Shown here one piece after another: positions 1 to 64,000 of a stretch of DNA of 64,000 bases. Position numbers and translations under genes: made by a program. The notes beneath the pieces were generated by a model. It was not told the origin of the DNA and did no database searches. It saw only the letters and a program-made list of their open reading frames with translations. This stretch comes from Sulfurimonas sp. (lineage in GTDB: Bacteria; Campylobacterota; Campylobacteria; Campylobacterales; Sulfurimonadaceae), in assembly GCA_028044295.1 (NCBI GenBank), contig JAOFSE010000010.1, forward strand, positions 1-64,000, in the 5' to 3' direction. Position 1 is the first letter of the stretch. Each line of letters opens with the position of its first letter.

Positions 1-2
1 CT

Positions 3-632
3 CTTAAAAAAGTAAAACAAGAAGCATCTAAAGAGATATATGGTGAGTCAATTGCGTCTGAAACTGTTATGGTTAATGGTAGAGTTTTAAATGATGTAGT
101 TAGTCAAAAATCTGGTGGTATTATTCATGTTAAAGATGAACCTATTTTTAAAAATGGTGAAAAATTTGGTGAATTAGTAGTAACTATTACAGCTTATGCA
201 ACAGATGAAGATTTATTAGATTATTCCTTAGATAATGTTAAAAAAACTTCAACTAAAAAGAATCTTATTACTCAAAGCACTATTAGCACTTCACGTGAGC
301 AAATCAAGAAGGTAAAACGTGGTTTTTACGGTCAATGGAATGGGTTTATCATGCGTTCTAATGGTGGTAGTGGAGATGTTAATATTGATATAGAAGATAG
401 TGGACTCGTCAGTGTTAATTATAACTCTTTAAATTGTGGTGGTGACCTTATAATCCAAGAAAAGGGTGCTCGTTTAGTAAAATTTAAAGAGAGTCTTACA
501 TATGGTAAAAATAAATGTGTAGATGAGCATTTTGTTGAACTAAAAAAGATAAATAATACACAACTTCTTTTTATGCAATTTAATAAGGATAATGTGGAAG
601 TTGCAAGGGGCACTCTGTATAGAGATGAGTAA
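3..632 (+). CDS. partial CDS (5' end outside window); FlgT-N/LPP20-like segment followed by a small beta-rich 'YNSLNCGGDL' domain
   Basis: Frame of ORF 69..632 is open to the window edge (LKKVKQEASKEIYGESIASETVMVNGRVLNDVVSQKSGG...); C-terminus GFYGQWNG...VNYNSLNCGGDL...CVDEHFVEL. Confidence 0.6.
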   Translation, partial: LKKVKQEASKEIYGESIASETVMVNGRVLNDVVSQKSGGIIHVKDEPIFKNGEKFGELVVTITAYATDEDLLDYSLDNVKKTSTKKNLITQSTISTSREQIKKVKRGFYGQWNGFIMRSNGGSGDVNIDIEDSGLVSVNYNSLNCGGDLIIQEKGARLVKFKESLTYGKNKCVDEHFVELKKINNTQLLFMQFNKDNVEVARGTLYRDE

Positions 633-1506
633 TATTTATAGTTTACTTTTACTTACCATAGTTTATACTTTCACAGGTTGTACGGCTACTGTTAGTCCAA
701 AGGTAAAAACCCCTGAGGATCTTCCAAGTTGGGTAAATACACTTGATACAGCCTATGCAGTTGGTTCTAGCCCTGTGAATTTTCAAGGTATCTATACTCA
801 ACACATATCGGCTGTAAATCAGGCAAAAAATGATTTGGCACATAATATAAAATCATATATTACCTCTTCATTTGAAAATAACTTAAAAACAAGTGAAAAG
901 ACTCTTACAAAAAAACAATATAGTAAAATTACAACTCTATCAGATACTCTTTTAAGTGAAAGCTACCAACTAGATGCATATTTTACAAAAGATCGTAGAT
1001 TGTATGTTCTCATTCATAGTCCTCAAGCACAAAAAGTTATGAAAGATGCACTTATATTACCTACCTTCAAAACTACAGCTTTTGATAAGTCCATACTTAT
1101 GAAAAGTAGATGCTATTCCCCAACTGTATTGGAAACTATCAATACAAAATCAGATCTTTATCAAAATAAGCCTATATGGTTTTTCCGTCCTAATCAAAAT
1201 CAAATGTATGGAAGTGTTGGTATTGCAGAAAAAGAAGAGGGGATGAGTTTTGAAGAACAAAAAGAAATTGCTACGTTTTTAGCAAAATCATCACTGGCGA
1301 AAAGAAAAAAAGTAAAACTAAATTCTGAATACGAGTCATTATCGATATTAAATAATAATACTACTGGTAATTTATTTGAACGATCATCAATAACGAAAAG
1401 TGAAAGTAATGTTGAAGATAGTGACATAAAAGATATTTGGCTTGACCCTAAAAGTTGTGAACTTTATATATGGAATGTCTTAACATTATTTAATGTAAAT
1501 GAATAG
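625..1506 (+). CDS. LPP20-family-like lipoprotein
   Basis: Lipobox TFTGC; 'LPSWVNTLDTAYAVGSSPVNF...AVNQAKNDLAHNIKSYI' resembles LPP20/FlgT-type repeats. Start set at ATG 625 (ATGAGTAA overlap with upstream stop) rather than 592. Confidence 0.6.
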   Translation: MSNIYSLLLLTIVYTFTGCTATVSPKVKTPEDLPSWVNTLDTAYAVGSSPVNFQGIYTQHISAVNQAKNDLAHNIKSYITSSFENNLKTSEKTLTKKQYSKITTLSDTLLSESYQLDAYFTKDRRLYVLIHSPQAQKVMKDALILPTFKTTAFDKSILMKSRCYSPTVLETINTKSDLYQNKPIWFFRPNQNQMYGSVGIAEKEEGMSFEEQKEIATFLAKSSLAKRKKVKLNSEYESLSILNNNTTGNLFERSSITKSESNVEDSDIKDIWLDPKSCELYIWNVLTLFNVNE

Positions 1507-1607
1507 AATTGAAACACATTCTAATTTAATATACTAGAATCCATTAAAAGACATGTTATATAAGCAAAAAAAAGTATTATAAATATAATTAAAATTTAGG
1601 GATGTAA

Positions 1608-3077
1608 ATGAAATCAAAATTAGATGTGTTTAGTAAAGTGACTAGAAATGTTAAATATGTAATACTAGGTGCTATAGCTCCTTTAGTTTTTACAGGTTGT
1701 ATATCAAATATGACTGCAGCAATAGGTATCGATAGTACAAATGCTAAGGCTCAAGATGAAAAGTTTATAGCTGGTGCATATGGTGAAGCTGCTGCTTTAG
1801 CATGTGAAGATAAAGATAAAGAAGCAAAGCTTGATGAGGCCAACTTACTACCAACTCTTTACGCGGGAAATAGTTTATTATTTGACCATAACTATACCGG
1901 AAGTCTTGCACTTTTAAATGAATCAGAAGAAATTATAAAATTTCATCACGAAGAAGCAATAGCTGGAAATATAGCAGACTATATCGCAAAACTTGCTATT
2001 AATGATGCTGCAATTGACTATCATGCGACAATTAATGAATCTATCATGGTAAATACGTATAAAGCTATTGACTATATGGCATTAGGAAAGTTTGGTTCAG
2101 CTCGTATTGAATTAAATCGTGCAATAGATCGTCAAAGACGTGCAAAAAATACTTATGCTAAGTTAATTGGTCAACAAAAAAAAGCGATAAATAAAAAGAA
2201 AAAAGAAAAAGAAGTAAAAGGAAAAGATGGTAAGAAAAATACTGGATTTTCTAAAACACTTAGTAATGCAAAAATTAAAGATGCTCTAAAGAAAAATTAT
2301 TCAAATCTAGATCAGTTTAAAGCTTACCCTGACTTTGTAAATCCATTTACAACTTACCTAGCAGGTTTATACTTTGCAATTCAAGGTGACTATTCTAAGT
2401 CATCATCATTACTGAAACAAACATATGGAATGACAAAAAACAAAACTGTAAAATCTGATTTTAAAATGGTTGAAAAAGCATTATCAGGCAGAAAAGTTAG
2501 AGATAAATATGTTTGGGTTATCTATGAAAATGGACTAGGACCAATAAAGTCTCAATTTAAAATTAATATCCCTATGTACTTATTTCCAAGTGCTAATATT
2601 CCATATGTTGGTATAGCATTACCAAAATTAGAAACAAGAAACCAAGCAACACCTTATCTTAGTGTTTTTTCTCAGAATAAAGAGCTTGCAAAAACATCTA
2701 TTGTTGGTGAGATGGATAGAGTTGTAAAAACTGAATTTAAATATTCATATAATGACGTGCTAACACGTGCTGTACTTTCTGCAATCATTAAAGCATATGC
2801 GCAACATGAACTTAGTAAACATGCAGGAATTATGGGTAAAATCGGTGGTGGTATCACAACTTTCTTAACAACACAAGCAGATACAAGAAACTGGATGAAC
2901 ATGCCAAAAGACTTTCAAGTAGCAAGAGTTAAAATGCCTAAGAGTAAAAAACTTACACTTAAAGCTGGAACTCAAAACTTAGATGTAGAAATAGGTAAAA
3001 AAGCTAAACATGCTATCGTACATGTAAGAATACCAACAGCTGTTTCTAAACCAAGTGTTTCAGTAATAAACTTTTAA
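1608..3077 (+). CDS. COG3014-family lipoprotein
   Basis: Lipobox VFTGC; 489 aa; TPR-like 'YKAIDYMALGKFGSARIELNRAIDRQ'; followed by YcfL- and LpoB-like genes as usual for this family. Confidence 0.65.
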   Translation: MKSKLDVFSKVTRNVKYVILGAIAPLVFTGCISNMTAAIGIDSTNAKAQDEKFIAGAYGEAAALACEDKDKEAKLDEANLLPTLYAGNSLLFDHNYTGSLALLNESEEIIKFHHEEAIAGNIADYIAKLAINDAAIDYHATINESIMVNTYKAIDYMALGKFGSARIELNRAIDRQRRAKNTYAKLIGQQKKAINKKKKEKEVKGKDGKKNTGFSKTLSNAKIKDALKKNYSNLDQFKAYPDFVNPFTTYLAGLYFAIQGDYSKSSSLLKQTYGMTKNKTVKSDFKMVEKALSGRKVRDKYVWVIYENGLGPIKSQFKINIPMYLFPSANIPYVGIALPKLETRNQATPYLSVFSQNKELAKTSIVGEMDRVVKTEFKYSYNDVLTRAVLSAIIKAYAQHELSKHAGIMGKIGGGITTFLTTQADTRNWMNMPKDFQVARVKMPKSKKLTLKAGTQNLDVEIGKKAKHAIVHVRIPTAVSKPSVSVINF

Positions 3078-3086
3078 GGGCAGTAG

Positions 3087-3494
3087 ATGAAATTAGTATG
3101 GATTAGTATTTTAACTCTAATTGCATTTTCAGGGTGTAACAAATCACCTGAACCAGAAAATGCAATAGTTAAAGTAGTTAATGAATGTGGTAATAGTGAT
3201 ATATCTATTACTGACATCAAGGGACGTAAAAAATCTGATGGTTTTATGCAGGCACAAGTTATTGGTGAAAATAGTTCTGGAAAGTATCAAACTTTAGAAT
3301 ATCGTATTGCATGGTTTGATAAATCAGGGTTTAAGATTGATAGTATTCTTTCTAACTGGAGAACTTCACCTGCTTATGAAAATCAACCGTTTCACTTAAA
3401 TGAGACATCACCAAGTACAAAAGCGAGAACATTTCGTTTATATATTAGAAAAGATAAGGACATAATATGCAACAGACATTACATTGGGCAATAA
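3087..3494 (+). CDS. YcfL/DUF1425-family lipoprotein
   Basis: Lipobox AFSGC; 'YRIAWFDKSGFKIDSILSNWRTSPAYENQPFHLNETSPSTKARTFRLYIR' is typical of YcfL; upstream of lpoB-like gene. Confidence 0.7.
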   Translation: MKLVWISILTLIAFSGCNKSPEPENAIVKVVNECGNSDISITDIKGRKKSDGFMQAQVIGENSSGKYQTLEYRIAWFDKSGFKIDSILSNWRTSPAYENQPFHLNETSPSTKARTFRLYIRKDKDIICNRHYIGQ

Positions 3495-4084
3495 TAATAG
3501 GAATCACAGCTACTTTATTTAGTGGTTGTGCAACAAAGACTACTAACATTGATTTAAACAATGATAGAGGTGAAGCAGTAATGGGTCTTGATTATCGTGA
3601 TTTTCAAGGTGCAGCTCAGGATATGATAGGCTCTTTAGTGTCTTCTGGTGCTGTAAGTAAACCCGGTGGTGGTCGTTATGTACTTGTAGTATCGAGAATT
3701 ATAAACGACACTATGCAACATATTGACACTGATCAGTTAGTTAAGAAAATGCGTGTTGGACTACTGCGTAGTGGTAAAGTTGTTGTTACAACTGCAGTTG
3801 GTGCTGGTGGTGCAGAAGATAAAATGGCTATGCAAGTGAGAAAAGATCTTCGTAATCATGGAGAGTTTAACCAAAAAACTGTTGCTGGTAAAGGTAATAT
3901 GATTGCACCTGATCTTAGTCTTTCAGGGAAAATTCTTCAGCGTAACATCCGTGTAGATAGTTCAACTCAACGTGTTGAATACTATTTCCAAATGTCTTTA
4001 ACAGATATAAATACTGGTCTTGCTTTTTGGGAAGATGAACGTGTGATTGGTAAGCGTGGTAGCAACAAGTCTGTTGCGTGGTAG
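3467..4084 (+). CDS. penicillin-binding-protein activator LpoB-like lipoprotein
   Basis: Lipobox LFSGC; 'VVSRIINDTMQHIDTDQLVKKMRVGLLRSGKVVVTT...LSGKILQRN...YYFQMSLTDINTGLAFWEDERVIGKRGS'. Confidence 0.75.
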   Translation: MQQTLHWAIIIGITATLFSGCATKTTNIDLNNDRGEAVMGLDYRDFQGAAQDMIGSLVSSGAVSKPGGGRYVLVVSRIINDTMQHIDTDQLVKKMRVGLLRSGKVVVTTAVGAGGAEDKMAMQVRKDLRNHGEFNQKTVAGKGNMIAPDLSLSGKILQRNIRVDSSTQRVEYYFQMSLTDINTGLAFWEDERVIGKRGSNKSVAW

Positions 4085-4092
4085 TCTTCTTT

Positions 4093-4129
4093 GAGTAGTG
4101 CATGTGCACTCACTCATAATAATTTTTTT
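4093..4129 (+). terminator. possible Rho-independent terminator
   Basis: GAGT-AGTGC-ATGT-GCACT-(C)ACTC hairpin (one bulge) followed by ataataattttttt. Confidence 0.45.
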
Positions 4130-4159
4130 AAATCTAAATATTAAACACAAGGAATATAA

Positions 4160-5797
4160 ATGTTATCAAACTTAAAAAAAGTCATATCTGTTGGAGTAGT
4201 AACTTCTACTTTACTAACTACTAGTCTATTCGCTGATTATCATGCAATGATAAATAATCAACAACAAGGACCATTCTCTGAAGCAAAGCTTCAGCAAATG
4301 GCAGCTAATGGTTCTGTGACTTCAGATACACTAGTTTGGCAAGCAGGTATGGCTGGATGGGAAGCAGCTGGAACTCAACAAGGTTTACAAAACTTATTTG
4401 CAGCAGCTACACCTCCACCACCTCCTGGAATTGGTATGCCACCACCAGCACCATCTATTCCAACTCCTCCATCAGTTGCAGGTCAAGATGCTCCAGTAGC
4501 ACAAGCGGATGTTAATGAGCAAAACGAGATGTCTGATCCTAAAACAGTTCCAACACCATCTGCTTCAGATAGTGTAGAAGATTGGTCAGAAGATGTTTTA
4601 GCAAAATTTGGACTTTCAAGTTTTGGTGAGCATAATGGTAAATTTGTTTTATTTGCTCAACAGTCAGTTTCATTAAAGCCAACAGATCCACAATATGGTG
4701 ATTCTGTAATTAATGCATTTGATAAAGCAATGATGAATCTTCAAGAAAAATATATTATGGTTCGTTTTGGTCAATCAACTGTAGAAAAAGTAAGATCTAT
4801 GTATAGCGATAGATCTACTAATGCTAAGCAGATAGAACTACCAGAAATAAAACCAGGTTTCCTTGGGAAAGCCCTTGCAATGTTAGATAAGGGTATGCAG
4901 TTTGCAGAAGCAAAACTTGATCAAGAATTAATTGGTATGGGTGTTTCTCCAGAAGATATTCATGCAGCTACTCCTAAGGAAAAGAAAGATTTATTTAGAG
5001 ATAAATTTGTTAAAAACAATATCAGAAAAGCTTCTGGTAGCGTAGCTGGACTTGTACCAGTTCAAACAACAATTATTAGAGATAGCTCAGGTAATACAGT
5101 TATAGGTTTAGTTGCAGTAGCATCACCTAAAACGCTACAGATTGCTAAAGATATTACACTTCAAAGAGAATCTATTATAAGAGGAAATGGAAAAGATATA
5201 TCTTCTTTATTACCTAGTTCTAATAAAGAGTATTTAGGAACAATGGGAGTAAGATTAGTATACGACCTTGATGGTTCACCAGCTATCATGTCTTATGGTA
5301 TGGGTTCATATGTACCTGATTCTGGAGACGACTACATCAACGATGAGCTTAAAGTAGAAGCAAAAAATGCTGCTATAGCAAATGCTGATGCACAAATTGC
5401 TGAGATGATTAATGGTAGAATGAATGCTAAGAATGAGCGTAAAAATGGTGAAGAGACTAGAAAATATGTTGAACGTGAAATGAAACCTGATTCAGATACG
5501 ATAGAAAAAACTATCAAAAACATTATTAAGACTACAAGCAAAAACTCTAAGAGTTCTGCAAGTGCAAAGCTTCAAGGTATTTCTACTGCAAAAACTTGGA
5601 GATATACTTCTAAAAGTGGTTTAAAAATGGTTGGAGCTGTTCGTGTGTGGAAGTACAGTACTCTTAAGTCAATAAATAGTTTCAACAAACCTAAACCTAA
5701 GCGTAAAGCAAAAAATAGTAACACTGTTCAAAAGAAACAGAACTATAATCACTTTCAACAAGCAAGTTCTTCAGTAAATACAATGGATGATTTCTAA
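4160..5797 (+). CDS. secreted protein with N-terminal GYF_2 domain, Pro-rich linker and large uncharacterised C-terminal region
   Basis: Signal peptide ...LLTTSLFA; GYF_2-like 'DYHAMINNQQQGPFSEAKLQQMAANGSVTSDTLVWQAGMAGWEAA'; then TPPPPPGIGMPPPAP. Confidence 0.65.
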   Translation: MLSNLKKVISVGVVTSTLLTTSLFADYHAMINNQQQGPFSEAKLQQMAANGSVTSDTLVWQAGMAGWEAAGTQQGLQNLFAAATPPPPPGIGMPPPAPSIPTPPSVAGQDAPVAQADVNEQNEMSDPKTVPTPSASDSVEDWSEDVLAKFGLSSFGEHNGKFVLFAQQSVSLKPTDPQYGDSVINAFDKAMMNLQEKYIMVRFGQSTVEKVRSMYSDRSTNAKQIELPEIKPGFLGKALAMLDKGMQFAEAKLDQELIGMGVSPEDIHAATPKEKKDLFRDKFVKNNIRKASGSVAGLVPVQTTIIRDSSGNTVIGLVAVASPKTLQIAKDITLQRESIIRGNGKDISSLLPSSNKEYLGTMGVRLVYDLDGSPAIMSYGMGSYVPDSGDDYINDELKVEAKNAAIANADAQIAEMINGRMNAKNERKNGEETRKYVEREMKPDSDTIEKTIKNIIKTTSKNSKSSASAKLQGISTAKTWRYTSKSGLKMVGAVRVWKYSTLKSINSFNKPKPKRKAKNSNTVQKKQNYNHFQQASSSVNTMDDF

Positions 5798-5802
5798 TCA
5801 TT

Positions 5803-7575
5803 ATGCGTAAATTACTATTAATTTGTATCTTTTGTTTACCAGCTTTTTTAACTGCTGGTGAACAGGTAACAGTAGTAGAAGTAAATGGTTTTGGTATATC
5901 AAGAGATGAGGCTGTGCAAAATGCTTTAGTTGAAGCATTAAAACAAGCCAAAGGTGTATCTATTGACTCAAAGAAGATGTTCTCAAAAAATATAAGACAA
6001 AATAGTGTTTCTCAAAACGGTGAAAGCTCTAAAAATCTTGATATTGCTTCTATGAGTCAAAAAAGAGTTAAAGAAGCAACAAAAGGTATTATTAACGAAT
6101 ATCGTATTTTAGATACTAGAAAAATCAGTGCTTCTGAATACGAAGTAGATTTAGCGGTTAAAATACTTAAGTATAAAAGTCCTGGAGCTTCAAATAAAAA
6201 CAGACGTAAAATTGCTGTAATGCCATTTGTTATCAAGACAAATAGTTCTACTCCAAGCTCAAATATATTTAAAGCTAACTCTGCAAGTTTGGATAAAGAT
6301 ATATTATTACTAGATACTAGTGGATCACTTAATCATGCGAACACAGTGTCAGAAATCAAGAGAATTACTAAAGGTTATTTAAAAGATGGAAAATCTATCA
6401 TTGGTTTTAATGATAATGCATACCCAGTAAATAGACTTCGTGATCTTAAATTTGGCGGTGGAACATCTACTTCAAAGGCTCTTAAAGCAGCTGTCGATGG
6501 AGATTACAAATATGTAGTACTGATAACTGATGGACAAGCAAACGATAGTAGAAAAACTGAATTACAAGCGAGACATTTAAAAAACAATGGTGCAAAACTT
6601 TGTTCTGTATTTATATCTAACTCTGGTAAAAGTATTCCATCATCATTAAACAAGATGTCAGATCAAGTTTTCTTGAGTAGTAATGTATCTTCTGCATTTA
6701 ATATGTGTAGTGGTAAAGTAAGAGAGAAGCTACTTGGAATAAGTGCAGCTAAACCTTCTAATAATATCTCAAGTATGATTACACAAGCTTTAACTACAAA
6801 CATAACTCAATCAAGAAAATTTGCTGTAGTTGATAGAACATACATGAGAGAAATGGCATTTGAAATGAACTTGATAAACTCTAATCAAGTTCCCCTATCT
6901 GAGAAAGTTAAACTTGGACAAAAGTTAGGTGCTGACTACCTTTTAGTAGGAACAATAAGAAAAGCAGATATCCATAATGAGGTTACACATAACCAATCAT
7001 TAGGTACAAGTAGTTCTAAAAATATAGCTGAGTTTATTGTTGACTATAGAATCATTGTCGTGGGTTCATCACAAATAAAGTGGTCTGATACTCTAAAAGC
7101 AACTATAGATATGTCCAATAACAATGGTACATCTGCAATGGTTATGCAAGATGCAGTTGAAAAAGTATCTGCAAATATTACGAACTCTTTATTAGGTAAT
7201 ATATATCCAATTCGTATTGCCCAAATTACAAAAGATGGACATATAGTACTTAACCAGGGTGGAAACACTGTAAAAGAGGGTACACGCCTAGATGTTATGC
7301 GCTTAGGTAAAAAGATTATTGATCCATATACTAAAGAGTCTTTAGGACGTACAGAGAGTAAAACTGCAGAGATAGAGATAACTCGTGTTACTGCAAAGCT
7401 ATCATATGCTAAAGTTGTGGATGGAACTGTATCAATGCTTAAGAAAAATGATGTATGTCGTAGAAAGTCTACAGATACATTTGCTAATAACAGTGTTGAA
7501 GTAGATAATCCGAACTGGAAAAAGACAAATATTAAAGTTGATGATGGTGGTGGGGTAAGGCTACCATTTGACTAA
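5803..7575 (+). CDS. CsgG/FlgT-like secreted protein with inserted von Willebrand A-like domain
   Basis: Signal peptide; FlgT-N-like 'VEVNGFGISRDEAVQNALVEALKQAKGVSI'; CsgG-type 'RRKIAVMPFVI' and 'ITQALTTNITQSRKFAVVDRTYMREMAFEMNLI...KLGQKLGADYLLVGTI'; in between a vWA-like stretch 'DILLLDTSGSL...GGGTSTSKALKAAV...YVVLITDGQAND'. Confidence 0.75.
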   Translation: MRKLLLICIFCLPAFLTAGEQVTVVEVNGFGISRDEAVQNALVEALKQAKGVSIDSKKMFSKNIRQNSVSQNGESSKNLDIASMSQKRVKEATKGIINEYRILDTRKISASEYEVDLAVKILKYKSPGASNKNRRKIAVMPFVIKTNSSTPSSNIFKANSASLDKDILLLDTSGSLNHANTVSEIKRITKGYLKDGKSIIGFNDNAYPVNRLRDLKFGGGTSTSKALKAAVDGDYKYVVLITDGQANDSRKTELQARHLKNNGAKLCSVFISNSGKSIPSSLNKMSDQVFLSSNVSSAFNMCSGKVREKLLGISAAKPSNNISSMITQALTTNITQSRKFAVVDRTYMREMAFEMNLINSNQVPLSEKVKLGQKLGADYLLVGTIRKADIHNEVTHNQSLGTSSSKNIAEFIVDYRIIVVGSSQIKWSDTLKATIDMSNNNGTSAMVMQDAVEKVSANITNSLLGNIYPIRIAQITKDGHIVLNQGGNTVKEGTRLDVMRLGKKIIDPYTKESLGRTESKTAEIEITRVTAKLSYAKVVDGTVSMLKKNDVCRRKSTDTFANNSVEVDNPNWKKTNIKVDDGGGVRLPFD

Positions 7576-7577
7576 AC

Positions 7578-7599
7578 CTCTAGAGATCTTCCTCTAGGG
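7578..7599 (+). terminator. hairpin just after the CsgG-vWA gene; possible terminator or mRNA 3' stem
   Basis: CTCTAGAG-atcttc-CTCTAGGG (6 Watson-Crick bp plus GU/CG extension); downstream T-run is weak and displaced. Confidence 0.3.
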
Positions 7600-7712
7600 C
7601 ACTCTATAATAATATTTTTAAATTTAACTCTCTTTAATGGAGTATTGAATATATTTTAACTACAATAGTAATAATTTCAAAACAATATAATATGTATGAT
7701 AAGGACTAATTC

Positions 7713-8733
7713 TTGAATAAAAAAATAATCTTATTATCAGCGAGTATATTTATTTCATTAAGTATATCTGGTTGTGCTCAAAAAGTTCGCATAAAAGCTT
7801 TGAACCCTGCTGAAGTTGGTGAGATGGCTTCTAAGAAAAAAGTTGCTATCACATCTTTTAAAAGAGACACTGTAGGACTATCTGGAAAGATAGAGTCTAA
7901 AATAGCAAAGCATAAGCTAGATAATAAAAAATATTTTACAGTTCTTAGTAGAAAAAATCTAAGTAAAGTTATGAAAGAGCAAAGACTACAATCTTCTGAA
8001 TTAATGGATGAGAGAACTACTTCAAGAGTAGGAAAACTCATCGGTGCACAAGCAATTATAAATGGTGAGGTTTCCTCAGCTGGTGCTGTAACATCTTCAT
8101 ACCGTGAAAAAAAGAAAAAAATGTTTAAAGTATGTTAAGGATGAGGGATGTGTGAAGTATCAACATTACACTGTGAAGTGTAACACTATTAAAGCTAATG
8201 TATCCGCAAACATCAATATAGTAAATATTGAGACAGGTTCTCTTATATATGGAGATAGTATCTCCAAAGAGTACAATGGTGACTCTTGCCATGGTAATAA
8301 GTTTCTTTCAAAGTCACAAGCCCTTAATAGATTGTCGTCTGATATAGCTCATAACTTTGTTTACAAGTTAACTCCTAATTATTCATATTTTAGTGTAACA
8401 CTTTTAGGCTCTATTGAACTATCAACTGCTTCGAGTGAAGATAAAAAAAGACTCTCAGGTGCATTAGAGTACATCAAAGCAGGTAGAATGGACAAGGCTG
8501 AAAAAATCTTGACTACGGTAATGGACTCAGTTGATGGACAGAGTTATGTAGTAGCATATGATTTGGGTGTAGTTAAAGAAGCTCAGGGTCAACTAGATGA
8601 GGCTAAAAAGTTTTATGCAATGGCAGATGACTTAACTATGTCTCCAGTAGAAGAAATAAATGCTGCAGTTTTAAGAATAGACAAATCTATAGAAAAAAAC
8701 CAAGAGGCGAGGGAACAACTAAATGCTAAGTAG
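7713..8733 (+). CDS. CsgG-like lipoprotein with C-terminal TPR-like region; reading frame broken by one extra A (ORFs 7713..8138 and 8104..8733)
   Basis: Lipobox SISGC; 'KKVAITSFKRD...FTVLSRKNLSKVMKEQRLQSSELMDERTTSRVGKLIGAQAIINGEVSS'; deleting one A in 8107-8121 gives ...SYREKRKKCLKYVKDEGC... continuing to 8733 (340 codons). Confidence 0.65.
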
Positions 8734-9712
8734 AACAGTCTTAATTACACTAGTTATTTTTATATTTAGTGGGTGTGTTAGTGAACCATCACCAGTTGAG
8801 CAAAAAGCTCCAAGGCCTGCATGGGTAGATCAACCAGTACAGTCTGATGATGTATATATGTATGGTATCGCTATTGGGGAGAATAGAGAAGATGCAGTTA
8901 AGTTAGCTTTGTCTGATATGGTTTCAAAACTTGGAACTAGCATAGAGTCAAAGTTCCAAAGTAGTGAAGAATCTCAGGGTGGTTACTATAAGGCTACACA
9001 TAAGAACAGTATCAAAGCTGATGTTGCAAAGATAAAGATAAATAACTACGAAGTCCTAAAATCACATCGAATAAGCTACAGAGAGTTTGCTGTTATAGTT
9101 CAAACACAAAGAGATAAGTTTATAATAGGACTTAGTAATTCACTCAAAAAAAAGGCGAGTAGTCTAGAAAAAGAGCTTAAGCAGCTAAATACAAAAAGTA
9201 CTATAGCGAGATATAACCTGAGTAAAAAACTTTATGAAAAGTCTAAGTCACTATACTCTGATGTGATTATAATATCTGAGGTAGATCGAAGGTTTAATAA
9301 AACTAAATTTATCAATTTCATAGACAGTATTAGGGATAGGTTCTATAAAGAGAAAAATTCTTTAAACTTTATAGTACGTGGCGATAGAAACTCTCAAAAG
9401 TTTGTTAAAAATATAGAAGAGTTTTTAGCAAACAAAGGCTTTAATGTGTCTAGTAGAGTTTCAAGTTCAACCATTAACGTTAAGCTGAAAACTAGTGCAA
9501 ATATAGATAGTGATGATTCGATAGCTGTCTTTAATATTGATATAAATGTAAAAAGTAGTATAGATAAGATAGGTGGAAATAGTATAGTTTTAAAAGAACG
9601 TTATAAAGGTTCTAAAAATAGTGTTTTTAAAAATGCTTCTATACATTTTGAACAAGATCTAAAAGAGCAAGGAATAAACGAAGTTCTAGGTATTAGCTTA
9701 GATTTGGAGTAA
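8723..9712 (+). CDS. LPP20-like lipoprotein
   Basis: Lipobox IFSGC; 'PRPAWVDQPVQSDDVYMYGIAIGENREDAVKLALSDMVSKLGTSI'. Confidence 0.65.
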   Translation: MLSRTVLITLVIFIFSGCVSEPSPVEQKAPRPAWVDQPVQSDDVYMYGIAIGENREDAVKLALSDMVSKLGTSIESKFQSSEESQGGYYKATHKNSIKADVAKIKINNYEVLKSHRISYREFAVIVQTQRDKFIIGLSNSLKKKASSLEKELKQLNTKSTIARYNLSKKLYEKSKSLYSDVIIISEVDRRFNKTKFINFIDSIRDRFYKEKNSLNFIVRGDRNSQKFVKNIEEFLANKGFNVSSRVSSSTINVKLKTSANIDSDDSIAVFNIDINVKSSIDKIGGNSIVLKERYKGSKNSVFKNASIHFEQDLKEQGINEVLGISLDLE

Positions 9713-9773
9713 GTTTTACTAAATATTTACTACTCATTGATATACTAACACAACTTTAAATATAGGTATTTTA

Positions 9774-10721
9774 ATGATTAATAAACTAGTAGAGATTAAA
9801 AAAGAAGTAAGTAAGGTAGTTGTTGGTCAAGAGAAAATGATAGATTCTCTTTTAATCGCATTTTTATGTGATGGACATATTCTTATAGAGGGTGTTCCAG
9901 GTCTTGCAAAGACTACAACTGTAAATGCACTTGCACAGAGTTTAGGACTTGATTTTAAACGTGCACAGTTTACTCCAGATTTACTTCCTTCAGACATTTT
10001 AGGTGCTGAGATTTATGATCCTCAAAACAATGGTTTTAAAATCAAAAAAGGTCCCATCTTTACAAATCTTCTTTTAGCAGATGAGATTAACCGTGCTCCA
10101 GCAAAAGTACAATCAGCTCTTCTAGAAGTTATGCAAGAGAAGCAAGTTACTCTTGGCGATGCAACTTTTAAGATAGACCTTCCATTCTTTGTAATGGCTA
10201 CTCAAAATCCAGTTGAGCAAGAGGGTGTTTACCAACTTCCAGAAGCTCAGCTTGACCGTTTTATACTAAAACTTGTAGTTGACTACAACACTAAAGAAGA
10301 AGAACTTGAAATAGCAAGACGTATTTCAAAAGGTAACCTTGAATCTATTCAAGCTGTAGTAAATGAAGCTGATATAAACACTCTAAAAGAAGCTATCAAA
10401 AATGTACATGTAGATGCTGAGGTTGAAGAGTATATGATAGAGCTTGTAAATGCTACAAGAAATCCATCTGAGTATGGACTAGACGACATAAAAGACTACA
10501 TCCAGTTTGGTGCTTCTCCTCGTGTAAGTATAGATATGTTCAAAGCTGTTAAAGCAATGGCATATATGAGAGAAAAAGACTTTGTAACTCCTGTTGATGT
10601 GGCCTACATAGCAAAAGAGCTTATGCGTCACCGTATCGTTCTAACATACGAAGCAGAAGCTGAAGGTATCACTACTGATGAGATTATTCAAAAAGTTTTA
10701 GAGACTGTAGCTATCCCATAG
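9774..10721 (+). CDS. MoxR-family AAA+ ATPase
   Basis: 'VVVGQEKMIDSLLIAFLCDGHILIEGVPGLAKTTTVNALA', 'LLADEINRAPAKVQSALLEVMQE', 'FVMATQNPVEQEGVYQLPEAQLDRF'. Confidence 0.95.
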   Translation: MINKLVEIKKEVSKVVVGQEKMIDSLLIAFLCDGHILIEGVPGLAKTTTVNALAQSLGLDFKRAQFTPDLLPSDILGAEIYDPQNNGFKIKKGPIFTNLLLADEINRAPAKVQSALLEVMQEKQVTLGDATFKIDLPFFVMATQNPVEQEGVYQLPEAQLDRFILKLVVDYNTKEEELEIARRISKGNLESIQAVVNEADINTLKEAIKNVHVDAEVEEYMIELVNATRNPSEYGLDDIKDYIQFGASPRVSIDMFKAVKAMAYMREKDFVTPVDVAYIAKELMRHRIVLTYEAEAEGITTDEIIQKVLETVAIP

Positions 10722-10773
10722 CTACTGGTTGCTAACAACACGCTTACACACTTATCACTCTCAACCCTTTTTG

Positions 10774-10802
10774 ATAATTATATCTTATAGGTATATAATT
10801 AT
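10774..10802. repeat. 10-bp perfect inverted repeat, 9-nt spacer, in the intergenic region upstream of the Sel1 gene
   Basis: ataattatat-cttataggt-atataattat. Confidence 0.5.
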
Positions 10803-10856
10803 TATTTTTATATATTTATTAAGTATTTAAGCATATAATATGTCAAAAGGAATCAC

Positions 10857-12731
10857 ATGAAAAAACTAATCTTGATATTTACAATGATATTTAATATGAG
10901 CCTATTTGCTCTGTCTGATAGCTATATGGCTGATCAAATGTGTAACAACGGTAAGATGGATGGCTGTGCAATGCTTGGCTATATGTACTTAAAGGGTGAA
11001 GAAGTTGATCAAGATAAAGAAAAAGCTGTAGCTTTACTCACTAAAGCTTGTGATGGTGGTAGTAAAAAAGGATGTAAATTCCTTGGAATTATGCATGAAA
11101 ATGGCAATGTCGTAAAAGTAGATAAAACTAAAGCATTTGAATTATATACAAAGTCATGTAAAAAAGGTGATTCTGACAGCTGTAACCGTTTGGGGAAAAT
11201 GTATACTAAGGGTGAGGTTGTTCTTCAAGACATCGACAAGGCAGAGTCTCTTTTTTCAAAATCTTGTAAGGGTGAAAATGTAGAAGCTTGTTATAACCTA
11301 GGTGTGATTTACGGAAAAACAAATAGGGCAGAAGAAGCTAAAAGCCTTTTTGTAAAAGCTTGTGCAGCTGGAAATATGAGTAGCTGTAACTATCTTGGTG
11401 TACTTCATTATAATGTGAAAAAATCAAAAAAAGATGCACTGAAAGCAAAAGAGTTTTTCACAAAGGCATGTGATGGCGATAATACTGACGCTTGTTATAA
11501 TTTAGGTGTTATCAATGACTCGAAAGCATCTACAAAAAAAGCTGCTTTACCACTTTTTGAAAAAGCATGTGAAGGTGGGAATATGGAGAGTTGTCATATT
11601 CTTGGTTTAAGATATAACACTGATACTTCATCAAGAGACGATAAGAAAAAAGCAAAAAAACTTTTTGACAAATCATGTGAAAGTGGAAATATGGATAGTT
11701 GCCATAACCTAGGGCTACTTTATAACGAATCACCTAGTGGTAGAGCTGACAAGCTAAAGGCAAATCAACTTTTTTCTAAGTCTTGTTCTAGCGGAAATAT
11801 GGAAAGTTGTAACTACTTAGGTGTTATGTATGATAAAGGTGATGGCGTTAAAAAAGACAAGGTCAGAGCTAAAGAGCTTTATAGAGAAGCTTGTAAAGAT
11901 GGGAATATGGACAGCTGTCATAACCTTGGTATTTTATACTTGGATGGTGTAGACATAAGACAAGACAAAGATCATGCAGTTGATCTGTTTTTACAATCAT
12001 GTGAGAATGGTAAAAAAGAGAGTTGTTACCTGATAGCATCTATGTATGCAAATGGTACTGATGTTGACAAAGATAAAGAAAAAGCTAAAGAACTCTACGG
12101 AATGGCTTGTGATAATGGAAGTTCTCGTGCTTGTAAAGAGTATAAGAGACTTAACAACATAACACCAGAAGAAGAAAAAGTTGTAAAAAAATCTAACGTA
12201 AATATTAGAGATATAGATGTTTTTAAGAAGTCATGTGAAAATGGAAATATGAGTAGCTGTAATTATGTAGCACATATGTATCTTAATGGTGACAGAGTTA
12301 GACAAGACAGAGAACTTGCAAAAGAGCTATATGGTAAGTCATGTGATAACGGTAGTGTCGAAGGCTGTAAAAACTACAAAATGTTAAATCAACCAGAAAA
12401 TAGAATCATTCAAACAAACAAACAAAATCTTAGTTCATCATTATCAGAAGAGTGTGACAATGGTAACCTAGACCAATGTCATAAACTTGCAATTATGTAC
12501 AGAGATGGTAATAGAGTTAGACAAAACAAACAAAAGTCTAGAGAACTTTTTGAATCTACATGTAACGCTGGAAATATGGAAAGTTGTAACTACCTTGGTA
12601 ACATGTACAAAAGTGGTGACGGTGTTAGACAAGACAGAAGAAAAGCAAAAGACTTTTTTGGAAAAGCATGTGACAACGGAAGTGACAAAGGTTGTACAAA
12701 CTATAAAGTTATGAACGAGAAGGGTATTTAA
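10857..12731 (+). CDS. secreted Sel1-repeat, cysteine-rich (Hcp-like) protein
   Basis: Signal peptide; many ~36-aa units such as 'AKELYREACKDGNMDSCHNLGILYLDGVDIRQDKDHA' with paired cysteines. Confidence 0.9.
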   Translation: MKKLILIFTMIFNMSLFALSDSYMADQMCNNGKMDGCAMLGYMYLKGEEVDQDKEKAVALLTKACDGGSKKGCKFLGIMHENGNVVKVDKTKAFELYTKSCKKGDSDSCNRLGKMYTKGEVVLQDIDKAESLFSKSCKGENVEACYNLGVIYGKTNRAEEAKSLFVKACAAGNMSSCNYLGVLHYNVKKSKKDALKAKEFFTKACDGDNTDACYNLGVINDSKASTKKAALPLFEKACEGGNMESCHILGLRYNTDTSSRDDKKKAKKLFDKSCESGNMDSCHNLGLLYNESPSGRADKLKANQLFSKSCSSGNMESCNYLGVMYDKGDGVKKDKVRAKELYREACKDGNMDSCHNLGILYLDGVDIRQDKDHAVDLFLQSCENGKKESCYLIASMYANGTDVDKDKEKAKELYGMACDNGSSRACKEYKRLNNITPEEEKVVKKSNVNIRDIDVFKKSCENGNMSSCNYVAHMYLNGDRVRQDRELAKELYGKSCDNGSVEGCKNYKMLNQPENRIIQTNKQNLSSSLSEECDNGNLDQCHKLAIMYRDGNRVRQNKQKSRELFESTCNAGNMESCNYLGNMYKSGDGVRQDRRKAKDFFGKACDNGSDKGCTNYKVMNEKGI

Positions 12732-12908
12732 TACTCTTTCTCTGTTACATCTAAAAAGCTAGTATCCCAAACTTTAATACTGCCGTCCATACTAAACTTA
12801 TGAACCATTGACATATCTTCTATATTAAGCAGGCATTACTCTAGCACTACAACTCGCTAAAAAAACTAATACTGCAATAAGTAAACTAACATTTATTAAA
12901 TTTTTCAT
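12728..12908 (-). pseudogene. internally deleted remnant of a fourth large propeller-type lipoprotein: signal peptide/lipobox followed by last ~35 codons in another frame
   Basis: Minus strand from 12908: MKNLINVSLLIAVLVFLASCSARVMPA*; then, ending at the stop at 12728-12730, CLLNIEDMSMVHKFSMDGSIKVWDTSFLDVTEKEY*. Compare paralogue C N-terminus MKKFLHVSFIIAVLLTIVGC and paralogue A C-terminus SADGSVKVWELGIVDFIDKEY. Confidence 0.8.
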
Positions 12909-12921
12909 TTCTTTCCTTTTT

Positions 12922-15546
12922 TTATTGAGATACATACTCTTTATCGATAAAGTCTACGATACCTAGTTCCCATACTTTTACACTACCATCAGCACTTTGA
13001 GTTACTGCTATGTCCTCTCCTGCAACCATTCTACCTATTACACCGTTGTGTTCATTGAAATCTTTAATTAACTTCATATCTTTTAATCTAAATAAGAAGG
13101 CTTTACTCTCATCTGTATTTACTACAACATAATTATCTTTTACAAACTCTATATTAGATACATTTCCTAGTGAATCAATAGTAGCTTGAATTTCCTTATC
13201 TTTTATATTGTACAAATGAAGTTTTGAAAATCCGATAAATGCATATTCTGATAAAAGGCAATACCCAAGTGCATAATCACAAGTACCCTGGTTCATAACA
13301 ATTCCATCGATTTTAATTTCATCGATTTTTTCAGTTGTATCTTTATCAAAAAAGTGAAGTGTTGTATATTTACTCTGTGCTGTATTAGCTGCTCTTTTAA
13401 ATATATTAGTTTCATCTGTATTTTCTAAAACACCAACAACTTTTTCATCATTACTCCAGAGTGTGTGAATCTCCCTTCCATTTTCGGCATCAATCACTAA
13501 TTTATTTGTACCATCATTTTTTCTAAGGTAACATTGGTTTGGAGCATCATCTGGTGAATACAAAAATGACTTACCATCATCTAAAGCGTATACTATTGCA
13601 TGAGGATGAGGCTTACCTACAGTAATTTCTTCTTCATTTATATCAACACCATTAGCATTAATAACTGTTCCATCTTTTGTGTTAATAAAAAATGTTTTTT
13701 CATCGTTAAATATATTTCCTTTTGTTACTATGATACTATATTCATCATCCAGTTTTGATGTGTGAATCATAGGTCTAGATAAAAATCTAGTTAAAAAGTT
13801 AAAATCTCTAAATTTCACTTTATTTACAAGGACACCATTATAATCATACATTAGAAGTTCATCATGGTCTGTTACTGCTAGAACTTTTTTGTTTTTAGAA
13901 CTCACATACAAGTATCGTACTTCATTATTAATATTTTCTATTGTAGTAATATCCTCATAAGTTTTCGAATCCTTTAGAATTATGTCATTACCATCTAACC
14001 AGTATATAACTGACTTGTCTTTAGATATACCTAAAGAATATAAAATGTTTCGAGTTGCGACACCTGCTGTCCAAGACCATGTTTTAGGTGAGTGTGATAT
14101 TCCATTTATGTGGTCTGTATATAAAATTTTTAAACCACTTTCTTTCATACTAGATCCATAAGTTCCATAAAGTTTTGTCTCTGGTATAGGCTCATCCACA
14201 TTATCAATTGTTAATGCTAAATTATAATTAAAGTCTTTTGGTAAATTTAAAACACCCCAAAAACCAGCATAATCCATAACGGTGTACGTAAACTCCGTAA
14301 ATAACTCTGAACTATCAAGTTGAAGGTTTAGAGCTTTTGAAGCTATTTTTGATTGTATCTCCGCATTATAATTAGCTTTTCCTCTAAAGTGAAATCCCTT
14401 ACCAGTTTTTTCAATTGAGCCAATACTTATGCCTAATGTATTTAAAGTGTTATTGTATATATTTAACTGGGTCATTAAAAGTGTATCTGGTAAACTATTT
14501 TTTAAAGACAAATTAATTTCTTTGGCTTGACTAGGTGTTAGTTTATCAAATATATAGGCTTTAGATATATAAGAGTTTTTATATAGAACATTTATTGTTT
14601 CTTGATTTATAGGCTCTGTATAAAGAATTTGTTTTGTTTCGTATTCTCTCCACTGTTTAGATGATCTAACAGATTTTATCTGCTGATCAATCTCTAAAAG
14701 TTTACGAGAGTCTTGTGTCTTGTCTTTTTCTTTAATTAGTTTTTCTATCTCAACCTGTATATTATACTTATATACTTTTCCAGTAGCAGACCCATCATTG
14801 TTATCAGTTATAACTCTAAACTCTTCATCTTCTTTTAACATTTTCTTTCTATCTATAGCTATATATTCTGGAATCTCTATCTGTAATGCACTAATAATGG
14901 CATGGATAATGTCTTCGTTATTTTTTCCATTACTATTTTGCTTTGACAAGTTATAATAAGCGGAATTTCTATCTTTCAAAGATGACTTAACTGTTTTAAA
15001 ACCTTCTAATGTATATATATTACTTTTTAAATCTTCAGGGTTTATCCATATAGCTAATGTTTGACTGGCTTTATCATTACCGCTATTGTCTAATTTACGT
15101 AGCATTGTAGATAGATAAGATTTATTTTTTAATCTACTCTCATATATAGAAGTAAACTCAGCATCTTCCTTAGATGCTAACTTAAAGGGTATATGTTTAA
15201 TTTTTGAATATTTACTTGATATATTTAGTCCACTAAGCTTATCTAAAATAGTTGGATCTTTTGCCATCTTGCTTAAGAATGATGACATCTTTTTAAAAGC
15301 TATAGAACTTTTTTCAATCGGATTTCTATATACAGGACCTATTATAGTTAGTTCTAATTTCTCAGTTTTGTTAAACCACTTTGAATGAGTTTCAGAAATC
15401 TTTTGTGAGTTAGTGAATGCGTCCTCTATTTCTTGTGAATTTGCCAGTTTAGTTATTCTACCTTGGGAATAATCTGCTTCTTGTGGTTTTGCGCCACAGG
15501 CAGCAAACAGAAGTATCATTAAACTATATATTATTATTTTATACAT
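12922..15546 (-). CDS. large lipoprotein, paralogue A: conserved N-terminal module plus propeller/WD40-like C-terminus
   Basis: Lipobox LFAAC; 'WFNKTEKLELTIIGPVYRNPIEK...LAIWINPEDLKSNIYTLEGFKTVK...IPEYIAIDRKKMLKEDEEFRVITDN...WREYETKQILYT'; C-terminus 'SADGSVKVWELGIVDFIDKEY'. Confidence 0.8.
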   Translation of the reverse strand: MYKIIIYSLMILLFAACGAKPQEADYSQGRITKLANSQEIEDAFTNSQKISETHSKWFNKTEKLELTIIGPVYRNPIEKSSIAFKKMSSFLSKMAKDPTILDKLSGLNISSKYSKIKHIPFKLASKEDAEFTSIYESRLKNKSYLSTMLRKLDNSGNDKASQTLAIWINPEDLKSNIYTLEGFKTVKSSLKDRNSAYYNLSKQNSNGKNNEDIIHAIISALQIEIPEYIAIDRKKMLKEDEEFRVITDNNDGSATGKVYKYNIQVEIEKLIKEKDKTQDSRKLLEIDQQIKSVRSSKQWREYETKQILYTEPINQETINVLYKNSYISKAYIFDKLTPSQAKEINLSLKNSLPDTLLMTQLNIYNNTLNTLGISIGSIEKTGKGFHFRGKANYNAEIQSKIASKALNLQLDSSELFTEFTYTVMDYAGFWGVLNLPKDFNYNLALTIDNVDEPIPETKLYGTYGSSMKESGLKILYTDHINGISHSPKTWSWTAGVATRNILYSLGISKDKSVIYWLDGNDIILKDSKTYEDITTIENINNEVRYLYVSSKNKKVLAVTDHDELLMYDYNGVLVNKVKFRDFNFLTRFLSRPMIHTSKLDDEYSIIVTKGNIFNDEKTFFINTKDGTVINANGVDINEEEITVGKPHPHAIVYALDDGKSFLYSPDDAPNQCYLRKNDGTNKLVIDAENGREIHTLWSNDEKVVGVLENTDETNIFKRAANTAQSKYTTLHFFDKDTTEKIDEIKIDGIVMNQGTCDYALGYCLLSEYAFIGFSKLHLYNIKDKEIQATIDSLGNVSNIEFVKDNYVVVNTDESKAFLFRLKDMKLIKDFNEHNGVIGRMVAGEDIAVTQSADGSVKVWELGIVDFIDKEYVSQ

Positions 15547-15585
15547 GTAAACACCTTTTAATAAAAAATTATTATATTAAAAACT

Positions 15586-15619
15586 ATTATAATATATGAT
15601 TAAGATGATATATTATAAT
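15586..15619. promoter_or_regulatory. 12-bp perfect dyad in the divergent promoter region between paralogue A and the ABC-permease operon
   Basis: attataatatat-gattaagatg-atatattataat; each arm contains TATAAT on both strands; flanking genes are divergent (15546 minus / 15662 plus). Confidence 0.55.
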
Positions 15620-15661
15620 TAGTGTATAATATTTTCCAATAAACTGTAGGGAGCTTTATAA

Positions 15662-16774
15662 GTGCAAACCAGTAAAATCATACTAAAACTCCTTTACAAG
15701 TCTTCTAACTGGCTTTTAAAATTATCTTTTTTAGCACTACCTATTGCACTTTTATTATCTATGTCTTCTTATCTGTTTATTAGTAATGTTTTAGATAGTT
15801 ATGAGAACTATCTTGTAAAGTCTTACATTGGTATTCAAGGTCGTGTAAGTATTGAAAGTAAAGATAAAAAATTTATTGATGATGTAGTAGAATACTCCAA
15901 AAAAGAGGGTCTTACTTTTTCTACAAAAAAAGAGCTAAAAACATCACTTGTGTTTTTAGGAGATAGACAGATTCCTAAGTATGCTAAGTTTATAGTTCTT
16001 GACTTAGAGTATTTAAAGAGTAAGTTTAAAAACTTACATGTAAAAACAAATACCATCTTTGTAAATAAAACTTTTTCAAACTCATTAGGTTCTTTAGACA
16101 TAAGCAGTTTTAAACAGTGTTACTTTGATGACGAAGAGAACGTTTTCGATATAGAGAGTATATTAACTGTCGATACAGGTTTTTTAACATCAGAACCAGT
16201 TATATTTGTAAGCTCAGAGTTTGCAAGAAATATTTTTGGTGATACTAAAAGCTCTATGGTTAAAGTTGAATTTTTAGAATCTAATGAAGAAAGTATCACG
16301 AAAATTAAAGACAACTCAGAAGCGATTGCTAAAAAGAATAATACCATGGAGTTTAAAATCCACGACCTTATAGAAGATACCAAGAGTACAAGAGAGTTCT
16401 TCGAAAAAGTATCGCTCATTCAAAATGCGATATCCATACTTATATTTATACTTTCAATGGGGATTATTCTTCTGAGTATATCAATCTCTGTAGAGTTTAA
16501 GAAAAATTCCCTTAAAACACTACAGCTTATTGGAATGAGTGCCCGTGATTTGTCTTCTACTATTAGCTTAAGTATCTTTAGCATGATTATGGTTGTTCTT
16601 GTTCTATGTGTTTTTATGCAAAAAATATTTCAAAGTATGTTTTTAAAAGCTTCGGGTTTTAGTAATGGTTTTTTTACACCTCTCGCTCTTGAAAATATAT
16701 ACTACATAGTTTTACTAGCATTCATACTGTTGTTTATAAATAACAGTATAACTAGATACGTGTTTTCGAGGTAA
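15662..16774 (+). CDS. FtsX/LolCE-like ABC transporter permease
   Basis: N-terminal TM, extracytoplasmic domain, C-terminal TM cluster 'ILIFILSMGIILLSISISVEFKKNSLKTLQLIGMSARDL'. Confidence 0.65.
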   Translation: MQTSKIILKLLYKSSNWLLKLSFLALPIALLLSMSSYLFISNVLDSYENYLVKSYIGIQGRVSIESKDKKFIDDVVEYSKKEGLTFSTKKELKTSLVFLGDRQIPKYAKFIVLDLEYLKSKFKNLHVKTNTIFVNKTFSNSLGSLDISSFKQCYFDDEENVFDIESILTVDTGFLTSEPVIFVSSEFARNIFGDTKSSMVKVEFLESNEESITKIKDNSEAIAKKNNTMEFKIHDLIEDTKSTREFFEKVSLIQNAISILIFILSMGIILLSISISVEFKKNSLKTLQLIGMSARDLSSTISLSIFSMIMVVLVLCVFMQKIFQSMFLKASGFSNGFFTPLALENIYYIVLLAFILLFINNSITRYVFSR

Positions 16775-16776
16775 CT

Positions 16777-17544
16777 ATGAGACTCTTTAGTATACTTGTT
16801 TTAATCATATGCTCTTTAAACGCTTTAGAGTTAGAAAGAATCACTATAGAGTCTAGTGAAAAAATATCTATCCCCCAGTTACATAATACTACTTTAGAAG
16901 GACATACTTTTTTTAGTGAGTATGAGGTACTAAAACCTTTTCAAATAGCAAAGTATGAGTTGAGGGTAAAAGAGTATATAGACTATTTAAAAGTAACTAA
17001 ACAAGAAGGGCTTTTAAAGTCTATATTGTCTTCGGATATTGAACAAAATGAACCTGTCACAAACATAGGTTTTAACCAAGCGAAAGATACATGTATATTT
17101 TATGGAGGAAGGCTTCCAAGTGAGTTAGAGTGGGTAGTGTCAGCAAGTATAAAACTAGCTCCTTCTAAATGCTATGAACATTTAAAAACAAACACATTTC
17201 ACACAACAGCAATAGATAACTTTTCATCTACATGTATGTTAGAAGAAGATGATGAGTTTGAAGCTGAACTAGTAGGTAGTGAACTTTTAGATGTTGATAT
17301 GTCAGTTGAAAATATAAATGGTACATATGGAATGTACGCAAACGTATGGGAGTGGGTTGACTCTAGTGTAAAAATTTTTAGAGATGAGTATAGAGTTATA
17401 AAAGGTGGAAGTTATGCCAACTTTAAAACGCCAGAACTATTTGACTCAAGAGTAACAAACTTTTTAAACGAAGATGCCAAGCTGCAAAACGTTGGTTTTA
17501 GATGTGCATGGGATATAAATAGAGATGAAAAGAGTACTAAATGA
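16777..17544 (+). CDS. FGE-sulfatase (SUMF1/formylglycine-generating-enzyme fold) domain protein, secreted
   Basis: Signal peptide; 'PVTNIGFNQAKDTCIFYGGRLPSELEWVVSA...NGTYGMYANVWEWVDS...RVIKGGSYANF...NVGFRCAWD'. Confidence 0.8.
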   Translation: MRLFSILVLIICSLNALELERITIESSEKISIPQLHNTTLEGHTFFSEYEVLKPFQIAKYELRVKEYIDYLKVTKQEGLLKSILSSDIEQNEPVTNIGFNQAKDTCIFYGGRLPSELEWVVSASIKLAPSKCYEHLKTNTFHTTAIDNFSSTCMLEEDDEFEAELVGSELLDVDMSVENINGTYGMYANVWEWVDSSVKIFRDEYRVIKGGSYANFKTPELFDSRVTNFLNEDAKLQNVGFRCAWDINRDEKSTK

Positions 17545-18260
17545 TAAACGCAAAAAGATTAACTAAATCATTCAAGAGTCATGATGGTAATGATGAAACT
17601 ATATTTAAAGAGTTGGACTTTCATGCTAAGGCTGGAGAGTTCACAGTTATACAGGGTAAAAGTGGAAGCGGTAAGACAACTCTACTAAATATCATATCTA
17701 CCATAGATGATGTAAATAGTGATGCTCAGCTATACATAAACTCTCAAGATATAGGTATTTTAAACGAGCATGAAAGAGCTAAGTTTAGAGCTAAAAACAT
17801 AGGTTTTATTTTTCAGTCTTATGCTTTGATTCCAGAGTTTAACCTAATTGAAAACTGTATCATCCCTCTCACGATGGCTGGAGTTGATAAAGGTGCTGCT
17901 ATAGAACGTGCTAAAAAGATTACAAGGGAGCTTATTCATGACGCAGATGATGCTTTTTGTTTAAAGTACCCTACACAGTTAAGTGGTGGACAACAACAAC
18001 GTGTAGCTATCGCTAGAGCACTGATTCACGAACCTAAAATCATCATTGCAGATGAGCCAACAGCAAACCTAGATGAAGAGAGTGCTACAGAGGTTAAGAA
18101 GTGGCTTCAAAAGCTTGCACATGAACAAGATATATGTGTAATAGTTGTGACACATGAAAAAGATTATTTAAACTACGGAGACACTCTTTATGAGTTTGTT
18201 CCAAGTGGAAATGATGATATAAAATCAACGCTAAAAGAACCTAAATGTTTGCAAAACTAA
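17541..18260 (+). CDS. LolD/MacB-type ABC transporter ATP-binding protein
   Basis: Walker A GKSGSGKTTLL, Q-loop FIFQSYALIPEFNLIENC, signature LSGGQQQRVAIARAL, Walker B IIIADEPTANLD. Confidence 0.92.
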   Translation: MINAKRLTKSFKSHDGNDETIFKELDFHAKAGEFTVIQGKSGSGKTTLLNIISTIDDVNSDAQLYINSQDIGILNEHERAKFRAKNIGFIFQSYALIPEFNLIENCIIPLTMAGVDKGAAIERAKKITRELIHDADDAFCLKYPTQLSGGQQQRVAIARALIHEPKIIIADEPTANLDEESATEVKKWLQKLAHEQDICVIVVTHEKDYLNYGDTLYEFVPSGNDDIKSTLKEPKCLQN

Positions 18261-19426
18261 AAATAGTCCTTAGACTTTTTAGAAAGTCCTTTGCTTTTGT
18301 TGGGGTGCTTTACTTTATAGCTTTGGTAATGTTCTTGAGTGTTATAGAGTTAAAAGAGAGCTATAAGTTAAATCTCCAAAATGAGTTCGCAACAAAACAG
18401 CCACATGTAAAAGTAACTTTTATAGATGACAATACGATGGCAGATAAGTTGAAGGTAGATAAACTAAAAAATGAAATTATTTTGATATCTAGTCTGATTG
18501 AAAAGGTTTCGGAATTTGTAAGTTCGAAAAAGTTTTATAGTTCTGTTGGGTCAAAAGAGGGTGGAAACTCTCAGTACCAAGGAGACATCAAAGTTATAGG
18601 CTTAAGCAGTACGGAGTTTGTTTATGACTTCTTTGAAGCAGAGTTTACTTCACGAGCTCCATTTACTGTACCTTATACTCCTGTTGAGTTCTTGTATGCT
18701 TTTAAAAAAGAGAGTAACAGTGTAGTTTTTAACAGTGCGCTTTTTAACTCATACTTTCCAGCCATAGCTACTATGGAGAATTTTTACTTTGTAAATGGGT
18801 CTGTAAAAATAAAAACAAAATCTTTAGCACGTTTTGATGACTATGATAAGCAACCCATTTTATATACAAATATTGACATGGCAAATAAGATGTTAAATAA
18901 CCCTAAAAATAAGATAGATGGTTTTTTCGTAAATGCTAAAAATTTAGAAGATATAGATAAACTGACAAAGATACTTAAAGAGAGACTTCCGAGTGATACT
19001 TACATAGTTAAATCATGGCTAGAAGATAGACAAAAACAATTTATGATGTTTAACATATTTGAGGTCTTGTCGTTTGTAATAGTTGCTATAATCATTTCCC
19101 TATCTCTTCTGTTCATCATGTTGATGCTTTATGACGCGATAGTCAAAAAAAGTTACCATCTCTCAGTACTGTTAACTATAGGTTTTAGGTTAAAGAGGGA
19201 AATATTTACTTTCATAGTTCTCATAATGCTTATAGACACAGTGCTGGTTTTGAGCTTTATAAACTACACTTTACCAGAGTTGACAAGCTACCTTAGTTTA
19301 CCATTCTCTCACAGCATGATTATAGATAGTAGTGTATACTTAGGACTTATAAATATTTTCTTTTTAGTAATAAGCTATATACTAATAAACAGTTCGTATG
19401 GACTAAAGGCTAAAAGTATTTTTTAA
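18245..19426 (+). CDS. FtsX/LolCE-like ABC transporter permease
   Basis: Overlaps ATPase gene; one N-terminal TM, large extracytoplasmic domain, three C-terminal TMs ('LSLLFIMLMLYDAIVKKSYHLSVLLTIGFRLKRE'). Confidence 0.65.
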   Translation: MFAKLKIVLRLFRKSFAFVGVLYFIALVMFLSVIELKESYKLNLQNEFATKQPHVKVTFIDDNTMADKLKVDKLKNEIILISSLIEKVSEFVSSKKFYSSVGSKEGGNSQYQGDIKVIGLSSTEFVYDFFEAEFTSRAPFTVPYTPVEFLYAFKKESNSVVFNSALFNSYFPAIATMENFYFVNGSVKIKTKSLARFDDYDKQPILYTNIDMANKMLNNPKNKIDGFFVNAKNLEDIDKLTKILKERLPSDTYIVKSWLEDRQKQFMMFNIFEVLSFVIVAIIISLSLLFIMLMLYDAIVKKSYHLSVLLTIGFRLKREIFTFIVLIMLIDTVLVLSFINYTLPELTSYLSLPFSHSMIIDSSVYLGLINIFFLVISYILINSSYGLKAKSIF

Positions 19427-19445
19427 ATCAAAAAAGGAATGGGTA

Positions 19446-21893
19446 ATGATTAAAAGTTTATTTATAGTTATAGTAGGAGCATTTATAGCGGGATGTTCTG
19501 CATTGAGTCCATTTCCAGAAGTCAACAAAATAAAAGGGGCAGAATATAAAAATGCCAAGATTTCCAAGCCATCAAACTACAAAGAAGTACAAAATGCTTT
19601 TAAAACATCCAAGCTTACACATGAGAGTTATTCAAGATGGTATGACAGGAAAGAGAAACTAGAACTTACAATAGTAGGCCCAGTTTATAAAAACCCATCT
19701 GAAAAAGAGTCAGAAGCATATACTAAGCTCAATAGTTTTTTAAAAAAACTGTCTCCTGAACTTTTAGAAAAACTTGGAGAAAATGAACTAGCTTCTCGTT
19801 ACTCAAAAATAAACTATGTGCCATATAAGCTAGGCTCTAAAGAAGACACAAAGTTTGAAGCAGTGTATGCTAATAAACTAGAGTCCAAAGATAAAATAAG
19901 TGATATTTTACAAAACATAAACTCTCAAGGAGTAGATACTCCAGAGCAGTCTTTAGCTATATGGATTAATCCTAAAGATCTAAAAAATAATATTTATACT
20001 CTAGAGGGGTATAAAGCAGTTAAAACAACTACAAAGAAAAGAAACTCATACTACTATCAACTTTCAAAACAAAACTCTAAAGGTGTAGAAGATGAAAATA
20101 TACTAAATGCAGTCTTAGCCATTCTAAAACTTTCTATTCCTGAGTATGTAAGTATTGATAGAAAAGATATGCTTAAAAATGGTGAAACATTTAGAATCAT
20201 AACAGATAATGATGAAGGTGGAACAACTGGGGAAGTATATAAACTAGAAGCCGATAGAGATATAAGCGAGTTAAAAAGGTTGAAAATAAAAACAAAAGAT
20301 GTTGAAAAACTTGCTGAAATAGATAAAGAGATTAAAGCTGTTAAAGAGTCAAAGAAATGGAGAGAGTATGAGACAAAACAACTTATTTATACGTCTGCAG
20401 TCTCACAAAATACGATCAACACTCTGTTTAGACACAAATATATTTCTCAAGCATATAGTCATAATACTTTAGATATTACACAAGCTAAAGAAGTTGGTGA
20501 ACCTATACATATGTCTTTAGTAGACCCATTCTTAATGATAGCTTTTGAACATTATAGAGTAGTTCTTAATGAACTTGGGATTAATGTTGGAACAATTAAA
20601 AGTATTGGAAAAGCTTATTATCTATTAGGAGAAAATAAGAACACTAAGTATAAAGATAAAAAAGTTAGTGGTGATGACTCATGGAAAGTTTTTTTCCTGC
20701 CAGGATTTAAACAAGCAATTATAGATGCTTCAAAAGAAGATGGAAAAGTAGAAGAGCTAACACAAAAAGGTGTGTTTTATGGAATGAGTACTCTAACAGA
20801 TGAAAATGCTTATAAAAAAGTTCATAAAAATGAGTATGTATCATTTGGAGTAGAAAGTAAACATATAACTTCAACTAAAAATGACATCATAGGACTTGGT
20901 GTTGGAAGCAATCTTATTAGTTACTATTTACAAGAGTCAAAGGAGATTAAGGTATGTGATTCTAGGAAAGGATTTGAATGTATAAGTTATCCTATTGGGA
21001 ATAGCTTACGTGGTAAAGACAACATTCTTACTGCTCTTTCATCTGATGAGTCTAAAGTGATCATATATGCTGATAAATTAAATAGTGACTCAATCATTCA
21101 AGTGCTCTCACTAGATAGTGGAAAAATAATACATCAAAAACAACAAATGACAAATCAAGGTTCATTTTTAATAGTCTCAGATGATGGAAGATACTTTGCT
21201 ATTTCAGGAAATGAACAGATAGAGCTTTATGATGCTAAAACGTACAGATTATTACATACATTTAAAGGAAGTACAACTCCTCCTGTTTTTAGCGATAAAG
21301 GAAATATCATTGCAATAGGTGGTTTAAGCTTAATTAGCCCAAATATGATTATAGAAGGTAGTCGTAAAGACTTTAAATTGGATATATATAGTACTGATCA
21401 GTACAATCTGATAAATAGTTATGAAGTTCCAAATGCTTACAGAAGAATTGTTGATAATATGGCTATTACAGTTACATCAGCTTTTACATTACCATTTTAT
21501 ATGCTTGAAGATGAAAAAGTGCTCTATTTTGGAATTGGTGCTAGTAGATGTGTAAAGTGGAATTATGAAACTGGTGTTAGTGAACAGAGTGACCAAATTC
21601 CAGGACAACCTATGTATGGAGCAATAGCTTTTACTATTCCAGGTCCTAACAAAAAATACCATCTCATAAATCATGTTTCAACGTCTAATGGGAGATTTTA
21701 CATATACGATAGAGATTCAAAACAATTTGATTTAAGTTACTTTTATGAAGGTATGGGCGTCCCAATATTTATGAAAAATGGTAGATATATCGTTTTGGAA
21801 AATAAAACTTTCAGGACATCGACAGAGCTTGTATCCACAGCTATTAAAGTTTATGATACTGCTATTCTAGATGTAGCGAAAGGGGAGTTCTAA
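19446..21893 (+). CDS. large lipoprotein, paralogue B
   Basis: Lipobox FIAGC; 'WYDRKEKLELTIVGPVYKNPSEKESEAY...LAIWINPKDLKNNIYTLEGYKAVK...IPEYVSIDRKDMLKNGETFRIITDNDEGGTTGEVYK'; C-terminus 'STAIKVYDTAILDVAKGEF'. Confidence 0.8.
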   Translation: MIKSLFIVIVGAFIAGCSALSPFPEVNKIKGAEYKNAKISKPSNYKEVQNAFKTSKLTHESYSRWYDRKEKLELTIVGPVYKNPSEKESEAYTKLNSFLKKLSPELLEKLGENELASRYSKINYVPYKLGSKEDTKFEAVYANKLESKDKISDILQNINSQGVDTPEQSLAIWINPKDLKNNIYTLEGYKAVKTTTKKRNSYYYQLSKQNSKGVEDENILNAVLAILKLSIPEYVSIDRKDMLKNGETFRIITDNDEGGTTGEVYKLEADRDISELKRLKIKTKDVEKLAEIDKEIKAVKESKKWREYETKQLIYTSAVSQNTINTLFRHKYISQAYSHNTLDITQAKEVGEPIHMSLVDPFLMIAFEHYRVVLNELGINVGTIKSIGKAYYLLGENKNTKYKDKKVSGDDSWKVFFLPGFKQAIIDASKEDGKVEELTQKGVFYGMSTLTDENAYKKVHKNEYVSFGVESKHITSTKNDIIGLGVGSNLISYYLQESKEIKVCDSRKGFECISYPIGNSLRGKDNILTALSSDESKVIIYADKLNSDSIIQVLSLDSGKIIHQKQQMTNQGSFLIVSDDGRYFAISGNEQIELYDAKTYRLLHTFKGSTTPPVFSDKGNIIAIGGLSLISPNMIIEGSRKDFKLDIYSTDQYNLINSYEVPNAYRRIVDNMAITVTSAFTLPFYMLEDEKVLYFGIGASRCVKWNYETGVSEQSDQIPGQPMYGAIAFTIPGPNKKYHLINHVSTSNGRFYIYDRDSKQFDLSYFYEGMGVPIFMKNGRYIVLENKTFRTSTELVSTAIKVYDTAILDVAKGEF

Positions 21894-23206
21894 TACTTCT
21901 TATTCAACTCTCTATACATATCAAAAAGGTACTCATTAAGTTCACTAGGACTTGATTCGTCGTGAAGTATTTTTATACGAGAGCCATTTTTATATAGCTT
22001 TGCTTTTATTTTGTATGTCTCTATAGTTGTTTCAAGTTGTTGAGAGTAGCTAGTGTATTTTTTTATATCAAATACTAACTTTGTGCTACTCTCTTTACTT
22101 ACGACACCTTTTGACTTGAAGTACTTTGTGATGTTACTTCGTTTATCTGAGTTGATCACTAGCTTGATTGCTTTAGCATTAACAACATTAGAGATTTTAA
22201 AAGGGACAACTTTTTTAGTACAGTCACCTTCACCTAAGCATCTCTCAATCACATCTTGATACTTACCAGTTTTGCCAAATATGTAAATGCCCTCAGAAGT
22301 CTCATCACTTAAGCCTTTTAAAGCTAGGTTTTTCTTGGATGCAATAATGTAAAACTTCACAGGTTTGTTCAGGTCTTCTTCGTAAGCCACAATTCTGTCT
22401 TCATCCTCATTACCAAAAGACAGGAGTTTCTCTTTTTTTACAAATGCTACTCTATTTGACTCATTTGGAAATATCATCTCCACATCAGAGCTAGTTTCAT
22501 AAAAAATATACATGTAGCCATCTTGATTGAGTGAAGCTTCTAGTTGTATGTATTCATCTGGCATGTAAATACTTTTGTTTATCGTTAAGTTGGAGAGTAT
22601 GAGTCCATTTATAAGCTTCTGGAGTCTTGTTTCTATTTTTTTGATGGTATCGTCTACAAAAGCGTTTCTTTTACCTTTAGCAAGTTCTAGGAAGTTTTTT
22701 GCTTTAAAGTACTCTTTATTCTCTATAGCTTTTAATGCCTTGTTTTTTAATGCTTGAAACTCTTGTTTGTCTTTTAACATTTCTCTTCGGATTCTATTTT
22801 CACCAACTCTATCTAAAAGTATAAGTACGTGTAGTCTAAAGTTCTCTTCGCTTTCATCTGACTCTATGAACTCTTTGAGGGGTTTCATATCTAGCATTAG
22901 CTGGTTTGTTTTTGCTTTTACATTTGTTGTAGTGTTAAGTGTTTTTTGATTATTTACTACTTTTTCATTCATTTCAAACGAAGAAGCTATGTTTACACCA
23001 AAGTACTCAGAGACAAAAGAGTAAGCGTTATGCATAGCATCCTCTTTTGCTAACTTTTCCATTCTAGCGTCATTAGTTACATACCAAGAAGATGTACCTC
23101 TAAAGTATTTTCCTTTTGTGTCAGGGTCTTTGATTATCCATTGTGGCATCTCATTGTCTGCACATAAAAGAAGTGTAAATAGCATAAAAAATATTGTACT
23201 TTTCAA
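21890..23206 (-). CDS. LPP20-like N-terminal region plus DUF4384-like domain, secreted
   Basis: 'MPQWIIKDPDTKGKYFRGTSSWYVTNDARMEKLAKEDAMHNAYSFVSEYFG'; 'NKSIYMPDEYIQLEASLNQDGYMYIFYETSSDVEMIFPN'. Confidence 0.65.
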   Translation of the reverse strand: MKSTIFFMLFTLLLCADNEMPQWIIKDPDTKGKYFRGTSSWYVTNDARMEKLAKEDAMHNAYSFVSEYFGVNIASSFEMNEKVVNNQKTLNTTTNVKAKTNQLMLDMKPLKEFIESDESEENFRLHVLILLDRVGENRIRREMLKDKQEFQALKNKALKAIENKEYFKAKNFLELAKGKRNAFVDDTIKKIETRLQKLINGLILSNLTINKSIYMPDEYIQLEASLNQDGYMYIFYETSSDVEMIFPNESNRVAFVKKEKLLSFGNEDEDRIVAYEEDLNKPVKFYIIASKKNLALKGLSDETSEGIYIFGKTGKYQDVIERCLGEGDCTKKVVPFKISNVVNAKAIKLVINSDKRSNITKYFKSKGVVSKESSTKLVFDIKKYTSYSQQLETTIETYKIKAKLYKNGSRIKILHDESSPSELNEYLFDMYRELNKKY

Positions 23207-23274
23207 TCATAATCCTATTAAAATATTTATTTGTTATAATAACACATTAAATTTTAAATTGTTAGGAATTAACT

Positions 23275-24552
23275 ATGATAAAAAAACTTTTTCTTATAAC
23301 TCTTACTAGTATTTCTATACTGCACGCTAGTTACTACACATCTTTGGATAGCCGTTTAAGCGAAGAAAAAGTACTAACTTTTGAAGATAAATCAACTTTA
23401 CATGTAACTTCTAATGGTGTAGAACTCAAGTCGTTTAAAGATAGTAGTTGGCTAAGCAACTCTAGTGAAATAAAAGAGTTTAGAGAGATACCTGATGATG
23501 GGAAAAAATATAGTGTTTATAACTTAGCATATGTTTTGAAAAATATAGTTTCAAAGAAAAAGTTTATCCTTAAAATTCCATCTGGATATCTAAGAGTTAA
23601 AACAGACCTTGATACAAAAGAGATATATTCACCATTGTTATCAAGAGATGTAAAAACAAGGTCTTATAGCTATGAAGTTGAAAAAGCTTATGACTCAAAT
23701 GGAAAAAAGATCAAGATAAAAAATGACGACATACTTACTAAGTACTTAGACAGAAATGGAAACCTAGTAGCACTTGAAGTAATGGATGAGGGTGTTAAAG
23801 GTGTAAAGAAAGTTTACTCTAAAGAGATTGCTCAGTATGAACAAGAAAAAGAGAAAAGACCAGTGTTTGCAAACAAATTTGATTTTGCTAATGAGACACT
23901 TTATCTAACTTACGTAAGTAAAGACGAGACATCTACAAAAAGAATGAATATCTCATATGAGATGAAAAAGAAAAATACAAAAGTAGTTTTAAAAGCTCCT
24001 ATCTCTCTTTTTGATCCAGAGTATAAAGGTACGAGTAGCAGTGAACACGTTGGTCTTTTTAGAGATACGAAAAAAGCACTCTTTGAGATGAAAAAAGTTC
24101 AAATAGTTGATGGTGGTATAGAACTTTCATGGTTGAACCATCCAAAAAAGAAAGTCGTACAAGTTCAGTATGTAAGTAATGGTGAAAAAGATAAAAAACT
24201 ATTATCAAAAGTATCAGGTCAACAGTTTTACTCTGTGGAAGGTATCATATATCTCGTTAGTTGGATGCACCTAAGCAACAAAGATAATCTTGTAGTAACT
24301 TTTATGAATGGATCACTTCCATTTGATGTAACTATGACAAAGACATCTGACAACTCTTATGAGATGCAGAAAAAGGGACAAACTATCTATGCGTATACTG
24401 TAAATAAAAATGGATTTGTAAAAAGCATAGACTACCCAGCATATAAGATAAACATAATGCTTGAAGATGCTCAAAATGACACTACTGTTGCAAATAAAAA
24501 GTACTTAGAAAACTTTGTAAGACAAAACAGCATTCACTATGTTAAGGATTAG
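23275..24552 (+). CDS. secreted protein of unknown function
   Basis: 425-aa ORF with signal peptide (MIKKLFLITLTSISILHASYY); no family recognised. Confidence 0.6.
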   Translation: MIKKLFLITLTSISILHASYYTSLDSRLSEEKVLTFEDKSTLHVTSNGVELKSFKDSSWLSNSSEIKEFREIPDDGKKYSVYNLAYVLKNIVSKKKFILKIPSGYLRVKTDLDTKEIYSPLLSRDVKTRSYSYEVEKAYDSNGKKIKIKNDDILTKYLDRNGNLVALEVMDEGVKGVKKVYSKEIAQYEQEKEKRPVFANKFDFANETLYLTYVSKDETSTKRMNISYEMKKKNTKVVLKAPISLFDPEYKGTSSSEHVGLFRDTKKALFEMKKVQIVDGGIELSWLNHPKKKVVQVQYVSNGEKDKKLLSKVSGQQFYSVEGIIYLVSWMHLSNKDNLVVTFMNGSLPFDVTMTKTSDNSYEMQKKGQTIYAYTVNKNGFVKSIDYPAYKINIMLEDAQNDTTVANKKYLENFVRQNSIHYVKD

Positions 24553-25647
24553 TACTTTGAGATTTTTACATGTAAGTTTATTTATTTTGATAGCTACTCT
24601 TTTTATAGGGTGTCAAAAAAACTGTTAAACCAGCTTCAAACAAGGCAGTCAGCACTCAAAAAGTTTCAGAAATGTCTGTGATGAGTATTTTAGATGATGC
24701 AGATGAAGAAGAAGAGACAGAATCTGACGACGGGAAAGAGTTGTATTTCTCAGACACTAAAGGAAAAGTCTTTTATACAAAACATAGTGGAAATAAAACA
24801 GAGTTTAGAACTCAAGTACTACTAAATGCACTATTTAGTGAAGCAAAAAGTTCTCTTCCAAAAGTTAGCCGTAAAAAGAAACTAAACATATCACTAGAAG
24901 TTGGAAAAAACTCTGTTTTAAGAGATGACATTTTAAATGCTGCTCAAAGCTTTATACTAAAAAACAGAAGATATCAACTTGCTAACACGGACTCAAAAAC
25001 TATGAAGATTTTAAGGCGTGTACTTAAGAGTGAGAAAGACAGTATCTATAACGGCAGAGCTTCCATAAAAACAAAGAAAAAATCTGACGTCATACTTTTT
25101 TTAAATGCTAAAAAGACTAAAGAGAAGATAATTATTAGAGCTAAAATTATCTCTAAAAAATGGAACTATCCTAGCTAAAAGAATTAATGAGAATTACATC
25201 ACAAACAGTGTCGCAAAAAACAAAGAGTGGGTAGAAGTAAATGTACCAAGAAACAATGGAGCAACTCAGAGCTTTGAAGTACTAAGAGATGCTGTTTCAC
25301 TTACGAAGTACTCTGGAGTTGTTTCTAATAAATCTGTATCTAACGTAGCATTTGTTGCTGCTAGTAGATACTGTCAAGAAAAACTTCAGTCTCAACTTAT
25401 GACTCCATATGTATTTGAAAACTCTAGAAAGTCTCTTTCTATCTCTCGTCCAACATCCCCTATTACCGTAGAGATAATTGCACCATACGATGAAGATGAA
25501 GAAGACATATACTACATAGCTGGTGATAATATTGATGGCGGAGATTCATCTATTATTACTTACCACTGGAACTCTGAGAAGTACTTCTCAGTATCAAATC
25601 TTTTTAAGTCTAAAAATGCAACTTTTAGATGTATGAGGGCAAAATAA
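24539..25647 (+). CDS. LpoB-like plus degenerate FGE-like lipoprotein; two single-A frameshifts (ORFs 24672..25178 and 25399..25647 are fragments)
   Basis: MLRISTLRFLHVSLFILIATLFIGC... from 24539; A7 at 24615-24621 and A6 at 25155-25160 each need one A removed; restored length is 369 codons; C-terminus 'MTPYVFENSRKSL...NATFRCMRAK' matches 29041 gene 'LSTPYVFEHARRNSL...DMGFRCYK'. Confidence 0.7.
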
Positions 25648-26501
25648 TGAAAATATTTTTAACACTACTAATGGTCTTTAGTCTCTCAAGTGCGAAAGAC
25701 AATATCTCTCTCTCCAAACTTTTAGTGAAGTTTCAAGGAAATGAGTTCAACCTTCTTTTAGCACCAAAACATATTGTAATGTCATCTAAAAAGAAAAAGA
25801 CTAAAAAGGCTGTAAACAAAGGCTATAAAAGAGCAGTTTCAGAACTTATAAGACTAGTAAAAATAAGAGACTTAGACCTAAATATAAAAGCTTTTAAGCC
25901 AAGTGGCTCAAACCTGCAACAGTACTTAGATGAGGATTCTCAAACATACTCAATACTAAAAGAGATGCTCATAGCACAGGTCACACTCAGTGAATCTTTT
26001 AAAGAAGATGAAGAGTTGTCATCAGTTGCCGAGAGTGTTAGTACTCAAGTAGATGCTAGTGATATAGATATGGACATGGACTTAGGTGATGATGCATTTG
26101 ATATTACAGATGACAAAGCTACAAGTGGTTCTATGGTAAATGTGTCTCCTGCGGAAGCTTTTAAGACTTCATTTGTGGAAATGAGTGAGCTTTACAACCA
26201 AGAGGTACTACAACTAAGCCAAGCACTACACCCTTTTAATGTAAAAGGAAAGCCAAAGATGAAAAATATTCACTCCGTTTTTGGTATGGCATTTTTTCCA
26301 ACTAAAAAAGGTGCTATAAAAAACATGAGAATTTACATAGTTCTTTGTAACATAAACACTGAACAACAACAAAGTGCACAAATAGTAGCAAAAGAGATAA
26401 ACACATTTAGATGGGACAGAAACCATCTCTACATCTCAGGTGCAACAGGAAAGATACTCAGACAAGTAGTTTCTGGTGTTTTAGGTGAGTCGTTTTTATA
26501 A
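25647..26501 (+). CDS. secreted protein of unknown function
   Basis: Signal peptide MKIFLTLLMVFSLSSA; TAATG overlap with preceding stop; no family recognised. Confidence 0.6.
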   Translation: MKIFLTLLMVFSLSSAKDNISLSKLLVKFQGNEFNLLLAPKHIVMSSKKKKTKKAVNKGYKRAVSELIRLVKIRDLDLNIKAFKPSGSNLQQYLDEDSQTYSILKEMLIAQVTLSESFKEDEELSSVAESVSTQVDASDIDMDMDLGDDAFDITDDKATSGSMVNVSPAEAFKTSFVEMSELYNQEVLQLSQALHPFNVKGKPKMKNIHSVFGMAFFPTKKGAIKNMRIYIVLCNINTEQQQSAQIVAKEINTFRWDRNHLYISGATGKILRQVVSGVLGESFL

Positions 26502-26520
26502 AATATACTAAGGAATATCA

Positions 26521-29010
26521 ATGAAAAAATTTCTACATGTAAGTTTCATAATCGCAGTTTTATTAACAATAGTAGGCTGTGGAGGTGGTGCCCCTAAAGT
26601 ATCACAACAACAAGCCCAAATAAAAAAACCAGCAAACTACGAAAAAGTACAAGCAGCTTTTAAAGACTCTTTGAATGTTTATAATTCTCATTCAAGATGG
26701 TATCAAGACAAAGAACAACTTGAACTTACTATTGTAGGACCCGTGTATAAAAACCCTATTGAAAAAGAGAGTAAGGCTTACAAGAAACTAGCAACACTAC
26801 TTAAAAAAATAGCTAAAGATAAAACTATACTAGATAAACTAAGTAACTCTGATATTTCCAAAAGATACTCTAAAGTAAACTATGTACCTTACAAGCTTGG
26901 TTCACAAGAAGATGCAACCTTTAGTGCTGTGTATGAACAACGTCTTGACAGTAAAGATAAACTAACTCAAACGCTTCAACAACTTGGGGGTAATGGTGTA
27001 GACAGAGTAGGACAAACATTAGCTATATGGATAAATTCTGATGATTTAAAAAACAACATGTACACTCTTGAAGGTTATAAAACTGTAAAGAACTCAACAA
27101 AGAACAGAAACTCAGCTTACTATCATCTATCTAAGGCAAAAAGTAATGGTACAAACAACCAAGAGATAATAAACGCTGTTCTTGCAACTCTACAACTTAG
27201 TATCCCAGAGTATGTAGCAATAGACAGAAAAGATATGTTAAAACAGGGTGAGACATTTAGAATCATTACTGATAACCCAGATGGTACAGCTACTGGTAAA
27301 GTATATAAGTTTGATATTGAATCTGAAGTTGATAATCTAAATGAAGAAAAAGCAAAAACAACAGATCTAAATAAACTAAAAGAACTTGATCGTCAGATAG
27401 TAGCAGTAAAAGCCTCAAAAGCATGGCGGGAATATGAAACAAAACAACTTCTTTATACTACACCAGTTAACCAAGAGGATATAAACGTATTAAATAAATA
27501 CAAATATACAAATACAACTAAGACATTTAACCAACTCACAACAACTGATGCAAATGAAATTAGTAAAGCACTTCACTATGCATTACCAGACCCATTTTTA
27601 ATGGTTACGTTTGAGCAATATAGAATGTTACTAAATCAACTTGAAATGAATATAGGTGGTATAGATAACGTTCTAAAGGCCCATTACATTAGAGGAATTA
27701 ATGCAAAAGAATCAAAAGAAAAACTTTCAAATAATGTTTCAGATGCTCTATACGACTTTTCTCTAAATATTCCTATAATTCAATACGTAACAATTGGGCA
27801 TATGGCATATGATGCTCTTGACGATGCTGAAGCGGTGAATAGGATAGTAGAAGATAAACAGTACTCATATTTCTTTGGATGTAGTAAACATAATGTCAAA
27901 AATGAAGGTTTACAGCTAATAAACAAGGTAAATCTTGCCAATATAGACTTTGGTTTAGTTCTTAGAGAAAATAATAATGATGAATTTATATACACAGCTA
28001 TCAATAAAGATGAAACACTAATCTTTACAGTAAATAAAAAGAAAAACGGGCAACAAATAGGTTATTTAAAAGATGTTTTAACTATGAGAACCCTTCAAGA
28101 GTTTCATAATTTACCAAAAATAAATCGGGTTTTTGAATTTAAAACTTTCTCAAGAAAAATGTATCAAAAAATTCAGTTTGGAGCTAATAATCATACTGTA
28201 CTTTTATTTACAGGTAGAAATATTGAACTATATGATTTAAAACAAAATAAAGTAGTGCGTACTTTCAGTAATGGAGGTGAAGATGTTAAATTTATGAAGG
28301 TAAGCCCTAATGGAAAATACCTGTTGGCAGGTTTATCTGGAAAAATAAGGCTATGGAACTATAAAACAGCACAACTTTTAAAAGAATTTTCTAAAGACAC
28401 GGATATAGCAGGACTTTTCAAAAAAACTTTAATACCATCTGGGTACTTCTTTACTTATGGTCTTCTTGAGGATGACCCTCAAGACTATTTGAAAGCTAAC
28501 TTTACCAAAGATAATGAAATTTTATTTTTTGGAAACAAAATTTCATTAATAGATCCAGAAACATTAAGAAGAAGTGTACTCGTAGAAACTGATAGTATGT
28601 GGCAAGATGGTTATATAACAGATGAAAATATATTAAAAGCACAAAAGATTAATACTACTATGACAACTAAAAAACAAAGTAAAGGTGCTTCTCAAACAAT
28701 TTCCTTTGACATGAAAACAAAAAAAACCATAAAGTCTATGGACTTGCCTGGTATTACTGTATATGATTTCTTTTTAGATTCAAGAAATGAAAGAGCATTA
28801 ACAATGGATGAAGGAACTATGGTGGGAAATGGTGAAAATTTAAATATTATAGATATTAAAACTGGAGAAATAATATATAATATTTTACTTACTGGATATC
28901 CAAATATGGTTATACCAAGTTCAAAAGGAAGATTTTTAACGGTATATACTGATGAAAGTACAAGTTTTTTTGACCTTTCATTTTTAGATATTGCGAGTAA
29001 AGAGTATTAA
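26521..29010 (+). CDS. large lipoprotein, paralogue C
   Basis: Lipobox TIVGC; 'WYQDKEQLELTIVGPVYKNPIEKESKAY...LAIWINSDDLKNNMYTLEGYKTVK...IPEYVAIDRKDMLKQGETFRIITDNPDGTATGKVYK'; propeller-like 'VRTFSNGGEDVKFMKVSPNGKYLLAGLSGKIRLWNYKTAQLLKEF'. Confidence 0.8.
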   Translation: MKKFLHVSFIIAVLLTIVGCGGGAPKVSQQQAQIKKPANYEKVQAAFKDSLNVYNSHSRWYQDKEQLELTIVGPVYKNPIEKESKAYKKLATLLKKIAKDKTILDKLSNSDISKRYSKVNYVPYKLGSQEDATFSAVYEQRLDSKDKLTQTLQQLGGNGVDRVGQTLAIWINSDDLKNNMYTLEGYKTVKNSTKNRNSAYYHLSKAKSNGTNNQEIINAVLATLQLSIPEYVAIDRKDMLKQGETFRIITDNPDGTATGKVYKFDIESEVDNLNEEKAKTTDLNKLKELDRQIVAVKASKAWREYETKQLLYTTPVNQEDINVLNKYKYTNTTKTFNQLTTTDANEISKALHYALPDPFLMVTFEQYRMLLNQLEMNIGGIDNVLKAHYIRGINAKESKEKLSNNVSDALYDFSLNIPIIQYVTIGHMAYDALDDAEAVNRIVEDKQYSYFFGCSKHNVKNEGLQLINKVNLANIDFGLVLRENNNDEFIYTAINKDETLIFTVNKKKNGQQIGYLKDVLTMRTLQEFHNLPKINRVFEFKTFSRKMYQKIQFGANNHTVLLFTGRNIELYDLKQNKVVRTFSNGGEDVKFMKVSPNGKYLLAGLSGKIRLWNYKTAQLLKEFSKDTDIAGLFKKTLIPSGYFFTYGLLEDDPQDYLKANFTKDNEILFFGNKISLIDPETLRRSVLVETDSMWQDGYITDENILKAQKINTTMTTKKQSKGASQTISFDMKTKKTIKSMDLPGITVYDFFLDSRNERALTMDEGTMVGNGENLNIIDIKTGEIIYNILLTGYPNMVIPSSKGRFLTVYTDESTSFFDLSFLDIASKEY

Positions 29011-29040
29011 AACTATATATTTCAAAAAAGGAAAGTAGAA

Positions 29041-29697
29041 ATGAAAATAATACTACTTATTATAAGTATTTTAGTAGCTTTTAGTGGCTGTCAAAAGACA
29101 AATGTACAAGCTCCTAAAAAGGTTATAGTTCTAGAACCTAAAGAACAAGTAGATATGAGTAGTCTTTTTGAAGCGGAAAAAGAAGAAGAAGACGATAGTC
29201 TTTACTTTCAAGGTTCTAAAGGCAAGGTTTATGATGCTAGCACATCATCATCACAGCTAAAATGGCTAAGAGTGAGAGTACCTCACACTAACAGTAGAAA
29301 TGGCACAACTTTTAAAGTAATGTCTAGAGTAGTTACAAAAAAAGAGTTCTTGGGAAGTGGTTCAACAAAAGAGCCCATGACAAACATAAGCTACGAAGCT
29401 GCTAACAACTTTTGTAGTGTGAAGTTTGATGGAGCAGTTCTCTCAACTCCATATGTGTTTGAACATGCAAGAAGAAATAGCCTACTTAAAAAGCCGAAAA
29501 ACAAAGACTTCATCGAGATGGTAGCTCCCGTAGACTATGAAGACTTTGATGATACTTTTAAGAGAAAAGGTGATAAGTTAGAGTCTTCAGATGAAGATGT
29601 GTCTACTATGATTATATTTAGATGGGACACTCAAAAGTATTACACTATTTCATTAAGCTATAAGTCATCAGACATGGGCTTTAGATGCTATAAGTAG
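29041..29697 (+). CDS. lipoprotein with degenerate FGE-like domain
   Basis: Lipobox AFSGC; 'WLRVRVPHTNS...EPMTNISYEAANNFCSVKFDGAVLSTPYVFEHARR...DMGFRCYK'. Confidence 0.6.
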   Translation: MKIILLIISILVAFSGCQKTNVQAPKKVIVLEPKEQVDMSSLFEAEKEEEDDSLYFQGSKGKVYDASTSSSQLKWLRVRVPHTNSRNGTTFKVMSRVVTKKEFLGSGSTKEPMTNISYEAANNFCSVKFDGAVLSTPYVFEHARRNSLLKKPKNKDFIEMVAPVDYEDFDDTFKRKGDKLESSDEDVSTMIIFRWDTQKYYTISLSYKSSDMGFRCYK

Positions 29698-29735
29698 TGA
29701 CCATTCATTAACCACTAATTGTTATACTTTTGCCA

Positions 29736-30566
29736 ATGAGTAAATTACAAAAAATATTAGTTCGTGCGAGACGTCAAGTCTTTAGCGAAATGGTCGGTAA
29801 CAATCCTTCTATCTTTCAAGGTGAAGGTTATGATTTTATAGAACTTCGTGAATATATGGCTGGTGATGATATCCGTCATATTGACTGGAATATCACAGCT
29901 AAAATGCAAAAACCATTTATCAAAATCTTTCGTGAAGAGAGAGAGTTAAATGTAGTTGTTGTTTCTGTACTAAACGGAAGTGTTCACTTTGGTTCTAAAA
30001 AATTCAAACAAGAAACCATTGCAGAAGTATCCGCACTACTTTCGTTCTCAACTCTTAAAAATGGTGACTTGCTTTCATCTTACATATTTACAGATGAGAT
30101 GGTTTCAAATTCAAAACCAAGCAAAAAGCTACATCAAATTCAAAAGAATGTAGATGATATCTTAGAGTTTGACGCAATAAATAAAAAAGTAGATTTTAAA
30201 GTAATCGCCGATACACTTTTTAAAAGACTAAAAAGAAAATCCCTAATCATAGTTATTGGGGATTATTTTGAGATACCAGACTTTAAACTACTTGCTAAAA
30301 AACATGAGGTCGTTTCTGTAATAGTTAGAGATAAGTTAGAAGAAAACCCTCCTCAAATGGGATTTGCATCTTTAGTTGACCCTGAGAGTGGGGCAGTTCT
30401 AGAAGGTGACTTTAACGCTTCTAGTGTAAAGAGTTATGCAAAGAAGGTTCATGACCATGATCATAAACTGTATGAAACTCTTCGTCGTGACCAGATTAGA
30501 TTTACAAAAGTATATACAGATGATTTTCCTAGTGTAAATCTTCGTAGACTTTTTGAGGGTAGATAG
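29736..30566 (+). CDS. DUF58-domain protein
   Basis: 'GNNPSIFQGEGYDFIELREYMAGDDIRHIDWNITAKMQKPFIKIFREERELNVVVV'; ATG at 29736 preferred over TTG 29730. Confidence 0.9.
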   Translation: MSKLQKILVRARRQVFSEMVGNNPSIFQGEGYDFIELREYMAGDDIRHIDWNITAKMQKPFIKIFREERELNVVVVSVLNGSVHFGSKKFKQETIAEVSALLSFSTLKNGDLLSSYIFTDEMVSNSKPSKKLHQIQKNVDDILEFDAINKKVDFKVIADTLFKRLKRKSLIIVIGDYFEIPDFKLLAKKHEVVSVIVRDKLEENPPQMGFASLVDPESGAVLEGDFNASSVKSYAKKVHDHDHKLYETLRRDQIRFTKVYTDDFPSVNLRRLFEGR

Positions 30567-30980
30567 ATGAAGGCACAACAAACTCAAAGTTATACAATTC
30601 CACTACATGATATAAAGCCTTTAGTAGATGTTGAAGACTATTCGCTTTACTATTTTTTAGCTACTTCTGCATTTGTATTACTTCTTACATGTAGTCTGAT
30701 TTATCTAGCATATAAATGGTACAAAAAGAGAAAAACTTTTAACATAAGACGTTTACATGTAGAACTCATAAACGAGCTCGACTTGTCTGATACAAAAGCT
30801 ACTGCTTATGCTATTACTAGCTATGGACTTACATTTAAAAACGATAGCGATAGACATCAAGAGATGTATGAAAACATTACATCAAGACTAGAAGAGTACA
30901 AGTATAAAAAGGCGGTTGAAAGTTTTGATGAGGAAGTGCTTGGCTACATAGAAGTATATAAGGGGATGATTGATGTTTGA
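30567..30980 (+). CDS. small membrane protein between DUF58 and BatA genes (DUF4381-like)
   Basis: 'IPLHDIKPLVDVEDYSLYYFLATSAFVLLLTCSLIYLAYKWYKKR'; position in bat operon. Confidence 0.6.
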   Translation: MKAQQTQSYTIPLHDIKPLVDVEDYSLYYFLATSAFVLLLTCSLIYLAYKWYKKRKTFNIRRLHVELINELDLSDTKATAYAITSYGLTFKNDSDRHQEMYENITSRLEEYKYKKAVESFDEEVLGYIEVYKGMIDV

Positions 30981-31902
30981 CGGACTTTATTTTGAGTTCC
31001 CTTACTTTGGTTTAATCCTAATACTTTTTATAGTTTGTTCTTTAGTTTGTAAGATGAGACTTCCATCTATATACTTTCCACATACTGGTAGTTTTATTCA
31101 AAATACGGTGTCAGCTTCCAAATTTCTGTTTCTTTTAAAATGGATTGGTATTGTTATGCTCATAGTAGCATTGATGTCTCCTGTAAAAGATGAAACATAT
31201 GAGTTAGAACCTAAAGATGGTTATGAGATAGCTCTTATCCTAGATACATCAGAATCTATGAAAGCACAAGGTTTTGACGCTAATAATCCATCTTTAAACA
31301 GGTTTGATGTGGTAAAGAGAATAGTTGGTGACTTTATTCAGCAGAGAAAAAATGACAACATAGGTCTTGTAGTATTTGGTCAGTACTCTTTTATAGCATC
31401 TCCACTAACTTACGATGAGAATATTCTCAAAAAAATTGTATCGCAGTTCTATATAGGTATGGCTGGAAAGTATACAGCACTCAACACTTCACTAGCTCAA
31501 GGTGTTAACCTACTTAAAATGAGTCAGTCAGGTTCAAAGGTGGCAATACTTCTTACAGACGGTTACTCCACTCCTGCTATAGATAAAATTCCACTAGATA
31601 TTGCAATAGAGATGGCTAAAAAAGAGGGTATAAAAGTTTACCCCATAGGCATAGGTAGTGCCAATGAATACAATAAAAACACACTACTAAAAATAGCAGA
31701 TGGTACTGGAGGAATGGCTTTTGGAGCTTCGAGTTCAGCAGAGTTAAAAGAGGTTTATAAAAAGATAGATGAGTTGGAAAAATCAGAGATTAAAACTGAG
31801 AGTTTTACAAACATAAACTACTATTTCTCTTTTCCTTTATTTATATCATTTTTATCGTTGATGTTATATGTATATTTTAGAAACAAAAGGGGTGGGGCAT
31901 GA
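30973..31902 (+). CDS. batA: BatA-like vWA-domain membrane protein
   Basis: TM plus vWA 'IALILDTSESMKAQGFD...GKYTALNTSLAQGVNLL...VAILLTDGYSTPA'; start ATG 30973. Confidence 0.85.
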   Translation: MFDGLYFEFPYFGLILILFIVCSLVCKMRLPSIYFPHTGSFIQNTVSASKFLFLLKWIGIVMLIVALMSPVKDETYELEPKDGYEIALILDTSESMKAQGFDANNPSLNRFDVVKRIVGDFIQQRKNDNIGLVVFGQYSFIASPLTYDENILKKIVSQFYIGMAGKYTALNTSLAQGVNLLKMSQSGSKVAILLTDGYSTPAIDKIPLDIAIEMAKKEGIKVYPIGIGSANEYNKNTLLKIADGTGGMAFGASSSAELKEVYKKIDELEKSEIKTESFTNINYYFSFPLFISFLSLMLYVYFRNKRGGA

Positions 31903-33729
31903 GTTTTTTACATCCTGAATTTTTATACTATATGATAGTCCCGATGCTCATACTTTTCACTCTTTTACTGACTCAAAAAGAGCCAACGAAACATTTTTTC
32001 AATGAAGAGGTTATGAAAAAGCTGATGGTAAGTTCTGGAAGCCTGAGTTTACGGTTTAGAAATACTCTTTTCTTAATCATAGGTTTGCTTATGATAGTTG
32101 CACTAGCAGAACCAGTCATAAAAGATGGAGTCGTCAAGATAAAAGCTAAGAGTGCTGACATTATGATAGCACTTGATATATCTGACTCAATGCTTGCAGA
32201 AGATGTATACCCAAACCGTCTAGAACTAGCAAAACAAAAAGCGCTTACCCTTTTAGATGAATCTCCAAATGAGAGAATAGGGGTAGTGGCATTCGCAAAG
32301 AATTCGTACCTTGTTTCTCCTCTTAGTTTTGACAGTAGTGCTGTTGCTTTTTTACTTAAACAGTTAGATACTTCATCTATAACAGAGAAGGGAACTGACT
32401 TTTTGTCTGTCTTAAATGTTGTGAGTAAAGCACAAGCTAAGAAAGAAAAAAAGTATCTTCTTATCCTCAGTGATGGTGGAGATAAGAATGATTTTTCTGC
32501 TGAGATAGAAATGGCTAAAGATGAAGGTATAAAAGTGTTTATACTTGGAGTAGGTACTAAAAAAGGAGCACCTATAAAACTTAGTGATGGAAGTTTCATA
32601 AAGCATAAAGGTGACATTATAGTTTCAAAACTAAATAAAGCAATAGTAGATCTAGCAACAAAAACTGGTGGTGTATATATACAAAGTACTACATCTAGTG
32701 AAGATATAAAAACAATGTTTAGAGAGATTACAAGACTGAGTGATGAAAAAGAGTTAAAGAGTGAAGAGATTCCTAGATATACTCAGCTTTTTTACTACCC
32801 TTTAGGTTTCGCACTTTTTTTACTACTTTTTGCCCTTAGTTCATTTAGAAAAAAATCTTCACATACTTTAGCTATTACACTTTTGTTAGTGAGTTTTTCA
32901 GAGTTACATGTAGAAGCATCAATGTTGGACTTTTTGGACTTGAGTAAGGCAAAAGAAGCTTATGAGAATGGTAACTATGAAGAATCTGCAAACCTTTATA
33001 AAAGCTATGCAAACGATACTTCAAGTGCTGAGGCAAATTATAATACTGGTAATTCATACTATAAACAAGAAAAATATGATGAGGCACTAGAAGCTTACAC
33101 TAAGGCAAATTTCTCCTCAGCTGAGCATAGAGCTCGGAACTTCTCTAACATAGGTAACACGCATGTTAAAAATGCCAAAGAAGATAGTCTTCAAAAGGCA
33201 GTAGAAGCTTATGAAGAATCTTTAAAGTTAAAAGAGGACAAAGAGACTAGAGAGAATTTAGAAGAAGTGAAAAAGCTTATAGAAAAGCAAAAGGAAGATT
33301 CTAAAGACGATAAGGATCAAGATAAAAATAAAAAAGATGATAAAGAGAATCAGGATAGTAAAGATAACAAGGATTCTCAAGACAAAAAGCAGTCTGAAAA
33401 GTCAGAGGATGAGAAAAAAGATTCTGATAATAAAAAAGAAAATCAAGACCAAGACAATAGTTCAAAAAAGTAAAGAAGATAAATCTACAGAAGAAAAAGA
33501 GAAAAAACCTGAACAAAAACAAGATAAACTTGATAAGTTAGAGAACAAAGAAGAGAAAAACAAAGAAGAAGAAACTTCATCACAAGCTAAAGAACTTAAC
33601 CAAGATAAAATGAGTGAAGCAGAAGAAAAGAAGTGGATAGATAAGCTAAACTCAAAAAGTAATACTTACATGTATAAACTCAATGATACAAAACAAGAAG
33701 CTTTTAATGAAGATGAAAAACCTTGGTAG
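31899..33729 (+). CDS. batB: BatB-like vWA plus TPR protein with Lys/Asp-rich linker; one-A frameshift (ORFs 31899..33473 and 33337..33729)
   Basis: 'DIMIALDISDSMLAEDVYPNRLELAKQKAL', TPR region, charged linker; deleting one A at 33464-33469 joins to ...SKEDKSTEEKEK...MSEAEEKKWIDKLNSKSNTYMYKLNDTKQEAFNEDEKPW (610 codons including stop). Confidence 0.85.
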
Positions 33730-33746
33730 AGAAGAAAAGGATAAAA

Positions 33747-35166
33747 ATGAATAAATACTTTACATCACTAATATTATTACTAACAATTACAATGACTACT
33801 CATGCAGATGTAAGAGCCGAACTTGATTCAAATAGCGTAGAGTTAGGTGACATGGTTACTTACTCTTTAAGTGTTTCTGGTGAAAATATAACAAGACCAA
33901 CTATTCAAAGAATATGTGATAGTGATGTTATATCTACTGCTTCTCAAACTAGTATGCAGGTTATAAACGGAGCGATAAGTAAAAGCTACATCTTAAGCTA
34001 TAAATTTTTACCACAAAAAAGTTGTAAGATTGATCCTGTTGAGGTAGATATAAATGGAGTAAAAGAGTTCTCAAATGCGCTTGACTTAAAGGTAAATCCA
34101 GTCTCTGCAGCTAAAGACAAAGATTTTATTCTAGAACTTAGTAGTTCTAAAAAAAGTGTTTATGTTGGTGAACCATTTGAAGTGACTCTGAGATTCAAAC
34201 AAAAGCAAAATTCTCAAGCAGTAGATAGTAAGTTTACTCCGCCTGAGTTAAAAGGTTTTTGGGTTAAAAAATGAATCTAAACCAATCAGAGAAGAAGATG
34301 GCGAATATGCTGTGACAAAGCTAACTTACACACTAGCAGGACAAAGGTCTGCAAAGCTATATGTAAACAAAGCTCAGATGAGAATAGCCTCAAGAAGTAA
34401 CTCAAGAGCAAACTGGAGCTCCTTTATGCCTGCAGTGAAGTGGAAAACATATTTTTCAAATGAGTTAGAAATAGATGTCAAAGAGTTGCCTTCAGGTGTA
34501 GAGCTCATTGGTGATTTTAAATTATCTGCAACTACAGATAAAAAAGAGATAAATGCGAATGAGGTTGTAAATGTTACCTTAGAGATAATAGGTGAAGGTA
34601 ACTTAGAAGATATAAAAAGTTTTAAACCTTATGTTGATGATGTTAGTGTATTTGATGAAAAAATTGAGATACTTGGTAATACACTCACACAAAAGATAGC
34701 TTTTGTCGCTGAAAGAGATTTTACAATACCAAGTTTTACCCTTAAATATTTTGATTTAAAGAGTGAAAAGGTCAAGACTCTTTCAACTAAAGAAATTGTA
34801 GTAAAAGTAAATAACGCCAAACTAAAAGAGAAAATAGAAATACAAAGAGCTGAGGAATCAGTAGAACAAACCCCAGTGAGTGTTACTAAAGAATTCGATA
34901 AATTAACACTAATTATTACTTTTATATCGGGCCTATTGTTAGGTATATTGATTATGTTATTTAAATCGTATAAGTTTAAAAAGAAAGATAAGAAACTCTC
35001 TATAAAAGACCCGAAAAATCTTCTTTTAAAGCTTGTAAATCATTCAGATGACGAAGATGTGAAGATGATTGTTGATAAGTTAGAGAAAAGTATATATGCT
35101 AATGAAAAACTAGAGATTGATAAAAAGATTTTAAAAGAGGTATTGAAGAGATACGATATTAGTTAG
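33747..35166 (+). CDS. batD: BatD-like protein; one-A frameshift (ORFs 33723..34274 and 34312..35166)
   Basis: 'VRAELDSNSVELGDMVTYSLSVSG...SAAKDKDFILELSSSKKSVYVGEPFEVTLRFKQ'; deleting one A at 34266-34271 gives GFWVKNESKPIREEDGEYAVTKLTYTLAGQRSAKL (473 codons including stop). Confidence 0.8.
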
Positions 35167-35993
35167 TCTAAAATATCGTGTAGCTTTGTACCACTTTCAA
35201 TGTTCTTATGAACATTATCCCAGTTCTCATCTTTAATATTTTTCTTTAAAAGTTGTAGCTCGTCTTCAAAGAGCTCAATGGCTTCTAAGAGATTATCTTT
35301 ATTTTGTCTAAAAATATCTTCCCACATATTTGGTGAACTTTTTGCTAGACGACTCATAGATCTAAAACCACCGGCTGCAAGTGCTAAAATGTTGTTCTTA
35401 TTTTCTTGATTCATTACAGTGTTAGCAATAGAATATGAGATAGCATGAGGCATATGTGATATAAACGCAGCATGACGATCATGCTCATGCGCATTCATGA
35501 AAGATTTTTTCATACCTAGTGCTTTAAATATTTTTCTAGCAACACTAGCTTGAAGTTCTCCACTATCTTCTAGAGAACATAAAACTACTACACTTCCTTC
35601 ATATAGACCCTCAACTGCAGCTGATGGTCCAAAGTTTTCTGTACCTGTCATAGGATGAGCTGCAACAAAATTTTCTCTGATTTGTGGGGGAACGGATGAA
35701 ATAATTTTAGACTTTGTACTTCCAAGGTCAATTACTGTAGTATTTTTTGGAATATTTATTAAGTTTTTTAAAGATGCAATGACACCATCAACAGGAATGG
35801 CTAAAAATACAACATCATAATTTTTTACTTCTTCAAAAGTTATGATTTTCTTTACAAGGTTTAGTTCTAAAGCTTGTTTTTCATGCTCTTTATTGTGGTC
35901 AAAGCCAACAACATCTTCTATAAAATCTAATTTTTTAAGACTAAGGGCAAGTGACCCACCCATAAGACCTAAACCGATTATCGCTACATTCAT
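35163..35993 (-). CDS. tyrA: prephenate dehydrogenase
   Basis: 'MNVAIIGLGLMGGSLALSLKKL...VIDLGSTKSKII...FVAAHPMTGTENFGPSAA...HAISYSIAN'. Confidence 0.9.
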   Translation of the reverse strand: MNVAIIGLGLMGGSLALSLKKLDFIEDVVGFDHNKEHEKQALELNLVKKIITFEEVKNYDVVFLAIPVDGVIASLKNLINIPKNTTVIDLGSTKSKIISSVPPQIRENFVAAHPMTGTENFGPSAAVEGLYEGSVVVLCSLEDSGELQASVARKIFKALGMKKSFMNAHEHDRHAAFISHMPHAISYSIANTVMNQENKNNILALAAGGFRSMSRLAKSSPNMWEDIFRQNKDNLLEAIELFEDELQLLKKNIKDENWDNVHKNIESGTKLHDILD

Positions 35994-36093
35994 ATATTAT
36001 CTCTATGTTAAATTACCAAATTATACATAGTTTACTTAATATTAACCTCAAAAAAGGTAGAATCACTTCTTATTTTACAACTATGGATAATGA

Positions 36094-38379
36094 ATGAAAA
36101 TATTTTTAGCAACATTGCTAACACTACTGGCCGTCAACTCTTTCGCATATACAATTAAATCTATTAATTACAAGGGTATGGTTCACATATCGCAAAATGT
36201 TGCAATCAGAATGCTTGACTTTGAAATTGGTGATACAATTGATGATGATATGCTTAATAAATCTCTTAAAAAATATTATGAACAGGGTTATTTTGAGGAT
36301 GCTTGGATTGATATGAGTGATGGTCATTTGACTTTTAACTTCAAAGAAAAACCTCTTATCTCTAAAGTTCAGTTAAAAGGCTGGAAAGAAGAAGACGAAG
36401 AAGTTCTTGGAATGATTGTTCAAGTAAAAAGAGGTTCTCTTTACGATGAGAAAAAACTTGAAGCTGCTAAGAAAAGAATTATTCAAGCTCTTGCTCAAGA
36501 GACAAAGATCGACTCTATCGTAGAGATTGAAAAAGAGTATTTAGAAAATGGAAGTATGCAGGTTACTTTTGTTGTTAGTGAAGGTGAAGAAATTATCATT
36601 GAGAGTTTAGTTTATGATGGTGTATTTGACCTTGATAGCGAAGAGTTCAATGAAGTAATAGCTAATAAGCAAAGAGAGTTTATGGGTTGGTTTTACGGTC
36701 AAGAAGATGGTAAAATGAAACTAAATGACTTGGGCTATGATAACCTTAGAATCAAAGAAGAGTATATGAAAAAGGGCTACTTAGATGCAGATGTAAGAAG
36801 ACCATTTGTAAAAGTAAACTTTGATAACTATACTGCAAATATGAGTTACCAAATAGATGAAGGTAAGCCATATACAATTAGTGCTATAAAATTTAATCAG
36901 GAAAAAGAAGTAATTGATGATGCATTGATTAGAGAGGTTGTTAAGTTAAAAGTTGGGGAGTACTTTAATATTGAAACATTTCGTAAAGACTCTGAAAAAA
37001 TCAAAACTCTTATATCTGATTTGAGTTATGCTTTTGTTAGTATTGTTCCAGACTTGAGAAAAGATAAAGAAAAGCAAACAGTTGAAGTTGTTTTTAGAAT
37101 TGTTCCAGGTGAGAGAGTTAAAATAAGAAACGTTATTATTTCTGGTAATAGTAGAACATTAGATAGAATAGTAAGACGTGAACTTTATTTAGGGCCTGGA
37201 GATATGTACTCTTTAACTGACCTAAAAGACTCTAGAAACTCACTTGGTCGTCTTGGTTTCTTTGAAGAAAATACTATAGAAGAAGAGAGAGTAGATGAGA
37301 GTACTATGGATCTTGTTGTTAAAGTTAAAGAAGCTCCAACTGGTAATATTCAAGTAGGTGGTGGATATGGAAGTTATGGTGGGCTACTAGTTAGTGTTTC
37401 AGTTGATGATAGAAATATATATGGTTCAGGTATTAATGCAGCTTTAAGTGTTGAACAATCATCTTTAACATCTAGTTACTCATTTAGTATTTCCAATCCT
37501 AGACTTAATGATAGTGATTTTAGTGGTAGTTTTTCGGTATTTGCATCGGATTACGAGTATAATGATTATACTACAACATCAAATGGTTTTGGTTTAGGAC
37601 TAGGACATAGATTATCAAGATATATGAGTGCTAATGTTGGTTATAACTTTTCAAGTAATGATTACGATGGTAATATCACAACTAATACAGCCACTTCTAT
37701 ATTTTATGAGTCATACTCAAAGAGTTCTATAACATTTGGGATAAGTTATGATAATACTGATGATTACTATCTTCCAAGAAATGGTATGACATTTCAGCAA
37801 AGTATAGAGTATGCTGGTGTGGGTGGAGATGCAAACTTCATAAAAAGTAGAACGGAGTTTGCAGTATACAAGGGTCTAGAAGATTGGTTAGGTTTTGATA
37901 TTATCGCAAGGTATAAAGCTAGACTATTTTATGCACATGACTCAGGTAATTTACCAATTGCAGAAAGATTTTATATGGGAGGAATAGGTAGCATAAGAGG
38001 TTATGAAGCATACTCTTTATCTCCTGAAATTGATGATGATAATAATGTTTCAACTCCTGCAAGAAGGGTCGGTGGAGAGTACACAGCTTCAAATAGTTTT
38101 GAACTAAGTTTTCCAATGATTCCAAAAGCTAAAATGCGTTTAGTTGCATTTGTAGATTATGGTCTCATAGGCGCTACAAGCGATCAACTTACAAGTAATA
38201 ATGCTCCAGGTATTGATTATATAGATAAAAGTAATAATATAACTCGTGGTGGTTATGGACTTGGAATAGAGTGGTTTTCACCTGTTGGACCAGTACAGAT
38301 AATGTTTGCTAATGCTGTTGGAGAAGAAGAGGGTGATAAGACATCAACCTTTGAGTTTAGTATGGGTCAGAGGTTCTAA
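36094..38379 (+). CDS. bamA: outer-membrane protein assembly factor BamA
   Basis: Signal peptide, POTRA repeats, C-terminal barrel 'GGIGSIRGYEAYSLSPE...GYGLGIEWFSPVGPVQIMFANAVGEEEGDKTSTFEFSMGQRF'. Confidence 0.95.
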   Translation: MKIFLATLLTLLAVNSFAYTIKSINYKGMVHISQNVAIRMLDFEIGDTIDDDMLNKSLKKYYEQGYFEDAWIDMSDGHLTFNFKEKPLISKVQLKGWKEEDEEVLGMIVQVKRGSLYDEKKLEAAKKRIIQALAQETKIDSIVEIEKEYLENGSMQVTFVVSEGEEIIIESLVYDGVFDLDSEEFNEVIANKQREFMGWFYGQEDGKMKLNDLGYDNLRIKEEYMKKGYLDADVRRPFVKVNFDNYTANMSYQIDEGKPYTISAIKFNQEKEVIDDALIREVVKLKVGEYFNIETFRKDSEKIKTLISDLSYAFVSIVPDLRKDKEKQTVEVVFRIVPGERVKIRNVIISGNSRTLDRIVRRELYLGPGDMYSLTDLKDSRNSLGRLGFFEENTIEEERVDESTMDLVVKVKEAPTGNIQVGGGYGSYGGLLVSVSVDDRNIYGSGINAALSVEQSSLTSSYSFSISNPRLNDSDFSGSFSVFASDYEYNDYTTTSNGFGLGLGHRLSRYMSANVGYNFSSNDYDGNITTNTATSIFYESYSKSSITFGISYDNTDDYYLPRNGMTFQQSIEYAGVGGDANFIKSRTEFAVYKGLEDWLGFDIIARYKARLFYAHDSGNLPIAERFYMGGIGSIRGYEAYSLSPEIDDDNNVSTPARRVGGEYTASNSFELSFPMIPKAKMRLVAFVDYGLIGATSDQLTSNNAPGIDYIDKSNNITRGGYGLGIEWFSPVGPVQIMFANAVGEEEGDKTSTFEFSMGQRF

Positions 38380-38795
38380 TTAGAATTTTTCTCTTTCGGT
38401 GGAGTTAATCTCCACTGTCCTTCTATATTTGCTATTCCAAACTTATGAGTTACTTTTTTATCGTACATCACTGTTACCTCGGCTTGGGCTTCATCTTTAG
38501 TAACATTTAAAATCACAGTCTTTTCAACTTTAATATCTTTGTATTCTTCTATAAGGCATAGATGCATTAATTCTAAATCATCACTTTTATACTTAAGTTT
38601 GTCTACACTACAGTTTTTCAGAGCACGAGCTGAGTAAGCTTTTGAGATAGGGTATGTAGTGTTTTTCATCAACTTTGGAAAGTGACCATACTTTAATGCA
38701 TCAAAGGTGTTAGTAACTGCACTCTCTGGAGTAGAACTACACGCATTAAATATAAGTATAAGCGATGATGTTGATATTATTTTTATTAAGTTCAT
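38376..38795 (-). CDS. small lipoprotein (DUF4878-like)
   Basis: Lipobox IFNAC; 'SAVTNTFDALKYGHFPKLMKNTTYPIS...GQWRLTPP'. Confidence 0.55.
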   Translation of the reverse strand: MNLIKIISTSSLILIFNACSSTPESAVTNTFDALKYGHFPKLMKNTTYPISKAYSARALKNCSVDKLKYKSDDLELMHLCLIEEYKDIKVEKTVILNVTKDEAQAEVTVMYDKKVTHKFGIANIEGQWRLTPPKEKNSN

Positions 38796-38805
38796 AAATT
38801 ATCCT

Positions 38806-39468
38806 TTAATTCACATTAACCCAAGAAGCTTGGTCTTCATCCCAAATCTTAAGTTCTTTTGTAACAGCATCTGTATCATACCATAGTGTTCCCTGTAGTG
38901 GATTAGTTGGTGCATCTATTGACATTATTGCACTGTTGTATCCTCTGGTTTCACCGTTTATCTCAGAACTCTCATAAAGTTTGAAATGGTTTAACTCTCC
39001 GAGACCAATTTCTAGCATTATGTCATCATTCTGGGCTGTACTATCAGTTGATGTCGTGTCGAGTTGCATATCCTCTCCTGAGCTAATTAAACGCCCTGCT
39101 ATATTTGAATTTGGGGATATAGAAGTGGTAGTATCTGCATAGGGTGAGTTAGTACCATCTGATACACCTAAGTCTATAGTGTAATAGTATAGTCTTTTAG
39201 CCCATGCATCTGTACCTAGGCCTACACTCACCGGTAGTGTGCTATCAGATTCCTCTTTTAAAAGTTCAAAGTATGAGTCAGCATCAGGATCTTCCGCCGT
39301 ATAAAGTAAACGACTTCTAACAACTTCCAAAATTGTTTTCGTATTTTGCTGCTTTAAGACATTCCCTTGAATGTGAGTATAGTAATTCATAGTTGTAAAT
39401 ATTGCGGCAACAATGCCAGCAATTATGACAGCCATTAGGGCTTCTATTAGCATGTATGCATTTTTCAT
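38806..39468 (-). CDS. type II secretion/type IV pilus-like pseudopilin
   Basis: N-terminus MKNAYMLIEALMAVIIAGIVAAIFTTMNYYTHIQG. Confidence 0.65.
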   Translation of the reverse strand: MKNAYMLIEALMAVIIAGIVAAIFTTMNYYTHIQGNVLKQQNTKTILEVVRSRLLYTAEDPDADSYFELLKEESDSTLPVSVGLGTDAWAKRLYYYTIDLGVSDGTNSPYADTTTSISPNSNIAGRLISSGEDMQLDTTSTDSTAQNDDIMLEIGLGELNHFKLYESSEINGETRGYNSAIMSIDAPTNPLQGTLWYDTDAVTKELKIWDEDQASWVNVN

Positions 39469-40517
39469 CCGAACCCTTTTAAGCCTTTAGAAGCATCAAT
39501 AAGACCTTTTTGTATAAGAATTTGAGTAAGTACAACAGTGTAAAATTCTATAAATACAGCAAAGGCCATCATAAATATCGATATTAAAGTGACCATTCGA
39601 AAAAACTTTGTACTGAGTACCATAGCATCACTTCTAGATCTACTACTGATTTCAGTTAAAACTTCACCAATTTGCTTAGATGAACCAACACCAGTGAGTA
39701 GAGCTCTTTCAACATTGTCATATAGATAGTTATGATATACAAGTTTACCATCATGTTTTATAGTGTATAGGGTTTTTTTAATTGCATGTTTAAATCTATA
39801 TACAGTTGTTGTATTTAATGCAGAAGACATAGAGTTTTTAAATGAGATTCCACTTTGTAGCATCTCTCCTAGCATACTAAAGAGCATAAACTTTTCAAAT
39901 TTTAAAATAATTTTTGATGTAAATGGTAACTGCAGAGATATTGTCTTCGAAACAGTTTGAACAGTTCTTGATTGTCCAAAAAGTGATGTGAGTAGTATAA
40001 AAAAATAGCTAGCAAAAACAATTAAAAAAATAAAAAGAGAATCAGTAAATATCTGAGCTAGCTCCAAGTGCCCACTTATAAGTTTAATCATCTCAGGTGA
40101 GTAACCTGCTGCTTTTTCCATCTGCATAGGTATAGCATAAAACTTTATCCCTAGAACTACTAATGCTGATATCGTTATATATATAAAAGGAAGTGAGGTT
40201 TGGTCACTAGATTCTCTTTGAAATCTTTCTTTCACTTCTAGATATATTATGATTTTTTCAAGTGCATTTTTAAAACTTACACCTTTTTCGGCCATGGAAA
40301 TAAACTGTATTACATCTAACGTGCCTATTTGATGCTTTGACAATGCCTCAGAAAATGTTTTACCATCCTTTAAGTCGTCATTTATTTTTGTATATATTTT
40401 TCTATCTTTTTTAGTATCTGCAGTAGAAGATAGTAGTTCTATACCACTAGATAAACTTTTACCATTCTTTATAGTAAAAAGAATAGTTTTTAGCATTCTA
40501 TAAAGATCAATTTTCAT
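39465..40517 (-). CDS. GspF/PilC-like inner membrane protein
   Basis: 'LFTIKNGKSLSSGIELLSSTADTKKDRKIYTKINDDLKDGKTFSEALSKH...MAEKGVSFKNALEKI'; three hydrophobic segments. Confidence 0.8.
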   Translation of the reverse strand: MKIDLYRMLKTILFTIKNGKSLSSGIELLSSTADTKKDRKIYTKINDDLKDGKTFSEALSKHQIGTLDVIQFISMAEKGVSFKNALEKIIIYLEVKERFQRESSDQTSLPFIYITISALVVLGIKFYAIPMQMEKAAGYSPEMIKLISGHLELAQIFTDSLFIFLIVFASYFFILLTSLFGQSRTVQTVSKTISLQLPFTSKIILKFEKFMLFSMLGEMLQSGISFKNSMSSALNTTTVYRFKHAIKKTLYTIKHDGKLVYHNYLYDNVERALLTGVGSSKQIGEVLTEISSRSRSDAMVLSTKFFRMVTLISIFMMAFAVFIEFYTVVLTQILIQKGLIDASKGLKGFG

Positions 40518-42069
40518 CTATATAACCTAAGGAAAATAGTTCTGAAGATAATGTGTCATAGTCACATAATCCTTCTTGAAAAAGGTATTGTGCTGACTGG
40601 TAATAGCTGAACGTTATAAGTTTATCCCAAGCCTGTAGAACACTAGAGTTTTTAAGTGCTATATAAAAAGAGTATTTTGTTTTCATATCTGGTGGTATAA
40701 ACACCATATCAGTTAACAAAACTCTTGTGTTATAGCCTGTAAAGTTACATTTTACACAGCCATTTTTTTCATAACCTTTTGAAGATGATTTGAAATAGTG
40801 TTCACCTTTATGATCTCTTGCAGTAACTTTACACTCACAAAGTTTAGGAACAAGTCTTTGAGCAACAACACCACTGAGTGAATATGCTAAAATAAAGAGA
40901 TCACCACCTTCATCGCGTATTCTTTCTAATGCCATATAAGCATTTGTAGTATGCAGAGTTGAGAAAACCATATGTCCACTATGTGCAGCTTTGAGAGCTA
41001 TATGTATACTCTCTTTGTCACGCATTTCCCCTATAACTATTACATCAGGGTCTTGTCTCATAATAGACTTCATAGCAGTACCAAAGGTAAATCCAACATC
41101 TTCATTGACTTGATACTGTGTTATAAAGTCAATCTTATACTCTATTGGATCCTCAATAGTATAGATAATCTCATGTAGTCTGTCACGCTGAGTTAAAATA
41201 GCATTTAATGTAGTTGTTTTACCACTACCCGTCGGACCTACAGCTAAGAAGAAACCATTTTTTTGATTGATATAGTGAAACATATGCTCTGCCATGGGGT
41301 GTTCTTTTGGAAAGAGGAGGTCTAATGATTTTATATTGTTAGATTTATCAAGTATACGAATTACAATATTTTCACCAAAGTTTGATGGTGCGATTTCTAT
41401 ACGAAAATCTATTTGATTGTTGTCTATTTTATCTGTAAAACCAGCTGTTTGCGGGGTCTGTACATTTACAAGGTCTATGTTTGATTTCTCTTTTATTATA
41501 AGGGAAAATCTTTTTGCTAACTCTTGATTTAATATGTATTTTGCATGTATCTTTCCATTTTGTCTATATCTTAGCCAGTATAACTCTTCATAGGCATTTA
41601 TATGTATATCGCTTACATTGTTTTTTACACCATGTTGTAAAATCATTCTAAGGAGCTCTAGTACTTCAGTATCATCAGAGTCAAAAGCATTAAACTGCTT
41701 AATCTTTTTTTCAATCATATCAGGGTCAATGCTTATAATTGCATTGAACTTATCGTTAAATTCTCTAACAGGAATTGTTTTTTGGATTACTTTTTTACGT
41801 AGACGTTTTTCAAGTTCTAAAAGTCTTTTAGGACCTATAAGCTCTTTACACTCTACATGTAGGCTCGTTTCATCTTCATTAACAAAAATAACTTGATATT
41901 TTTTTACTAATTCTAAACTGTATGGGAGGTCTGTTTCTTCATTCTGAACGAAGTTATGTTCTAAGGCTATTTGTAAGATATTTTTTTGAATGCCTAAACG
42001 TTGGTAGTAAGACTTTTCTTGTTCACATATTTCTAACTGTTTTGGTGTTAAAGTCTTTTTTAGATTCAT
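40507..42069 (-). CDS. GspE/PilB-like secretion ATPase
   Basis: Walker A GPTGSGKTTTLNAIL, 'IIYTIEDPIEYKI', 'MRQDPDVIVIGEMRDKESIHIALKAAHSGHMVFSTLHT', CxC...CxxC zinc motif. Confidence 0.92.
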   Translation of the reverse strand: MNLKKTLTPKQLEICEQEKSYYQRLGIQKNILQIALEHNFVQNEETDLPYSLELVKKYQVIFVNEDETSLHVECKELIGPKRLLELEKRLRKKVIQKTIPVREFNDKFNAIISIDPDMIEKKIKQFNAFDSDDTEVLELLRMILQHGVKNNVSDIHINAYEELYWLRYRQNGKIHAKYILNQELAKRFSLIIKEKSNIDLVNVQTPQTAGFTDKIDNNQIDFRIEIAPSNFGENIVIRILDKSNNIKSLDLLFPKEHPMAEHMFHYINQKNGFFLAVGPTGSGKTTTLNAILTQRDRLHEIIYTIEDPIEYKIDFITQYQVNEDVGFTFGTAMKSIMRQDPDVIVIGEMRDKESIHIALKAAHSGHMVFSTLHTTNAYMALERIRDEGGDLFILAYSLSGVVAQRLVPKLCECKVTARDHKGEHYFKSSSKGYEKNGCVKCNFTGYNTRVLLTDMVFIPPDMKTKYSFYIALKNSSVLQAWDKLITFSYYQSAQYLFQEGLCDYDTLSSELFSLGYIDEN

Positions 42070-42101
42070 GTCGTCTTTTTAATTTAATTATACCATTATA
42101 T

Positions 42102-42590
42102 TTAACGAGATAGATAAAAGTTTAAACTAGTAGTAGTTGCATCACTTGTTAGCTCATACTGATTTGCTGAGTAAATAGTCTGTATCTCTTGTAAAACTTC
42201 ATCATTGTAAGAGTTTAAATCTACTGAAGTGCTAAAGTAAAATTCACTACTATTTTGTGTAGCAGTATACTCAGTAAAACCTGTCAATGCGGGTGGTATA
42301 AAACTTCCTTTTCCACCATCAAGTGCATAAGGGGTAGTTGTATTACACTCTAATGTACTAAGTAAAGTTGAACTTGCAGTTGAACCGTCATTTTGTAGAG
42401 GCATTATGTTTGTAAGGTCTTTACATTGCAGTATAGTTGCCGTAATAATGTTGAAGTGTGATTGAAGTTGTAGTTTGATGTTTTCTTTGGAAAGTGTTTC
42501 TGTGTTTAAGTAGTTAACCATTAAAGCCGTCATAATCCCAGCTAGGGATATGACGATCAGTAGTTCTATAAGCGATAACGCTCTTCTCAT
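42102..42590 (-). CDS. pseudopilin-like protein
   Basis: MRRALSLIELLIVISLAGIMTALMVNYL. Confidence 0.75.
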   Translation of the reverse strand: MRRALSLIELLIVISLAGIMTALMVNYLNTETLSKENIKLQLQSHFNIITATILQCKDLTNIMPLQNDGSTASSTLLSTLECNTTTPYALDGGKGSFIPPALTGFTEYTATQNSSEFYFSTSVDLNSYNDEVLQEIQTIYSANQYELTSDATTTSLNFYLSR

Positions 42591-43219
42591 TAAAGAGGAT
42601 TTAGAGTTTTGATAAATGCTAATTCGTATGTATCAGCTACACCACCAGTTGCGAAACAAAAACCATTAAAAGATTGAGAAGCATAAGCAGCTTGTACATC
42701 AGCACCTAAACCTGTAACTGCAGTGTCATCACTAACGGTAACATCCAGTGACCAAGTATTATCAAATGTATTTGTTAAGATATTACAATACTCAAGTTTA
42801 TCAATTTGAGCTGCAGTACCATCAATCTCATATTGAAAGTATATATCATTAGCCGCTGTTGTACCACCATCAATCTCAACTTGATCTTGGATTACCCAAC
42901 CAGTACCTGTAATTTCTGGAATTGGATCTGGTATTTTAAGCAGTTGTCTATCAGCAACTAACTCAGCCATTGTAGTTGGTACTACACCATTTTTAACTGT
43001 GTATAAATCATGAGCACCAGAAATTTGTACTGCTTGATCCATAATTACATAAATTTTAGCTTGTTTTGCTGCAAAAGCAACATCATAGTAAATTTTATAG
43101 TAGTTATAACTAATTGTACCAAGTAATCCTAGTAATACAATTGCCATTAGCATTTCAAGTAGTGAAATACCTTTTCTCATTCCTTTGTGACCTCTAGTCA
43201 TGTTACTTCCTTGTATCAT
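42590..43219 (-). CDS. pseudopilin-like protein (likely major)
   Basis: 'MRKGISLLEMLMAIVLLGLLGTISYNYY'; probable start is internal to the listed ORF. Confidence 0.75.
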   Translation of the reverse strand: MIQGSNMTRGHKGMRKGISLLEMLMAIVLLGLLGTISYNYYKIYYDVAFAAKQAKIYVIMDQAVQISGAHDLYTVKNGVVPTTMAELVADRQLLKIPDPIPEITGTGWVIQDQVEIDGGTTAANDIYFQYEIDGTAAQIDKLEYCNILTNTFDNTWSLDVTVSDDTAVTGLGADVQAAYASQSFNGFCFATGGVADTYELAFIKTLNPL

Positions 43220-43265
43220 GTCGTATCCTTTTCTCGTTCTAAGTTATAGTACATATCGACACTAA

Positions 43266-43706
43266 TCATTTTAACTTTAGTAAATATGGTCTAAATTTGA
43301 TAGAAAATCCATAATTATCTTCAGTACACTCTTTTCCAACACAAACTTTTATTAGATTTACCTCGTCATTCTTTATTATGTTTAGTAATTTCTTAAGTAA
43401 AATATATGAAAAACTGTTGTGAATGGCACCTTTGACTATTATTATAGTTCTATCTACTTCAGCTATAGCATCAAGGTTTAGCTCCGTAATTATTTGATTG
43501 TATTCAAGAGCCTTCTCTTGTATCTCATCTTTATTGGCATATTGAACTATAGGTTTTCCAGCTATTCTTTTTAAATCATATAAAGACTCAACATCTTTTT
43601 TTACAAGCTTATCTTTATATATAATGTCTAAGTAAAAAAAGTAACTTGATATACTGATAGTGATTAGTATAAGGATAAAGAGTATGACTAGGTTATATTG
43701 TTTCAT
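43266..43706 (-). CDS. bitopic membrane protein of the secretion/pilus cluster
   Basis: Single N-terminal TM, position in cluster. Confidence 0.5.
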   Translation of the reverse strand: MKQYNLVILFILILITISISSYFFYLDIIYKDKLVKKDVESLYDLKRIAGKPIVQYANKDEIQEKALEYNQIITELNLDAIAEVDRTIIIVKGAIHNSFSYILLKKLLNIIKNDEVNLIKVCVGKECTEDNYGFSIKFRPYLLKLK

Positions 43707-44487
43707 GACAGTACTGTACTATACCTTTTGTTTTGTCTTTTTTCTTAATCGTAGTATTTTGAGGTAACATCATCAAAAAAGGCTCCATTTGTGAAGTTAT
43801 AATTTTTACACATATCTTTTTGTCAAAATACTCTACTTGGGCTAAAGAAGATTTTGTAGCTTGTGTTAACCTTTCTACATCTTCGAGTGCTTCAACCATA
43901 TTTATCTTATGGACAATTTTTTCAGATTTTTGAAATTCATTTTTAACTATTTTTCTATACTGGTTTGTTAGCGAGACTTGATTCTTTGTATTTATCTGTG
44001 TATCTTTCATATAGTAAAAACCACTATAGAAGATTGTACTAGTTAGTAGTATGGTAAAACCTAAAGAGAGAAAACCAGCTTTTGTAGAACGATTGTTACT
44101 GTCAAGGTTAAAGGACACTAGCTTTACACCTTTATCATTGTCTACAAATATAGTTCTATATCCTCTTTCTTGAGCGAACTCTTCTGGTTTATCTAAAATA
44201 TAATCAGTTATCCTTTTGTATTCGCATACTACACCAACATGTTTATAATCCAATTCAAATACTATGACAGTTCTCTCATCACATTCAGAAACTTTTTTAA
44301 GTATATTCTCTTGAATTATTTTGTCTTTTGGTAAGAAGGCTATAAAGTTTATACATGTAGAAGACTTTCTCACAGATATTTTCATAGCAGGAGAATCGAG
44401 GTCATGACGAGCTAGGTCATATATCTTACCACGCATCTTTTGCGCGTTACTAGTTGATTCGATACATCCTGCTGTAAATATTGCCAT
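43693..44487 (-). CDS. PilN/GspL-like membrane protein of the secretion/pilus cluster
   Basis: Cytoplasmic N-terminal part, one TM 'TKAGFLSLGFTILLTSTIFYSGFYYM', position in cluster. Confidence 0.45.
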   Translation of the reverse strand: MAIFTAGCIESTSNAQKMRGKIYDLARHDLDSPAMKISVRKSSTCINFIAFLPKDKIIQENILKKVSECDERTVIVFELDYKHVGVVCEYKRITDYILDKPEEFAQERGYRTIFVDNDKGVKLVSFNLDSNNRSTKAGFLSLGFTILLTSTIFYSGFYYMKDTQINTKNQVSLTNQYRKIVKNEFQKSEKIVHKINMVEALEDVERLTQATKSSLAQVEYFDKKICVKIITSQMEPFLMMLPQNTTIKKKDKTKGIVQYCHETI

Positions 44488-44494
44488 TAGTCCA

Positions 44495-45970
44495 TCACTT
44501 CATTACATACTTAATAACTCTAGGAGTTACCATGATAACCATTTCAGTTTTTTTGTTACTTTGGTATTCACTACCACCTAATACTCTTGCGCTAGTTTCA
44601 GCAAGTCCTGGTATCCCTTTATAGCCTTTATCTATTTTATTCCTAAATAGACCAGATATCACTATTGGAATACCAGGCTGAACCCTCATACTGCTATTAA
44701 TATTTTTTGTGTGAATCTTAGGTTGATTATAATTTACATCATTTACTTTAAAATTACTGTATCCAATTATGTCATTGATCTCTAATGATATATCTGTCAA
44801 TACTGTTCCATCCATTATATTCGAGTTTAGAGTAACCTTAATACCACTTAATGCAGATGCACTAACTGTAGATGTTTGAGCAGCATTATCACCTATTGCA
44901 GTAGTTTTAAGCTCTTTTATATAAGGCTCGTCGAGACCATCTACTAGACTCACATCTGTTCCAGCTATTCCTAAAAGCTTTGGTCTTTGAATGCTTTCAA
45001 CCTTTCCAAATTGCGTTAATGCTTCAGCTATCATAGATCCATTCATAGCAGGAGAGTTAAAAAGCATACCTATACTAGAAGTGGTCGTAGTCGCAGCAAC
45101 AGAACCTAAGTTTGATGAAGTTGTTGTAGTTAAACCACCAGCACTTTCTGACCCTGGAACTAAACTCCAGTTTATCCCTAAGCTATAGTTATCAGATAAC
45201 TCTACATTATATATAGCAATGTCATATTCAATTACATAAAGATTGTTTCTAAGTATTTCAAGATATTTCATGATGTCTAGATACTCTTTTTCTCTTGCCG
45301 TAAATGTAACAGATGATGTAATAGAGTCATGAACAACATTTTCAGCTCCAAGAGTTTCAAGTGTTTTTTGTAACTTATTTGCAAGTCCATGAAGTGATGG
45401 AACCTTTAATGTAATAGTTTTTGTATACCCTAAGTAGTATGTGTCATCTTCGTATCTAATGCTTAGTTTGTCTCCAACAGCTTTTTTTAGTAATCTTCCA
45501 AAACCTATATTTGAAGCAGAAACATATATTTTTGATTGTTTTATTTGTAGTTCGTCATTTGTTTGATATGAGTCTTGATTAAACTGTTGGGTATTTACAT
45601 TGTTATTAGAAATTCCATTTCTTAAATTATTATTATTCTCTTGTAACTCAGACTGTAGTTGAAATATAATATCTTGGTCTGTAGCTTCAGTAATTAATGT
45701 AATAACATCACTTAATTGTGCACCCATTACTTTAATTCGTTTAATTTGTTCTTTATCGGGGATATCGATTGCTGATATAGAAAAGTTTTCTGCATTAACT
45801 TCAACGATTTCTATAGCGGGCTTATTTAGAATTGTATTGTTAGTATCACTAAGTTCAGTTCTTAATTCTTCAACAAGAACCTTTTCTTTGTATTTACTAC
45901 TAGATGAACATCCTGAGATAATAGTAGCTATTAAGACAGTGAAAACAAAAATAATCTTCTTATACATCAT
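44495..45970 (-). CDS. secretin (PilQ/MshL/GspD-like), lipoprotein
   Basis: Lipobox IISGC; secretin core 'VESIQRPKLLGIAGTDVSLVDG...GIPIVISGLFRNKIDKGYKGIPGLAETSARVLGGSEYQSNKKTEMVIMVTPRVIK'. Confidence 0.9.
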   Translation of the reverse strand: MMYKKIIFVFTVLIATIISGCSSSSKYKEKVLVEELRTELSDTNNTILNKPAIEIVEVNAENFSISAIDIPDKEQIKRIKVMGAQLSDVITLITEATDQDIIFQLQSELQENNNNLRNGISNNNVNTQQFNQDSYQTNDELQIKQSKIYVSASNIGFGRLLKKAVGDKLSIRYEDDTYYLGYTKTITLKVPSLHGLANKLQKTLETLGAENVVHDSITSSVTFTAREKEYLDIMKYLEILRNNLYVIEYDIAIYNVELSDNYSLGINWSLVPGSESAGGLTTTTSSNLGSVAATTTTSSIGMLFNSPAMNGSMIAEALTQFGKVESIQRPKLLGIAGTDVSLVDGLDEPYIKELKTTAIGDNAAQTSTVSASALSGIKVTLNSNIMDGTVLTDISLEINDIIGYSNFKVNDVNYNQPKIHTKNINSSMRVQPGIPIVISGLFRNKIDKGYKGIPGLAETSARVLGGSEYQSNKKTEMVIMVTPRVIKYVMK

Positions 45971-46344
45971 CTTCTATTCATTTCTGAACTAAAATAAACT
46001 GTTTGTGGTCTCGAATACCTATCTTTGAACATAATATAATTACTTGTTATTTTTTGTACTTTGAAGATCTGCTCATCAAAATATAATGAATCATTTTTTT
46101 GGATTACGATGTTTTGTAAGTTAAAACTAACAAGAGCAAATTTACCTTTTTTACTCTCAATAAACCCAAAATAGGTCATATTAACGTTCTTTCGCTTTGG
46201 GATAGGTTCTGATATGATTTGTTGAGTTATAACTTTATTGATTGTCTGAGGTTGGGCTGGAATTTTTTCATCATTAAAAAATGGGTTGTATGCTGCGTGT
46301 AAAAATGAAGATAATATAACAAATATTACTAATATTTTTTGCAT
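45967..46344 (-). CDS. small periplasmic protein of secretion cluster (PilP/GspC-like position)
   Basis: Signal peptide; 'YFGFIESKKGKFALVSFNLQNIVIQKNDSLYFDEQIFKVQKITSNYIMFKD'. Confidence 0.5.
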   Translation of the reverse strand: MQKILVIFVILSSFLHAAYNPFFNDEKIPAQPQTINKVITQQIISEPIPKRKNVNMTYFGFIESKKGKFALVSFNLQNIVIQKNDSLYFDEQIFKVQKITSNYIMFKDRYSRPQTVYFSSEMNRR

Positions 46345-46428
46345 TCACAAATCCCTTTATGATAATTCTTTAATATTATTAGCAAAAAGCGTACCAAAGG
46401 GGATTTGGAATATGTTTTTTAATATTTA

Positions 46429-47892
46429 TTAAGTAATTTTAACAGTTAAATTATCTAGTGGGTCTATTTTTTTTATGCTCTCTTTTGCTAAATATAAACT
46501 TTTTTTTGTCGATATAACAAGCTCATTTTTTGCAAATTCTAGTGAAAAATCTATATTTTTTGGTTTATGTGCAAGAAGAGATATACTAAGTGATAAAATA
46601 TAACTAAGTGTGTTTAAAGTAGGTGAATCAGGTAGTAATGAGCTATATTTTTCTACATGTAGGTTTGAAGGTCTTTTTCTTTTTGCATATTTTACAAGAG
46701 TTGCTATGAGGGTTGTTTGCTTATGGGTAAAGCCAAATTCAAGAGCATCTTGAATAAGGTGATAACTATGTTTATACTCAGAATAGGTATGGATATTACT
46801 TCCACTCATACATATTTTAGCCGCAACCCCAAGTTCATACCTATATTTTTTATCTATATCAAGCTTTGCATATGTGATGTCAAATATCTGTTTTACAAGT
46901 TTATTTAAGTTATTTGAGTATTCCTTATTATCTACATGTGAGTCTAGAATATATCTAAGTGAGGTATTGTAGTTTACTGGCATTTTATCTTTAGAATTTC
47001 GCAGTAAATCATTTAAGTAAACACCTTCTCTTACACCTACACCACTTGTAATAAGGTTATTGACTTTAAACTTTTTCAAAACTCTTTGTAATATCAATGC
47101 TCCAGGTTTTATAACATCAACTCTACTCTTTTTTATACCAATCTCTTTTAATTCATCTTCATTGGCATTTAATATATCTTTTAAAAGATTTTTAAATTTA
47201 TCTGATGAAGATTCATAAGCATGAAGTTTTTTTAGTGGGTAGTTTTCTCTTGATAACAATATCTCTGAAATTGCTCTAAAGCTACCACCAATACCAATGA
47301 TTGTAGATATATTTACATTATCTAAACTATCTAGCTGTGAGTCGATATACTTTATTGCACCATCTCTATCTTGTTTATCGAAAAAAAGTTCTTTGAGTCT
47401 TACTGTACCAAGTTTTAATGATAGATTATTATTAATCTCTTTTTTGTTGATTAAAGAAAATTCAGTAGAACCGCCACCGATATCAATACTAAGTGCATTT
47501 TCTTGTTCTGGCAGAAGATTTGCACAGGCAACAGCCCCAAAGTATGATTCTTTTTCACCATCAATTATTTTTATTTTTAGACCAAGGCCAATTCTAACTC
47601 TATCTAAAAACTCTTTTTTATTAGGAGCATCTCTTAGTGCTGATGTCGCTACACAGAGCGTCTTTCTAGCTTTGTATGATGATATGATAGATAAAAATCC
47701 TTCAAGAGCATCATATGTTCTTTGCATAGGGTCAGTTTGTAGATTATTTGAATTTTGATAAGCATTTTCTGAAAGTCTTACACGACTTTTAATTTCATGG
47801 AGGATGTGGAATGCAAAACGAGATGTTTTTTCATAGACAACCATTCTAATTGAATTAGAACCGATGTCTATTACTGCGACTCGTTTTGCCAA
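46429..47892 (-). CDS. Ppx/GppA-family phosphatase
   Basis: 'VAVIDIGSNSIRMVVYE', 'ALSIDIGGGSTEFSLI', 'TIIGIGGSFRAISEI'. Confidence 0.92.
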   Translation of the reverse strand: MAKRVAVIDIGSNSIRMVVYEKTSRFAFHILHEIKSRVRLSENAYQNSNNLQTDPMQRTYDALEGFLSIISSYKARKTLCVATSALRDAPNKKEFLDRVRIGLGLKIKIIDGEKESYFGAVACANLLPEQENALSIDIGGGSTEFSLINKKEINNNLSLKLGTVRLKELFFDKQDRDGAIKYIDSQLDSLDNVNISTIIGIGGSFRAISEILLSRENYPLKKLHAYESSSDKFKNLLKDILNANEDELKEIGIKKSRVDVIKPGALILQRVLKKFKVNNLITSGVGVREGVYLNDLLRNSKDKMPVNYNTSLRYILDSHVDNKEYSNNLNKLVKQIFDITYAKLDIDKKYRYELGVAAKICMSGSNIHTYSEYKHSYHLIQDALEFGFTHKQTTLIATLVKYAKRKRPSNLHVEKYSSLLPDSPTLNTLSYILSLSISLLAHKPKNIDFSLEFAKNELVISTKKSLYLAKESIKKIDPLDNLTVKIT

Positions 47893-47895
47893 TGG

Positions 47896-48150
47896 CTATT
47901 CTTCTTCTGCCAATAGGTTTTTATATTTAAATTGAAGTTCTGCTATTGATTCAACATTGTCTTTATCTGGCACAAAACAATCAACTGGACATACAGAAAT
48001 ACATGCAGGTTCATCATAAATACTAACACATTCAGTACATCTATCTGGGTCGATATAGTATATTGGATCACCCTCTTCAATAGCAGTTGTTGGACACTCT
48101 TCTCGACATGCATCACAAGCTATGCACTCGTCATTTATTAGTAAAGCCAT
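47896..48150 (-). CDS. YfhL-like 4Fe-4S dicluster ferredoxin
   Basis: 'MALLINDECIACDACREECPTTAIEEGDPIYYIDPDRCTECVSIYDEPACISVCPVDCF'. Confidence 0.93.
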   Translation of the reverse strand: MALLINDECIACDACREECPTTAIEEGDPIYYIDPDRCTECVSIYDEPACISVCPVDCFVPDKDNVESIAELQFKYKNLLAEEE

Positions 48151-48239
48151 TTAGTAAAACCTTGATAAATTATTTATACTCGATTTATATCTAAATAAAG
48201 CTTTAGTATTTTTTAAACGATTATTTTAGTATTAAATTT

Positions 48240-49541
48240 CTATTTTCTATTTGGTAAAATACATGATAGTTTTGAATTTAAATTCAGTGACGCGACTGTC
48301 CCACTATGACCATCTTCTCTGTTTTTTATACTGATTTTTGCACCTAATGCATCTGATGCACTTTTTGCTAAAAATAGCCCAAGTCCAACACCTTGTTTAT
48401 TACCTTGTCTTTTAAACGGAGCAAATAAATCTACACTATCATCTATCCCACAACCCTCATCAATGACTTCTATCAATAAACCATAACTATTTTGAGAACT
48501 TTGTAGGGTAACACTACTATTTACAGGAGTAAATTTTAAGGCATTCTGTAAGAAGTTTTGTATGATTTGATTTAGTAGACCAACTTGAAGAATAGCCATA
48601 AAACCATTGGGTTCAAAACTCATAAGAAGCTCTTTGCCTTCATTTGCTGCTAGTAAGTCAAAATCATCAGCTTTTTGTCTAAGTATCTCTATAACATCAA
48701 CTTCTATAGGTGTTTCTAACTGAACTCCTTCTTGACGACCAATATTTAAAATATTTGAAACTATTATATTCATTTCATCAATAGTTTTATTTGTTATATT
48801 TATAGCGTCAATATATTCTTCAGGAGTTCTCTTTTTGATAAGTGTAACTTGATTTTTTAGTTTAATAACTGCGAGTGGAGTTTTCAATTCATGCGCAGTA
48901 CCAATAAAGAGTTCTTTTTGATATTTTACAAAGTTTTGTATTCTAAGTATTAGATGGTTTAGAGTTTCACCAAGCGCTTCAAACTCTTTTGGTAACTCTT
49001 TTACCTTTACTGGTCTCATTAGGTGTTCATTCATATTTGAGAGTTTATTACTAAGTGTTTTAAGTGGTTGGACTAGCATTTTAGATAGAGTAACAGCATA
49101 TATGACTACAAAAAAGATACCAACAATATTAATAATATAAAGATAATTCAAAATATCATCAAAAAGCATTTTTGTAACAGTGAACTCTTTTGTTATTTTT
49201 AGATAGCTTAAGTCGTCTAGGTTAAGTGGGTATATGATTGTCATAAATGTTTTGTTGTTTATAGTAGTTTCATAAAACTCATCGTTACTTTGAGCTTTTC
49301 TAAGATAGATAACTTCAACATTAATACCTAAGTTAAGACTAGGGCTTAGAGTACTTCCATCAAATATTGCTTTGTCCTGAGCTATATTTTTTGCATAACT
49401 GAGTAGTTCTTGATGTTTTCCTTCATAAATAGAACGCTCTATAAAAAAGTACATAAAGTATGAAAATATAAATAGAAGAGATGATGATGATAAAATAAGT
49501 TGGATTAAAAATCTTTGACGGATACTTTTAGTTGAAAACAT
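48240..49541 (-). CDS. sensor histidine kinase
   Basis: Two TMs, HAMP, 'ELFIGTAHELKTPLAVIKLK', 'QNFLQNALKFTPVNS', 'EVIDEGCGID', 'GVGLGLFLAKSASDALG'. Confidence 0.93.
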   Translation of the reverse strand: MFSTKSIRQRFLIQLILSSSSLLFIFSYFMYFFIERSIYEGKHQELLSYAKNIAQDKAIFDGSTLSPSLNLGINVEVIYLRKAQSNDEFYETTINNKTFMTIIYPLNLDDLSYLKITKEFTVTKMLFDDILNYLYIINIVGIFFVVIYAVTLSKMLVQPLKTLSNKLSNMNEHLMRPVKVKELPKEFEALGETLNHLILRIQNFVKYQKELFIGTAHELKTPLAVIKLKNQVTLIKKRTPEEYIDAINITNKTIDEMNIIVSNILNIGRQEGVQLETPIEVDVIEILRQKADDFDLLAANEGKELLMSFEPNGFMAILQVGLLNQIIQNFLQNALKFTPVNSSVTLQSSQNSYGLLIEVIDEGCGIDDSVDLFAPFKRQGNKQGVGLGLFLAKSASDALGAKISIKNREDGHSGTVASLNLNSKLSCILPNRK

Positions 49542-49596
49542 TTCTCACCTAAGCAGTTGATGTATGAAGAAGGGAAGAACCCTTCTAAAATTTAAA

Positions 49597-50271
49597 TTAG
49601 TTTATTTCTTTTGGAAAACAGAAACGGTAACCACGACGACGAACAGTTTCGATAGTTGTGATTCCTAATGGTTTATCCATTTTTTGACGAATTTGGTTTA
49701 TAGCAACTTCAATTACATTTGGAGTAACAAGTTCTGGTTCTTCCCAGATTGCATCAAGTAATTGTTCTTTAGAAACAATTTGATCACGGTGACGAGCTAA
49801 GTGAGTAAGAACTTCAAAAGGTTTACCTTTGAGCTCTATATCTTGCTCTTTATAAGTGATTTTTTCTTCTTCAGGGTTAATTGTTAAATCTTCAATAGCG
49901 ATAATGTTACTACCACCAAAACGAAGACGAGCTTCGATACGAGCAAGTAAAACATCAAAGTCAAAAGGTTTTCTAATGTAATCATCAGCACCAGATCTAA
50001 GAGCTTCGATTTCACTGTCGTTATCATCTCTCGCAGAAAGAACAATTACTGCAGTTTTTGGAGTATTAGTTTTTATATCACCAATAATATCAACTGAGTT
50101 TCCATCTGGAAGCATCCAGTCCATAAGTACTAAATCGTAGTTACGGATATCTAAGTAGTACTCACCATCTTTTAGTGTTTCTACTACATCACTTTGGTAA
50201 CCAAATTCTTTTAGTCCCTCAGCAAGCATTTTATTTAATGTTACTTCATCTTCAATAATTAGAATACGCAT
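49597..50271 (-). CDS. OmpR-type response regulator, HsrA (HP1043)/CosR-like DNA-binding domain
   Basis: Receiver 'YDLVLMDWMLPDGNSVD' with conserved Asp; 'GKPFEVLTHLARHRDQIVSKEQLLDAIWEEPELVTPNVIEVAINQIRQKMDKPLGITTIETVRRRGYRFCFP'. Confidence 0.9.
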   Translation of the reverse strand: MRILIIEDEVTLNKMLAEGLKEFGYQSDVVETLKDGEYYLDIRNYDLVLMDWMLPDGNSVDIIGDIKTNTPKTAVIVLSARDDNDSEIEALRSGADDYIRKPFDFDVLLARIEARLRFGGSNIIAIEDLTINPEEEKITYKEQDIELKGKPFEVLTHLARHRDQIVSKEQLLDAIWEEPELVTPNVIEVAINQIRQKMDKPLGITTIETVRRRGYRFCFPKEIN

Positions 50272-50377
50272 TTAATTCTGTCCTATGTAAATATTTGACG
50301 GAATGATATCATAATTTTTAGGAAACTTTAAAGTTTTTTTCAATTTTTTTTAATAATTTTTTAACTAAATTTTAAGA

Positions 50378-50701
50378 TTAGGATTTGTAGGTATTACTTA
50401 CACTGACCTTGCAATCGGATAAAATCGATGGTTTTGTGATCTTTAAATCAAGGGAAATGATGCTCGTAAATTCTTTAATTAACTTTAAATTTATAGCTTC
50501 TAGAGCATCTTCTATAAGTTTAAATTCATTTTCTATCATTAAATCTTTGATGATTTGAACGACATGGGCATAGTCTATAAAAGCATTTTCATTTGAGTAG
50601 AGTATATTTGCATTGACAATGACATCTTGTTTTTTAATTCTCTCAAAGTCTAAAATCCCAATGATACATTGGAACTTTAAATCTTCTACATGTATAGTCA
50701 C
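50378..50701 (-). CDS. folB: dihydroneopterin aldolase-like (FolB)
   Basis: 'MTIHVEDLKFQCIIGILDFERIKKQDVIVNANILYS'. Confidence 0.8.
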   Translation of the reverse strand: MTIHVEDLKFQCIIGILDFERIKKQDVIVNANILYSNENAFIDYAHVVQIIKDLMIENEFKLIEDALEAINLKLIKEFTSIISLDLKITKPSILSDCKVSVSNTYKS

Positions 50702-51315
50702 TAAACTACTCTTTTCTCTTCACCATTTATAAGACGGATTATATTTGGTATATGTTTATAAAAAAGTATAAATCCAATGATGAGTACTGGTGCATGAGCC
50801 ATCTCTGGGTGAATAATAAAACTTGCTATGACAAGTGCTAGTAGTGCTGTAAGTGATGAAAGAGATGAAATACGGATGATTTTCGCTCCAAGAGCCCAAA
50901 CAACTAAAGCTATAACTGTTTCAACTGGAAGCATAAACATCATTACACCCATACCAGTTGCAACTCCTTTTCCACCTTCAAAATTCAAGTAAGGTGAAAA
51001 ACAGTGTCCTACAACAGCTAAAACAGATATAGCCCACATCGTAGAATCACTCGCGCCAAAAAAGTAAGCTATAGTTAAAACTACTACACCTTTAATTGCA
51101 TCAAGTGCTAAAGTTGCAGCCCCAAGTTTTTTTGCAAGAGCAGGGTTTGTTTCTTTTACAACTCTTAAAACATTTGTTGCCCCAATACTTTTACTACCAC
51201 TATCTTTAATGTTAACACCTGCAAACTTTTTCGCTAGTAACATACCAAAAGGAATACCACCAACTAGATAAGCAGCTATGAAAAACTGAACATTTGAGTT
51301 AAATAAAAAATCCAT
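50701..51315 (-). CDS. plsY: glycerol-3-phosphate acyltransferase PlsY
   Basis: 'AYLVGGIPFGMLLAKKFAGVNIKDSGSKSIGATNVLRV...FSPYLNFEGGKGVATGMGV'. Confidence 0.93.
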   Translation of the reverse strand: MDFLFNSNVQFFIAAYLVGGIPFGMLLAKKFAGVNIKDSGSKSIGATNVLRVVKETNPALAKKLGAATLALDAIKGVVVLTIAYFFGASDSTMWAISVLAVVGHCFSPYLNFEGGKGVATGMGVMMFMLPVETVIALVVWALGAKIIRISSLSSLTALLALVIASFIIHPEMAHAPVLIIGFILFYKHIPNIIRLINGEEKRVV

Positions 51316-51416
51316 TTATTACCTTTAAATTAATATGTGATTCTACTTTAAAAATAATTACAAGCATATAAAATTTTTCGATATAATTACGAGAATATAT
51401 AAATAAGGACATTTTT

Positions 51417-52415
51417 TTGCAACTTACAAATGAGCAATTAAAAGATAAAATTAACGAATATAAAGAGAAACTAAGTGTAACTGTTGTTGCACATTTTTAC
51501 CAAAGAGATGAAGTTTTTGATCTAGGTGACATTACAGGTGACTCACTTGAACTGGCTGTGAGAACTAGGGATGATGATGCTGAGTTTGTAGTCTTTTGTG
51601 GAGTTGGTTTCATGGGACAAAGCGTAAAAGTTCTTTCTCCAAACAAACGTGTTCTTATGCCAAAAATAGCTTGTTGTGCAATGGCGAGAATGATTGATGG
51701 TACGGCATATGATAATTCTGTAAAAACTTTAAACAATGCTGGAATATCAAACGATAATATTTTACCAATTACTTACATAAACTCTAGTGCAGAAGTTAAA
51801 GCAAGAGTAGGAGAAATGGGTGGATTAGTTTGTACAAGTTCAAATGCTAAAGTTATAATCACGGATGCTTTAAAAGTTGGTAAAAAAATACTTTTTGTTC
51901 CTGATCGTTGTTTAGGACAAAACATAGCAAACCAAATGGGACTTAAATCTTGTGTTGTAGATGACGGATCTAATCCAGCTGATGCAGATATTATCTGTTT
52001 TGATGGCTTTTGTTCAGTTCATCAGCTTTTCTCTCTTGATGATATTAAGTTTTACCGTAAAAAATTCCCAGGTATCCTTATAGCTGTCCACCCAGAGTGT
52101 GATCCTAGTATTTGTGATGCATCTGACTTTGTTGGTTCAACTTCACAACTTATTAAGTACATAAAAGAGTTACCACCTGAGCAAAAGATTGCAGTTGGTA
52201 CTGAGTTTAATATGGTCAGTCGTTTACGTCCTAACAACACTTATATTCTTTCATCAACAAAACCAGAGTGTCCAACTATGAATGAGACAACTCTACAAGA
52301 TTTATATGATGTATTAAAGTCTATTGATGATGGTGAACCACTAAACGAAATTCAAATAGAAGAAGACACACAAAAGTGGGCAAAAATTGCATTAGAGAGA
52401 ATGTTGGCTTTATGA
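51417..52415 (+). CDS. nadA: quinolinate synthase
   Basis: 'VTVVAHFYQRDEVFDLGDITGDSLELA...MARMIDG...HPECDPSICDASDFVGSTSQLIKYI...TYILSSTKPECPTMNETT'; TTG start. Confidence 0.93.
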   Translation: MQLTNEQLKDKINEYKEKLSVTVVAHFYQRDEVFDLGDITGDSLELAVRTRDDDAEFVVFCGVGFMGQSVKVLSPNKRVLMPKIACCAMARMIDGTAYDNSVKTLNNAGISNDNILPITYINSSAEVKARVGEMGGLVCTSSNAKVIITDALKVGKKILFVPDRCLGQNIANQMGLKSCVVDDGSNPADADIICFDGFCSVHQLFSLDDIKFYRKKFPGILIAVHPECDPSICDASDFVGSTSQLIKYIKELPPEQKIAVGTEFNMVSRLRPNNTYILSSTKPECPTMNETTLQDLYDVLKSIDDGEPLNEIQIEEDTQKWAKIALERMLAL

Positions 52416-53227
52416 TAGAAGATTTTGTAAAAGCATCACTTGATCAAGATGTAGGTCGTGGTGACTTGTATGCACTTGTTGAACCAAGTGTAGATGCAAG
52501 CGCAAAGATCATTGCAAAGAGTGATGGTATTGTAGCGGGTGTAGAGTATATAAATGTACTATCGCGTCTTGAGAATTTTAAGATTACGTGGAATAAAAAT
52601 GATTCAGAGAGTTTTGTTAAAGGTGATGTGTTAGCTACAATAAACGGAACTTCACATGTACTACTTCGTATAGAGAGAACACTTTTAAACATGCTTTTAC
52701 ATGCAAGTTCTATCGCAACACTTACAAACAAATATGTAAAACTAGTAGAGCCTTATGGAACTAAACTATTAGATACTAGAAAAACAAGACCACTTTTACG
52801 TGTGTTTGAGAAGTACGCTACAAGATGTGGCGGTGCAGTGAACCATAGAATGGGTTTGGATGATTCTCTCATGATTAAAGATACTCATTTAAAAACTATT
52901 AAAAACTTAAAAGATTACATATCTAAGGCTAGAAAAAAGATTCCTTTTACTTCTAAAATAGAAGTAGAAGCTGAGAGTTTTGAAATAGCAAAAGAAGCTT
53001 TTGATAGTGGATGTGACATCATAATGTGTGACAACATGACTCCTGAGCAAGTGAATGAAATAGTGAAATACAGAAATGAAAATTATCTACATGTAGGTTT
53101 AGAAGCAAGTGGAAATATTTCACTTGAAACGATAGAATCTTATGCTAAAACAGGTGTAGATGCAATAAGTTCTGGCTCATTGATTCACCAAGCAAACTGG
53201 ATTGACTTGTCTATGAAAATGGACTAA
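52412..53227 (+). CDS. nadC: nicotinate-nucleotide pyrophosphorylase
   Basis: 'DQDVGRGDL...RIERTLLNMLLHASSIATLT...LLDTRKTRPLLRVFEKYATRCGGAVNHRMGLDDSLMIKDTH'; ATG 52412 overlaps nadA stop. Confidence 0.93.
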   Translation: MIEDFVKASLDQDVGRGDLYALVEPSVDASAKIIAKSDGIVAGVEYINVLSRLENFKITWNKNDSESFVKGDVLATINGTSHVLLRIERTLLNMLLHASSIATLTNKYVKLVEPYGTKLLDTRKTRPLLRVFEKYATRCGGAVNHRMGLDDSLMIKDTHLKTIKNLKDYISKARKKIPFTSKIEVEAESFEIAKEAFDSGCDIIMCDNMTPEQVNEIVKYRNENYLHVGLEASGNISLETIESYAKTGVDAISSGSLIHQANWIDLSMKMD

Positions 53228-53238
53228 AACTCTAACTT

Positions 53239-54291
53239 ATGGCTGACGATCAGGAAAAAACCGAAGAACCCACCGATAAGAAGATTGAGGACGCCAGAAA
53301 AGAAGGTAATGTCCCCAAGTCTCAAGATGCTTCAGGGGTAATCACACTCTTTATTGCTCTTCTTTCTTTTTTACTACTCTTTCCATATATGACGTCACAT
53401 GTTATTTTTCTTTTTAAATATTATTTCTCTTTACTTGGCACTCATCTAGACAAAGCTCTGATGGTAGATATCGCGATTGTGACGATTAAAGAGACTCTCT
53501 TAATTGTTATGCCTGTTTCGATTGCTGTTGCTATTGCTGGTGTTATTGCGGCTTTAGCTCAGTTTGGTTTTTTGTTTACTACGGAAGCAATAGCGCCAAA
53601 GTTTAGTAAATTAGATCCTATTAAGGGAGCTAAAAACCTTTTTTCTGTTAAAAAAATTATAGAGGGTATCAAAGTGACTTTTAAGTCATTCACTACATTA
53701 GGGGTAGGGTTTTTCTTTTTCTTCATTTTTATTACTGACCTTCCTACTGTAGCACTTTTTAGTTTACCAGACCAGCTTGTTTGGTTGCAAGAGAAAATAC
53801 TCATTATCGCCTTTGTGATGCTTCTGATTATTTTTGTATTTGCAATAATAGACATTATTATAGTTAGAAAACAGTATTTTGATGGTCTTAAGATGAGTAA
53901 GCAAGAAATAAAAGATGAGATGAAAAATATGGATGGAGACCCACTCATAAAAGCAAAAATCCGTCAGATTCAGATGCAAGCTGCTCAAAAGAGAATGATG
54001 AGTGAAGTACCAAACGCTGATGTAGTTATAACCAACCCAACTCACTACGCTGTTGCTATAAAGTATGATGATCAAAAATCTCATGCACCAATAGTTGTTG
54101 CAAAGGGTATGGACAATATCGCTCAACAAATTAAAAAAATTGCTCGTGAAAATAATGTACATGTAGTACAAAACCCACCCTTAGCAAGAAGTCTTTATGC
54201 TCAAGTGGAAGTTGAGAAGCCTATACCAAATGAACTTTTTGCAGCAGTAGCAGAAGTACTTGCCTATGTTTATAAGATGAATCAAAAGTAA
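53239..54291 (+). CDS. flhB: flagellar biosynthesis protein FlhB
   Basis: 'MADDQEKTEEPTDKKIEDARKEGNVPKSQDASG...VVITNPTHYAVAIKYD' autocleavage NPTH motif. Confidence 0.95.
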   Translation: MADDQEKTEEPTDKKIEDARKEGNVPKSQDASGVITLFIALLSFLLLFPYMTSHVIFLFKYYFSLLGTHLDKALMVDIAIVTIKETLLIVMPVSIAVAIAGVIAALAQFGFLFTTEAIAPKFSKLDPIKGAKNLFSVKKIIEGIKVTFKSFTTLGVGFFFFFIFITDLPTVALFSLPDQLVWLQEKILIIAFVMLLIIFVFAIIDIIIVRKQYFDGLKMSKQEIKDEMKNMDGDPLIKAKIRQIQMQAAQKRMMSEVPNADVVITNPTHYAVAIKYDDQKSHAPIVVAKGMDNIAQQIKKIARENNVHVVQNPPLARSLYAQVEVEKPIPNELFAAVAEVLAYVYKMNQK

Positions 54292-54334
54292 AGTTGTTAT
54301 GTTTAATAATTATTCGTTAAAAAAAGGAATTAAA

Positions 54335-54760
54335 ATGTTAAAAGTCATATATATAATACTAATCGGATCAATGTTTATAGGATGTACAAAAGATGTTGAA
54401 GGGTTAACGCCAATACAAGTTAATAATCATAAATTCTTTTACAAGACTAATTATGATTTTAGTTGTTCTTTTGGACATATATCATTATTTTTTAAGAAAG
54501 GTGTTATATTAGCACCAGTTTCAGTTGGGGGTATTGATTATGGTGATCATAAAGAAAGTATTAAATTACCAGAACATACATTGGGGCTTGAAGTTCGTAA
54601 ACCAATAAGCGGACAGCAGTATATATTAATATACCCAGATGGAAGTTTAGTTAGCGATAGGCCTCTAGCAGTTGCTTTTAAAGCAGATTATATGGTTGAA
54701 GATATGTCTACATGTAATAATCAGAATAAACACCCATTTAAACGAATAGAAAATAAATAA
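54335..54760 (+). CDS. small lipoprotein of unknown function
   Basis: From internal ATG: MLKVIYIILIGSMFIGCTKDVEG; lipobox FIGC. Confidence 0.55.
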   Translation: MLKVIYIILIGSMFIGCTKDVEGLTPIQVNNHKFFYKTNYDFSCSFGHISLFFKKGVILAPVSVGGIDYGDHKESIKLPEHTLGLEVRKPISGQQYILIYPDGSLVSDRPLAVAFKADYMVEDMSTCNNQNKHPFKRIENK

Positions 54761-54837
54761 AGCTATATTATTTATCTTTTAATCTTTAATTTAATGAATC
54801 AAAAATAGTATATAATTTTAAAAACAAAAAGAGATTT

Positions 54838-55776
54838 ATGAACACGCTTATAGAAAAAATTGATAGTGCAAAACATGTAGTTGTTATTTCACATGTGAAC
54901 CCAGATGCAGATTCTATTGGTAGTTCTAGTGCTATGTATACATATCTACTTCAAAAGCATAAAAAAGCCTCTTGGTACTGTAAAACTAAAGACTTAAGTA
55001 ATAATTTTAGCTTTATCCCATGGTTTGACAAAATCAAAGACTCTTTTCCAGTCTCAGCTGATTTAGCTATCTCACTTGATTGTGGTGATGCTAAAAGACT
55101 TGGACTTGAATTAGAATGTGACCTGATAAACATAGACCATCATGCATCGAATAAAAACTATGGAACTATCAACCTTGTTGATTCTAATGCTATTAGTACA
55201 TCAGTAGTCTTGTATGACTTTTTTAAAGCTAACGATGTAAAGATAAATGCAAAGATGGCTACAGCTATATATGCAGGACTTTTAGATGACTCAAATGCAC
55301 TCATGAGTGATGATGTTGATGGTACAATATTTGCTATTGTTAGAGACTTAATTGATAGTGGTGCAGAACATAAAGTTTGTAGTAAGTACATCGTAAAAAG
55401 TATGTCATTGGCAGCTCTTAGACTCAAAGGTAAGATGTTTACAGATATGTCTTTAGAGTATGATGCACAAGTATCGGTGTTTTGTGTAAGCAAAGATGAT
55501 ATGAAATCGACTGGCGCTCGTGGCGAAGACTGTGAAGAAGCACTTGAAGAGTCTGTGTATCTTCCACATGTAGAAGTGGCACTTCTTTTAAAAGAGAATT
55601 CAAATGGTTCCATAAAAGGCTCTTTACGTTCCAATGGTAAGGTTGACGCTGCAAAGATTGCGTCACAGTTGAATGGTGGTGGTCATAAGAGTAGGGCAGG
55701 TTTCTCCATAGACGCGGGTGTATCACTGAGTGATGCAAAAGAAAAATTATTAAGTTTAATAAAGAAGGAAATTTAG
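54838..55776 (+). CDS. DHH/DHHA1 phosphoesterase (NrnA-like)
   Basis: 'VVISHVNPDADSIGSSSAMY...INIDHHASNKNYGTINLVD...LNGGGHKSRAGFS'. Confidence 0.9.
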   Translation: MNTLIEKIDSAKHVVVISHVNPDADSIGSSSAMYTYLLQKHKKASWYCKTKDLSNNFSFIPWFDKIKDSFPVSADLAISLDCGDAKRLGLELECDLINIDHHASNKNYGTINLVDSNAISTSVVLYDFFKANDVKINAKMATAIYAGLLDDSNALMSDDVDGTIFAIVRDLIDSGAEHKVCSKYIVKSMSLAALRLKGKMFTDMSLEYDAQVSVFCVSKDDMKSTGARGEDCEEALEESVYLPHVEVALLLKENSNGSIKGSLRSNGKVDAAKIASQLNGGGHKSRAGFSIDAGVSLSDAKEKLLSLIKKEI

Positions 55777-55777
55777 T

Positions 55778-57142
55778 TTGAGACAAAAGAAGAATTCATC
55801 GTTTACTGGACTAGTGTTTTTTGTAGCACTAATTGTAGCAATTATATATGTTTATAGTTCAAAAACATTTGAGAGAGATATACCAAATATCACAATGAAA
55901 AATAATGGTTACTGGAACTTTAAAAAGCCATTAGCTATTTCAATAGAAGATGAAAGTGGATTACAATCGTATAGTATTAGTATAAAGACTAAAGATGATG
56001 AGTCGGTTTTAGAATATGAGAAATTTATAATAGCTAAAGAGTCTATGTCTATAAAACTTGCAGCACCTAAAAATGCTTATGCTATAAAAGATAAAGAGAT
56101 TGTCATATCTATCAGTGCAAATGATGCAAGTAAATGGAATTTTTTAAATGGCAATAGTATAGTTAAAGAGTATAAGTTAAAAATAGATAGAAGAAGACCA
56201 CAGTTAAATAATGTGGCTAATTCATATAAGATTAAAAAGGGTGGTGCAGCCCTTGTTGTTTTTAAAGCTAGAGATGACAACATGCAAGATATATATATAG
56301 AAACAAACTTTGATAAAAAGTTTAAAGTACAGCCATTCTATAAAGATGGTTACTATATTTCACTTTTAGCATGGCCTATTACTGAAAAAACTTTTAGAGC
56401 AACTATAGTTGCCAAAGACTTCGCTGGAAACATATCTAAAACGCAAGTTCCACTGTATTTGAAAGACAAAGCATATAGATTGTCAAACATAAAGCTTAGT
56501 GATAAGTTTTTAAATGGAAAGATAGCTCAGCTTGCTGAAGAGTTTGCAGAGACTCAAGGTGTTACTAACTCTCTAGAGCAGTTTAAAATAATAAATGAAG
56601 ATATTAGAGCTAAAAATGAAGAGCTGATTCATCAGATAACATCTAAAATTGATGATGAAATGATCAGTGATTTCAAGATTGATAAAATGTACCCACTAAA
56701 AAATGCAGCTATAGTAGCTTACTTTGGTGATCATAGAAAATACTCTTATGATGGGGAGTTTATTAGTGAAGCGTATCATCTTGGACTAGATATGGCTAGT
56801 AATGCAATGGCTCAAATAAAACCACAAAATGGTGGTAAGGTAGTATACTCTGATTACAATGGTCTGTATGGGAATATGCCTATCATACATCATGGACTAG
56901 GTCTTTATACACTTTATGGTCACTGCTCAAGTACGAATGTAAATATTGGTGATGAGACTAAAGAGGGTGAACACATTTCAAACACAGGTAAAAGCGGATA
57001 TGCTATGGGAGATCATTTACATTTTGGTATACTTATTCAAGGTATAGAAGTTCGTCCAGCTGAATGGATGGATAGCACATGGATAAAGTTAAATATTAAT
57101 GATATTATAAAAGATGCTAAAGACATTATAGATAGAAGCTAA
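55778..57142 (+). CDS. M23-family peptidoglycan endopeptidase
   Basis: 'YHLGLDMASNAMAQIKPQNGGKVVYSDYNGLYGNMPIIHHGLGLYTLYGHCSSTNVNIGD...DHLHFGILIQG'. Confidence 0.92.
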   Translation: MRQKKNSSFTGLVFFVALIVAIIYVYSSKTFERDIPNITMKNNGYWNFKKPLAISIEDESGLQSYSISIKTKDDESVLEYEKFIIAKESMSIKLAAPKNAYAIKDKEIVISISANDASKWNFLNGNSIVKEYKLKIDRRRPQLNNVANSYKIKKGGAALVVFKARDDNMQDIYIETNFDKKFKVQPFYKDGYYISLLAWPITEKTFRATIVAKDFAGNISKTQVPLYLKDKAYRLSNIKLSDKFLNGKIAQLAEEFAETQGVTNSLEQFKIINEDIRAKNEELIHQITSKIDDEMISDFKIDKMYPLKNAAIVAYFGDHRKYSYDGEFISEAYHLGLDMASNAMAQIKPQNGGKVVYSDYNGLYGNMPIIHHGLGLYTLYGHCSSTNVNIGDETKEGEHISNTGKSGYAMGDHLHFGILIQGIEVRPAEWMDSTWIKLNINDIIKDAKDIIDRS

Positions 57143-57154
57143 GGAGACAAAGAA

Positions 57155-58039
57155 ATGTATCAAACAACTATTAAAAAAACTGTTGAGTTAGTGGGGATTG
57201 GTCTTCATAAGGGTTCTGCAGTAAAGCTGATCCTTGAGCCATTAAAAGAAAACAGTGGTATAGTGTTTTACAGAAGTGATGTTGATGTAGCTATACCCCT
57301 CACACCTGAAAATGTAGTGGATACTAAAATGGCTACAGTTATTGGTAAAGATGGATATGTGATATCTACTATAGAGCATATGTTGTCTGCTGTTTATGCT
57401 TACGGTATAGATAATCTAAAAGTAATTGTAGATGCCGATGAGGTTCCTGTTATGGATGGAAGCAGTGCTAGTTTTTGTATGCTTTTAGATGAAGCTGGTA
57501 TACAAGAGTTAGACTCTCCTAAAAAAGTAATGAGAATTAAAAAAGACATTACAGTACAAGATGGTGATAAGTATGTAAAACTATCTCCATCACCAGATTT
57601 ACAGTATGACTTTACGATTAAGTTTCCACATCCTGTTATACAAAAGCAAGAGTATGTACTCAAGTTTACAAAACAGAGTTACAAAGATGAAATCTCTCGT
57701 GCTAGAACATTTGGTTTTTTACATGAGGTTCAGTATCTTCGTTCAAAAGGACTAGCTCTTGGTGGCTCATTAGAAAACGCGATTGTGTTAGATGAGAAGA
57801 AAATTTTAAACCCTGAAGGTTTAAGATTTGATGATGAATTTGTTAGACATAAAATACTAGATGCGATAGGCGATATGGCACTTATAGGTATGAATTTTGT
57901 TGGTAATTATGAAGCAATGGCTGGTAGTCATGACTTAAACCATAAGCTAACACTGGAACTATTAAAAGATCCAGAAAATTATGAAGTTGTTGAGTTACTT
58001 GGAGAAAAAACTGTGGAGTTAGAAAAAGCTTATGCTTAA
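57155..58039 (+). CDS. lpxC: UDP-3-O-acyl-N-acetylglucosamine deacetylase
   Basis: '[20 protein letters not shown]...[18 protein letters not shown]...MDGSSASF...[33 protein letters not shown]...[15 protein letters not shown]'. Confidence 0.95.
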
Positions 58040-58493
58040 AGAAGTTGATCTTCTTTTTATAACACTCTCTTCACCTATACAAATAGGTGTATATGAGAAT
58101 AGCAAACTTATAGATACAATCTCTAGTGATGAGAAAAGCTCGGATATACTACCTATAATATATAAAGACCTTACATCTAAGTACGATATCAAAAAACTTT
58201 TTTATGCTAATGGACCTGGTAGTTTTATGGCAATAAAAGTAGCATATATATTTTTAAAATCTATGAGCGTTTTAGAAAAAATACCACTTTTTGCAACAGA
58301 TGCATTTAAATTTAATCAAAATCAACCAATAAAAGCCATTGGAAAGTTGTTTTTTGTTAAACTCTCATCAGAAATAAAAACTCAAAAGTTAGAAACAGTA
58401 CCAAGTATGGAATTTAAACTTCCTGATGTACTAGATTATAATGAGTTTAGCACAACAAGCACACCACTTTATAGTATAGGTGCTGTTGGATAG
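58032..58493 (+). CDS. tsaB: TsaB-like tRNA threonylcarbamoyladenosine biosynthesis protein
   Basis: '[37 protein letters not shown]'; short, divergent. Confidence 0.7.
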
Positions 58494-58500
58494 GATATAA

Positions 58501-59382
58501 GTGACAATAAGTGTACCAGCAACAAGTGCAAATCTTGGACCAGGTTTTGATTCTCTAGGTTTAGCAGTTGATTTAAGAAATAGAGTTGAGTTTCATCCAT
58601 CTAAGTTTTTCAGTGTAAGCATAAAAGGTGAGGGTGAAAATAATCCAAGATTAAAAGGCAACAACCTTTTTGTTAGTATCTTTAACGAACACTACAATCG
58701 TTTAACTAAAAAAAGACAAAACTTTAAATTCACATTTTACAACCAGATTCCAATGTCTAGAGGGCTTGGCAGTTCATCTGCCGTCATTGTGAGTGCGATT
58801 GCTAGTGCACATGAAGCAGCTGGCATAAGAGTTTCTAAAAGAAGAATACTTAACCATGCATTAGTATATGAATCACACCCTGATAACATTACGCCAGCGG
58901 TTATGGGTGGGTTTAATGCCGCTACAGTAGAAAAAAATAAAGTTTTTTCTCAAAAAAAACATCTACCAGACTATATAAAAGCTATAGTTGTTATTCCAAA
59001 TAAGCAAATGAATACAGCTAAAGGACGAACTCTTCTTCCTAAATCATACTCAAAAGAGAATGCAGTTTATAACCTTTCACACACAGCTTTAAGTGTTGCT
59101 GCATTTTTTAATGAAGACTGGGAAATATTAAAACTTGCTTCTCAAGATAGGTTTCATCAAAAAGCTAGAATGAAAACACTTCCTGAACTTTTTTCAGTTC
59201 AAAAGATTGCTTATGAGAGTGGTGCTTTAATGAGTACGCTATCAGGTAGCGGTTCTACATTTTTTTCAATGGCTTATGATGAAGATTCAGCTATGATAGC
59301 TAATAAACTAAGTCAAAAGTTTCCTGACTTTACTGTTAAAGTATTAGACTTTGACAATGATGGACTTATAGTAGAGAAATAA
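58501..59382 (+). CDS. thrB: homoserine kinase
   Basis: '[25 protein letters not shown]...[19 protein letters not shown]...[14 protein letters not shown]'. Confidence 0.93.
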
Positions 59383-59423
59383 CTTCTCTATTTCTTCTTA
59401 GAATCAAGGAACTTTTAGGTATA

Positions 59424-59702
59424 ATGGCGGAAAAAATTAACCAACCTCTTAGAATGTGTATATCTTGTAGAGATAGAGATGTACAAAGCAATCTAGAAAG
59501 ATTACAGTGTGAAGACTCACAACTTAGTCTTTATAGAGGACATGGAAGAAGTTTTTATATATGTAAAGTTTGTCTTGAAGATCAAAAAAAGGTCTCCAAA
59601 GCACTAATGCGTCAATGCAGAAGTGGAGAAAAAGATAAACTTGTGAACAAACTAAAGGAGATCATCACTGATGACAGAAAAAAGTTAGCGTTAAAGAAAT
59701 AG
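59424..59702 (+). CDS. ylxR: YlxR-family RNA-binding protein; true end may be earlier if the A6 tract at 59678-59683 carries an extra base
   Basis: '[58 protein letters not shown]'. Confidence 0.8.
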
Positions 59703-62266
59703 CAGACGAGCTAGGAATTGCTTCTAAAGATGTTTTAGAAAAAGCCAAAGGTATGGGTATTGAAGTAAAAGCTGCACAGAGTAAAGTTACTATGGAAGAA
59801 GCAGAAAACATTGCAAACTATATTATGAATGGTGAACCCGCTGAAGCTCCAGCACCACAAAAGAAGACGCCTGCTAAGTCAAAAAGTGATACTCCTAAAG
59901 AAGAAGCTAAGAAAAGCGAAGAGAAAAAAGATACTCCTGTAAAAGAAGAAACTTCTAAAGAGACTAAAGTAGTAGAAGAAAAAGTAGAGGTTCCAGAAGA
60001 AAAAACTGAACCAGAAGCTAAAGAGAAGTCGGAAAAAACAAAAGATGCTACTTCATCTATTAAGGTTGTTGAACCTAAAAAGATGCAAATTAAAAAATCT
60101 GGTCTTAAGATTGTTAAAAAGAAAAAGCCAAAAGTTGAAGAGACTTATTCGGCACCTACTAAAAGTACAAATGTATCTTCATATGGAAAAATGAGTGCAG
60201 AGGCTTTAGAAGAGTTGGCATCTAAGAAAAAGTCAAAACAACAAGTATCTAATGCAAGAAAACAAGAGCATGGTAAGAAGATAGATATCTTCGGTGGTTC
60301 TATGAGTGATGTATCTATGGATATGGATGATCAAGTAACACTTCTGGACTTAAATGCTACAGAGCGTCGTGAAATGATGCCAGAACAACCTAAGAAGCCG
60401 AGAACTCCAAAACCAGCTGGTAGAAATGCTAACAAAAAAGCAGCTCCTAGAGGCAGAAAAGTTTCTCGTGATAAAAGAAAGAAATATGCTAAATCTACTC
60501 AAGAAGATGTAGTTGTAACTCATGTAGAGATTCCTGAAGATATTCGTGTTTATGAATTTGCTGAAAAACTAAACCGTCCAATGTCAGACATTATCAAAGT
60601 CCTTTTTGACCTTGGTATGATGATGACTAAAAATGACTTCCTGGGTAATGATGAGATAGAAATTCTTTCTGAAGAATTTGATGTTGAAGTAACTATTATA
60701 GACCCTAAAGATGAGTTTACTCATGATGAAGAGGATATTGAAGAAGATCCAGATGCTACTGAAAGACCACCTGTAATTACAATTATGGGTCACGTTGATC
60801 ATGGTAAAACTTCACTTCTTGATGCTATTAGAAATGCTAAAGTTACTGATGGAGAAGCTGGTGGTATTACTCAACATATTGGGGCATATACTGTTAAGCA
60901 TAACAAAAAAGACATTACATTTATAGATACTCCTGGTCACGCAGCGTTTTCACACATGCGTCAACGTGGTACAGATATTACAGATATTATCATTATTGTT
61001 GTTGCTGCTGATGATGGTGTTAAACCTCAAACAGAAGAGGTTATTAAACTAGCTCAATCTTCAGGTGCACCTGTAATTGTTGCACTTAATAAAATGGACA
61101 AAGAGACTGCACAACCAGATGTTGTTAAAGGTCAAATGGCTGAGCGTAACATGAACCCAGTTGATTGGGGTGGAGATATAGAATTTGTTCCAGTTTCTGC
61201 AAAAAGTGGAATGGGTATCGATGACTTATTAGAAAACATTTTATTAACTGCTGAAGTTCTTGAGCTTAAAGCAAATGAGAACGCTATGGCTAAAGCTGCT
61301 GTTGTTGAAGCATCTCTAGAAAAAGGGCGTGGACCAGTTGCAACTGTGATTGTTCAAAATGGTACGCTTAAAGTTGGAGACTATGTAGTTTGTGGTTCAT
61401 CATATGGTCGCGTAAAAGCACTTATCGACGAAAACAATAAACAAGTTAAAATACTTCTTCCATCTCATACAGCTCAGGTTGCAGGACTTAGTGAAGTTCC
61501 AGCATCTGGTGAAGTTATGACAGTTATGGGTAGTGATAAAGAAGCTAAAGAGTATGCTCAAAAACGTCATGAATATGACAGACATAAAGAACTTTCTCAC
61601 TCAACTAAATCAACTTTAGAAGATATGACTTCTATGATTGCAGAGGGTAGACTTAAATCTCTTAAAGTTGTTCTTAAAACTGATGTTCATGGTACACTTG
61701 AAGCATTAAAAACATCACTTTCTGAACTTAGAAATGAAGAAGTTAAAATTGATGTAATTTCTACTGGTGTAGGTGGAATTACTGAAAATGATGTTGAACT
61801 TGCATCTGCTAGCGATAACTGTATACTACTTGGATTTAACATTCGTCCTACTGGTTCAGTTAAAGCTCTTGCTAAACAAAGAGGGATTGAGATTAGAAAC
61901 TATTCTATTATCTACCAACTTCTTGATGATGTAACTTCTATGCTTACGGGTATGATGGATACTAAGTATGATGAAGAAAATACTGGTCAAGCTGATGTTA
62001 AAGATACTTTCAAAACACCTAAAGGTATGATAGCTGGTTGTGTTGTTGTTGATGGTAGACTTATCCGTGGTGGTCTTGTTCGTGTTATTCGTGAAGGTGT
62101 TGTTATATTTGAGGGTGAACTTACTTCACTTAAACGCTTTAAAGATGATGTTGAAGAGATTGGTAACGGTTATGAATGTGGTGTTGGTATCAAAGGCTAT
62201 GACGATGTTTTAGTTGGAGATGTCATTGAAACATTCAAAAAAGTTGAGCAAAAAGTTTCTCTGTGA
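59671..62266 (+). CDS. infB: translation initiation factor IF-2; N-terminus frameshifted in the A6 tract 59678-59683 (ORF track starts at 59753)
   Basis: '[41 protein letters not shown]...[22 protein letters not shown]'; deleting one A gives [35 protein letters not shown], the expected IF2-N start. Confidence 0.95.
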
Positions 62267-62613
62267 CCGAAGCTCAGATTAAACTAAAAAGGACGGAATC
62301 ACTTTTATTAGAGTTGATTCCAGAAGCTCTTGGAAGTTTAAATGATAAGAGATTGCATGAGATAAATGTAATTGAGGTTAAATGTTCACGTGGAAAGAGT
62401 GATGCTAAGGTATATATCGATCCAGCATCACTAACTGAACAAGAAAAAAGAGACTATTTAAAACTTCTTCGTAAGGCTAGACCAATAGTTGAAACTTTTT
62501 GTATGAAAGATCAAGGCTGGTTCCGTTCTCCCAAATTAACATTTGAATTTGATGAACAGTTGAAAAAAACACAAGATTTAGAAGAACTATTTAAAAAAAT
62601 TTCTAAGGATTAA
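62263..62613 (+). CDS. rbfA: ribosome-binding factor A
   Basis: '[49 protein letters not shown]'; between infB and rimP. Confidence 0.85.
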
Positions 62614-62615
62614 AT

Positions 62616-63065
62616 ATGAGTTTAGAGAGCGATATTAATTCACTAGTTCAATCTGTTGACTTAGAGCTATTTGATACATCAATAGTTTCTGAAGGTGAAG
62701 AGACTATATATAGAGTAGGTGTATTATCTACTGAAGTTGAAGATGGAAAAAGAAAACCTGTATCACTTGATGCGTGTGTTGAACTAACTCACCTTATATC
62801 TCCACTGTTAGATGTAACTCCTCCAGTCTCTGGTGATTATAGACTTGAAGTTGGAAGTCCAGGCATAGAGAGAAAGCTTACTTCTATTAAACAGTTTTCT
62901 ATGAGTACTGGTGAAAAAGTTTCACTTCTTATGAGTGACAAAAGTAAGATAAAAGCATTACTAATTAAAGTCGAAGACTCAAAAATCTTTTTAGAAGTTG
63001 ACGGAGAAGAAAAATCTGTTGACTATGGTGAGATTACGAAAGCTAAAACATACTTTGAATGGTAG
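62616..63065 (+). CDS. rimP: ribosome maturation factor RimP
   Basis: 'CVELTHLISPLLDVTPPVSGDYRLEVGSPGIERKLTSIKQF'. Confidence 0.9.
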   Translation: MSLESDINSLVQSVDLELFDTSIVSEGEETIYRVGVLSTEVEDGKRKPVSLDACVELTHLISPLLDVTPPVSGDYRLEVGSPGIERKLTSIKQFSMSTGEKVSLLMSDKSKIKALLIKVEDSKIFLEVDGEEKSVDYGEITKAKTYFEW

Positions 63066-63082
63066 TCGACTTTAGCTTTTAT

Positions 63083-64000
63083 ATGTCCTTAGCCATTAAA
63101 GAGGCTTGGAAATATCAAGGTTTAACATACCCAAATCCTGCAGTTGGATGTGCAGTTGTCTCTAACTCTGGTGAACTCCTATCTGTTGAAGCTCATAAGA
63201 AGGCTGGTAAACCTCATGCAGAAATTGAAGCTCTTAAGAGTGCATACTATAAACTTACTGATGATAAATCAATACTACATGTAGAAGACTCTTCTGATAT
63301 TCATAACTTTCTTTTAAAAAATCATAACAACTGCTTTAATGATGTTTCACTATACACTACGCTTGAGCCATGTTCGCATATAGGTAAAACACCTTCATGT
63401 GCAACTCTGATTTCAAAACTAAATATTAGCAAAGTATATGTTGGTTCATGTGATACTAATGAGGAAGCTTCATGTGGTAATGAAGTTTTGAGAAAGTCAG
63501 GTCTACATGTAGAAGAAGATATTCTACATGTAGAGTGTGAAAAGTTATTAAAACCATTTAAACTTTGGCAAGAAGAAAACTTTATTTTTTTTAAATGGGC
63601 TCAGAGACTAAATGGAACTGTTGATGATGGAATTATTAGCTCACATGAGTCAAGAGAACATGTTCATGCTCTAAGAGATGTTTGTGACTTGATTGTTATA
63701 GGTGGTAATACTGTTAGAGTAGATAGACCAACTCTTGATGCTAGGCTAGTTAATGGAAAAGCACCTGATGTCCTTATAATATCAAAAGGCAAAGAGTTTG
63801 ATAGAACTATACCTCTTTTTAATATTGATGGACGAGAAGTTATAATATCTGATAATTTTTCTACATGTAAAGATTATAAGAACATTTTAATTGAAGGAAC
63901 TTCAAGTATGTTTGAGTTGACAAAGTCAATTGTTGATTATCATCTATGTTATTTAGCACCAAAGTTAGGTGGTAGAAATGTATTTGATAAATCTAATGAT
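63083..64000 (+). CDS. ribD: riboflavin biosynthesis deaminase/reductase RibD, 3' end outside window
   Basis: MSLAIKEAWKYQGLTYPNPAVGCAVVSNSGELL...AGKPHAEIEALKSA...YTTLEPCSHIGKTPSCATLI; frame open to window end, hence absent from ORF track. Confidence 0.9.
   Translation, partial: MSLAIKEAWKYQGLTYPNPAVGCAVVSNSGELLSVEAHKKAGKPHAEIEALKSAYYKLTDDKSILHVEDSSDIHNFLLKNHNNCFNDVSLYTTLEPCSHIGKTPSCATLISKLNISKVYVGSCDTNEEASCGNEVLRKSGLHVEEDILHVECEKLLKPFKLWQEENFIFFKWAQRLNGTVDDGIISSHESREHVHALRDVCDLIVIGGNTVRVDRPTLDARLVNGKAPDVLIISKGKEFDRTIPLFNIDGREVIISDNFSTCKDYKNILIEGTSSMFELTKSIVDYHLCYLAPKLGGRNVFDKSND

Follow-up and report, generated by a model that had tools for sequence, protein, structure and literature searches.

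A vWA domain nested in a periplasmic FlgT-like protein of the CsgG superfamily in Sulfurimonas

The window analysed here, 64,000 nucleotides of DNA from Sulfurimonas sp., encodes at 5803..7575 (plus strand, as are all features below unless stated) a protein of 590 aa with an ATG start and an intact reading frame without internal stop, in which a CsgG-like domain begins, breaks off and resumes far downstream. This raises the question of what has been placed inside the domain, what kind of protein carries it and what the combination might do. The initial annotation had seen a vWA domain in the gap and had proposed an adhesion module displayed from a CsgG-type assembly; the first part proved correct, while the data speak against the second.

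The strand NRRKIAVMPFVI has its start near residue 133, and the homology to CsgG sets in again near residue 319. In alignments, KIAVMPF (residues 136-142, 6208..6228) is the strand that opens the CsgG/FlgT_M domain; it lies directly before the insert and ~175 residues ahead of the Pfam CsgG match at residues 319-466. The insert, a vWA domain with Ser/Asn-rich linkers, spans residues ~147-318 (~6241..6756) and thus separates strand 1 of the CsgG-like domain from helix 1; the span of 6292-6740 given previously was rightly placed but slightly tight at its limits. Searched in isolation, the insert matches PF00092 with E=6.6e-6 and 26.9 bits, above the curated cut-off of 23.8, and it was recovered independently when the whole genome was scanned with PF00092.

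All three MIDAS elements are present: DTSGS (D171, S173 and S175; 6313..6327), the threonine T221 in GGGTSTSKAL (6463..6465) and the Asp-Gly pair D243-G244 in LITDGQ (6529..6534). They are in register with true vWA domains: when the insert was aligned without forcing to Bat vWA domains from this and related genomes, only the columns of D171, S173, S175, D243 and G244 were invariant across all rows, and the set is completed by T221, which is fully invariant only in a five-sequence alignment; D171, S173, S175 and D243 match in both alignments. The motifs alone were rejected as proof of a vWA domain, as the ordered pattern D.S.S...T...DG arises in ~1% of the sequences made by shuffling these residues (2176/200000); the assignment is therefore based on the profile match together with the fold. 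An AlphaFold model of the insert alone (pLDDT 83.7) has an alternating beta-alpha, Rossmann-like fold, and its PDB matches are mostly vWA or I domains (best 7n1o, E=2.3e-8; TM-score ~0.6), including those of CMG2, PTMP1, integrin I and TRAP vWA. Insert and full-length protein were modelled separately: the stand-alone model was helped by Bat vWA domains in its alignment, whereas the full-length model had none, and MAFFT misaligned vWA segments that were added to the full-length alignment. The full-length model is of moderate quality (pLDDT 67.7, pTM 0.49, mostly 30-70 in the insert region) but repeats the strand-helix order of the insert at lower confidence and surrounds it with a FlgT/CsgG-type host fold. 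With PF00092 above its cut-off, the vWA fold and the CsgG match resuming at ~319, the presence of a nested vWA domain in a secreted protein of the CsgG superfamily is confirmed. This domain architecture is solid; the function of the protein we infer.

The host is more similar to FlgT than to CsgG. Its N-terminus (residues 1-19, 5803..5859), as read from the translation, resembles a type I signal peptide, and the translation contains no [LVI][ASTVI][GAS]C lipobox, the lipoprotein signal expected of a CsgG channel. Residues 20-124 (5860..6174) form an SHS2/LPP20/FlgT_N-like domain, recognised from the model, from Foldseek comparison with FlgT (3w1e) and from weak LPP20 and FlgT_N matches in relatives; the Pfam FlgT_N profile has no match in the window protein itself. 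In the full-length model, this domain has extra residues (51-92) between the helix and the second strand, and extra residues at that SHS2 position have been tied to ring formation by a recent study (PMC12222027). The resumed part of the middle domain (residues 319-466, 6757..7200) matches CsgG (PF03783, E=2e-10, 40.8 bits, cut-off 20.8), LpoB (E=2e-6) and, below threshold, FlgT_M (E=9e-4, 19.9 bits, cut-off 31.2). The C-terminal domain (residues 467-555, 7201..7467) is FlgT_C/TsaP-like and, in the model, a barrel of beta strands: as a fragment it matches FlgT_C below threshold (E=0.007, 17.2 bits, cut-off 27), and the profile of the family finds C-terminal domains of TsaP type (6ve2, E=2.7e-9). 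When the full-length model was searched with Foldseek, FlgT (3w1e, E=7.7e-17) came first, together with the LPHT ring (8z5n, E ~1e-16), both over the whole length, and CsgG followed among the plausible relatives with E=1e-5. The protein thus has the three-domain FlgT fold, with low TM-scores that are explained by a different orientation of the domains and by the intervening insert.

A metal-dependent adhesin, shown at the cell surface by a CsgG-type outer-membrane assembly, would be in agreement with the genuine CsgG homology, with the frequent binding of vWA domains to matrix ligands, with the borrelial vWA protein BB0172, reported to be surface-exposed and integrin-binding (PMC5700661), and with the influence of the LpoB-like Cj0091 on adherence, although this effect was reported without sidedness (PMC3100323). 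However, the whole-length fold is closer to FlgT than to CsgG and the vWA domain is missing from all relatives. The segment that would hold the second membrane hairpin is ~20 residues too short, so that this CsgG hairpin is absent, and the counterpart of the first hairpin is hydrophilic; the protein thus lacks the pair of transmembrane beta-hairpins that each CsgG channel subunit has. The missing second hairpin and the missing lipobox make a CsgG secretion pore unlikely, and we regard the surface adhesin as very improbable. The FlgT-type terminal domains, a conserved LpoB/DUF6844 gene module and a nearby MoxR/Bat operon all point to the periplasm, and to docking between proteins rather than surface adhesion.

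The module lies directly upstream. It consists of a 187-aa protein (69-632), an LPP20-family protein (592-1506), a lipoprotein (1608-3077), DUF1425/YcfL (3087-3494), an LpoB-like lipoprotein (3467-4084) and a GYF_2-DUF6844 protein (4160..5797; PF20891 E=2e-25, PF14237 E=5e-18), the middle ones assigned by Pfam, synteny or both; we take the lipoprotein at 1608-3077 to be of COG3014 type, from its synteny with HP0018/Cj0089. Relatives have the same order with the FlgT-like gene last, and in nearly all of them the DUF6844 gene is its direct upstream neighbour. The last five genes are kept across the Campylobacterota loci and are also present on plasmid p1 of Azospirillum sp. TSH100, and their presence on a plasmid of an alphaproteobacterium suggests horizontal spread. 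The locus of Campylobacter volucris fits the order cj0089-cj0093, and the FlgT-like gene at the module end is, judging from synteny, presumably Cj0093 of Campylobacter jejuni; in the record that was inspected, the FlgT-fold protein is annotated as hypothetical. Published data on these genes are that cj0089-0091 form an operon and that loss of cj0091 lowers adherence and early chick colonisation (PMC3100323), that in Helicobacter the homologue HP0018 has an effect on the envelope and HP1457 resembles LpoB (PMC11394524), and that Cj0093 is raised in biofilm (PMC11202532). The finding draws attention to a widespread envelope module of five genes (COG3014, YcfL, LpoB-like, DUF6844, FlgT-like).

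This gene context also bears on whether the protein could be a true flagellar FlgT, an H-ring-like part of the motor with a vWA domain that tunes its contacts to stator or ring proteins. The Foldseek match to FlgT extends over the whole length, fliF is present in the genome, and the LPP20-family protein FlgP, which forms the basal disk of Campylobacter jejuni, has the SHS2 fold in common with FlgT (PMC12222027). On the other hand, FlgT_M and FlgT_C score under their Pfam cut-offs, the gene belongs to the LpoB/DUF6844 module rather than to a flagellar cluster at the loci examined, with fliF on another contig, and the protein is missing from most genomes of the genus. We therefore regard a motor component as decidedly unlikely.

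Relatives of the protein are found across Campylobacterota, none of them with more than 57% identity outside its own genome; in the genome-collection scan they were retrieved with an alignment as query, while the single protein as query retrieved none. Among 46 distinct members that were aligned, the window protein has 197 residues between the anchors flanking the insertion site, and each of the remaining 45 has 22-36. No second case with an insert was present among 228 genomes of the family and 399 genomes of the order; the order scan added about a dozen further members, and the full-length ones span ~1.2 kb, which leaves no room for an insert. Most genomes of the same genus, among the 228 family genomes scanned, have no FlgT-like protein of this type. 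In a tree constructed without the insert columns, the window protein groups with two insert-less Sulfurimonas proteins (support 90), and this nesting among insert-less proteins indicates that the vWA domain was gained on one terminal branch. The insertion is, judging from the sequences, a recent gain on a single branch, and the ~60 insert-less relatives fix its site to within a few residues, making it a clean natural case of domain insertion. Location, domain identity and origin are all well supported. The architecture had been called unrecognised, and this was borne out: it is present in none of the relatives sampled within the Campylobacterota, and no paper that we found describes a FlgT/CsgG fold with a vWA domain inside it. 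Among the genomes covered, one has this architecture.

Length variation of other kinds occurs in the family: four proteins of 680-694 aa (L006, L047, L049, L015) have a C-terminal extension, which in L006 is a tandem second CsgG-FlgT_C unit. Two FlgT-like genes look broken by a frame break or internal stops (G085 C6:18940-20123 and G342 C108:361-1422).

Searches for the source of the insert gave no further copy in the genome and only weak matches to other proteins in the rest of the phylum (none with a FlgT-like host). Flanking repeats, which might have betrayed a mobile origin, are short and look like chance occurrences. A recent copy of the Bat vWA domains was also considered and rejected: identity is ~20%, and phmmer searches with the insert do not find any Bat vWA domain of the window. 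The G+C content of the insert equals that of its flanks. That a chimeric contig fused a vWA fragment into the gene could be suspected from the 34-contig assembly, the absence of the insert from any second genome and the frameshift in a homopolymer run of a neighbouring gene; as the reading frame is kept across both junctions, which fall at a loop, the composition shows no break and the genome has no other copy of the insert, we consider such an artefact extremely improbable. A neutral insertion, where a permissive loop tolerates the domain without any function under selection, would fit the occurrence in one genome only, the variable length of the loop among relatives (22-36 aa between anchors) and the ease with which domains with adjacent termini fit into loops. 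However, the frame is open without a stop, the MIDAS set is complete and G+C is that of the flanks, as expected of an established insertion, and we think that neutrality is fairly unlikely.

Downstream, a small CsgG-like and TPR part and a second LPP20-like protein (LPP20b) occupy 7713..9712. The CsgG/TPR gene, intact as a single gene in three related genomes (G031, G030 and G548), is split here into two overlapping frames at the A-run GAAAAAAAGAAAAAAATG (8080-8150), by a frameshift, a sequencing error or slippage. After LPP20b comes moxR (9774..10721; PF07726, E=3e-63), of which the genome yielded no second copy, followed, ~19 kb further on, by DUF58-BatX-BatA (vWA)-BatB (vWA-TPR)-BatD (29730..35166); in related genomes, moxR and DUF58 adjoin and the genes are contiguous. 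The region between them (10722-29729) encodes Sel1 repeats, propeller lipoproteins, ABC/FtsX permeases and FGE-sulfatase-like proteins. The large beta-propeller-like lipoproteins (12922-15546 on the minus strand, 19446-21893 and 26521-29010 on the plus strand) belong to an expanded paralogous family with 10 matches on several contigs of this genome and none in 60 related genomes at E<=1e-10. Since propeller lipoproteins occur here together with MoxR and vWA, MoxR-vWA-beta-propeller 'ternary systems' (PMC7159879) were considered, and were set aside; CsgG is absent from the text of that paper.

Closely related lipoprotein genes are located directly upstream of moxR-DUF58-BatA-BatB in four genomes (G011, G031, G030 and G548), and the finding brings this repeated placement of lipoprotein genes beside MoxR/Bat operons into view. 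None of these four moxR loci has a DUF6844 or FlgT-like gene. CsgG/TPR and LPP20b flank moxR in relatives that lack the vWA-bearing protein, hence its own proximity to moxR may be chance. MoxR is cytoplasmic, so direct contact with a periplasmic vWA domain is impossible. MoxR AAA+ and vWA proteins act as pairs in NorQ/NorD (PMC9976466). The BatA-type vWA domain of BB0173 from Borrelia was shown to face the periplasm (PMC5700661), which makes contact within that compartment possible.

The reading that we consider somewhat more probable than its opposite is that of a periplasmic FlgT-type scaffold at the end of the LpoB/DUF6844 module that has recently received a vWA domain as a metal-dependent docking arm. 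The vWA domain has taken the place of the strand 1-helix 1 loop of the CsgG/FlgT_M domain and hangs from two Ser/Asn-rich linkers. The protein would be soluble and reside in the periplasm at the inner face of the outer membrane, with LpoB, LPP20 and DUF6844 proteins as putative partners, and the scaffold may form rings as FlgT does. From the intact MIDAS we infer metal binding: it would bind a divalent metal and dock an acidic residue of another protein. The likeliest candidates for this partner are periplasmic proteins encoded in the nearby MoxR/Bat system or in the lipoprotein cluster, and the insertion would then join two neighbouring envelope systems. A bolder version, a predicted metal-gated vWA clamp at the position of the CsgG pore loop that links the outer-membrane LpoB/LPP20/FlgT-like scaffold with the inner-membrane MoxR/Bat system, would, if true, amount to a new trans-periplasmic machine, but is unlikely.

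Among known systems, FlgT of the Vibrio alginolyticus H-ring (3W1E) shares the order of the three domains, the fold and periplasmic secretion with the window protein, but has only ~10% identity to it and no vWA domain, and the window gene has a lipoprotein context that is non-flagellar. The curli channel CsgG (4UV2/4UV3) shares the middle domain and differs in being a lipoprotein with both hairpins and in lacking the extra N- and C-terminal domains. The profile alignment between strand 1 and helix 1 is ungapped and places the insertion site at the CsgG segment KPYPASNFST; the vWA domain thus sits where CsgG carries its constriction residues Tyr51, Asn55 and Phe56 (PMC6957492), and this loop of the CsgG/FlgT fold can evidently carry a whole binding domain. 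The Bat operon proteins BatA and BatB, encoded nearby, have a MIDAS-bearing vWA domain too, periplasm-facing in the BatA type, but theirs are membrane-anchored. The closest counterparts are the orthologous FlgT-like proteins at the end of the COG3014-YcfL-LpoB-DUF6844 module: they reach the 57% identity mentioned above in an identical gene order, but have no vWA domain, and some carry the tandem CsgG-FlgT_C extension instead.
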